Below are positions 1 to 35,292 of a stretch of DNA of 35,292 bases, in pieces (position 1 is the first letter of the stretch; the number at the start of each line of letters is the position of its first letter). The notes under the pieces were generated by a model. That model was given only the letters and a program-made list of their open reading frames with translations. It searched no databases and had not been told where the DNA came from. The DNA is from Rhodospirillales bacterium. GTDB taxonomy: Bacteria; Pseudomonadota; Alphaproteobacteria; ATCC43930; CGMCC-115725. The translations under genes were made by a program, and so were the position numbers. The DNA lies in contig JAQGID010000089.1 of assembly GCA_028291405.1 (NCBI GenBank), positions 1 to 35,292 of the forward strand, given 5' to 3'.

Positions 1-57
1 GAATTGACCGGACAAGTTATTCGCAGATCCGTCACGCCCTGCTGCTAAAGGATTGGC

Positions 58-195
58 ATGCGCCTCTCATACCTTCTCGCCTGTTCTCTCGTCCTCGCGG
101 AACCCCAGGCGGCGCTCTCCTGGGGCGATGAGGGCCATGAGGTCGTGGCGCTGATCGCCGAGCATTATCTGGAGCAACCTTTGGAGGGGAAGGTG
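58..195 (+). pseudogene. S1/P1 nuclease, N-terminal fragment
   Basis: The first 46 codons look like the start of a secreted S1/P1-family zinc nuclease. A hydrophobic signal peptide ends just before the sequence WGDEGHEVVALIAEHYL. In this family the mature N-terminal Trp (here W22) and the His five residues later (H27) bind the zinc cluster, and both are present. After about codon 46 the family resemblance stops, although the frame stays open to 615. The normal protein is about 250-300 residues, so nearly all of the zinc site is missing. I read this as a truncated remnant, probably from a rearrangement at the edge of an accessory segment. The open tail to 615 lies antisense to a convincing hydrolase gene and does not look coding. 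Confidence 0.6.
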
Positions 196-381
196 AGATG
201 CGGGGAAGCCTCAACATCGCTGGCCACCACCGCTATTACAGGTAATCAGATGCCTGCCGAGCGCGGACGGTGGTCGCGTTGCGACGGCGGGCGTCTGATA
301 AGCTTTGACAGGAACAGACCCAAGCGGTGGGTACCGGATGTCAGCAGTCGCCGATCCGGACGCGGGTCACGGCACGGGCTG

Positions 382-1020
382 TCACCCGAGAAGGGCCGCC
401 GTCACCGCCGAGAGATCGAAGCGACCGCGCTTCAGATCGTGCCCGGCTCGATCAATAGGGATCAGCTGCGCAGGCAGCCGAATGCCCGTAATTGCGCGCC
501 GCATTTCGTCGATAGAGCCGAAAGGGTCAGCGGTACCATGCACGAAGACCGCGGGAACACTCAGCCTGGGAAAATGCTCTGTCCGCAACCGGTCCGGCTT
601 TCCCGGCGGATGTAAAGGATACGAAAAAATCAGGAGGCCGTCCGCCACCCCGGCCTCGTCTGCTGCAAGAATGGTTGCCTGCCGGCCGCCGTAAGACTGC
701 CCTCCCAAAAATACCCGTCCTGACACAAGATCCCGCAAGGCGACGGCAGCGTTTTTTAATCCTTCTCGGTCACCGGCTGCCGTAGCCGGCGACGGAGGTC
801 CAGATGGTCGTCGCTGCCGAAAGGGAAGGTCGCAGCGCAGAACAGTCAGACCCGCGGCACTGAAAACGCTGGCCGCCTCGATCAGCAAGGGCGCAGAGCA
901 GTCGCCGCCCGCGCCGTGCGTCAGTACCAATCCTTGCCCGATCGAGGTTCGTGGTTGGTGCAGAAATCCCCGAATGCCGGATCTTTCGAATGCTTCCATG
1001 TGAATCATGGTGGAAGACAT
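382..1020 (-). CDS. alpha/beta hydrolase (dienelactone hydrolase/KANL3-Tex30-like)
   Basis: The 212-residue protein is a small cytoplasmic alpha/beta hydrolase with no signal peptide. It shows an oxyanion-type segment (LTHGAGGD, about residues 33-40), a nucleophile elbow (GGQSYGGRQ, about 106-114), an acid in VHGTADPFG and a late His in RAGHDLKRG, so the Ser-Asp-His triad appears complete. Length and the THGAGG motif fit the KANL3/Tex30 or dienelactone-hydrolase-like group. Substrate is unknown. It lies downstream of the initiator-like gene on the same strand with a 78-bp gap. The start is uncertain: ATGs at 1020 and 1008 are both possible and neither has a clear ribosome binding site. Confidence 0.8.
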   Translation of the reverse strand: MSSTMIHMEAFERSGIRGFLHQPRTSIGQGLVLTHGAGGDCSAPLLIEAASVFSAAGLTVLRCDLPFRQRRPSGPPSPATAAGDREGLKNAAVALRDLVSGRVFLGGQSYGGRQATILAADEAGVADGLLIFSYPLHPPGKPDRLRTEHFPRLSVPAVFVHGTADPFGSIDEMRRAITGIRLPAQLIPIDRAGHDLKRGRFDLSAVTAALLG

Positions 1021-1098
1021 ATACGCAAACCCATCTCGGCAGCCCTTCCTTTTTTGAACTTTGACCTCCGAAAACGTACGCCGGTAGTTCCCGCAACG

Positions 1099-1893
1099 TC
1101 ACTTAGTTGCAGATACGATCTTGGCATCTCTAACATCTTCGGATGCGTGGCAGGCTGCTAGCCGGAGTAAGGTAACGTCATATTGGAGGCAGCTTGTGAT
1201 CGCCGGCTTGGGAGCTTGGAGCACGAGAAGGCCATTTTCTATCCGAAGTACGACAAGTTCTGAGCACCATCGGTTCACCCAGAACGCCCCCTTCTTGGCT
1301 AGCATAAATGCTCGAAATCGGTCGATGACTTCGTGATGTTCGTCGCGAAGCGTCTCATCGTGCGGGTGCGAAGAAGGTTTATTAATAGGTTCTTTCACAG
1401 GTTCGGGTGCAGTGGTTGCATGCCGGGGTGCACTGACTGCCCCACTTCGCGCAGCAGCTGCACCCCGCATCGACCGTTGACGTGCAGCCACTGCATCATC
1501 CCGGGATGCAGTTACTGCACTATCAGAGATCACGTCGTGCTCGATCGTCCTTTCACGTCGAGACGCGCCCGTCTTATCGGTCGGAACGACAAGCCGATAG
1601 GCGTTGCTGCGGTTACCGCGGCCGCTGGGGGAGCGGCTGCGTTGAAGCTTGATCAGATAACCAGTGTCGACGAGTTCGTCGCGGGCCATGATCACGCCTC
1701 GCCGCGACAGACCCGTCTGCACCATGAGGTGCTCGACAGCAGGGTCGAGCCTCCCGGTCAGGGTGTTATGGCAGTTGATCAGAGCTGCCGCGACCAACCG
1801 GGCGGCCTTGGAATGGCGATGATCCGAAAAGATGCACTGTTGCCAACCCATCTTCTCGGTGACCTTCATCGGCATAAAAAACGCTTCGGCCAT
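1099..1893 (-). CDS. winged-helix replication-initiator-like protein with DnaA-N-like C-terminus
   Basis: This 264-residue protein has three parts. Residues about 10-105 form a helix-turn-helix/winged-helix domain (TGLSRRGVIMARDELVDTGY is the likely recognition region), of the type found in phage and plasmid replication proteins. Residues about 110-190 are a low-complexity linker rich in Ala, Arg and Ser that ends in an EPVKEPINKP stretch, a linker style common in phage helix-turn-helix proteins. Residues about 195-264 carry a pattern (FWVNRW, then ENGLLVLQAP, then helices) that resembles the DnaA N-terminal domain. DNA coding for the linker contains a regular palindromic repeat array, listed separately. 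Replication initiation is inferred; a plain transcriptional regulator is the alternative. No integrase, helicase or partition gene is visible beside it. Confidence 0.65.
   Translation of the reverse strand: MAEAFFMPMKVTEKMGWQQCIFSDHRHSKAARLVAAALINCHNTLTGRLDPAVEHLMVQTGLSRRGVIMARDELVDTGYLIKLQRSRSPSGRGNRSNAYRLVVPTDKTGASRRERTIEHDVISDSAVTASRDDAVAARQRSMRGAAAARSGAVSAPRHATTAPEPVKEPINKPSSHPHDETLRDEHHEVIDRFRAFMLAKKGAFWVNRWCSELVVLRIENGLLVLQAPKPAITSCLQYDVTLLRLAACHASEDVRDAKIVSATK
1378..1397. other. AT-rich patch beside the repeat array (possible unwinding element)
   Basis: A short AT-rich run (TTTATTAATA followed by GGTTCTTTCA) lies 10 bp from the first repeat, in otherwise GC-rich DNA. It encodes part of the KEPINK linker on the minus strand. 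Its place next to the repeats is where a DNA unwinding element would be expected in a lambda-type origin. It is short, and its role is inferred from position only. Confidence 0.35.
1408..1519. repeat. iteron-like array of five 13-bp palindromic repeats
   Basis: Five degenerate copies of the palindrome TGCAGTNACTGCA start at 1408, 1429, 1450, 1483 and 1507, giving spacings of 21, 21, 33 and 24 bp. Copies on the plus strand are TGCAGTGGTTGCA, TGCACTGACTGCC, CGCAGCAGCTGCA, TGCAGCCACTGCA and TGCAGTTACTGCA. They lie in the linker of the initiator-like gene and encode the repeated tetrapeptide Ala-x-x-Ala. Nine of the ten outer Ala codons are GCA, while Ala codons elsewhere in the gene are mixed, which hints at selection on the DNA itself. 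The array resembles the iterons of origins that lie inside initiator genes. Confidence 0.6.
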
Positions 1894-1914
1894 TTTTGAG
1901 CCCTAAAACAAAAA

Positions 1915-1958
1915 GCGCCGCCCTCGCTCGGTAGATCGAGCGCGGCAGCGCGTTTTTT
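1915..1958. terminator. GC-rich hairpin with T-runs on both strands
   Basis: The core stem CGCTCG (1925-1930), loop GTAGAT and CGAGCG (1937-1942) is extended by GCCG (1917-1920) pairing with CGGC (1943-1946) across a bulge. A run of six T follows at 1953-1958 on the plus strand. An A-rich stretch at about 1905-1914 gives a T-run on the minus strand. It therefore reads as a bidirectional terminator. It lies about 20 bp upstream of the initiator-like start, so it could also insulate or attenuate that gene. Confidence 0.5.
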
Positions 1959-2032
1959 GAAATTCTGAGTGACGACCCTAGGGGGGGCGCGAGTTGTTGC
2001 GCCATTCCCCGGAGCGATGTCGTCGGAATGAG

Positions 2033-2060
2033 AAAGGGCGGCCCGTTGAGGCCGCCCTTT
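2033..2060. terminator. perfect 11-bp inverted repeat, bidirectional terminator-like
   Basis: AAAGGGCGGCC at 2033-2043 and GGCCGCCCTTT at 2050-2060 are exact reverse complements around the 6-base loop CGTTGA. The GC-rich stem ends in A/T tracts on both sides, as in a bidirectional intrinsic terminator, although the T-tract is only three bases. There is no gene between it and the hairpin at 1915-1958. Confidence 0.5.
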
Positions 2061-2511
2061 GCAAAGCGTTATCCCTTAATCTTCCGCAAGGGCGGCGCTT
2101 GGGATCTACCGGCGGCCTCGGGCCGAAGAGAGATACGGATCGTCGGTGTAAAGAAAGTCAGGTTGCGCGTCCCCGCAACCAACACCGCGTCTAGCGCAGC
2201 CGCAAAGCCGGGTGATGAAGGATAGTCGAGGTTTTGTCCGCCGACCTTTGATGAGCGAATTTGCTAAGAATCGTTCGCTGATCGTGCAATTTCCATCCCT
2301 GCTCCCTCTTCAAGCTTCCCTGATATCGGGCGAAGGGATTTCCTAGCTAAAATGCTGATTTCCCGTGTGTTTTCGGGTCATTGCAGCTCACAATCGGCTC
2401 GCTGCGCCAAAATTCCCTGTTCTTTTCCCTGTTACCAGGGAATCTTACCGGAGACGAGTTCGCAGGTGACTGCACTCTCCGCCAAAGATTTATAAGCCTT
2501 TGCACTGAAAC
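2061..2511. other. gene-poor interval with a short inverted repeat at 2425-2442
   Basis: No convincing gene was found here; the small open frames have poor codon character. The sequence is less GC-rich than its surroundings from about 2250 onward. A copy of TTCCCTG at 2413-2419 is followed by TTCCCTG (2425-2431), a 4-base loop and CAGGGAA (2436-2442), giving a direct repeat and a hairpin. The block from about 2340 to 2490 looks like the dispersed intergenic sequence seen in some Rhizobiales genomes; that resemblance is from memory and uncertain. Confidence 0.35.
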
Positions 2512-2826
2512 ATGATTCTTGAGGGCGAGAGTCAGCCCGGCAACGATGACTGTGCCCCAGGCAAGCCAGCACCCACGTTCTTTCGTTCTCGCGTCGCTGA
2601 ATTTGGCCCCATCGTCAAGCAGCTTGGCGAGGCTAAAGGATATTGCTTCGTCGGCCTCGATCTTTCGGGTGTGAACATGTTCTTCGTCCGCGCCGACGTC
2701 GAACGGGGAGACCTTGCGGTGGTCGGATTAGCTGAAGCGTTCGCACAATGCCGAGAGCCTGGAGCCGCTATCGAACCCACCATGATCGCGGACGCGATCG
2801 GGTGCGGGCTCCTCGTTCGTCCGTAG
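2512..2826 (+). CDS. hypothetical protein, 104 aa
   Basis: I do not recognise this protein. It has no signal peptide or membrane segment. The middle (KGYCFVGLDLSGVNMFFVRA) reads like an alternating beta-strand segment, and codon third positions are GC-rich from about codon 20 onward, which supports coding. No good ribosome binding site precedes the ATG at 2512. It stands alone between the gene-poor interval and the convergent phospholipase D-like gene. It could be a chance open frame. Confidence 0.35.
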   Translation: MILEGESQPGNDDCAPGKPAPTFFRSRVAEFGPIVKQLGEAKGYCFVGLDLSGVNMFFVRADVERGDLAVVGLAEAFAQCREPGAAIEPTMIADAIGCGLLVRP

Positions 2827-2901
2827 GGGAGTAGCGTCTAAAGGGAATCGGAACTCGTTTGCCGCACCGCGCGCTCAAGGACGTGCGGGCGGGAGGTTCA
2901 T

Positions 2902-4740
2902 TCAGCGGCCCGCTACGCGCCTCTCGAAGATGCAATCCGGAACCCCATTGCCGGAGATCGCGGCGGCCTGCGACCACTTCCAGGCTGGGTCCCAAAAGTC
3001 CCGGCGAACCTGCGCCGCGGCGACCGGATCCTCGACGATATACCCGAACTCCTGGAGTTCCGAAGGGTAGAGGTTCTCGGAGCCGATGTAGAAGGCGCGC
3101 TCGTCGATCATCCAGAACTTCGCATGCACCCCGATCGGCACGCCGTTCGGCCATGTCGGATCCGGTCCGAACCGGAGCGGTGCGAGGTGGAGCCGCTGGC
3201 ACAGCAGGGCTGAGAGCTCGGGCTCGGCAAGCCCGCTCACTCGTTGCACGACATCGTGGATCTTGTCGGCGACGGTCTCGATACTCACGGCGTTGCTGTA
3301 GCTGCCGACCCGCCCGGCCGCGCCGTAATTCGACAGCACGAGGAAGACGTCGCCGTGCTTCTCGGTGATGAGCCGCGCGAGCTTGTCCAATACGCTCTCG
3401 GGCCACGACAGCACGAGGGGGCCGACCATCACGGGGGAGGCGAAGGCCACGTCCTGCTGCACCATCCGGATCGTCCGCGTCGCCGCGCCGAGCATCAGAT
3501 CACGGGCGACGAGCGACTGATCGGCGAAGACCGGCGAAATCCCTGCCGCCAGGCGTGCGACGGCAAGGATGGGGACACCGCCCGCGGCGGCCCGCGGCGC
3601 GAGCCGCAAACTCATTCTGGGAAGGCACTCGACGCCGATCCCCGCCACCCCGGCGACATAGCTGTACCACTCGTTGACCCGCGGGTTTCGCTCCTGGTAG
3701 CACAAGAAATCCCAGAGAGCGTCGGCAAAATGGTGCGCATCTTCGACGGCGGGTCCCTCGACCTCCATCGAAATGTCGTGGACCGGCGCGTCGGTCAAAT
3801 AGTCCGGGCTCCACAAATTGTGCCCGCCGACGACCGCTTGGCGCCCGTCCGCCGCGACGATCTTAGCGTGGTTCCAAGAGAGCGCTCCGCACTGCGGCTC
3901 GCCGTTGCAGGAGCGCATCGTGCCGACGTAGACGCGAAGGCGAGAATTCGGGGCGGCGCCGGCGTCGCGCACGAGTTCGCGCAGCAGGGCGGCCGCATCG
4001 AAGCCTTCGAGCGGATGGTCGCCGACGATCACGCGGATCGTCACCGGCCGTCCGGTATAGGCAAGCTGCGTGAACGCATTCCGCAGCGCCGCCAGAAACC
4101 GGAAATCCGCTGCGGGCTGCAACATCGCGATATCGACGGCGCGCTCCGCCGAGGCGATGACCCCGTAAAAGACGTCGACGATGGCGTCGGAGTGTCCGAC
4201 GCAGAATCTCCGGGGGCTTCCGGGGCGACCGACCGAGGCCTCGAGCAGCACGCATTTCCCGTGATCGCAATCCGGATCGGCAACGCAACCGGGCAGCCGG
4301 AAGTCAGGATCGCAGCGCTGGCAATCCAGGGGAAAGAAGGGTACGTCGGCCCCCGACATCCCCCAGGCGTTCGGGGTCTGCAGCAGCCATCCGGGGGGGA
4401 GCCGATCCCCTTGCGTCAGCCGATAGGTTGTGCCGCGGTAGTAACGAAGCAGGTCGGTCTTTTCGATCTCCTCGAGCGCCTGCTTGACGAGGGGTTCTTC
4501 GGATTCCGGCTTTAGCGGGTGGATATTCAAGCGTTGCTCCACCCATTCGAGGCCGCCGGGGGCCCTGACGGCGTCGGGCGGCGGATAGATCCAGCATCCG
4601 GCGAGCAACGGAACAACAAAAAGGATGACGGCGGTTTTGCCGATCGGCGATGCGCGATTAGCGGATCGCCGGGGACGGGGAGATGCCCAGAGGTCGGTGC
4701 CCGCGCTTAATCCGACTGCGGCTCGATAGTCTTGAACCAT
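2902..4740 (-). CDS. phospholipase D-like lipoprotein
   Basis: This 612-residue protein has a hydrophobic signal segment (about 35-48) ending in the lipobox LLAGC, so C49 would be lipidated and the protein held in the envelope. Two HxK phospholipase D motifs are present: WNHAKIVAADGRQ (H291, K293) with GGHNLW after it, and GVHAKFWMIDER (H539, K541) with IGSENLYPSE after it. Both catalytic halves are therefore intact. A Cys-rich insert lies at residues 140-180 (C140, C143, C152, C158, C163, C180), with two more at C278 and C284, which suggests disulfides and agrees with export. The n-region before the signal is unusually long (about 34 residues) but no later start codon was found. Phosphodiester or phospholipid cleavage or transfer is likely; the substrate is unknown. 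Confidence 0.85.
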   Translation of the reverse strand: MVQDYRAAVGLSAGTDLWASPRPRRSANRASPIGKTAVILFVVPLLAGCWIYPPPDAVRAPGGLEWVEQRLNIHPLKPESEEPLVKQALEEIEKTDLLRYYRGTTYRLTQGDRLPPGWLLQTPNAWGMSGADVPFFPLDCQRCDPDFRLPGCVADPDCDHGKCVLLEASVGRPGSPRRFCVGHSDAIVDVFYGVIASAERAVDIAMLQPAADFRFLAALRNAFTQLAYTGRPVTIRVIVGDHPLEGFDAAALLRELVRDAGAAPNSRLRVYVGTMRSCNGEPQCGALSWNHAKIVAADGRQAVVGGHNLWSPDYLTDAPVHDISMEVEGPAVEDAHHFADALWDFLCYQERNPRVNEWYSYVAGVAGIGVECLPRMSLRLAPRAAAGGVPILAVARLAAGISPVFADQSLVARDLMLGAATRTIRMVQQDVAFASPVMVGPLVLSWPESVLDKLARLITEKHGDVFLVLSNYGAAGRVGSYSNAVSIETVADKIHDVVQRVSGLAEPELSALLCQRLHLAPLRFGPDPTWPNGVPIGVHAKFWMIDERAFYIGSENLYPSELQEFGYIVEDPVAAAQVRRDFWDPAWKWSQAAAISGNGVPDCIFERRVAGR

Positions 4741-4788
4741 TTGACGACCTCAGTGGCGGCGCGGCTGGGTTGAAGGCGACCACACCTG

Positions 4789-4986
4789 CTACGGCACCTC
4801 GCACCATAGGTCCGGCTCCGCGATGATTCGGTCTCCTTCGGTATCGAGAACCCAATCTTCTGGATCGGTGGTTTGCTTGAGGAACCAATCCCCCTCAAAC
4901 TGCTCCATCAGGAAACGGGTATCGTCCGTTCGGCCGAGAACGGTCCGGTCGTCAGGGGCGGTAGAGATCGGGAGCCAGCCGTTCAT
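4789..4986 (-). CDS. small DUF551-like protein, 65 aa
   Basis: The start is set at the ATG at 4986 because GGGAGG lies 5 bp upstream, a strong ribosome binding site; a longer frame to 5025 lacks one. The protein begins MNGWLPISTAPDDRTVLGRT, and the W-x-P-I-S-T-A-P opening is typical of short DUF551-like proteins found in phages, plasmids and accessory islands. It is rich in Trp and acidic residues, with no signal peptide. Function is unknown. Confidence 0.6.
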   Translation of the reverse strand: MNGWLPISTAPDDRTVLGRTDDTRFLMEQFEGDWFLKQTTDPEDWVLDTEGDRIIAEPDLWCEVP

Positions 4987-5216
4987 CGTTACCTCCCTCG
5001 CCAGGACCATGGGCATCGATGTCAATCGTCGAGGCGGCAGCCTCAGCCCGCCCGGTAAGATAAACGGTACGCCTCATCCATCGTGCCGCTGCGTGAATAC
5101 GCTTCCGCACCACGCCGATTTCCGCACCATATGAGATGGAGGCATGTGAACGCGGCCCAGTGTCGAGAACTCAGCCGAGATGCGCCGCGATCTCGGCACT
5201 CCGATCGGAGAAGGCC

Positions 5217-5393
5217 ATGAAACCGATTTTGGCTATGCTTGCGCTGCTCACGTTGGCGGCCTGCCAGGAGGCGCCGCAAGCCGCCATCAGCCCACAGGAA
5301 CAGCAGGCTCGCGATGCCGAGCACGCGCAGATCCGCCAGGAGCGGGCGCAGCAGGAGTATTGGGAGTGGGAGCGGGGCGATGGGCGGCCTTAA
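5217..5393 (+). CDS. small lipoprotein, 58 aa
   Basis: The ATG at 5217 is preceded by GGAG at a 6-bp spacing. The product begins MKPILAMLALLTLAACQ, a short lipoprotein signal with lipobox LAAC, so C16 would be lipidated. The remaining 42 residues are a Gln-, Glu- and Arg-rich helix (PQEQQARDAEHAQIRQERAQ) ending in WEWERGDGRP. This matches the small entericidin-like or hypothetical envelope lipoproteins common in Rhizobiales. Role unknown. Confidence 0.6.
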   Translation: MKPILAMLALLTLAACQEAPQAAISPQEQQARDAEHAQIRQERAQQEYWEWERGDGRP

Positions 5394-5536
5394 GCGCGCC
5401 GCATTCCCGATCCGCCGTCGTCAAGGTTGCGATAGGGCGTAGCCGCGACCCGTCTAAGCTCGTCCCCTCTTCAACAGAGGGCTTCCCGCATGCGGACCGG
5501 GGCGCGGCCTCGACACGAGACTCGCACTCACGCCGG

Positions 5537-6493
5537 TCAGGCGGGAACCGCCACCGCCACGGGGTCCGCGTCCGAGTCCTCCAACACCGTCACCGAGGAT
5601 TGCAGGACGCCGAGGAACATCCTCGTGATGGCGCTGATCGGTTGACGCCGCTCGTCGCGGGCGAAGACGACTGCGAGCTCCCAGCAGATTTCCGGCTCGG
5701 CCAATTCCGCGGCGGCGAGAAGGCAAGCTGCCTGCTCCCACACCCGGTTGGCGATGACGGCTTTCGGCACGAGGGCGATTCCGAGACCATGCGCGACGAG
5801 ATCCAGCTGGGTCGACAGATCGTTGACCTCGAAGCCGATGCGGCGCGACAGGCGATTCTCGGCGAAGCTCCGGTCGATCAGCTGGCGGGTGCCCCAGTCG
5901 GGATGGAGATCGACGAAGGTCTCCGCGACGAGCTCGTCCAGCGCGACGTCGCTGCGGCCGGCGAGCGGGTGCGTCGGCGCGCAGACCGCGATCAGCGGCT
6001 CGCAGGCCACCATCCAGGACGTCACCCCCGGCGGGATCGCGCCGATGAACTGGGTGAAGGCGAGATCGAGCTCGCCGGTCCGAATGCCCTCGATCAAGGA
6101 TAGCGAGCCGCCGAAGACGAGGCGGATCTCGACGCCTGGGCAGGCGGCGCGGAACCGCTCCAGCATGTCGGGGATGTCGAGCAAGGGCGCCAAGCCCTGA
6201 ATCATGCCGATCGACAGGGTGCCGCGGTAGAGGCCCTGCATCTGCGCGACGACCTGGCGCGCATCGGCGGCGGCCCGCAGGACGCTGCGCGCCTCGACCA
6301 GAAAGGCGCGGCCCGTCGCCGTCAAATCGACGCGTCTGGTCGTTCGGATGAACAACGTGGCGCCAAGCTCCTCCTCGAGCGCGCGAATCGCGGCCGAGAG
6401 GCCTGACTGGACGATATTCAGGCGGCGCGCCGCGCGCGTGAAATTCTGCTCGGCCGCGACGGCGACGAAGTATTCGAGCTGCCTCAAATCCAT
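5537..6493 (-). CDS. LysR-family transcriptional regulator
   Basis: The 318-residue protein has a classic LysR N-terminal helix-turn-helix (MDLRQLEYFVAVAAEQNFTR through RTTRRVDLTATG, residues 1-62) and a periplasmic-binding-protein-like effector domain (about 90-300). It is transcribed divergently from the cupin-paoABC operon with a 236-bp shared region, so it is the obvious candidate regulator of that operon. The effector may be an aromatic or aliphatic aldehyde, acid or phenol, but nothing in the sequence identifies it. Confidence 0.92.
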   Translation of the reverse strand: MDLRQLEYFVAVAAEQNFTRAARRLNIVQSGLSAAIRALEEELGATLFIRTTRRVDLTATGRAFLVEARSVLRAAADARQVVAQMQGLYRGTLSIGMIQGLAPLLDIPDMLERFRAACPGVEIRLVFGGSLSLIEGIRTGELDLAFTQFIGAIPPGVTSWMVACEPLIAVCAPTHPLAGRSDVALDELVAETFVDLHPDWGTRQLIDRSFAENRLSRRIGFEVNDLSTQLDLVAHGLGIALVPKAVIANRVWEQAACLLAAAELAEPEICWELAVVFARDERRQPISAITRMFLGVLQSSVTVLEDSDADPVAVAVPA

Positions 6494-6729
6494 CGCAATT
6501 CGCCCAATTCAGCAGATCGAATGCTCGGTCTCAGCAAAATATATCGTTGGGACGCCAGGCAAGCGCGACCCACTTCAGCGGTATGCAATGGCACGCGACG
6601 TCTTCTCCTGATTTGTGAGATCGGCGAACCGGCTCCAGATCACATGGGCACGATTTGAACGATTGCCTGGGTGGGCGACGCGCGAGCGACGCCATGCCGC
6701 ACCATCGCCAGCCAACACACGAGGACACG
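6494..6729. promoter_or_regulatory. divergent control region, LysR regulator / paoABC operon
   Basis: This 236-bp region separates the LysR start from the cupin start and should hold both promoters and the regulator's sites. Its left part (about 6500-6560) is AT-rich, including AAAATATATCG near 6536. I could not define a convincing T-N11-A LysR box or -35/-10 pair, so this call rests on gene layout. A longer frame entering the cupin from 6655 is possible, but the family start is at 6730. Confidence 0.5.
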
Positions 6730-7158
6730 ATGACCAATTATCCGCCGATTTGCATCGTCGGCCCTGCCGAGTTCGACCCGGGAACGGCACAGACCCCCGG
6801 CTCAGAGCGTCGCGCCGCGGTCGCGCCGCAGTTCGGGACCGACACGGCACTGTGGGGCGGCTTGTTCGAGGTCAAGCCAGGCGCGCGCACGGGCATCCAT
6901 CACCACGGCGAGCAGCAGACGATCGCCTACGTGCTGGCGGGTTTGTGCGAGATCCGCTGGGGCGCGCAGGGCGAATACACCGCGATTGCGAAGCCCGGCG
7001 ATTTCATCCACGTGCCGGCCTACCTGCCCCACATGGAGATCAATCCGTCGGACGCGGTTTCGTTTCACTGGGTTGTCGTGCGCAGCACGCCAACGCCGAT
7101 CGTCGTGAACCTTCCCGACGATACCTGGCCGCAGCCGACCAAGGACGAGGAGCAATGA
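6730..7158 (+). CDS. cupin-domain protein
   Basis: This 142-residue single-domain cupin has motif 1 as GARTGIHHHGEQQTIAYVLAG (metal ligands among H57-H59, then Q63) and motif 2 as KPGDFIHVPAYLPHMEIN (H101). A metal-binding beta-barrel is therefore expected. It could be an enzyme, such as a small dioxygenase or isomerase, or a sensor. It is the first gene of the aldehyde-oxidoreductase operon; its stop overlaps the paoA start (ATGA), so the two are translationally coupled. A link to making or handling the aldehyde substrate is inferred from position. Confidence 0.8.
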   Translation: MTNYPPICIVGPAEFDPGTAQTPGSERRAAVAPQFGTDTALWGGLFEVKPGARTGIHHHGEQQTIAYVLAGLCEIRWGAQGEYTAIAKPGDFIHVPAYLPHMEINPSDAVSFHWVVVRSTPTPIVVNLPDDTWPQPTKDEEQ

Positions 7159-7814
7159 TGGACGAGTTCGACGATAGGCATCCTCGCGTCACGCGACGTG
7201 CGGTGCTGGAAGCGGGAACCGTCACGGCGACACTTCTCTTGACCCGGACCGTGTCGGCCGCGCAGGGCGCCGACCAGCCGGCCGCCGAGGCACCGGCAGT
7301 GCCTGAGACCGTCGATCTCGTGGTCAACGGCAGTTCGCGCGTCATGCGACTGGACCCGCGGACGACCCTGCTCGACGCGCTGCGCGAGCACCTCGCGCTG
7401 ACCGGCACCAAGAAGGGCTGCGATCACGGCCAATGCGGCGCCTGCACGGTACTGGTGGGAGGCCGCCGGATCAATTCGTGCCTCACGCTGGCGGTGATGC
7501 ACGACGGGGAGTCGATCACGACGATCGAGGGGCTGGCCAACGGCGACAATCTGCATCCGCTGCAGGAAGCGTTCGTCGCGCACGACGGATTCCAATGCGG
7601 CTATTGTACCTCGGGGCAGATCTGTTCGGCCGTCGGCATGCTGGGCGAGAGCCGCGCCGGCATGCCGAGCTATGTCACCGAGGATCTGACGAAGGCTCAG
7701 CCCGAGCTGACCGAGGCCGAGATCCGCGAACGGATGAGCGGCAACATCTGTCGCTGCGCCGCCTACCCGAACATCGTGGCGGCGATCAAGCAGGCGGGGG
7801 GGATATCGGCGTGA
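7155..7814 (+). CDS. paoA: aldehyde oxidoreductase, [2Fe-2S] subunit (PaoA/YagT type)
   Basis: The 219-residue protein carries electrons from the molybdenum site. A twin-arginine export signal (TRRAVLEAG, residues 13-21) is present, as in E. coli PaoA, so the complex probably acts in the periplasm. The first plant-type cluster is held by C89, C94, C97 and C109, and the second by C148, C151, C199 and C201 ([11 protein letters not shown]); all eight are present. It overlaps the cupin upstream by 4 bp and the FAD subunit downstream by 4 bp (GTGA). Starts at 7155 and 7158 are equivalent possibilities. Confidence 0.93.
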
Positions 7815-8788
7815 AGCAATTCACCTACGAGCGCGCGGCTTCGCCCGAGGCCGCCACCGCCGCGGCCAAGGCCGGCGGCAGGATCATCGCGGGCGGCACC
7901 AATCTGCTCGACCTGATGAAGCTGCAGGTCGAGACGCCGAGCCAGCTCATCGACATCAACCGCTTGCCGCTCGACAAGATCGAGGAGACGCCGGAGGGCG
8001 GGTTGCGGGTCGGCGCGCTGGTGCGCAACAGCGATCTCGCAGCCGATCCGCGCGTGCGCCGGCACTACGGCGTCCTGAGCCGGGCGCTGCTCGCCGGCGC
8101 CAGCGCACAGTTGCGCAACAAGGCAACGACCGGCGGCAATCTGCTGCAACGGACACGCTGTTATTATTTCTATGACATCACGAAGCCGTGCAACAAGCGC
8201 GCGCCCGGCTCGGGCTGCGCGGCCCTTGCCGGCTTCAATCGCATCCATGCCGTGCTCGGCGCCAGCGACCAATGCATCGCAACGCACCCGTCGGATATGG
8301 CGGTCGCGATGCGGGCGCTCGACGCTAAGGTCGAGACCATCGATGCCGAGGGCGCGGAACGGGTCATTCCGATCACCGATCTGCATCGCTTGCCGGGCAA
8401 CACACCGCAGGTCGAGACGACGCTGAAGCCCGGCGAACTGATCACTGCCGTCACGCTGCCGCCGCCGCTGCCCGGGGTGCAGATCTATCGCAAGGTGCGA
8501 GACCGGGCTTCCTATGCCTTCGCCCTGGTCTCGGTCGCCGCGGTGGTGGAGGCCGAGGGTGGCCGGATCCGCTCGGCGCGGCTCGCCTTCGGCGGGCTGG
8601 CGCCGAAGCCATGGCGGGTGCTTGAGGCGGAGGAGAAGCTGGCCGGCGCCACGGTGAACGCGGCGGCATTCGACGCGTCCGCGACGGCAGTGCTCGCCGG
8701 CGCCCACGGTTACGGCAGCAACGATTTCAAGATCCCGCTGGCTCGGCGCACGCTGCGGGCCGTGTTGGCGGAAGCGACGCGAACTTGA
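7811..8788 (+). CDS. paoB: aldehyde oxidoreductase, FAD subunit (PaoB/YagS type)
   Basis: The 325-residue FAD-binding subunit starts at a GTG that overlaps the paoA stop. An FAD loop ([13 protein letters not shown], about 25-37) and a second FAD segment ([10 protein letters not shown], about 105-114) are visible. PaoB proteins differ from ordinary xanthine-dehydrogenase FAD subunits in carrying an extra [4Fe-4S] cluster, and the insert here has the expected cysteines C117, C127, C136 and C155. That places the operon with PaoABC rather than with generic CO or xanthine dehydrogenases. It passes electrons between the iron-sulfur subunit and the acceptor. Confidence 0.92.
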
Positions 8789-8801
8789 AGGAGAGCGCAG
8801 C

Positions 8802-11012
8802 ATGAAGATGAACACGCCCGTCGGCGCGAACGCCCTCGACGCCGAGCCGCAAGGTGTCGTCGGCAAGCCGCTCGATCGCGTCGATGGAAGGCTGAAGGTC
8901 ACCGGCGGCGCCCGCTATGCCTATGAAGTGCAGCAAGGCCCTGCCGCGGCCTACGGCTGCGTCGTCGAAGCATCGATCGGCCGGGGCCGGATCACATCGA
9001 TCGACACGCGAGCGGCGGAGCGGGCGCCTGGCGTCGTCCTCGTCCTCACCTATGCCAATGCGCCGGAGCAAGGCTCCGGCAACCATCGCGAGGCTCATCC
9101 GGTGCTCACCGGTCCGGAGGTGTCGTATTACGGCGAGCCGGTCGCGTTCGTGGTGGCCGCGACCTTCGAGCAGGCGAGGGCTGCCGCTTACCTCGTGCAC
9201 GTGACATACGAGAAGGCATCGGGGACATATGCCCTGCGGCCCAATCTCGAGCGGGCGCGCAGCCCGCGTGGGTCCGACGCTTCGCCCGACAGCGCCGTTG
9301 GCGATTTCGTGGTTGCCTTCGCCGCGGCTCCCGTCCAGCTCGATGCGACCTACACGACGCCGTTGCAGAGCCACGCGATGATGGAGCCGCATGCGACGCT
9401 GGCGACGTGGGATGGCGACACGCTGGTCCTCCACACCGCGAACCAGATGCTGAGCCAGGGGCAGAAGGTCGTCGCGACGACGCTGAAGATCCCGCAGGAG
9501 AAGGTGCGGCTCGTGAGCCCCTTCATCGGCGGCGGCTTCGGCGGCAAGCTATGGGTGAACGCCGACGCCATCCTGGCGGCGATCGCCTCCCGCCAGCTCA
9601 AGCGGCCGGTGAAGACGGCGCTGACGCGGCAGCAGATCTTTCACGTCACGACGCATCGCTCCGACACCATTCAGCGGGTCCGGCTCGGCACCGATCGCGA
9701 CGGGAAGATCCTCGCGATCGGCCACGATTCCTTCTCCGGCAATCTCGGCAGAGAGCAGGTGTTCGAGGGGGCCGCGATTCAGACCCGCAGCCTCTACGCG
9801 GGTGCGAATCGCCGGACGCGGCATCGTCTGGTGCCGCTCGACATTCCGGTTGCGTCGTCGATGCGCGCGCCGGGCGAGGCGGTCGGGCTGCTCGCCCTCG
9901 AATGCGCGATGGATGAGCTTGCCGAGAAGCTCGACCTCGATCCGATCGAGCTGCGCCTACGCAACGAGCCGACCGAGGATCCGGAAAGGCACGTTCCGTA
10001 TTCCAGCCGCCATTTGGTCGCCTGTCTGCAGGAAGGGGCGCAGCGTTTCGGCTGGGCGAAGCGCAACCCCAAGCCCGGCCAGGTGAGGGACGGACGCTGG
10101 CTTGTCGGAATGGGTGTGGCAGCCGCGACGCGCGGCAATCCGCTGATGCCTTCGAAGGCGAATGTGCGGTTGGGCCCGGACGGTATCGCCACCGTGAAGA
10201 TGGCGATGACCGACATCGGCACCGGGACCTATACGATCCTGACGCAGATCGCCGCCGAGATGCTCGGCCTGCCGGCGGAGCGCATCCGCATGGAGCTGGG
10301 TGACACGCTCTTTCCGCAGGCATCCGGCTCGGGCGGCTCGTTCGGGGCGGCGAGTTCCGGCTCGGCCCTCTTCGACGCTTGCACCGGATTGCGGGCGAAG
10401 CTGGCGCGGCTCGCCGGCATGGACCCCGACGCGGCAAGCTTCGCCGATGGACGCATCGCCGTCGGCGGTCAATCGAGAGCGATCCTCGACCTCGTAGGCG
10501 CCGACGGTATCGCGGCGGATGGCGAAATCGAGCCGGGCGACACCCTCAAGAACTACTCGCAACAATCCTATGGCGCGCATTTTGCCGAGGTCGGCGTCGA
10601 TGCGGACACCGGCGAGGTCCGGCTGCGCCGCATGCTGGGCGTCTTCACCGCCGGCCGGGTCCTCAACGCGAAGACGGCGCGCTCGCAGGCGATCGGCGGC
10701 ATGATCTTCGGCGTCGGAGCGGCCCTGACCGAAGCGATGGAGCTGGATCCCAGGTTCGGCTACTTCGTCAATCACGATCTCGCCGAATACCACGTCCCGG
10801 TCCACGCCGACGTGCCCGACGTCGACGCCATCTTCCTCGCCGAGCTCGACGACAAGGCCAATCCGCTTAAGAGCAAGGGCATCGGCGAGCTTGGCATCTG
10901 CGGCGCCGGGGCGGCGCTCGCCAATGCGATCTACAACGCCTGCGGCGCGCGGGTCCGGGACTATCCGATCACCTTGGACAAAGTGCTTTCGGCGTTGCCG
11001 GCGCAGACGTGA
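8802..11012 (+). CDS. paoC: aldehyde oxidoreductase, molybdenum cofactor subunit (PaoC/YagR type)
   Basis: The 736-residue catalytic subunit of the xanthine oxidase family oxidises aldehydes to carboxylic acids at a molybdenum-cytosine-dinucleotide site. Visible marks are VGKPLDRVDGRLKVTGGARY at the N-terminus, the cofactor loop FIGGGFGGKL (about 240), the GSGGSFGAASSG loop and the catalytic Glu in KGIGELGICGAG (E696), close to E692 of E. coli PaoC. A ribosome binding site (GGAG) precedes the ATG, 13 bp after paoB. The natural substrate is probably a broad set of aromatic or aliphatic aldehydes; this is inferred from the family. The maturation gene paoD is not in the window. Confidence 0.93.
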   Translation: MKMNTPVGANALDAEPQGVVGKPLDRVDGRLKVTGGARYAYEVQQGPAAAYGCVVEASIGRGRITSIDTRAAERAPGVVLVLTYANAPEQGSGNHREAHPVLTGPEVSYYGEPVAFVVAATFEQARAAAYLVHVTYEKASGTYALRPNLERARSPRGSDASPDSAVGDFVVAFAAAPVQLDATYTTPLQSHAMMEPHATLATWDGDTLVLHTANQMLSQGQKVVATTLKIPQEKVRLVSPFIGGGFGGKLWVNADAILAAIASRQLKRPVKTALTRQQIFHVTTHRSDTIQRVRLGTDRDGKILAIGHDSFSGNLGREQVFEGAAIQTRSLYAGANRRTRHRLVPLDIPVASSMRAPGEAVGLLALECAMDELAEKLDLDPIELRLRNEPTEDPERHVPYSSRHLVACLQEGAQRFGWAKRNPKPGQVRDGRWLVGMGVAAATRGNPLMPSKANVRLGPDGIATVKMAMTDIGTGTYTILTQIAAEMLGLPAERIRMELGDTLFPQASGSGGSFGAASSGSALFDACTGLRAKLARLAGMDPDAASFADGRIAVGGQSRAILDLVGADGIAADGEIEPGDTLKNYSQQSYGAHFAEVGVDADTGEVRLRRMLGVFTAGRVLNAKTARSQAIGGMIFGVGAALTEAMELDPRFGYFVNHDLAEYHVPVHADVPDVDAIFLAELDDKANPLKSKGIGELGICGAGAALANAIYNACGARVRDYPITLDKVLSALPAQT

Positions 11013-11058
11013 TCGCATTCGCCGACGCCATTCGATTTTCGTGAAGGATCACTCGACC

Positions 11059-11649
11059 ATGAAGACCATGACGCTCCTGGGGCTCTCCGGCAGCCTGAGA
11101 AAGGACTCGTTCTGCACGGCGGTGCTGCGGACCATCCAGGACCGGATGCCGCCCGGCCTCGAACTCGCGATCCATTCGCTGGCCGAGCTGCCGCCCTATA
11201 ACCAGGACGACGACGGCGACGCCGCGCCGGCGAGCGTGCGGGATCTCCGAGATGCGATCGCCGACAGCGACGGCGTCATCCTGATCTCGCCGGAATACAA
11301 TCACGGCATGTCGGGCGTCTTGAAGAACGCGCTGGATTGGGCGTCACGGCCCTTCGGCCAGTCGGCGCTCCTGCACAAGCCGGTGCTGACGATGACCGCC
11401 TCGCCGGCCTTCACCGGCGGCGTCCGCGCGCAGCTGCAGATGAACGAGACCCTCGCCGCGATCCCGGCTCGGACGGTGCTGCGGGCGCAGACCGTGATCG
11501 GCGCGGTCCACGAGAAGATCCAGGAAAATCGGCTGGCCGACCCCGTGACGATCGATTTCGTCATGGCGGGGGTCGGCCAGCTTCGCGACGAGATCAAGCG
11601 TGCGAGCGATTCACGTGCCGTCGAGCCTCGTCAGCAACATGTCGCTTGA
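11059..11649 (+). CDS. NADPH-dependent FMN reductase
   Basis: The 196-residue flavodoxin-fold reductase has the phosphate-binding loop GLSGSLRKDSF (about 8-18) and the second flavin motif PEYNHGMSGVLKNALDW (about 78-94), both standard for the SsuE/YieF/ArsH-like family. It uses NAD(P)H to reduce FMN, quinones or similar acceptors. It follows paoC by 46 bp on the same strand and is probably co-transcribed. It could protect against reactive substrates or feed reduced flavin to an enzyme elsewhere. It converges on the HD-domain gene with an 8-bp gap. Confidence 0.9.
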   Translation: MKTMTLLGLSGSLRKDSFCTAVLRTIQDRMPPGLELAIHSLAELPPYNQDDDGDAAPASVRDLRDAIADSDGVILISPEYNHGMSGVLKNALDWASRPFGQSALLHKPVLTMTASPAFTGGVRAQLQMNETLAAIPARTVLRAQTVIGAVHEKIQENRLADPVTIDFVMAGVGQLRDEIKRASDSRAVEPRQQHVA

Positions 11650-11657
11650 TGAATGGC

Positions 11658-12332
11658 TCAATCGCGCCAGGCCGAGCCGAGGATGACATCGCAAAAGTTC
11701 ACCCGCCGGTAGTTCGGATCCATCCGCGCGAGGACGTCCGCCTTGACATTGCCGAAGGTCGTCTCGGGCTTGGCGATAGTGCCGTCGGCGAAGGCCTGGA
11801 TGATGCCTTCCTTGAAGCCGCTGCCACGGGGATGCGAGGCGAGGACCTGCTCGCGCTGCTGCTCCGAAAGCTCCGCATAGCCGATGCCGAGGACGTCCGT
11901 CTCGACGCCGGCCGTCACCAGCGCCACCTCCGGCTTCTTGTGCTGGGGAATGCCAGGGGTGGTGTGCAGGGCGATCGCGTCCCAGACGACATCGATCGCC
12001 TCCTCTGCGATGCCGTGCTGGCGGAGGAAGTTCCGCGCGGCATTGGCGCCGTCGACCTCGAACCGCTCGGTCGCGCTGGCGTATTCTTTGGTCAGCCCCA
12101 TGTCGTGGAACATCGCGCCGATGTAGAGTAGCTCCGGGTCGAAGTTCAGGTTCTTCCGCTGTCCGGCAAGAGCGCCGAAGAGATAGACCCGCGTAGAGTG
12201 GTGGAAGAGCAGGTCCGACTCGGTGTCCCGGACCAATTCGGTCGCCTCGCGCGCCAGCATGCTGTCGGGGATGGCGATACCGGCGACTGATTTCGGCATC
12301 GAGCGGCGTACGGAGGTGATGAGCATCGTCAT
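11658..12332 (-). CDS. HD-domain hydrolase (cyanamide hydratase-like)
   Basis: The start at 12332 is set by AGGAG 7 bp upstream; the open frame continues further upstream without family resemblance. The 224-residue protein has HD-domain metal ligands in LLFHHSTRVY (H44/H45), AMFHDMGL (H76-D77) and a later Asp in AGVETDVLG. Sequence style and length match the HD family that includes fungal cyanamide hydratase, which hydrates cyanamide to urea, and many bacterial relatives of unknown substrate. Generic phosphohydrolase is the alternative. It is transcribed divergently from the GlxA-type regulator, its likely controller. Confidence 0.8.
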   Translation of the reverse strand: MTMLITSVRRSMPKSVAGIAIPDSMLAREATELVRDTESDLLFHHSTRVYLFGALAGQRKNLNFDPELLYIGAMFHDMGLTKEYASATERFEVDGANAARNFLRQHGIAEEAIDVVWDAIALHTTPGIPQHKKPEVALVTAGVETDVLGIGYAELSEQQREQVLASHPRGSGFKEGIIQAFADGTIAKPETTFGNVKADVLARMDPNYRRVNFCDVILGSAWRD

Positions 12333-12461
12333 GGCTTTCTCCTGCAAGGTGAATCGAACGACGATCCTGATATCGGCCTCCTGCACCGCTGGCGGCAATC
12401 GCGCGGGAGGTCTAAATCCTGCCAATCGCGCGCCGTTTTGCGCCATCCCGGAGGTCGCCAC

Positions 12462-13427
12462 GTGGAGTCGATCGCGATCGTCATCTTTCCAGGCGTCCAG
12501 GCCCTCGACGTCGCCGGACCGCTCGACGTCTTTGCCGAAGCGAACAATTTCCTCCCCGCCGACCGGCGATACGCCCTCGCTACCGTCGCCACCGCGGCGG
12601 GCTCGTTCCGCGCCTCGAACGGGCTGCGGATCACGCCGGACCGGGTCATCGGCGAGGACGGCGACTCCTTCGACATGGCCTTCGTCGCGGGCGGCCCGGA
12701 TTTGCCGGCGGCAGCGGTCGACGAGCGCCTGACGGCCTGGTTGTCGACGATCGCGCCGCGTTGCCGATGCTACGGCTCGATCTGTAACGGCACTTTCGTC
12801 CTCGGGCATGCCGGCCTACTCGAGGGCAAGTCCGTCACCACCCATTGGCAGGACGCTCGCGCGCTCGCCGAGCGCTTCCCGCGGGCGCGCGTCGAGCCCG
12901 ACCGGATCTATCTCCGTGACGGGCCGCTGGTGACGTCGGCCGGCGTCACCGCCGGCATCGACTTGTCGCTGGCGCTCGTCGCCGAGAGCCACGGAGCCGC
13001 CCTCGCGCTCGCGGTCGCAAAGCGCCTCGTCGTCTTCGCCCAGCGGCAGGGCGGCCAATCGCAATTCAGCGCCTATCTCAGCGTGCCGACGGACGAGGCG
13101 TCGCCGGTCGCCAAGATCCAGGCCCATGTCATGGAGCACATCGCGGACCGCTTCACCGTCGACCATCTGGCGGAGGTCGCCGGGATGAGCGCCAGAACCT
13201 TCGCGCGCGCCTTTGTCCAGCAGACAGAGGTTACGCCGGCGGAATTCGTCGAGCGAGTGCGGCTCGACCGCACCCGCAGCCTGTTGGAAGGCGGCGACAT
13301 GGCGCTCAAGGCGGTGGCCTATCACGGCGGCTTCGGCAACGCCAAGCGCATGCGGAGCGTCTTCGTCCGCCGCCTCGGCGTGACGCCGGCGCAATATCGC
13401 GCGAGCTTCCGGCAGCTCCCGCGCTGA
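12462..13427 (+). CDS. GlxA-family (DJ-1/PfpI plus AraC) transcriptional regulator
   Basis: GGAGG lies 7 bp upstream of the GTG at 12462, which is preferred over the upstream TTG at 12438. The 321-residue protein has an N-terminal DJ-1/PfpI amidotransferase-like domain (IAIVIFPGVQALDVAGPLDV, about 4-23, with C108 in GSICNGTFVLG) and a C-terminal AraC helix-turn-helix domain (about 210-318; LAEVAGMSARTFARAFVQQT and the second helix near GFGNAKRMRSVF). In this family the PfpI part senses a metabolite and is usually not an enzyme. It shares a 129-bp promoter region with the HD-domain gene. Confidence 0.9.
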   Translation: MESIAIVIFPGVQALDVAGPLDVFAEANNFLPADRRYALATVATAAGSFRASNGLRITPDRVIGEDGDSFDMAFVAGGPDLPAAAVDERLTAWLSTIAPRCRCYGSICNGTFVLGHAGLLEGKSVTTHWQDARALAERFPRARVEPDRIYLRDGPLVTSAGVTAGIDLSLALVAESHGAALALAVAKRLVVFAQRQGGQSQFSAYLSVPTDEASPVAKIQAHVMEHIADRFTVDHLAEVAGMSARTFARAFVQQTEVTPAEFVERVRLDRTRSLLEGGDMALKAVAYHGGFGNAKRMRSVFVRRLGVTPAQYRASFRQLPR

Positions 13428-13522
13428 CGTCGATTCGGGTCGCCGACATGCGGACCTCTCTTCGCCGGGCGCGACGTGATAAGATGATCCCGCAACGAAA
13501 TCACACGATGGGGAGGAATGCG

Positions 13523-14452
13523 ATGGAGATCAGTCGCCGCGGCTTCGGCGCGATGGCGCTTTCGGCGGTCGCCATGGGAACGAGGCCTTTGGCCGCTGCC
13601 GAGCCGATCAAATTCGCGACGCTGCCCGCACTCGATTTCATGACGCCGATGTTCGCGCAGGACGCCGGACTCTTCACCAAGCAGGGTCTCGACGTCGCCA
13701 TGCAAATCGCGACCGCGGCGCCGGTGCTGCTGCCCGGCGTCGTCGGCGGCTCGCTGCAGTTCGGCGTCTCCACCGGTGCGCAGGTCGCGATCGCGCATGA
13801 CGCCGGTCTCGACGTCGTCATTGCGGCCGGGGTCGGCGTGATCACACCGACGCGGGTCAGCACCGCGGTCGTCGTCCGTCCCGACACGACGATCGAGAAG
13901 CCGTCGGATTTCATCGGCAAGAAGGTCGTCTCGCCGGGCATCAACGGCACATTCCACGTGCTCTTTCTTCGTTATCTGAAGGCCAACGGCATCGATCCCG
14001 CGTCGGTCACGCTGCTCGAGGGCGGTTTTTCGCAAATGCCTGACCTGTTGCGCAGCAAGCAGGTCGACGCGGTGTTGGCCGCCGAGCCGTTCCTCACCCG
14101 CATGCTCGACAACGGAATCGGCAAGCGGCTCGATTTCTTCAAGCCCGACCGGGATCACATCTTCACCAGCTTCTACATCGCCAAGCGCAGCTGGACCGAC
14201 AGCCACAAGGACGAGGTGGTGAAGGTCCGGGCCGCCTTGCGCGAGGCGAATCAGATGATGAGGAGCGATCCTGCCGCCGCCGCGGCCGTGCAGGCGAAAT
14301 ACCTGAAGCTCCCGCCGGAGGTGCTCGCCAAGCAGGGCCTGCCGGATACGCGCGCCGATGTCGAGCCGGAGGACGTCCAGTTCTGGGCCGACACCGCCTT
14401 GCAGCTGGGGCTGATCAAACAGCCGATCGACGCGCGGGCACTGATGGCCTGA
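13523..14452 (+). CDS. ABC transporter substrate-binding protein (NitT/TauT, NMT1-like)
   Basis: The ATG at 13523 has GGGAGG 6 bp upstream. The 309-residue protein begins with a twin-arginine signal (SRRGFGAMALSAVAMG) and continues as a periplasmic binding protein of the NMT1/SsuA type, with FMTPMFAQDAGLFTKQGLDV near the N-terminus and repeated VDAVLAAEPF-style segments. Such proteins bind nitrate, sulfonates, pyrimidine precursors or aromatic sulfonates and hand them to a permease and ATPase. Neither partner is in this window, so it is an orphan here. It lies between the GlxA regulator and a cupin on the same strand. Confidence 0.87.
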   Translation: MEISRRGFGAMALSAVAMGTRPLAAAEPIKFATLPALDFMTPMFAQDAGLFTKQGLDVAMQIATAAPVLLPGVVGGSLQFGVSTGAQVAIAHDAGLDVVIAAGVGVITPTRVSTAVVVRPDTTIEKPSDFIGKKVVSPGINGTFHVLFLRYLKANGIDPASVTLLEGGFSQMPDLLRSKQVDAVLAAEPFLTRMLDNGIGKRLDFFKPDRDHIFTSFYIAKRSWTDSHKDEVVKVRAALREANQMMRSDPAAAAAVQAKYLKLPPEVLAKQGLPDTRADVEPEDVQFWADTALQLGLIKQPIDARALMA

Positions 14453-14494
14453 TATCCAGTTGCTCGCTCGTCCATCGTTTCGAATGAGAGGTTC

Positions 14495-15037
14495 ATGATG
14501 ACAGCCAGTCGCAGCCTTCGCCGCATCGTGACCGGGCACGACGAGAGCGGGAAGGCGATCGTCGTCTTCGACGACGACGTCCCCAACAAGGTCATGCGAC
14601 CGGAGACGGGGATCGTCGCGAACTGGGTGTGGATCAGCGCCTCGACCCCGGCCGACATCACGCTCGCCGCCGACACGTCTTCGGAGCGGCGCGGCCTCAA
14701 CCCGCCGCCGGGCGGCTCGATCTTCCGGATCGTCGATTTCCCGCCGACCGCCGGCGGCGAGGAGAACCTCGATCACCATGCGATCAGCAGCAGCCTCGGC
14801 CTCGACCAAAGCAGCAGCAAGCGCCGACCCGCGACGCATCCGCTGATGCATTTCACCGAGACGCTCGACTATGCGATCGTCATGAGCGGCGAGATCGACA
14901 TGATGCTGGACGACAGCACCGTGCATCTCAAGGCCGGCGACGTCATCGTGCAACAGGCGACCAACCACGCCTGGATCAATCGCGGAACGGAGCCCTGCCG
15001 GATCGCCTTCGTGCTGATCGACGCGAAGCCGCTCTGA
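14495..15037 (+). CDS. cupin-domain protein
   Basis: The 180-residue protein starts at ATG 14495 or 14498; the latter sits better behind GAGAGG. Residues about 8-60 (RRIVTGHDESGKAIVVFDDD) and a C-terminal cupin barrel (about 100-175, with TLDYAIVMSGEIDMML and VIVQQATNHAWINRG) match a family of proteins often found in aromatic-degradation and dehydrogenase loci. The first cupin motif has Glu/Tyr where typical metal-binding His would be, so metal binding is uncertain. It follows the binding-protein gene by 42 bp, probably in one transcript, and converges with the CocE-type gene 5 bp away. Confidence 0.8.
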   Translation: MMTASRSLRRIVTGHDESGKAIVVFDDDVPNKVMRPETGIVANWVWISASTPADITLAADTSSERRGLNPPPGGSIFRIVDFPPTAGGEENLDHHAISSSLGLDQSSSKRRPATHPLMHFTETLDYAIVMSGEIDMMLDDSTVHLKAGDVIVQQATNHAWINRGTEPCRIAFVLIDAKPL

Positions 15038-15042
15038 GCGAC

Positions 15043-16794
15043 TCAGCGCGCCGGATGGCGCGGTAGCACCGGCACGAACAGGACGGAATCGCGCACTGCG
15101 CCGGTGTGGAGCGTGTGGGTGCCGCCGAAGATCGCCGGCGGCCGGTCGATGTCGCTCTCGTGCGTGAAGAAGCCCGAGCCCTTGAACGGGCCGGGCTCGT
15201 CCGCACGCTCGAAATCCTTGCCCTGGACCGTCAAAGCCAACCGGTAGCCCGCCGGCAGCGCGACGCTCGTCGGCCAGATCTCGATGTCGAGCCGGTAGGC
15301 ATCGCCGGGCACGAGCGGCTGCACCTCGTCATGTGTGTGGACCGGCCGATACTCGGTGGAGAGCGCAGCATCGAGCTTGCGATGCGAGGCGCGCAACCAA
15401 CCCTGAGAGATCGGGCATTTCGGGTCGATCGCGCTGAGGAAGGTCACCTCGTCGCCGGCGGGCGAGAAGGCCCGCAGCGTCGCGAAGACGTCCATGTCGA
15501 CCGTGTCGGAGGATGCCCATAGCGTCAGCCGCACCGGTCCGGCGATCCAGGTCTCTTGCGCCAGCGACGGCGAGACGAAGGTCGCTCCATCGCTCAACGC
15601 CTGATAACTGAGCGAGCGGTCGGCTCGCGGAGTTTCGCGGCCGAGCGATTTGTCCGCCGCATCCAGGTGCCAGCACACGAACTCGGTTTCGGGGAGCGGC
15701 CATTGCGTGCCTTCGACGAGCCCGGCGATGCCGTCGTCGTGCGACCTGACCTCGATCGTCACACGCGGCTCCCTCTCCCAGCCGTTGTCGATCGACTTGA
15801 GGTAGCGATCGAAGAAGCGGCGCTGCAGAGCGATGTTCTTGGGCTGCAGGAAGGTGATGAAATAGGAGCCGGACTGGATCTTCAGCCATTTGTCGGGCGA
15901 GGCGATGCCGTCATAGCCGGCGATCGTGCCGCGCAGGTGCAAGCCGAGCCCGCCCCAGTTCGCGACGACCAGGGCAGGGAGATCGACCTTGCTCAGATCG
16001 GCCGAGCGCGCCTTGTACCAATCGTCGCGCAGCGGATGCGCGAGCACGTCGGCGATGTAGTCGGTGCGATTGGCGGCGAGCTCCTGCTTCGAGAAGGACG
16101 CCGGGCCGGTGCTGCGTGCGCCGGTGACGATGTCGAGGAACGGCGACTCCGGATTGCCATGTTGGTTGCGCAGGACGCTGCGCGGCCACCAGCTGTGCGT
16201 GAAGCCGGCAGCGAAGATCCCATCCTGGCGCGTGCGATCGCGATAGAAATCAAAGGTTCCCTGCCACGGCAGGATCGCCGCCAGGTGGGGCGGGCGCAGC
16301 GCCGCCACCATCCATTGGCCGGCGGCGTAATAGGAGATCCCCAGCAGCCCGACCTTGCCGTTGCTCCATTCGTGAGCGGCGGCCCATTCGATCGCGTCGT
16401 AGAGGTCGCGTGATTCCGAAGGCGAGTTGACGTCGAGGAACCCGGGCGATTTTCCGGCGCCGCGGGAGTCGACCTTCATCACGACGTAGCCGTGCGGGAC
16501 CCACACCTCGGGGTCCGGCGTCTCGAAGACGAGGTGCTTGCACGACGAGGCGGCAAGGATCTCCGGATGACGCTGCTCGATCTGCTCCCACGCGCTCGGC
16601 ATGAACTGCGAAATATGGACGTCCTTGCCATAGGGACCAAGCGTCACCAGCACCGGATATCGTCCCGGCTCCTCCGGCCGAAAGATGTTTGCCCGCAGGG
16701 TGTCGCCGACCCGCATCGGCACCGCCACGTCCTTGTCGAGACGCATCGTCAATGGCCGGGTCGCGCCGTCCGCTCCGATTTCACGCCGTTCCAT
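15043..16794 (-). CDS. CocE/NonD-family alpha/beta hydrolase (X-Pro dipeptidyl-peptidase S15 type)
   Basis: The 583-residue protein has the peptidase S15/CocE fold. The N-terminal hydrolase part contains MRVGDTLRANIFRP, RGAGKSPG and the nucleophile motif GLLGISYYAAGQ (S154). The C-terminal jelly-roll (about 360-575, with AGPVRLTLWASSDTVDMDVF and GYRLALTVQGKDFERAD) is the usual X-Pro dipeptidyl-peptidase C domain. It hydrolyses an ester or acyl-peptide bond; cocaine esterase and glutaryl-7-ACA acylase are relatives. No signal peptide is evident. A 163-bp gap separates it from the downstream-lying Crp/Fnr gene. Confidence 0.92.
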   Translation of the reverse strand: MERREIGADGATRPLTMRLDKDVAVPMRVGDTLRANIFRPEEPGRYPVLVTLGPYGKDVHISQFMPSAWEQIEQRHPEILAASSCKHLVFETPDPEVWVPHGYVVMKVDSRGAGKSPGFLDVNSPSESRDLYDAIEWAAAHEWSNGKVGLLGISYYAAGQWMVAALRPPHLAAILPWQGTFDFYRDRTRQDGIFAAGFTHSWWPRSVLRNQHGNPESPFLDIVTGARSTGPASFSKQELAANRTDYIADVLAHPLRDDWYKARSADLSKVDLPALVVANWGGLGLHLRGTIAGYDGIASPDKWLKIQSGSYFITFLQPKNIALQRRFFDRYLKSIDNGWEREPRVTIEVRSHDDGIAGLVEGTQWPLPETEFVCWHLDAADKSLGRETPRADRSLSYQALSDGATFVSPSLAQETWIAGPVRLTLWASSDTVDMDVFATLRAFSPAGDEVTFLSAIDPKCPISQGWLRASHRKLDAALSTEYRPVHTHDEVQPLVPGDAYRLDIEIWPTSVALPAGYRLALTVQGKDFERADEPGPFKGSGFFTHESDIDRPPAIFGGTHTLHTGAVRDSVLFVPVLPRHPAR

Positions 16795-16957
16795 CGGTAT
16801 TGCTTTCCCGCATCGGCAACTCGGCTTTCGCCCGGTCGCATCGTTCCCATCGGCCGAATGATTGCATAATCAACGGTATCGGTCTTGTGGAAAGCGAGAA
16901 CCAGAGATCGCGCAAGCTCGCCGTCGCGAACGGCCGGCGCGCCATCGGCGCCGTCGG

Positions 16958-17794
16958 CTAACGCTCGTCGCCGCCCTCGTGGTCCACGTCCGCCCCGGCC
17001 GGGCGGAGCGCGTGCGACAGCCGCTCGACCGCGGCCTCCGTCGCCTTCGGGCCGGTCGCGCTGCTCTTCTCCTGCCTTGCCAGCTGCCGCAGGCGCGCCA
17101 TGTCGCGCAGCATGACGACGTGCCGGTCGACGATCGCGATCTTCTCTTCGCGGAGAAGGCGCAGGGTGCGGTTGACATGCACCACGGTGAGGCCGAGGTG
17201 ATCCGCCATCTGTTGTTGCGTCAATGGCAAGTTGAAGCTGCCGGCGGTAACCAGCTCGCGGCGGCGCAAGCGCTCGTGCAGGTCCACCAGCATCTCCGCA
17301 AGCCGTTCCTGAGCATCGAACCGCGCCAGCCGATCGGCGCGGGCTTCGGCACGTCGCTGCGCCTCACCAATCAGCCAGGCGAGATACGTTGCCGTCGTGC
17401 GTTGGGCCAGCAGCCCGGAAACGACGTCGGCGTCGACTGCCTGCAAGGTAACCGACTGAATCGCGACGACTTCGTCCGCGGGCCGCGTCCGCAAGGCCGA
17501 TTCGAAGCCGATGAGATCGCCCGGCACGTAGATCTCGGGAATGACACGCCGGCCATCCGGCCACTCGCGGGTGCGGCATGCCCAGCCCCGGCGCAGCACG
17601 TAAAGCGACTGGCTCGGCCGCTCCGGGGCGATCAGAATCGCCCCCGCCGGCGCAATCCGCGAGGGGGCTTCACCGAACATTTGACGCAATTCACGCGCGC
17701 CTTGCGCCAAATCCTCGTACAAGGCCGGGCGGCATCGCGGCCTTTCGGTCTGGCCAAGCTCACCGGAACCGGGCGACAAGTTGTCCTCCGTCAT
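16958..17794 (-). CDS. Crp/Fnr-family transcriptional regulator
   Basis: The 278-residue protein has a cyclic-nucleotide-binding-like domain (about 40-150, SLYVLRRGWACRTREWPDGR and YVPGDLIGFESAL) and a Crp-type winged helix (about 185-240; QQQMADHLGLTVVHVNRTLR is the helix-turn-helix). The FNR cluster cysteines are absent, so oxygen sensing through an iron-sulfur cluster is unlikely. The pattern matches the large set of orphan Crp regulators of Rhizobiales. A possible -10 element (TATAGT, minus strand, 17854-17859) precedes the gene without a clear -35. The last 35 residues are a hydrophilic extension. Confidence 0.9.
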   Translation of the reverse strand: MTEDNLSPGSGELGQTERPRCRPALYEDLAQGARELRQMFGEAPSRIAPAGAILIAPERPSQSLYVLRRGWACRTREWPDGRRVIPEIYVPGDLIGFESALRTRPADEVVAIQSVTLQAVDADVVSGLLAQRTTATYLAWLIGEAQRRAEARADRLARFDAQERLAEMLVDLHERLRRRELVTAGSFNLPLTQQQMADHLGLTVVHVNRTLRLLREEKIAIVDRHVVMLRDMARLRQLARQEKSSATGPKATEAAVERLSHALRPAGADVDHEGGDER

Positions 17795-18019
17795 GGTCGT
17801 ACTCCGCGCGTGGAACCGGATCGTTCTGTTTCCGCATCCGTCGCTTTCTCGCTACTATACGCCGATCGGTGGGCAGCGAAAGCTTGTCGGCCTTCACCAT
17901 TTCCCTGCAGTCTTTCGCCATACTGACGGCAGGTACCGACAGCGACGGCGGCCTCGTCTTGGCTTACTGTCGGCTTGGGTTGCCGGCGGCTAACGAGCTT
18001 GACCTTGCTGGGCACCGTT

Positions 18020-18408
18020 TCAGCCGCCCCCAGACTCCGAGCGGCAGTGGCCCTGTACGAGCGTGGCGAATGCGCCAAGCAGTACCGGCATTGGGCAGGG
18101 CTTGGTGAGCACCGGGCGATCGCGATATTCCGCTGGAACGCCGGTGGGACCGTAACCGGTCATGAAGATGAACGGGATGCCCCGCTCGGCGAGGGCGGCG
18201 GCGACCGGCAGCACCGTCTCTCCATGCAGATGTACGTCGAGCTGGGCGGCATCGATCCCTATTTCCTGCGCGATGGCCGGCGGGCGGCGCCGACCCGCGG
18301 AAATGGGCCGACGATCTCGCATCCGGCGTCCGCCAGAGCCATTTCCCAAACGTCCTCAACGATGAGCACCCGCCGTCCGGCCAGCGTCGGGGGTGAGGCG
18401 GCAATCAC
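18020..18408 (-). pseudogene. response regulator receiver protein, frameshifted
   Basis: From a GTG at 18408 the frame reads as the start of a receiver domain (LAGRRVLIVEDVWEMALADA, then GCEIVGPFPRVGAA) and then hits a stop at 18259. The rest of the domain continues in another frame (AIAQEIGIDAAQLDVHLHGE, then IPFIFMTGYGP and a final RPVLTKPCP, which carries the conserved Lys) down to 18020. The switch lies within the GC-rich run at about 18276-18295 and needs a one-base indel. The GTG overlaps the stop of the kinase upstream (GTGA), so this was a coupled kinase-regulator pair. A sequencing error is possible. Confidence 0.75.
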
Positions 18409-21400
18409 GTAGGCTCGCGGTCAGGGGCTGCTGGCGGTTCGTCGTTGATGCGAACGAGCTCGCCGTCGACCGGGACGGAGAGTTCCGCTCGGACACCTTG
18501 CGGCGTGAACTCGAGAGCCGCCTCGCCGTCGACCTCGTAGCTCAAGAGTCGGCGCAAGAGGTCCGTGCCGAAGCCTTTGCCGGGATTATCCACCGGTCCG
18601 CCCGCCTCGCGCCAACGCACGACCAATCGCGGCGCGGCGCCGTTGCCGCCATCGGCTTTGCCTTCGCCGTTGGCTTTGCCGCCGCCATCGATCGCCCACG
18701 ACACCTCGATGCTGCCAGTTGGCTGCAACAGCGCACCGTGCTTCGCGGCGTTCGTCGCCAGTTCGTGGAAGGCCATCCCGAACGCGAGCGCAGCCTTCGG
18801 CGCCAGCGAGACCGGGGCGCCCTCGAGCGTGATACGCTGCTTTTCCTCACCGAGCAGGTAGGGCTCCAGCTCCTGTTGCACCAGCTCGCGTAACTGCACC
18901 GGCGTCCAGTTGTCGCGCGAGACCAGCCCGTAGGTGCCGGCAAGCGCGTGGAGGCGCTCTAGGAGCCGGTTGGTGAACGCACTGACCTCGGGGGCCCGTG
19001 CCGCGCTCTGCGTCACCAGCCCGATGACGACGCCGAGCATGTTGCGCACGCGGTGGTTCAACTCGGCGATGAGCAGCAGCTGATGGTCCTCCGCCGCGAC
19101 GACCTTGTTGACGTCGACGAAGGTCACCAGCACCCCGTCGATCGTGTTGTCCCCCGCGCGATAAGGCAGAATGCGCATCAGGTAATGCGTGCCCTTCGCG
19201 GCTCCGCCGCTGACGCGGCGCTCGAGCGGCTCCCGGGTATCGAGGACGTGCTGGATATCGGCCCGCAGGTCGACAGCTTCCAGTTGGTTCGCGATGTCGG
19301 TGAGCGGCCGGCCGCGGTCCGTCGGGATCAGGTTGAACAGTGTCGTCACCGCCGGCGTAAAGCTGCGGATCACCAGGTGGCGATCGAGAAAGAGCGTTGC
19401 GATCTGGGTGCTTTCGAACAGGTTCTTCAGATCGGCATTGGCGCGATCCAGCTCGTCGACCTTGACGTTGAGCTCGGCATTGATCGTATGCATCTCTTCG
19501 TTGACCGACTGCTGCTCCTCCTTTGCGGTTTCCAGCTCCTCGTTCGTGGACTGCAGCTCTTCGTTGACCGAGACCAGCTCCTCGTTGGCCGATTTCAGCT
19601 CCTCGACGGCGGTCTCATATTCCTCGACGGTCGCCTGCAGCCGTTCGCGGGTTTCGCGCAGCTCGGTCTCGAGATGCTCGACGGTGCTGTCCTCGCGCGT
19701 CGAGCGGGCGCGCCACGCCTCCTCGGGCGGGAGCGGTCGCCCGACATCCTCGAAGACGACGAGGAAGAGCGGCGGGTTCTTCTCGTCGGGCAGCGGCTCG
19801 ATCGTCAGGGCGATCGTCTGCACGCGGTCGTCGATCTCGACCGAAAGCCCCTCGCGGCGAACCCGGCGGCGCGTCTCTTCGGCTTCCCGCAGCGCCGCCC
19901 GCAGCTCGAGCCGAAGTCCTTTCCGGGCCATCGCGATCAGCTGTCGGTTGGGCGCCCCGGGCGCCGGCTCGAGATATTTTCCGGTGCGCGACGAGTAGTA
20001 GACGACTTCGTCGTCGCGGTTCACGACGACAAAGGCCGGCGCGAAGCGCTCGAGCACGCGTCGCTCGACGGCCTGACGCAGCGGGAGGCCTTCGAGGTGC
20101 GGGACGCCCGCCATTGCGCCCGCCGATCCCGCAAGCACGACGGGAGCCGCGCCGTTGCCGTTTCGACCGGGCAGGAAAAGCGGCACCGGGACGGTGACCG
20201 TGGCTTGATCGCGCCGCTGGAAGAGGCGCTGTTTCTTGGTCAGCGGCGTGAAGAGCTCGGCGTGCTGGGTGATGTTCTCGGAGGTTCCCAGGAAGAGATA
20301 GCCGCCCGGCCGCAGCGCATAGTGGAAGATCGGAATGACGCGGCTCTGCAGATCGCCATCGAGGTAGATCAGCAGGTTGCGACAGGAGATCAGGTCGATT
20401 CGCGAGAACGGCGGGTCGCGAATGACGCTATGCGCCGAAAAGATGCAGAGATCGCGAACCTCGCGGGTCAACGAATAGCTGCCGCCGACCGCAGTGAAGA
20501 AACGCTGCAGCCGCTCGGGAGAGATGCCATCCAGAAGGCTGGACGGATAGCGCGCCGCTCTGGCGACGGCGAGCGCCGGCTCGTCGATGTCGGTGGCGAA
20601 GACCTGCACTTTCGGCAGGGCGGGTAGCTTGTCCATGCCTTCGAGCAGCAGGATCGCGATCGAGTAGACCTCCTCGCCGGTAGCGCACCCCGGGACCCAG
20701 ACCCGTACCGTGTCGTCCGCGCCCTTTCCCGCCAGGATGCGAGGAATGACCCGTGCCGCGAGCTCGTCGAACGCTTCCATGTCGCGGAAGAAGCTGGTGA
20801 CGCTGATCAGGAGGTCGCGGAAGAGCAGCCGCGCCTCGTCCGGCTCCCGGTCGAGCCGCGAGACGTAAGCGTCGATGTCCCCGAGGTGCAGCACCTGCAT
20901 GCGGCGCTGCACCCGGCGCAGGAAGGTCTTCCCCTTGTAGCCGGAGAAATCGTGTCCGAGCTGACGGCGGAGGATGCGGCAGATCGCGTCGCAGGCCGCC
21001 GCGATGCGGCCCGTGTGATCCTTCTCGCGGAAGCGATCGTCGAGCACGGCGAAGCCGCTGAAGTACGCGATCAGGTTCGCCGGCATCTCGTGGACCGGGA
21101 GCACGAGGTCGACGAGCCCGGTCGCGATGGCGCTCTCGGGCATGCTCGCGTGCCGTCGCTCGTGATGGTCGCTGCCTTGCGCCAGCGTCAGCCCGCCATG
21201 CTGCTTGACCGCCTTGATGCCGAGCGTCCCGTCGCTGCCGCCGCCGGACAGCACGATTCCGACGCTTCGCTCGGCGCGGTCGACGGCCAGCGAGGCGAAG
21301 AACACGTCGATCGGGTGCCGCTCGCGGACGGCCTCGGGCCCACGAAGGCGAAGGCGACCGTTCTCGATCGTCAGGATTCCCTCGTGCGAGAGGACATGCG

Positions 21401-21698
21401 TCCGATTTGGTTCGACGACCATCCCGTCTTCGGCAGCGACCACCGGCATCGCCGTGTACTGCGAGATGATCGGAACGAGGGAGCTTTCGCGCCCGGGGGG
21501 CAGATGGGTGACGACCACGAAGGCGAGGCCGCTCTCGGTCGGCAGGGCGCGAAAGAACTGCTGAAGCGCCTCGATGCCGCCTGCGGATGCGCCGATTCCG
21601 ACGATGGGGAATTGCTTCTGCTGCTCGTTGGCGACCACGAACGCCTCGCTGAAAGTGTCGGGCGTGCGGCTCGGGGCAGCGTCGAACGCGGCAGCCAC
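18405..21698 (-). CDS. CheB-CheR-PAS-HWE hybrid sensor histidine kinase
   Basis: The 1097-residue protein has four parts. A CheB methylesterase domain covers about 30-215 with the triad S38 (GIGASAGG), H65 and D156 (SGGGSDGT). A CheR methyltransferase domain covers about 225-480 with the SAM motif VPGCATGEE. A long coiled coil (about 650-755, rich in EELKSANEEL-type heptads) and a PAS domain (about 755-865) follow. The HWE kinase domain has phosphoacceptor H882 (ELNHRVRNML), HELATNAAKHG (about 978) and RWREAGGP. It has no membrane segment. Such kinases act in general stress or light/redox signalling in alphaproteobacteria. The start is a GTG; an internal GTG near codon 21 is possible. Confidence 0.93.
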   Translation of the reverse strand: MAAAFDAAPSRTPDTFSEAFVVANEQQKQFPIVGIGASAGGIEALQQFFRALPTESGLAFVVVTHLPPGRESSLVPIISQYTAMPVVAAEDGMVVEPNRTHVLSHEGILTIENGRLRLRGPEAVRERHPIDVFFASLAVDRAERSVGIVLSGGGSDGTLGIKAVKQHGGLTLAQGSDHHERRHASMPESAIATGLVDLVLPVHEMPANLIAYFSGFAVLDDRFREKDHTGRIAAACDAICRILRRQLGHDFSGYKGKTFLRRVQRRMQVLHLGDIDAYVSRLDREPDEARLLFRDLLISVTSFFRDMEAFDELAARVIPRILAGKGADDTVRVWVPGCATGEEVYSIAILLLEGMDKLPALPKVQVFATDIDEPALAVARAARYPSSLLDGISPERLQRFFTAVGGSYSLTREVRDLCIFSAHSVIRDPPFSRIDLISCRNLLIYLDGDLQSRVIPIFHYALRPGGYLFLGTSENITQHAELFTPLTKKQRLFQRRDQATVTVPVPLFLPGRNGNGAAPVVLAGSAGAMAGVPHLEGLPLRQAVERRVLERFAPAFVVVNRDDEVVYYSSRTGKYLEPAPGAPNRQLIAMARKGLRLELRAALREAEETRRRVRREGLSVEIDDRVQTIALTIEPLPDEKNPPLFLVVFEDVGRPLPPEEAWRARSTREDSTVEHLETELRETRERLQATVEEYETAVEELKSANEELVSVNEELQSTNEELETAKEEQQSVNEEMHTINAELNVKVDELDRANADLKNLFESTQIATLFLDRHLVIRSFTPAVTTLFNLIPTDRGRPLTDIANQLEAVDLRADIQHVLDTREPLERRVSGGAAKGTHYLMRILPYRAGDNTIDGVLVTFVDVNKVVAAEDHQLLLIAELNHRVRNMLGVVIGLVTQSAARAPEVSAFTNRLLERLHALAGTYGLVSRDNWTPVQLRELVQQELEPYLLGEEKQRITLEGAPVSLAPKAALAFGMAFHELATNAAKHGALLQPTGSIEVSWAIDGGGKANGEGKADGGNGAAPRLVVRWREAGGPVDNPGKGFGTDLLRRLLSYEVDGEAALEFTPQGVRAELSVPVDGELVRINDEPPAAPDREPT

Positions 21699-21768
21699 GG
21701 TCGCTCAGATATCGAAGACAATCTAGGGGGGTGTTCCGGGCGCAGCAAGGAGAATGTCGGCACATCGG

Positions 21769-21777
21769 AAGCGGCGG
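21769..21777. repeat. target site duplication, left copy (AAGCGGCGG)
   Basis: The nine bases AAGCGGCGG directly precede the left terminal repeat of the insertion element and recur directly after the right end (23005-23013). ISAs1-family elements usually duplicate 8-10 bp. An exact duplication shows the element arrived by simple transposition and that the flanks have not been rearranged since. Confidence 0.85.
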
Positions 21778-23004
21778 CAGGGTGATTCAATTCACCGCAT
21801 GTTCTGACTGAGCAAAACAGATTCTCCTTTGGCTGGTCATTCCAAGGGGGAGGTGCCGATGGGCACGTTATGGACTGCGCTTGAAGGCTTGCCGGATCAT
21901 CGGACGCGGAAGGGTCGGCGCTACTCCTTGGCGTCGGTGGTCGGCATCTCGTTGGCGGCGATGCTTTCGGGCGCGAACGATCTGATGGCGATCTATCGCT
22001 GGGGCGGTCGGCTGACGCCGAAGGGTCTGGCGGCGTTTGGCGTGACGCGCGGGCGGGCGCCCTGCCATGCAACCTATCACTATGTTTTCCGCTCGATCGC
22101 GTCTGGCGATCTGGAGCGGGCGTTGCGCGGCATGGTCGCGGCGGGCACGGCTGGGCATGTCGCGATCGACGGCAAGCGGCTGCGTGGCAGCCAGACCGAG
22201 ACGAGCCCCGGCATTCACATGCTGCAAGCGTTCTCGACGCGGCTTCAGGCCTGCGTCGGATCGCTTGCCGTGCCGCCCGAGAGCGCCGAGGTGATCGCGG
22301 CAATCGCCTTGCTGAAGGATCTCCCGATCGGCGAGGGCGACGTGATCACCGGCGACGCCGCCTTCACCTATCGACCCATCGTCGACGCCATTCGGGCCCG
22401 AGGGGCCGCATATTTCCTATTCGTCAAAGGCAACCAGCCCGAGCTTCAGGCCAAGATCGCCCACGCCTTCGGCGACGATTCCCCCCTCAAGGATCGCCGC
22501 GCTGCCGGGCATCGCCGACGGGCAGAGCGATCCGCCTGACCTGGAACGGGCGGAGACGATCGGCAAGGAGCATGGCCGCATCAAGACCCGCCGCATCGCC
22601 GTGCGCCCCTTGCCGGCCCGCCTCGACCACGCATGGCCGGGGCTCCTGCGCATCTGCCGGATCGAGCGCCGCCGCGAATTCAAAACCTACTGCGAGCGCC
22701 AGGTCATCTACGCCATCACCGACCTGCCGAAAGAGGCCGCCGATGCCAGCCGGCTCCTCGAGATCGCCCGCGCCCACTGGCAGGTCGAAAACCGCCTCTT
22801 CCGCGTCAAGGATGGCACCTTCGCCGAGGACGCCTGCCGCGTCCGCACCGGAAACGCGCCCGCCGCCCTCGCCCATATCCGCGATTGCGCCCTCACCCTC
22901 ATCCGACGAAAAGGCCGTAAACCAAAACCAGCCCGCGAAGCCTTCGCCGCAAACCCGCGAGCCGCCATCCGAGAAATCATCACGGCATGAATTGAATAGC
23001 CCTG
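21778..23004 (+). mobile_element. ISAs1-family insertion sequence, 1227 bp
   Basis: Both ends start CAGGG and match in 18 of the first 24 bases (left 21778-21801, right 22981-23004 read on the minus strand), sharing the core ATTCAATTCA. CAGGG ends, about 1.2-kb length, a single transposase and an exact 9-bp target duplication all fit ISAs1. The transposase frame is interrupted. The element sits between the CheB-CheR-HWE kinase (71 bp from its start) and the polyene operon. Confidence 0.9.
21859..22990 (+). pseudogene. ISAs1-family transposase, frameshifted
   Basis: The start at ATG 21859 has GGGGGAGG just upstream. The first part contains the family's LEGLPDHRTRKGRRYSLAS opening, AIDGKRLRGS with a catalytic Asp and VITGDAAFTYRP with a second. 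The second part, in the next frame, runs from about PPDLERAETIGKEHGRIKTR to the end, with ARAHWQVENRLFRVKDGTF carrying the catalytic Glu region. Removing one C from the run of six at 22481-22486 rejoins the two frames. The first frame otherwise stops at 22539. The element is probably immobile unless the indel is a sequencing error or a translational slip. Confidence 0.85.
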
Positions 23005-23013
23005 AAGCGGCGG
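23005..23013. repeat. target site duplication, right copy (AAGCGGCGG)
   Basis: This is the exact second copy of the 9-base target duplication, abutting the right terminal CCCTG of the insertion element. Confidence 0.85.
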
Positions 23014-23295
23014 CAGCCACGCCTCCCTCGCGGAAGAGTTCGCGCCGCTCTTATTCTCGGGAGTGGATATCGGGCTTTGGCGTTATCCCCGACGCGAGGG
23101 GAGATTGATGATGCTCGATTGGATCGACCGAAATCTTGCGCGGGGACGGGCGGGCGGAGGATGGTTCCTTCTCCGGCGCGGCTCGACCGGACGCTAGCAT
23201 GGAGCCCAGGTTTCTTGTAACCTTGGTTTTGCCAAACGATGACATACGAAATGTACGGCGGGAATCATGTGCCACTTCAAGAAGTCGATTGAGTA
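23014..23295. promoter_or_regulatory. leader and presumed promoter region of the polyene operon
   Basis: These 282 bp lead into the first polyene gene. The right part (23210-23290) is less GC-rich than the surroundings and includes TTGCCA near 23228 and ATGACATACG, but I could not set a confident -35/-10 pair. A small frame with a good ribosome binding site (23108-23197) lies inside. Since every gene to 35036 follows on the same strand with short or no gaps, this is the likely main promoter region. Confidence 0.45.
23108..23197 (+). CDS. possible 29-aa leader peptide
   Basis: The frame ATG ATG CTC GAT TGG encodes MMLDWIDRNLARGRAGGGWF followed by LLRRGSTGR and a stop. A GAGGGGAG sequence lies about 4-10 bp upstream, a strong ribosome binding site for a frame this short. 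It precedes the ACP gene by about 100 bp. It may be a leader peptide, a decayed gene or chance; I do not recognise it. Confidence 0.25.
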   Translation: MMLDWIDRNLARGRAGGGWFLLRRGSTGR

Positions 23296-23571
23296 ATGTC
23301 GAAAGCAGATTCGCAGACTCTGGCTGAAAAATCTTTGCTGGACCTGATCATACGAACTCTCAATTTGGAAATACAGTCCGACGCGGTCGATCCGAAGGAC
23401 GCGCTTTACGACGAGGGACTGGGGCTGGACTCGATCGATATGCTTGAGATTGCGCTCGCAGTCTCGCAGACTTACGGTGTCAAGTTGAACGCCGATGACG
23501 AAAACAACCTGAAAATCTTCAGCTCGTTGCGCAGCCTCAGCAGCTTCATCGAGCAGCATCGGTCCAAGTGA
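23296..23571 (+). CDS. acyl carrier protein (aryl polyene type)
   Basis: The 91-residue acyl carrier protein has the phosphopantetheine site at S46 in GLGLDSIDMLE. It is slightly longer than FabF-pathway ACPs and carries an acidic helix 2 (MLEIALAVSQTYGVKLNADD) that partners bind. It is the first gene of the polyene operon and would carry the growing chain, in the role of ApeE/ApeF. Canonical APE loci usually have two ACP genes; only this one is visible here. The stop is followed directly by the ATG of the next gene. Confidence 0.93.
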   Translation: MSKADSQTLAEKSLLDLIIRTLNLEIQSDAVDPKDALYDEGLGLDSIDMLEIALAVSQTYGVKLNADDENNLKIFSSLRSLSSFIEQHRSK

Positions 23572-24243
23572 ATGCGACCGGCGGTAGCGCACTCTGGAAA
23601 GGCTGTCGTCGTGTTGCTGACGATGCTGTCGCCGGTGGCCGTCCATAAGGTTTTGCTGACGCCGGGCTGGACGGCGCTCGCAGCCTTGCTCATCGCGGCG
23701 CAGATCTGGTTGATCGCCTCGTTGTTCATGGGGCGTTTCCCGCTGCAGCTCAAGCTGCCGATCGTCGTCGGCGGTATCGGGGTGCTCGCTCTCATCCTGC
23801 GTCATTCCGGCGCCGAGGTCCTCGTCGCCTCGACCGGCATACCGCATGCATTGGCCTATACGGCGATGCTGATCATTTTCGGACGGTCGCTCACCGGCCC
23901 GCGAGAGAGCGTGATCACGAGCCTCGCGTTGCGCATGCGCGGTCCGCTGGGCCCGGCGGTCCTGCGCTATACACGCCGCGTAACCCTTGCGTGGTGCCTC
24001 TTTTTCGCGGCCCAGCTGATGGCTTCGCTCATCCTCTTCCTGTCGGCGCCGCCGGCGCTCTGGTCGTTGTTCATCAACGTTGCGAACTTTCCGCTCGTCC
24101 TCGTCATGTTCATACTGGAATATTCCTACCGGCTGGTGCGATATCCTGCCAGAGGGACGCGCGACCAGTTGTCCGACGTCTTCAAGGTCTTCGGCGGGCC
24201 GAAGGACACGCCGATACGGCGGGCCGATGAGGCGCGGTCGTGA
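23572..24243 (+). CDS. inner-membrane protein of aryl polyene locus (COG4648/ApeG-like)
   Basis: The 223-residue integral membrane protein has about six hydrophobic segments, including the N-terminal pair (VVVLLTMLSPVAVHKVLL and ALAALLIAAQIWLIASLF) and a C-terminal pair near LWSLFINVANFPLVLVMFIL. The cytoplasmic tail is hydrophilic. Size, topology and position between the ACP and the acyl ligase match the COG4648 membrane protein of APE gene clusters, whose biochemical job is not well defined. It may anchor the cytosolic assembly enzymes at the membrane; this is inference. Confidence 0.82.
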   Translation: MRPAVAHSGKAVVVLLTMLSPVAVHKVLLTPGWTALAALLIAAQIWLIASLFMGRFPLQLKLPIVVGGIGVLALILRHSGAEVLVASTGIPHALAYTAMLIIFGRSLTGPRESVITSLALRMRGPLGPAVLRYTRRVTLAWCLFFAAQLMASLILFLSAPPALWSLFINVANFPLVLVMFILEYSYRLVRYPARGTRDQLSDVFKVFGGPKDTPIRRADEARS

Positions 24244-24282
24244 GGCGTCGGTAAGTTATGAGCGCAGAGGCGGATTGACGTC

Positions 24283-25611
24283 GTGACGAGCACCTTTCCG
24301 CTGCTTCGGGGCTTCCGTCCGGAGACGCCGATCGGCTATCGCCGAGGCACGGTCGTGACCGTCGCGGAGTTCCTCCATGCTGTCGCCGCCCTCGCCGCGA
24401 CGATGCCCGATCGCCCCTACGTCGCCAATCTCTGCCGGGACCGGGTCCATTTCGCCGTCGGGCTGGCCGCCGCCCTGCTGCGCGGTCAGATCACCCTGCT
24501 GCCGCCCAACGAGACTCCCGGGCTGCTGCAGCAACTCGACGACGATTACCCGGGGTTCTATTGCCTGGCCGACGAGGCGGTACCCGCCGCGCCGCGCGTC
24601 CTTCGCTATTACGCACGCAGCCATGTCACGGATGCTATTCCGGAGATCCCGGCCTTCGCCGCCGTTCAGGAAGCCGTCGTACTCTTCACCTCGGGGTCGA
24701 CGGGCCGGCCGGTGCCTCAGGCAAAGGACTGGGGGACGCTGGTCCGCAGCGCGCTGGCGGCCGGTGCCCGTCTCGGCGCCGCCGGGCTGCAGGGCGCGTC
24801 GCTGCTCGGCACCGTGCCGCATCAGCATAGTTACGGCCTAGAATCACTGATCATGCTGGGCTTGCAGCACGGCATGACGCTTCATCGCGACCGGCTGTTC
24901 TTCCCGGCCGCGATCGCTGCCGAGCTCGCCGCCGCGCCGGGAGTGCGCATGCTGGTGACGACGCCGATCCATCTCCGCGTGCTGCTCGCCGATACGACGG
25001 CGCTGCCGCACGCCGATCTGCTGCTCTCGGCGACGGCACCGCTGCCGGCGGAGCTCGCGATCGAAGCCGAAGCAAGGTTCGGCGGGCCGCTCTACGAGAT
25101 CTACGGCTGCTCGGAGGCGGGTCAGGTGGCGGTACGGCGGACCGCGGCGACGGACGAATGGCAGTGCATCGAGGGCATTACGCTGCGGCAGGATGGCGAG
25201 GACACCTGGGCGAGCGGCGCCGCGGTGCCGCGGACGACCCTCCTCGGCGATATCATCGAGCTCCGCTCGAGCGAGCGGTTCCTGTTGCACGGCCGCAAGG
25301 CCGACCTCGTCAACATCGCCGGCAAACGGACCTCACTGGCCTATCTGAACCACCATCTCAACGCCATCGACGGGGTGCGCGACGGCGTCTTCGTGCTGCC
25401 GGGCGGTGACGATCTGGGGGAGGGGCGGCTGCGCGCCTATGTCGTCGCGCCCGGCCTCACCATCGAGGAGATCATGGCGGCGCTGCGCAGCCGCATCGAT
25501 CCGGCGTTCCTGCCGCGGCCGCTGTCGCTCGTCGAGGAACTGCCGCGAAATGCGCTCGGCAAGCTGCCGCGCGACGCGCTTTCCCGCTTGAACCTCGCGG
25601 CGCTGGACTGA
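24283..25611 (+). CDS. AMP-dependent acyl/aryl ligase (ApeH-like)
   Basis: The 442-residue adenylating enzyme has a P-loop VLFTSGSTGRPVPQAK (about 133-148), the adenine/acid motif YEIYGCSEAG, LLHGRKADLVNIAGKRTS and a C-terminal catalytic Lys in ALGKLPRDAL (K427). All ANL-family hallmarks are present, although the protein is shorter than a typical 500-600-residue acyl-CoA synthetase, as is usual for ApeH. It would activate the aryl starter acid (coumarate or hydroxybenzoate type in known APE systems) and load it onto the ACP. The start is a GTG; the nearest GAGG is about 13 bp upstream. Confidence 0.9.
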   Translation: MTSTFPLLRGFRPETPIGYRRGTVVTVAEFLHAVAALAATMPDRPYVANLCRDRVHFAVGLAAALLRGQITLLPPNETPGLLQQLDDDYPGFYCLADEAVPAAPRVLRYYARSHVTDAIPEIPAFAAVQEAVVLFTSGSTGRPVPQAKDWGTLVRSALAAGARLGAAGLQGASLLGTVPHQHSYGLESLIMLGLQHGMTLHRDRLFFPAAIAAELAAAPGVRMLVTTPIHLRVLLADTTALPHADLLLSATAPLPAELAIEAEARFGGPLYEIYGCSEAGQVAVRRTAATDEWQCIEGITLRQDGEDTWASGAAVPRTTLLGDIIELRSSERFLLHGRKADLVNIAGKRTSLAYLNHHLNAIDGVRDGVFVLPGGDDLGEGRLRAYVVAPGLTIEEIMAALRSRIDPAFLPRPLSLVEELPRNALGKLPRDALSRLNLAALD

Positions 25612-25617
25612 CCGCCG

Positions 25618-25929
25618 GTGCCGCAACAGGACCACCGGTTCGACCCGCGGCATCCGACGGCGGCAGGGCACTTTCCGGGTAACCCGATCATCCCCGGGGC
25701 CGTGCTGCTCGACGAGGTGCTCGAGGCGGTCGCCGTAGCGCAGGGCATTGCCGTGACGCCTTGCGAGATCCGATCGGTCAAGTTCCTGCTTCCGGTACGG
25801 CCCGGCGATCGTATCGTGATACGGTGGGAAGAGGCGCCAAGCGGCGAGACGCGCTTCGACTGCATCTTCCCCGATTCCGGGCGTATCATCCTGAAAGGCA
25901 GCATGAGTTTTCCCGGGCGGATTCAGTGA
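25618..25929 (+). CDS. 3-hydroxyacyl-ACP dehydratase, hotdog fold (ApeI-like)
   Basis: The 103-residue protein has the FabZ/FabA active-site segment GHFPGNPIIPGAVLLDEV with H18, so it should dehydrate 3-hydroxyacyl-ACP to the trans-enoyl form without reduction. It is short, one hotdog domain. In characterised APE systems ApeI works in a complex with ApeP, and a candidate ApeP is at 33883. The start is a GTG 6 bp after the ligase stop, and its stop overlaps the next gene's GTG (GTGA). Confidence 0.88.
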   Translation: MPQQDHRFDPRHPTAAGHFPGNPIIPGAVLLDEVLEAVAVAQGIAVTPCEIRSVKFLLPVRPGDRIVIRWEEAPSGETRFDCIFPDSGRIILKGSMSFPGRIQ

Positions 25930-26825
25930 GCCGCACCCTCTCGCAAGAGCAGCTCTGGCTGCAGCGTTCCGAGCGCGGCACGGCTTCGGTCATCCGGCTC
26001 GTCGTCTGGGTCGCCTTGCGGCTCGGCCGGCCGGTGGCGCGTGCGCTGCTCTGGCCGGTCTGTGCCTATTTCGTGACGTTCTCGCCGCAGTCGCGCATGG
26101 CCTCGCGGGATTATCTGACGCGCATCCTCGCGCGACGGCCGCATCTTGGGGATCTATTCCGTCATTATTTCACCTTCGCGGCCTGCGTCCTCGACCGCGT
26201 CTATCTGCTGAACGATCAACTCGATCGCTTCGATATCGAGGTGCATGGCGAGCCGCTCGTGCTCGATGCGCTGCAAGGGGGCGACGGCTGCTTCCTCTTC
26301 GGGGCGCATCTCGGCAGCTTCGAGGTCCTGCGCTCGCTCGGCCGCCGGCAGCCCGGCATACAGGTCAGCCTCGTCATGTACGAGGACAATGCGCGCAAGA
26401 TCAACGCGGTGCTCAACGCAATCAATCCCGCACTCGCCATGGACATCATCGCGCTCGGGCGCAGCGGCTCGATGATCGGCGTCGAATCGCGCCTGGCGCA
26501 GGGACACTGCATCGGCCTGCTCGTCGACCGCGGCCTCAAGGGCGAGGGGATGGTGCGCCGCGACTTTCTCGGCGCACCGGCGAATTTTCCGCTCGGACCC
26601 TTCCGCATGGCGATCCTGCTCCAGCGGCCGGTCGTGGTCATGTTCGGCCTGTATCGCGGGGGCCGGCGCTATGAGGTCCATTTCGAGCGATTGACCCAGG
26701 CGGGAGAGGCCGGCGCCGAGACGATCTCGGTCGATCAGCTGTTGGATCGCTATGTGGCCCGGCTCGAGCACTACTGCCGGCTGGCGCCGTTCAACTGGTT
26801 CAACTTCTACGATTTCTGGCATTGA
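25926..26825 (+). CDS. LpxL-like lipid A/lysophospholipid acyltransferase
   Basis: The 299-residue protein belongs to the LpxL/HtrB acyltransferase family. It has an N-terminal membrane-associated helix (about 20-52) and the HX4E catalytic motif in GAHLGSFEVL (H128, E133), followed by GLLVDRGLKGEG and ANFPLGPFRMAILLQRPVV. It would transfer the finished chain, or an ordinary acyl chain, onto a lipid carrier. In canonical APE loci the acyltransferase is often fused to or beside a glycosyltransferase; here the glycosyltransferase is a separate gene on the other strand at the right edge. The GTG start overlaps the dehydratase stop. Confidence 0.88.
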   Translation: MSRTLSQEQLWLQRSERGTASVIRLVVWVALRLGRPVARALLWPVCAYFVTFSPQSRMASRDYLTRILARRPHLGDLFRHYFTFAACVLDRVYLLNDQLDRFDIEVHGEPLVLDALQGGDGCFLFGAHLGSFEVLRSLGRRQPGIQVSLVMYEDNARKINAVLNAINPALAMDIIALGRSGSMIGVESRLAQGHCIGLLVDRGLKGEGMVRRDFLGAPANFPLGPFRMAILLQRPVVVMFGLYRGGRRYEVHFERLTQAGEAGAETISVDQLLDRYVARLEHYCRLAPFNWFNFYDFWH

Positions 26826-26826
26826 G

Positions 26827-27423
26827 ATGCGCTTCCGGACCATGCTGATTGCGGCGCTCCTCGCGCTGGGCGGCGAGCTTGCCGCGGCGCAGCCGGCGGC
26901 GGTCGTTCCGCAATGGGGCCTGCCGGCGCTGATGAAGGCAATGGCCGAGATGCGGGCGCAGACCGCCAATTTCGTCGAGCGGAAATACATGAGCGTCCTG
27001 ACCCAGCCGCTGGAATCCTCCGGCTCGCTGGTCTACCTCGCCCCGGCCAAGCTCCAGAAGGACACCTTGCAGCCGAAGCCGCAGCGCCTCGTCGTCGAAG
27101 GCGATCGGCTGACGATCGAGGACGGGTCGCAGGAGCGCAGCCGCACCCTGTCGCTCGCCGATTACCCGCAGATCGGGGCGATCGTCGAAAGCATCCGTGC
27201 GACGCTCGCCGGCGATCAGAAGACGCTCGAGCAGTTCTACACGGTCGCTTTCAGCGGCGACGCCGCGCGCTGGCAGCTGGCGCTGACGCCCAGGGACCGA
27301 AAAGTCGAGGAGATCATCAAGTCGATCCGGATCACTGGGCATGACGTGCTGATCGACGCCGTCGAGACGCAGGAGGCGAACGGCGACCGCGACGTCATGA
27401 CGATCGTGAAAGAAGGAAAGTGA
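26827..27423 (+). CDS. LolA-like periplasmic carrier protein (ApeM-like)
   Basis: The 198-residue protein starts with a signal peptide (MRFRTMLIAALLALGGELAA, cleavage near AAAQ) and continues as a LolA/LolB-like half-barrel (MRAQTANFVERKYMSVLTQP, SSGSLVYLAPAKLQKDTLQP). In APE loci this protein sits next to the MMPL exporter and is thought to shuttle the polyene lipid across the periplasm. It is two bases downstream of the acyltransferase stop. Its own stop overlaps the GTG of the exporter gene (GTGA). Confidence 0.87.
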   Translation: MRFRTMLIAALLALGGELAAAQPAAVVPQWGLPALMKAMAEMRAQTANFVERKYMSVLTQPLESSGSLVYLAPAKLQKDTLQPKPQRLVVEGDRLTIEDGSQERSRTLSLADYPQIGAIVESIRATLAGDQKTLEQFYTVAFSGDAARWQLALTPRDRKVEEIIKSIRITGHDVLIDAVETQEANGDRDVMTIVKEGK

Positions 27424-29762
27424 CCCTCGCCCGCGGCGGCGCGGTCGCCCTGTGGTTGGCTGGTCTCCTCGCCTGCGCGCTGGTCGTCATGCGGGGCGAG
27501 TTCAGCACCGACATGTCGGCCTTCCTGCCGCGCTCCCCGGTTCCGGCGCAGCAGATCCTGGTCGAGCAGATGCGCGACGGCGTCGTCGCGCGGATGGTCC
27601 TGGTCGGCATCGCCGGCGCGCCGCCGGCGCAGTTGGCGGCGCTCAGCAAGGCGACGGCGAAAGCGCTGCGCGGCGCGCCGGAATTCGCGCTGGTCGCGAA
27701 CGGCGAGCCTGCCGGGCTCGAGCGCGATCAGGAATTTCTCTGGCGCAACCGCTACCTGCTCAGCCCCGGCGTCGTTCCGGAGCGCTTCACGGCTGCGGGG
27801 CTCCGCCAGGCGCTCGAGAACGACCTGCAGCTTCTCGGCTCGGATGCCGCAATGCTGGTCAAGCGGACGCTGCCGGCCGACCCGACGGGCGAGATCCTCA
27901 CGCTCGCCGACGCGCTGGCCGGGGCGCAGCATCCGGAGACGCGCGATGGAGTCTGGTTCGCCAAGGACGGCAGCTCGGCGGTGATGCTGGTGCAGACCCG
28001 CGCCGCCGGCTTCGACATCGACGCGCAGCAGCACGCGCTGGCGCTGATCGACCAGGCCTTTGCTGCGGCGAAGCAGGAGGTGGGCGCGCCCGATGCGCGC
28101 CTGCTGGTGAGCGGTCCGCCGGTCTTCGCCGTCCATGCGCGCGCGACGATGCAGCAGGATGCGACGCGCTTCTCGCTGATCGCGACGGCCCTGGTCGCGG
28201 CCCTGCTCCTCTTCGCATATCGCCGGCCGCGCGTCGTCCTGTTGGCGCTGTTTCCAGTCGTCAGCGGCGCCGTCGCCGGCGTTGCGGCGGTGAGCCTCGG
28301 CTTCGGCTATGTCCACGGCATCACCCTCGGCTTCGGCGTCACGCTGATCGGCGAGGCGGTCGATTATGCGATCTATCTCTTTACCCAGACCGTGCCGGGC
28401 AGCCCGCCGGCGGCGACGCTGCCGCGCATCTGGCCGACGCTTCGCCTTGGCATGCTGACCTCGATCTGCGGCTTCAGCGCCATGCTGTTGTCGAGCTTCA
28501 CGGGTTTCGCACAGCTTGGGCTCTTCACCATCGTCGGCCTCGCCGTGGCGCTCGGCGTCACCCGCTTGATCCTGCCGCTCCTCCTGCCGCGGAAATTCGC
28601 TAATCTCACCTCGACGGTCTTCGCGCCGCCGCTGCTGGTGGTGATCCGCCATGCCCGACCCCTCCGTATCGTCGTCGGCCTGCTCGTCGTACTGGGCCTG
28701 CTGTCGCTGGCACTGCATCGCGGCGGGATATGGGAGGACGAGATCGAGAGCATGAGCCCGATCTCGGCACAGGATAAGGCGCTTGACGCGCAGCTGCGGC
28801 GCAATACCGCGGCGCCCAACGTCCGCTACCTGCTGGGGATCGAGCGGCCAGACGTCGAGGCGGCGCTCGCCGCCAGCACGTCGGTCTCCGCGGTATTGAC
28901 CGATCTCATCGGCACGAAGGAGCTCGCCGGCTTCGACGCGCCGCAGCTCACTCTGCCGAGCCAAACGACGCAGCGTGCCCGCCAGGCGGCGCTGCCGCCG
29001 CCCGAGATCCTCCGCGCCAACCTCGCCACGGCCCTGGACGGAATGCCGTTCCGCATCGAGACCTTCGCGCCGTTCCTCGCCGATGTCGCGGCGGCGCGCG
29101 AGCAGCCGCTGCTCGACCGTGCCAGCTTCGCGGGAACGAGCCTGGCGACCAAGCTCGGCTCGCTGCTGATCCAGCGTCGGGGCGGCTGGATGGCGATGCT
29201 GCCGCTGCGCGGCGTCGTCGATTCGTCGCGTCTCGCCGCAGCGGTCGCTGGCGCCGCTGGGCCGGACGTCATTTTCCTCGATCTCAAGGGCGAATCCGAC
29301 CGGCTGCTCGAGACTTATCTCCACGAGGCGATCATGCTGTCGCTGATCGGCAGCCTCGTCATCGTCGCGCTGCTGCTCGTCAGCCTGCGCTCGCTCCGCC
29401 GCACCGCGACGGTGCTGGCGCCACTTGCCGCCGCGGTCGTCGCGACCGCCGGGATCCTGGCCTTCGGCGCGCAAAAGCTATCCATCTTCAACCTCTTCGG
29501 CCTGCTCCTCGTCGTCGCCGTCGGATCGAATTACTGCCTGTTCTTCGAGCGCCGAGCCGCCGTCGGCGAGACGCGCGAACGCATGATCGCCTCGCTCGTC
29601 CTGGCAAATCTCTGCACGGTGATCGGCTTCGGCGTGCTCGCCTTCTCCCGGATCCCGGTGCTCCATGGGATCGGCGAGACGGTGGCGATCGGCGCGCTGC
29701 TGAGCCTCGTCTTCGCCGCGGTCCTGACGGCGCCGTCGCAAGCGCCAGCGGAGCCGACGTGA
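27420..29762 (+). CDS. MMPL/RND-type exporter (ApeN-like)
   Basis: The 780-residue membrane protein has the two-fold layout of MMPL transporters: one N-terminal helix, a large periplasmic domain, five or six helices, then the same again. Membrane blocks are visible at about residues 5-25, 250-400 and 630-770. Polar residues in GFGVTLIGEAVDYAIYLFTQ and in the second-half GSNYCLFFERR segment match the family's proton-relay region. It probably extracts the polyene lipid from the inner membrane. It is coupled to the LolA-like gene by overlap (GTGA) and to the hydrolase by TGATG. Confidence 0.9.
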   Translation: MTLARGGAVALWLAGLLACALVVMRGEFSTDMSAFLPRSPVPAQQILVEQMRDGVVARMVLVGIAGAPPAQLAALSKATAKALRGAPEFALVANGEPAGLERDQEFLWRNRYLLSPGVVPERFTAAGLRQALENDLQLLGSDAAMLVKRTLPADPTGEILTLADALAGAQHPETRDGVWFAKDGSSAVMLVQTRAAGFDIDAQQHALALIDQAFAAAKQEVGAPDARLLVSGPPVFAVHARATMQQDATRFSLIATALVAALLLFAYRRPRVVLLALFPVVSGAVAGVAAVSLGFGYVHGITLGFGVTLIGEAVDYAIYLFTQTVPGSPPAATLPRIWPTLRLGMLTSICGFSAMLLSSFTGFAQLGLFTIVGLAVALGVTRLILPLLLPRKFANLTSTVFAPPLLVVIRHARPLRIVVGLLVVLGLLSLALHRGGIWEDEIESMSPISAQDKALDAQLRRNTAAPNVRYLLGIERPDVEAALAASTSVSAVLTDLIGTKELAGFDAPQLTLPSQTTQRARQAALPPPEILRANLATALDGMPFRIETFAPFLADVAAAREQPLLDRASFAGTSLATKLGSLLIQRRGGWMAMLPLRGVVDSSRLAAAVAGAAGPDVIFLDLKGESDRLLETYLHEAIMLSLIGSLVIVALLLVSLRSLRRTATVLAPLAAAVVATAGILAFGAQKLSIFNLFGLLLVVAVGSNYCLFFERRAAVGETRERMIASLVLANLCTVIGFGVLAFSRIPVLHGIGETVAIGALLSLVFAAVLTAPSQAPAEPT

Positions 29763-30466
29763 TGTCCCCAACCCGCAGCGATGCCGATCACGACGCCGGC
29801 GAGCGTATCCTGCTCGTCGCCCTGCCGGGCGCCTTCATGGCGCCGCAGGAGTTCGCGTCGGCCGGTTTTGGCCGGATGCTGCGCGACCATCGCCTGCCGG
29901 TCGATCTCGTCGCCGCCGGGATCGACAGCGGCCTCTATCTCGACGATGCGGTGCCCGAGCGCATCGACGCCGAATTCGTGATTCCGGCGCGCGAACGCGG
30001 CTATCGCCGCATCTGGCTGCTGGGCATCTCGCTCGGCGGCATGGGAGCGCTGCAATATCTCCGCCGCTGTCCCGGTCGGGTCGAGGGCGCAATCCTGCTT
30101 GCACCGTTCCTCGCGACCCGCGGACTCGTCGTCGAGGTCGGCGAAGCGGGCGGCCTCTCGTCGTGGCGTCCGGGTGAGCTCGCGCCGGGCGATATCGAGC
30201 GGCCTCTGCTGGCGTGGCTCGGCGAGCAGAATTTCATGGCGGCGAAAACCCCGGTCCTGTATCTCGGCTGCGGCCGGGACGATCGCTTCGCGGCGGCTAG
30301 TACGCTGCTCTCCGCATGCCTGCCGCCGGAACGCGTCGTCGCTGCCGACGGCGGCCACGACTGGGAGACCTGGGCGCGCCTCTGGCAGGCGATCCTGGCA
30401 CGGCGCCCATTCGAGCTGCCGCGTGATGCCGCGGCGTGTGGCGAGAGCTTCGATCTGGTACTGTAG
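29762..30466 (+). CDS. alpha/beta hydrolase in the polyene operon
   Basis: The 234-residue alpha/beta hydrolase has the nucleophile elbow LLGISLGGMG (S90), an acid in GCGRDDRF and a C-terminal His in GGHDWETW. No signal peptide is seen, so it is cytosolic. Canonical APE loci carry a hotdog-fold thioesterase in this general place; this protein may release or edit the polyenoyl chain instead, but that is inference from position. The ATG overlaps the exporter's stop (TGATG); a GTG three bases earlier is an alternative. It could also be a lipase-like enzyme. Confidence 0.82.
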   Translation: MSPTRSDADHDAGERILLVALPGAFMAPQEFASAGFGRMLRDHRLPVDLVAAGIDSGLYLDDAVPERIDAEFVIPARERGYRRIWLLGISLGGMGALQYLRRCPGRVEGAILLAPFLATRGLVVEVGEAGGLSSWRPGELAPGDIERPLLAWLGEQNFMAAKTPVLYLGCGRDDRFAAASTLLSACLPPERVVAADGGHDWETWARLWQAILARRPFELPRDAAACGESFDLVL

Positions 30467-30486
30467 CGGCGGTTCGGAGGTCGCGA

Positions 30487-31830
30487 ATGCGGGTTGCTCG
30501 GGTGGGGGTGGTGGCGTCGATCGTTCTCAGCCTTGCCGGCTGCAGCGCCGCGCGCTTCAGTGTCCCGGCGACTGAGCCGGACGAAGCCGCCTATTCCGCG
30601 CTCTTCCCCTATTATGTCGAGTTCTGCGCGGTTTCCCAGCTCAGGAAAAAGCCCGGCTTCGGTGCCAAGGTCGAAAGCGGCTTCGGCGGCCATTCGGTGC
30701 TCTATCTCAACGGCGTCTGCAAGGTGAAGGACGCGCATTATCCCGAGATCGCGCTGTGCGACGATGGGCCGGAGGTGGCGGAAAACGGCGTCGGCCTCAG
30801 CGTCAACGCCCATTACAAAAACGCCAATTGGGTGGCGACGGAAGGGCGCGACTTCTTCTTCCATGGCGGCCTCGACCCGGCGGCGCGGCTGACCCGTGCG
30901 GATTATGCGCGGGTCCAGGCCAAGGCGGAGGCGATGGGGATTTACGACGGAGTGCAGTTCCACCGGGAGGTCTTCGACGACATGCCCGCCGGCATGCCCC
31001 GCGAGGACTTCAAATACGAAATGTCGGTGGCGACCGATTATGCGATCGGCTTTGGCCGCGACCGGTACTGTGCCCGCGTGCCGATGAGCCGCGACAAGAT
31101 GGCAAGGGTCGTCACCTTCCTCAACGGGCTGAACGAGCCCTATCGCCGCGATGACAAGGAGTTCGAGTGGGATATCCTGCGTGACAATTGCGCGCATGTC
31201 ACGCACAACGCCCTTGCGACCGTCGATCTCTGGGACGAGTGGCCGATTGACCGCTTCGTTCTCTTCGCGGCGTTCGATTTTCCCGTGCCGAAAAACGAAT
31301 TCGTCAATCTCGTGCGGCGCACGAACGACGCCCCGGTCGACGATCTGCCGGCGCTCTACGCCGATTCGGCCGCGCGGCGGGCGTTGCTGAACGACGACTG
31401 GCTCCCGACGGAGCCGGGGGCGATCGTCGAAACCGAGCCGGTGTTTCAGAAGAACGACGTCTACGATACGGATCTGATGCTGATCTTTTACGACGATCCG
31501 ATCCTCGGACGGTATCAGTCGCGTTTCGATCGCATTTTCGCCGATCCGCGCTACACGGACCTTCGCGCGAATCTCGAATATTTCGTGGCCTTGTTCGACA
31601 AGGTCGAGCGCGACCGGCGACCGCTCGCGACCTATCCCGAGCGAACCGATCCGGGCTTCGTGGCATTCTACGACCGGTATTATGACCTTGCGGGGCGGCA
31701 GAGTGCGGTGCTTCGCGCCGGGCTCGCCGGGTTGCAGACGGCGCCGCGGCTGCGTCCGGCGCAGTTCGGGTCGAGTACGACCGAGCGCGGGATGCGCTCC
31801 CACGACCAGCTTGCCGCGATGCAACGATGA
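30487..31830 (+). CDS. lipoprotein with DUF4105/Lnb-like Cys-His domain
   Basis: GGAGG precedes the ATG at 30487. The 447-residue product has a short signal with lipobox LAGC (C19). The body carries GFGGHSVLYLNG (H69) and WDILRDNCAHVTHNAL (C235, H237). A His in GHSxxY and a later DNC match the DUF4105/Lnb N-terminal periplasmic family, which has a papain/NlpC-like Cys-His arrangement; the assignment is by pattern only. A bound cysteine hydrolase or acyltransferase at the envelope is plausible, perhaps acting on the polyene lipid. The C-terminal third (about 300-440) has no recognised domain. Confidence 0.7.
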   Translation: MRVARVGVVASIVLSLAGCSAARFSVPATEPDEAAYSALFPYYVEFCAVSQLRKKPGFGAKVESGFGGHSVLYLNGVCKVKDAHYPEIALCDDGPEVAENGVGLSVNAHYKNANWVATEGRDFFFHGGLDPAARLTRADYARVQAKAEAMGIYDGVQFHREVFDDMPAGMPREDFKYEMSVATDYAIGFGRDRYCARVPMSRDKMARVVTFLNGLNEPYRRDDKEFEWDILRDNCAHVTHNALATVDLWDEWPIDRFVLFAAFDFPVPKNEFVNLVRRTNDAPVDDLPALYADSAARRALLNDDWLPTEPGAIVETEPVFQKNDVYDTDLMLIFYDDPILGRYQSRFDRIFADPRYTDLRANLEYFVALFDKVERDRRPLATYPERTDPGFVAFYDRYYDLAGRQSAVLRAGLAGLQTAPRLRPAQFGSSTTERGMRSHDQLAAMQR

Positions 31831-31886
31831 TGGGCGTTCGCAATCGTACGACATTCGGCAACGCGTTTAAGACGAAAGCGTAAGAA

Positions 31887-33080
31887 TTGCAGCCCCTCGT
31901 GCTCAGCCGTTTCTGCATCGTGACCTGCCTTGGCGCCGGTCAGCAGGAGACCTTGAAGGCAATCCGGGACGGCACGAGCGGGTTGCGTTCCTGCGCCTTC
32001 GGTGACGTCGACATTCCGACGTTTATCGGCGAGGTCGACGGCACCGCCGAATTCACGCCGACCGGCGAGCTGGCTCATTTCGACTGCCGCAACAACCGGC
32101 TTGCCGGGATGGCGCTCGTCCAGGACGGTTTCGAGGAGGCCGTCGCGGTCGCCCGCGAGCGTTATGGCGCGCACCGCATCGGGCTCTTTCTGGGAACCAG
32201 CACGTCGGGGATCCTCGACGCCGAGATCGCCTACCGGGCGCGCGACCCGGTCGGTGGCGCGCTGCCGGCGTGGTTCGACTATGCCCATACGCAGAATACC
32301 TATTCGCTTGCCGATTTCCTGGCGCATCGGCTCGGGCTCTCCGGACCGGCGGTCGTCGTCTCCTCGGCCTGCTCGTCGAGCGCCAAGGTCTTCGCCACCG
32401 CGTCCCGCATGATCGAGGCCGGCATGTGCGATGCGGCGATCGTCGGCGGCACGGATTCGCTGTGCCTCACGACGCTCTACGGCTTTCGCTCCCTCGGCCT
32501 TACCGCGACGACACCCTGCCGGCCTTTTGACGTCGCGCGCGACGGGATCTCGATCGGCGAGGGCGCGAGCTTCGTTCTGCTGGAGCGGCGGCGCGACTAT
32601 CGCGGCGGCGACGCCGTGGCGCTGCTCGGCTTCGGCGAAAGCAGCGATGCCTATCACATGTCGTCGCCGCATCCCGAAGGGCGGGGCGCCCGGCTGGCGA
32701 TGGAGCGCGCCTTGACGACCAGCGGCCTCGCCCCCTCGGAGATCGATTACATCAATCTGCACGGGACAGCGACGAAGGTTGGGGATGCCGCCGAGGACCA
32801 GGCGGTCTTCACGCTGTTCGGCGGCGACACGCGGTGCAGCTCGACGAAGGGCCAGACCGGCCACACCCTCGGCGCGGCGGGCGCGATCGAGACGGTGATC
32901 TCCGCCTTGGGCATCCTGCACGGAATCGCGCCGGGAACGACGTCGATGGCGACGGTCGATCCCGAATTTCGCAGCCGGTATCTGTCGGCGCCGGAGCCGT
33001 CGCGGCTCGATCGTACGATGACGAACTCCTTCGGTTTCGGCGGCAGCAACTGCACCCTCGTGCTCGGACGGGCTTCCTGA
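31887..33080 (+). CDS. beta-ketoacyl-ACP synthase (ApeO-like)
   Basis: The 397-residue ketosynthase has the full Cys-His-His site: C162 in VSSACSSSAK, H292 in LHGTATKVGD and H326 in STKGQTGHTLGAAG with K321. It would extend the aryl starter with malonyl-ACP units. The start is a TTG at 31887; an in-frame stop lies directly upstream, so no earlier start exists. The ribosome binding site is weak. It is 56 bp after the lipoprotein gene, the largest gap in the operon apart from the leader, and it overlaps the chain-length-factor gene by TGATG. Confidence 0.93.
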   Translation: MQPLVLSRFCIVTCLGAGQQETLKAIRDGTSGLRSCAFGDVDIPTFIGEVDGTAEFTPTGELAHFDCRNNRLAGMALVQDGFEEAVAVARERYGAHRIGLFLGTSTSGILDAEIAYRARDPVGGALPAWFDYAHTQNTYSLADFLAHRLGLSGPAVVVSSACSSSAKVFATASRMIEAGMCDAAIVGGTDSLCLTTLYGFRSLGLTATTPCRPFDVARDGISIGEGASFVLLERRRDYRGGDAVALLGFGESSDAYHMSSPHPEGRGARLAMERALTTSGLAPSEIDYINLHGTATKVGDAAEDQAVFTLFGGDTRCSSTKGQTGHTLGAAGAIETVISALGILHGIAPGTTSMATVDPEFRSRYLSAPEPSRLDRTMTNSFGFGGSNCTLVLGRAS

Positions 33081-33886
33081 TGCGCGTCTTCGTCGAGGGC
33101 ATCGGCCTGCGGGGTCCCGGGCTCGATGGCTGGCAGGCGAGCGCCGGCGTCCTGGCCGGCTCGCAGAGCTATCATGCCGCGCCGCTTGTCGTGCCGCCCG
33201 CCCCGTTGTTGCCGGCGAACGAACGACGGCGCGCCGTGATGAGCGTCCGTCTCGCGCTCGCCGTCGGCGTCGAGGCGCTTGCCAATGCCGGGCGCGATGC
33301 TCTCGACGTCGCGAGCGTCTTTACCTCGTCGAGCGCGGACGGTGAGACGATCAACGAGATCCTGCGGGCGCTTGCGACGGTCGAGCGCGAGATCTCGCCG
33401 ACGCGCTTCCACAACTCGGTGCATAACGCCCCGTCGGGCTATTGGAGCATCGCGACGCAATCGCAGGAGCCGAGCACCAGCCTCTGCGCCTTCGACGCCA
33501 GCTTTGCCGCCGGAATTCTCGATGCCGCCGTGCAGGCGGCGGTCGATCGCCGTCCGATCCTGCTGGCCGCCTATGATATTCCGTATCTTCCGCCGCTCGC
33601 TGCCGTCCGGCCGTTGACCGCGACCTTTGCCGCGGCCTTCGTGCTCGTGCCGGAGCGCACGGCGCGGACGATCGCGCGGCTCGACATCGCGCTCGATCAT
33701 CGCCGAGGGAGCGAAACGACGGTGATGGACGATGCGGGCCTCGAGGCCCTGCGGACCGGCGCACCGGCAGCGCGCAGCTTGCCGCTGCTCGCGGCGATCG
33801 CGCGTGGCGGCGCCGATACCGTCGTCCTCGACGGCACGACGGGCGATCGTCTTGTCGTCTCGCTTTCGGCGGAGGAGTGCCGATGA
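33080..33886 (+). CDS. chain-length-factor-like ketosynthase partner (ApeC-like)
   Basis: The 268-residue protein resembles the N-terminal half of a ketosynthase (FTSSSADGETINEILRAL, RFHNSVHNAPSGYWSIAT). The segment CAFDASFAAGILDA stands where the nucleophile motif would be. C136 is displaced from the catalytic position and the two His motifs are absent, so it should not condense chains alone. In known APE systems a shortened, inactive partner pairs with the ketosynthase to form a KS-chain-length-factor dimer. Its ATG overlaps the ketosynthase stop (TGATG), in line with equimolar production. Confidence 0.85.
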   Translation: MRVFVEGIGLRGPGLDGWQASAGVLAGSQSYHAAPLVVPPAPLLPANERRRAVMSVRLALAVGVEALANAGRDALDVASVFTSSSADGETINEILRALATVEREISPTRFHNSVHNAPSGYWSIATQSQEPSTSLCAFDASFAAGILDAAVQAAVDRRPILLAAYDIPYLPPLAAVRPLTATFAAAFVLVPERTARTIARLDIALDHRRGSETTVMDDAGLEALRTGAPAARSLPLLAAIARGGADTVVLDGTTGDRLVVSLSAEECR

Positions 33887-34320
33887 TCGAGCGGCCGGCG
33901 ATCGCCGGGCTCGTCCCCCATGCCGGGTCGATGTGCCTCATCGACCGGGTCCTGCACTGGGACGCCGCCGGCATCAGCTGCACCTCCGCCAGCCACCGCC
34001 TCGTCGGCAATCCGCTGGCGCGGCGCGGCGCGATCGCCGCGATCTGCGGCGTCGAATACGCGGCGCAGGCGATGGCGATCCACGGCAGGCTGGTCGATGC
34101 CGACGCGGCGCGCCCGCGCGCCGGCTTCCTGGCGAGCCTGCGCGACGTCGCTTGCTCCGCCGACCGGTTGGACCTCGTCGACGGCGACCTCACGATCGCC
34201 GCCGGGCGGCTCTTCGGCGACGGCAATTCGGTGATCTATCGCTTCACCGTGCACGGCGACGACGACCGGCTTCTCCTGAGCGGGCAAGCCGCTGTCGTCC
34301 TCGCAGCGGCGCCGCCATGA
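33883..34320 (+). CDS. 3-hydroxyacyl-ACP dehydratase, hotdog fold (ApeP-like)
   Basis: The 145-residue hotdog protein opens with LVPHAGSMCLIDRVLHWD, the hallmark of ApeP-type dehydratases, with H13 as the probable catalytic or structural His. YAAQAMAIHG is the second conserved stretch. It is the likely partner of the shorter dehydratase at 25618. GGAGGAG lies 5 bp before ATG 33883, which overlaps the upstream stop (ATGA). Its own stop overlaps the ketoreductase ATG (ATGA). Confidence 0.88.
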   Translation: MIERPAIAGLVPHAGSMCLIDRVLHWDAAGISCTSASHRLVGNPLARRGAIAAICGVEYAAQAMAIHGRLVDADAARPRAGFLASLRDVACSADRLDLVDGDLTIAAGRLFGDGNSVIYRFTVHGDDDRLLLSGQAAVVLAAAPP

Positions 34321-35036
34321 GACGCGCCATCGTCACCGGCGGCAGCGGCGCGATCGGTGCGGCAATCTGCCGAAGCCTCGCCGCCGACGGGCACCATGTC
34401 TACGTCCATGCGAATTCCGGCCTGCCGCGCGCCGAGGCGATCGTCCGCGAGATCGTCGAAGCCGGGGGCTCTGCCGCGGCCGTCGCCTTCGACGTCACCG
34501 ATTTCGCGGCGACCGGCGCCGCGCTCGCCCAATTGCTCGAGAACGGCGCGATCGAGATCGTCGTCAACAATGCCGGGATCCACGAGGATGCGGTGATGCC
34601 CGGCATGCGCCGCGAGCAATGGACGCGGGTGATCGACGTCTCGTTGAACGGGTTCTTCAACGTGACCCAGCCGCTGCTGATGCCGATGATCGGCAAGCGC
34701 TGGGGGCGCATCGTCAACGTCTCCTCCGTGGCGGCGCTCGTGGGCAACCGCGGCCAGGCGAATTACGCGGCCGCGAAGGCAGGGCTGCACGGCGCCGCCA
34801 AGTCGCTGTCGCTCGAACTCGCGAGCCGTGGCATCACCGTCAATACGGTGGCGCCGGGAATCATTGCCTCGCCGATGACCGCGGGGGTCTTTCCCAAGGA
34901 GACGATCGACCGGCTCGTCCCGATGAAGCGCGCCGGACGGCCGGAGGAGATCGCCGATCTCGTCGCCTTCCTGGCATCGGACCGCGCCGCTTATGTCTCC
35001 GGCCAGGTGATCTCGGTCAACGGTGGAATGATCTGA
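34317..35036 (+). CDS. 3-ketoacyl-ACP reductase, FabG/SDR type (ApeQ-like)
   Basis: The 239-residue short-chain dehydrogenase has the NADPH site TGGSGAIG (7-14), NNAG (84-87) and a full catalytic set: N110, S137, Y150 and K154 (NYAAAKAG). Numbering is within one residue of E. coli FabG. It would reduce the 3-keto group before dehydration. Without an enoyl reductase in the operon, repeated cycles leave the conjugated double bonds that define a polyene. The end overlaps the convergent glycosyltransferase gene by 20 bp. Confidence 0.93.
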   Translation: MRRAIVTGGSGAIGAAICRSLAADGHHVYVHANSGLPRAEAIVREIVEAGGSAAAVAFDVTDFAATGAALAQLLENGAIEIVVNNAGIHEDAVMPGMRREQWTRVIDVSLNGFFNVTQPLLMPMIGKRWGRIVNVSSVAALVGNRGQANYAAAKAGLHGAAKSLSLELASRGITVNTVAPGIIASPMTAGVFPKETIDRLVPMKRAGRPEEIADLVAFLASDRAAYVSGQVISVNGGMI

Positions 35037-35292
35037 CGCCGCGCCGCGACAGGTCGGGGAGGCGGCGGAGAAATCCCAGGATGAGACGCGCGTGCATCCA
35101 GGTCAGCAGGATGTTGTCGCGGATGTAGTTGAAATGCGACACGCCGCCTTCGGCCTTGGTGAGGTAGCGGACCGGGGTCGACCGCTTGATCGGCCGGATG
35201 CCGTGCCAGCACAGGCGTACGACGGCCTCGGGATCGAAGTCGAAGCGCCGCATCCAGCGGGTACTCTCCATCACGGCGCGCAGTTCGTGGAT
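35017..35292 (-). CDS. family 2 glycosyltransferase, C-terminal end (runs off the window)
   Basis: The last 91 residues of a protein whose start lies beyond the right edge. RWMRRFDFDPEAVVRLCWHG, RYLTKAEGGVSHFNYIRDN and a closing HARLILGFLRRLP are typical of the C-terminus of GT2 enzymes linked to APE loci, where they attach a sugar to the polyene lipid or its carrier. The gene converges on the ketoreductase with a 20-bp overlap. The catalytic DxD region is outside the window. Confidence 0.75.
   Translation of the reverse strand: MHELRAVMESTRWMRRFDFDPEAVVRLCWHGIRPIKRSTPVRYLTKAEGGVSHFNYIRDNILLTWMHARLILGFLRRLPDLSRRGVRSFHR

Follow-up and report, generated by a model that had tools for sequence, protein, structure and literature searches.

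Contig JAQGID010000089.1, from a Rhodospirillales bacterium, carries a gene cluster of the aryl polyene (APE) type whose composition had been called non-canonical, and it raises the question of whether this locus departs from the described APE systems or belongs to one of them, and which of its genes sets it apart. The contig was taken whole as the stretch analysed (the window, 35,292 nt), and its right edge is a contig break. With high confidence, and as known here from its genes alone, we assign the locus to the xanthomonadin/arcuflavin type of APE cluster, split by an assembly break; its distinctive element is a single gene, P464, the rest being of an already known kind.

Gene content of the locus and of the adjoining contig

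Thirteen nearly touching genes, assigned with Pfam and curated profile models, lie on the + strand between positions 23296 and 35036 (Table 1). The profile scores confirmed the list and order given in the original prediction, namely, acyl carrier protein (ACP), membrane protein, ligase, dehydratase, acyltransferase, LolA, MMPL, ketosynthase (KS), chain-length factor (CLF), dehydratase, and ketoreductase (KR). Chance can be excluded on account of the scores with the curated models PRK09185 and PRK09184 together with the recurrence of the same gene order elsewhere, across loci of alpha-, beta-, and gammaproteobacteria, some of which carry insertions or have the two blocks in exchanged order.

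Table 1. Features of the polyene locus in the window
Feature	Position	Strand	Evidence
ACP, ApeE/arcV type	23296..23571	+	Ser46 in GLDSID; PRK09184 110 bits (cut-off 70)
Membrane protein, ApeG (COG4648)/arcU position	23572..24243	+	33% over 78 aa to E. coli ApeG, E 2e-6
Aryl acid AMP-ligase, ApeH/arcT type	24283..25611	+	AMP-binding 1.2e-16; 28% to ApeH, E 4e-27
Hotdog dehydratase, ApeI/arcS type	25618..25929	+	FabA-like 2.8e-5; ApeI-like 8.5e-4, below its cut-off
Lipid A-type acyltransferase, arcR	25926..26825 (start inferred, ~25926)	+	Lip_A_acyltrans 7e-9
LolA-like periplasmic carrier, ApeL/arcQ	26827..27423	+	LolA_3 2.6e-18; LolA2_flexi 62.5 bits, below cut-off 125
MMPL/RND exporter, ApeM/arcP	27420..29762	+	MMPL 2.3e-12; 25% to ApeM, E 3e-19 (blastp)
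Alpha/beta hydrolase, arcO position	29759..30466	+	Hydrolase_4 5e-7
P464, permuted NlpC/P60-like, DUF4105/Lnb-like	30487..31830	+	Lipobox LSLAGC; GGH69...NC235
Beta-ketoacyl-ACP synthase (KS), ApeO/arcK type	31887..33080	+	PRK09185 512 bits (cut-off 407), 7.6e-154
Half-length chain-length factor (CLF), ApeC/arcJ type	33077..33886	+	Ketoacyl-synt_2 (PF13723) 2.3e-23; adjoins KS
Second dehydratase, ApeP/arcI type	33877..34320	+	Position and few residues only
Ketoreductase (KR), ApeQ/arcH type	34317..35036	+	FabG PRK05653.1-5 6.7e-107; 46% to ApeQ
Family-2 glycosyltransferase (GT2), C-terminal part, arcE	35017..35292	-	Cut by contig end; 65% to Azospirillum GT2

The ACP is 46% identical to E. coli ApeE, which itself scores 89.5 bits on PRK09184, and its Ser46 is kept in at least 93% of 64 alignment rows. 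The same lower bound of 93% applies to the GHF...P..PG motif of the ApeI-type dehydratase (60 rows; also in ApeI), to H128...E133 of the acyltransferase (70 rows), and to C162, H292, and H326 of the KS (99 rows; also in E. coli ApeO). The KS shares 44% identity with E. coli ApeO versus 34% with ApeR, and with PRK09116 it scores 168 bits, against 779 for E. coli ApeR, ruling out its assignment as ApeR. Its best PDB matches are 6qsp_A and 7f28_B, while the CLF, which carries an SVHN motif and is 33% identical to ApeC over 191 aa, matches 7f28_A and 6qsp_B, that is, the two proteins match the two different chains of what we take to be ApeO-ApeC complexes. For the second dehydratase, nothing was found in Pfam, NCBIfam, or the PDB, nor with ApeP by BLAST or tblastn; P14, H15, M19, and Q64 of its family alignment (86 rows) are common with ApeP. 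The membrane protein has no Pfam match. The acyltransferase is 28.7% identical over 303 aa to ApeJ, aligning on its C-terminal half (residues 250-556), and the hydrolase, a candidate release thioesterase or esterase, keeps Ser91 (GISLGG) in 97%, and Asp175 and His200 in 100%, of 37 rows.

The end of the window overlaps exactly, by 127 nt, with a second contig, C398, which completes the GT2 gene in a continuous open reading frame. This gene, convergent with the cluster, is the counterpart of the N-terminal half of E. coli ApeJ, so that GT2 and acyltransferase are separate genes here. Next to it on C398 lies a tryptophan-halogenase-family (FAD) gene (PF04820, 114 bits), and the same succession of GT2 and FAD enzyme comes after the KR in Azospirillum, with an acyltransferase between, and in Acidocella. 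Since this halogenase-family gene sits just past the contig end, the earlier suggestion of a product distinct from the pigments of E. coli and Vibrio is plausible.

Several of the absences that had been pointed out were borne out. With tblastn, E. coli ApeA, ApeB, ApeD, ApeF, and ApeK gave no match at E<=1 on the contig or C398, ApeN gave a chance match only (0.35), and the ApeR match was the ApeO-type KS, which agrees with the claimed lack of a methyltransferase and a hotdog thioesterase; as the ApeM and ApeP queries missed the MMPL gene and the second dehydratase, respectively, diverged counterparts could escape such a search, and every cluster gene has some other assignment or is P464. The search of C398 also rules out the idea that the missing genes are hidden just beyond the contig end. 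A single ACP and a single full KS had been noted, and the KS count holds for the entire assembly, in which the four KS-family matches are the locus KS, FabF (658 bits, cut-off 494), and two thiolases, leaving no ApeR elsewhere. No enoyl reductase was found in the cluster, and the gene set supports the proposed APE pathway with a conjugated product. Searches with UbiC (none in the genome, while the same search finds it in E. coli) and with an Acidocella chorismatase (no match, in a search run with no positive control on an assembly 96.75% complete) found no source of the aryl starter in the genome; of 81 named loci, 35 gave a match to a XanB2-type chorismatase (for 3-HBA). Neither an arcD/ApeD-like acyltransferase nor the methyltransferases that relatives carry occur on the contig or C398, and the ApeD-like acyltransferase also had no match in the genome, again with no positive control. 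The polysaccharide deacetylase of relatives has two matches at other places in the genome (E 6e-16 and 9e-9), so its absence holds for the locus only.

P464 and its place between exporter and ketosynthase

The predicted model of P464 (pLDDT 82.9) aligns with TseH at Z 10.2 (rmsd 3.4, 156 residues; next row 5.7), and the domain alone, in a less confident model (pLDDT 73.6), does so at Z 9.8; the Foldseek E value for TseH is 0.11, with no Foldseek match under E 0.001. In this prediction the fold resembles the papain-like one of permuted NlpC/P60 enzymes. In the VIA list for full-length P464, the rows of Z 4-6 involve mostly C-terminal helices and were taken as chance; PPPDE1 (Z 4.7) and Aichivirus A 2A (Z 3.4) stand among its lower rows. 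Across 10 homologue rows, one of them partial, N234, C235, and H237 are invariant and GGH69 is kept in at least 90%, and the conserved His motif precedes the NC motif, as expected of the permuted group. Five of the 10 homologues match Lnb_N (PF13387) at E<=1 (best, 4.9e-5), the match of P464 itself being weak (0.08, 12.9 bits versus a cut-off of 22.2). In the part of the literature available to us, permuted NlpC/P60 enzymes of the DUF4105/Lnb and TseH group have described activities on lipids (PMC12994826); P464 is like them in its conserved His followed by Cys and in its predicted fold, but it differs in matching Lnb_N weakly and in sitting in a polyene cluster.

P464 was found in 13 of 192 relatives and, among 398 genomes across the phylum, only in the source genome; a scan of viral contigs gave no match. 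The KS of the locus has a counterpart in 11 of the 13 genomes with P464 versus 11 of the 179 without it. In 72 loci (duplicate contigs L049 and L062 left out; L050 with no MMPL in view), the slot between MMPL and KS holds P464 in 13 and a polysaccharide deacetylase in 46, never both, and none of the 17 P464-bearing loci also carries the deacetylase; P464 lies on another contig in locus L037 and is partial in L058. These counts speak against P464 being a passenger gene in the operon, unrelated to the pigment. That reading, which we judge rather improbable, draws on the exceptions: genome G010 has P464 with no polyene gene found within 18 kb around it, G024 has two distant copies, and both fall below the KS threshold, so that a strict tie of P464 to the cluster is ruled out (2 of 13 genomes); in locus L033, P464 is placed on the far side of the halogenase gene, some 3 kb away from the KR; and neither a signal nor a lipobox was seen in the Acidocella-type homologues.

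We read P464 as a putative lineage-specific module for lipid acyl transfer or hydrolysis. That it acts on an acyl bond within the pathway is possible but doubtful. The more specific proposal, which we rate as unlikely, is that P464 would be a new APE-lipid enzyme, a lipoprotein acyltransferase or amidase from the permuted NlpC/P60 (Lnb-like) group, making or exchanging an acyl linkage at the sugar moiety of the exported polyene lipid and serving as a functional alternative to the deacetylase. If so, the lineage would make a differently acylated, halogenated APE lipid. In the published work available to us, both the attachment of the polyene to a lipid and its transport to the outer membrane are still largely predicted, and the either/or slot, occupied by deacetylase or P464 and never by both in the loci examined, provides a testable handle on the sugar/acyl chemistry. 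A literature search on aryl polyenes with DUF4105/Lnb/NlpC or polysaccharide deacetylase found no P464-type gene described in APE clusters.

Position among aryl polyene families

Could the locus represent a new APE class, with the composition of no characterised family and giving a new scaffold? P464 appears neither in the arcuflavin gene table (PMC3949708, Table 1), where nothing resembles it, nor in the available account of the Lysobacter cluster (PMC3691225), and the failure to find a chorismatase and an ApeD-like acyltransferase (own genome) or methyltransferases (contig and C398) points the same way. Against this, the 12 other genes, GT2, and the halogenase all have arcuflavin counterparts by annotation and position, in nearly the same order as far as the published description goes; relatives that have no P464 share the other genes; and Acetobacteraceae APE clusters with a probable halogenase have already been reported (PMC8776678, in the portion available). 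We regard a new class as very improbable.

An E. coli/Vibrio-type locus after loss of ApeR, ApeK, ApeF, and others is extremely improbable and is rejected on the grouping in the KS tree: the core enzymes are the same as in E. coli, and in the midpoint-rooted tree the E. coli group, on long branches, is nested among other loci of the window type and is not their sister, but E. coli ApeO groups with the ApeK- and ApeR-like-bearing loci (L044-L048), a long branch away from the locus KS and apart from the window type, ApeK is matched in none of the 81 named loci (a set chosen by likeness to the locus KS), and ApeJ is split into two genes, as annotated in the available description of the arcuflavin clusters. 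In this tree (duplicate contigs L049, L050, and L062 left out, as from the ORF tables; P464 labels set by hand for the source locus, L037, and L058), the locus KS itself falls in no strongly supported group. In 15 of the 81 named loci, a further ApeR-like match occurs at a distance of over 1.5 kb from the KS, so having only one KS does not define the window type.

Proposed pathway and comparison with known systems

By analogy with characterised loci, from which we infer every chemical step, the xanthomonadin/arcuflavin-type locus would work as follows: (i) the ligase would adenylate a hydroxybenzoate and load the single ACP; (ii) the KS-CLF pair would add malonyl units to the aryl starter, with the KR reducing and the two hotdog dehydratases dehydrating the growing chain, which would stay conjugated because there is no enoyl reductase; (iii) the hydrolase, the lipid A-type acyltransferase, or both would release the polyene or transfer it, a sugar would be attached by the separate glycosyltransferase, and the halogenase-family enzyme would decorate the aryl head; and (iv) MMPL and LolA would bring the lipid to the outer membrane. 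In this lineage, the lipobox-bearing P464, in the place of the polysaccharide deacetylase of most relatives, may act at the membrane on one of the lipid's acyl bonds. The probable product is an aryl polyene lipid that is halogenated and bound to the membrane.

The non-canonical look of the locus arises only relative to E. coli. According to the available description of E. coli CFT073 (PMC8253772; L130), ApeC, E, G, H, I, J, L, M, O, and Q are shared by sequence and ApeP by a few residues, but that cluster also has ApeA, B, D, F, K, N, and R, which are missing from the locus; its ApeJ is a fused acyltransferase and glycosyltransferase, and it has no counterpart of the halogenase, the hydrolase, or P464. 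The Acetobacteraceae clusters resemble the locus in KS, adenylate-forming protein, dehydrogenase, probable halogenase, and transport genes, with P464 not mentioned in the available text (PMC8776678).

As a general claim, the non-canonical composition is not supported, since the same layout has been published for Lysobacter and Azoarcus; the likeness to Xanthomonas, Lysobacter, and Azoarcus rests on published annotation and gene order. The xanthomonadin-like cluster of Lysobacter enzymogenes OH11, as described in the accessible part of the report (PMC3691225), has one ACP, one KS beside a half-length CLF, two dehydratases, one KR, a dolichyl-phosphate-mannose-synthase-like gene, and no thioesterase or methyltransferase; it differs from the locus in having a XanB2-type gene and no halogenase. 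The arcuflavin genes of Azoarcus sp. BH72 (PMC3949708) run, by annotation in the available text, in the same order of ACP, hypothetical protein, ligase, dehydratase, acyltransferase, LolA, exporter, and hypothetical protein, and of KS, half-length CLF, dehydratase, and reductase followed by glycosyltransferase and halogenase. Unlike here, they occupy two unlinked loci, and they include a chorismatase, an antiporter, a second acyltransferase, an MltA-interacting protein, a methyltransferase, and a polysaccharide deacetylase; the arcB chorismatase, the arcD acyltransferase, arcC, arcG, arcN, arcM, and others are missing from our locus. A characterised family thus largely matches the locus in gene content, with P464 as an extra and accessory genes missing. 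The features that the locus shares with that subtype are a single ACP and a single KS (the latter assembly-wide), no ApeK, ApeR, or ApeF on the contig and C398, a GT2 separate from the acyltransferase, and a halogenase-family FAD enzyme, which is absent in Lysobacter. The odd composition is that of the xanthomonadin/arcuflavin subtype, and the question narrows to one gene, P464.

Gene content and continuation on a second contig

The 13 co-directional, nearly touching genes at the right end of the window bear the names assigned to them in the original prediction, which had read an aryl polyene (APE) type cluster from sequence alone. The ketosynthase (KS) and the acyl carrier protein (ACP) pass the curated models PRK09185 (512 bits, cut-off 407) and PRK09184 (110 bits, cut-off 70), on which E. 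coli ApeO and ApeE score 556 and 89.5 bits, respectively; E. coli ApeR and ApeF fall to other models (PRK09116 and PRK05350), and the identity of the window KS is 44% to ApeO versus 34% to ApeR. The chain-length factor (CLF), ketoreductase (KR) and ligase match ApeC, ApeQ and ApeH, and in a PDB search the KS and CLF matched the two chains of 6qsp and 7f28, which we take to be ApeO-ApeC complexes. Residues C162, H292 and H326 of the KS, S46 of the ACP, the dehydratase histidines and the H...E motif of the acyltransferase are conserved in at least 93% of aligned relatives as well as in the E. coli proteins. The weakest assignment in the cluster is the second dehydratase, putatively of ApeP type from its position and a few residues common with ApeP, for which neither a library match nor a BLAST match to ApeP was obtained.

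The assembly (6.48 Mb, 461 contigs, 96.75% complete) breaks within the cluster, the window being all of contig C305. Another contig, C398, ends in 127 bases that, once reverse-complemented, match the window's final 127 exactly; this overlap occurs once in each contig, the reading frame is open across the join, and the genome's other glycosyltransferase matches lie far behind this pair (next E 1.3e-9). Since C398 supplies the rest of a family 2 glycosyltransferase (GT2) and an FAD enzyme, the cluster comprises fifteen genes. The FAD enzyme contains WFWFIP and FVDPVFSTG, presumably halogenase motifs. In Azospirillum ramasamyi the genes past the KR show this convergent arrangement too, except that an acyltransferase gene separates GT2 from the FAD enzyme.

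Features of the window, of contig C398 and of loci in relatives
Feature	Location	Strand	Remarks
Hydroxylase set, three genes	6615-11012	+	2Fe-2S, FAD and molybdopterin binding; aldehyde oxidase/CO dehydrogenase type
X-Pro dipeptidyl-peptidase-like S15 hydrolase	15043-16794	-	adjoins the Crp-type regulator
Crp-type regulator	16958-17794	-
1097-residue ORF	18405-21698	-	resembles a CheB-CheR-PAS-histidine kinase fusion, by reading of the translation
DDE_Tnp_1-type transposase	21829-22990	+	immediate upstream neighbour of the ACP gene; typed from a scan of its first ORF; reading frame interrupted near 22539, continuing in another; probably a decayed insertion sequence
APE genes (13)	23296-35036
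Alpha/beta hydrolase	29759-30466
P464	30487-31830
KR/GT2 overlap, 20 bases	35017-35036		shared convergent ends; likewise in Azospirillum locus L131, 17143-17162
GT2, remainder	C398		66% identity to Azospirillum protein
FAD enzyme	C398		62% identity to Azospirillum protein; PF04820 Trp_halogenase, 114 bits (cut-off 21)
MFS-like transporter ORF	C398, after FAD enzyme		named from reading of the sequence
Extra ketosynthase	Thiobacillus thioparus locus L094, 1491-2747		upstream of the ACP gene
Stand-alone P464 homologue	locus L161 (genome G010), 8269-9669		with lipobox

Genes that the original prediction had found not in view did not come to light with C398 included. By tblastn of the window plus C398, ApeA, B, D, F and K of E. 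coli had no match at E<=1, ApeN reached only E 0.35 and ApeR matched the ApeO-type KS; the same search overlooked the counterparts of ApeM and ApeP that the cluster holds, so diverged forms could escape it. The other KS-family matches in the assembly are FabF and two thiolases, and the assembly therefore has no ApeR. A search of the genome for starter supply gave no UbiC or XanB2 match.

Gene order in relatives and the ketosynthase tree

Among 80 loci chosen by likeness to the window KS, whose shares are not phylum frequencies, the gene order is found again in Acidocella, Skermanella, Azospirillum, Methylotenera, Thiobacillus, Azonexus and further taxa, sometimes varied by insertions (Gallionella, L052) or by a swap of the two blocks (L093). 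In an evenly drawn sample of the phylum, this KS was found at E<=1e-60 in 88 of 398 genomes (own genome included, both types counted), and the KS is present in 22 of 192 relatives. A KS tree of 101 rows places E. coli ApeO together with six alphaproteobacterial loci on a long branch separate from the window; ApeK-like and ApeR-like genes are present in five of the six (L044-L048). As the E. coli group is nested among other loci and the window falls in no strongly supported group, only the broad split of the tree was used. In 15 of 81 named loci a further ApeR-like match lies at a distance of over 1.5 kb from the KS; thus, a lone KS is no fixed mark of the subtype. The extra T. thioparus ketosynthase lies beside E. 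coli ApeR, the outgroup, both being long-branched.

Distribution and predicted fold of P464

P464 is encoded in 13 of the 192 relatives (own genome included) and, across the phylum, in 1 of 398 genomes, namely its own. It accompanies the KS in 11 genomes and occurs in G010 and G024 in the absence of this KS; Fisher's exact test gives p 2e-10, uncorrected for kinship. In one of the 11, G188, P464 and KS are on two contigs, each close to a contig end. Between the MMPL exporter and KS genes of 72 distinct loci, we found P464 in 13, a polysaccharide deacetylase in 46, both in none and none of six sought genes in 10 (hypergeometric 1.5e-7, uncorrected for kinship); over the whole fetched stretch, none of 17 P464-bearing rows (15 distinct loci) had the polysaccharide deacetylase. 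On the KS tree these labels are clustered, with 3 changes where shuffling gave a mean of 16.4. Two or more of these changes are nevertheless required by branches with good support, since L029, whose KS is closest to the window's (64%), lacks P464 yet has the deacetylase; the exchange was therefore not a single event. Genome G024 holds two distant homologues (36-38%; L162, L163), and in the 18-kb L161 stretch P464 is the sole match among the polyene genes searched, a context that may reveal its general function.

P464 had no confident match in Pfam. Its homologues have a GGH and an NC motif in common, and 5 of 10 match Lnb_N (best 4.9e-5; window P464 itself 0.08). The AlphaFold model (pLDDT 82.9, pTM 0.84) aligns to TseH with Z 10.2 over 156 residues, and its core alone with Z 9.8, followed by the RID domain of MARTX toxin (Z 7.3); Foldseek on its own gave only E 0.11. 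The TseH/DUF4105/LRAT/YiiX group is described in PMC12994826 as permuted NlpC/P60 enzymes with lipid activity, DUF4105 being reported there as a lipoprotein N-acyltransferase in Bacteroides. A lipobox is present in the window P464 and in homologues of L050, L035, L038, L061 and G010, and is not evident in those of L062 or Acidocella type.

Pathway and comparison with known clusters

Beyond the gene identities, motifs, order, contig join, predicted fold and distribution established here, a pathway modelled on the cited systems would comprise (i) starter activation, iterative extension and conjugation, and (ii) attachment of sugar and acyl groups, halogenation and export. Release, thought in E. 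coli to be performed by ApeK (PMC8253772), could fall to the hydrolase or the acyltransferase. The hydrolase, with P464 one of the two extra enzymes, takes the position of arcO; its Asp175 and His200 are invariant in 37 rows, and Ser91 is conserved in 97% of them.

Judged from its gene layout, the cluster belongs to the xanthomonadin/arcuflavin subtype. Table 1 of PMC3949708 gives for Azoarcus BH72 arcV (ACP), arcU (hypothetical), arcT (ligase), arcS (dehydratase), arcR (acyltransferase), arcQ (LolA), arcP (exporter), arcO (hypothetical), arcN (deacetylase), arcM (methyltransferase), arcK (KS), arcJ (half KS), arcI (dehydratase), arcH (reductase), arcE (glycosyltransferase) and arcA (halogenase), a likeness of annotation and gene order. 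GT2 and the lipid A-type acyltransferase, separate genes in the present cluster, correspond in E. coli to one protein, ApeJ, which aligns with GT2 in its N-terminal half and with the acyltransferase in its C-terminal half. APE clusters with a probable halogenase are already published from Acetobacteraceae, where the survey in PMC8776678 counts APE clusters in 19 of 43 of the acidophilic and 28 of 96 of the acetous group. The cluster is of an ordinary kind; its one gene of interest, P464, is lineage-specific. The Lysobacter cluster, whose pigments are abolished by deletion of KS, ACP or KR, is described in PMC3691225 as having, like the present one, neither thioesterase nor methyltransferase, and as sharing with it a single ACP, a single KS paired with a half-length CLF, and two dehydratases.
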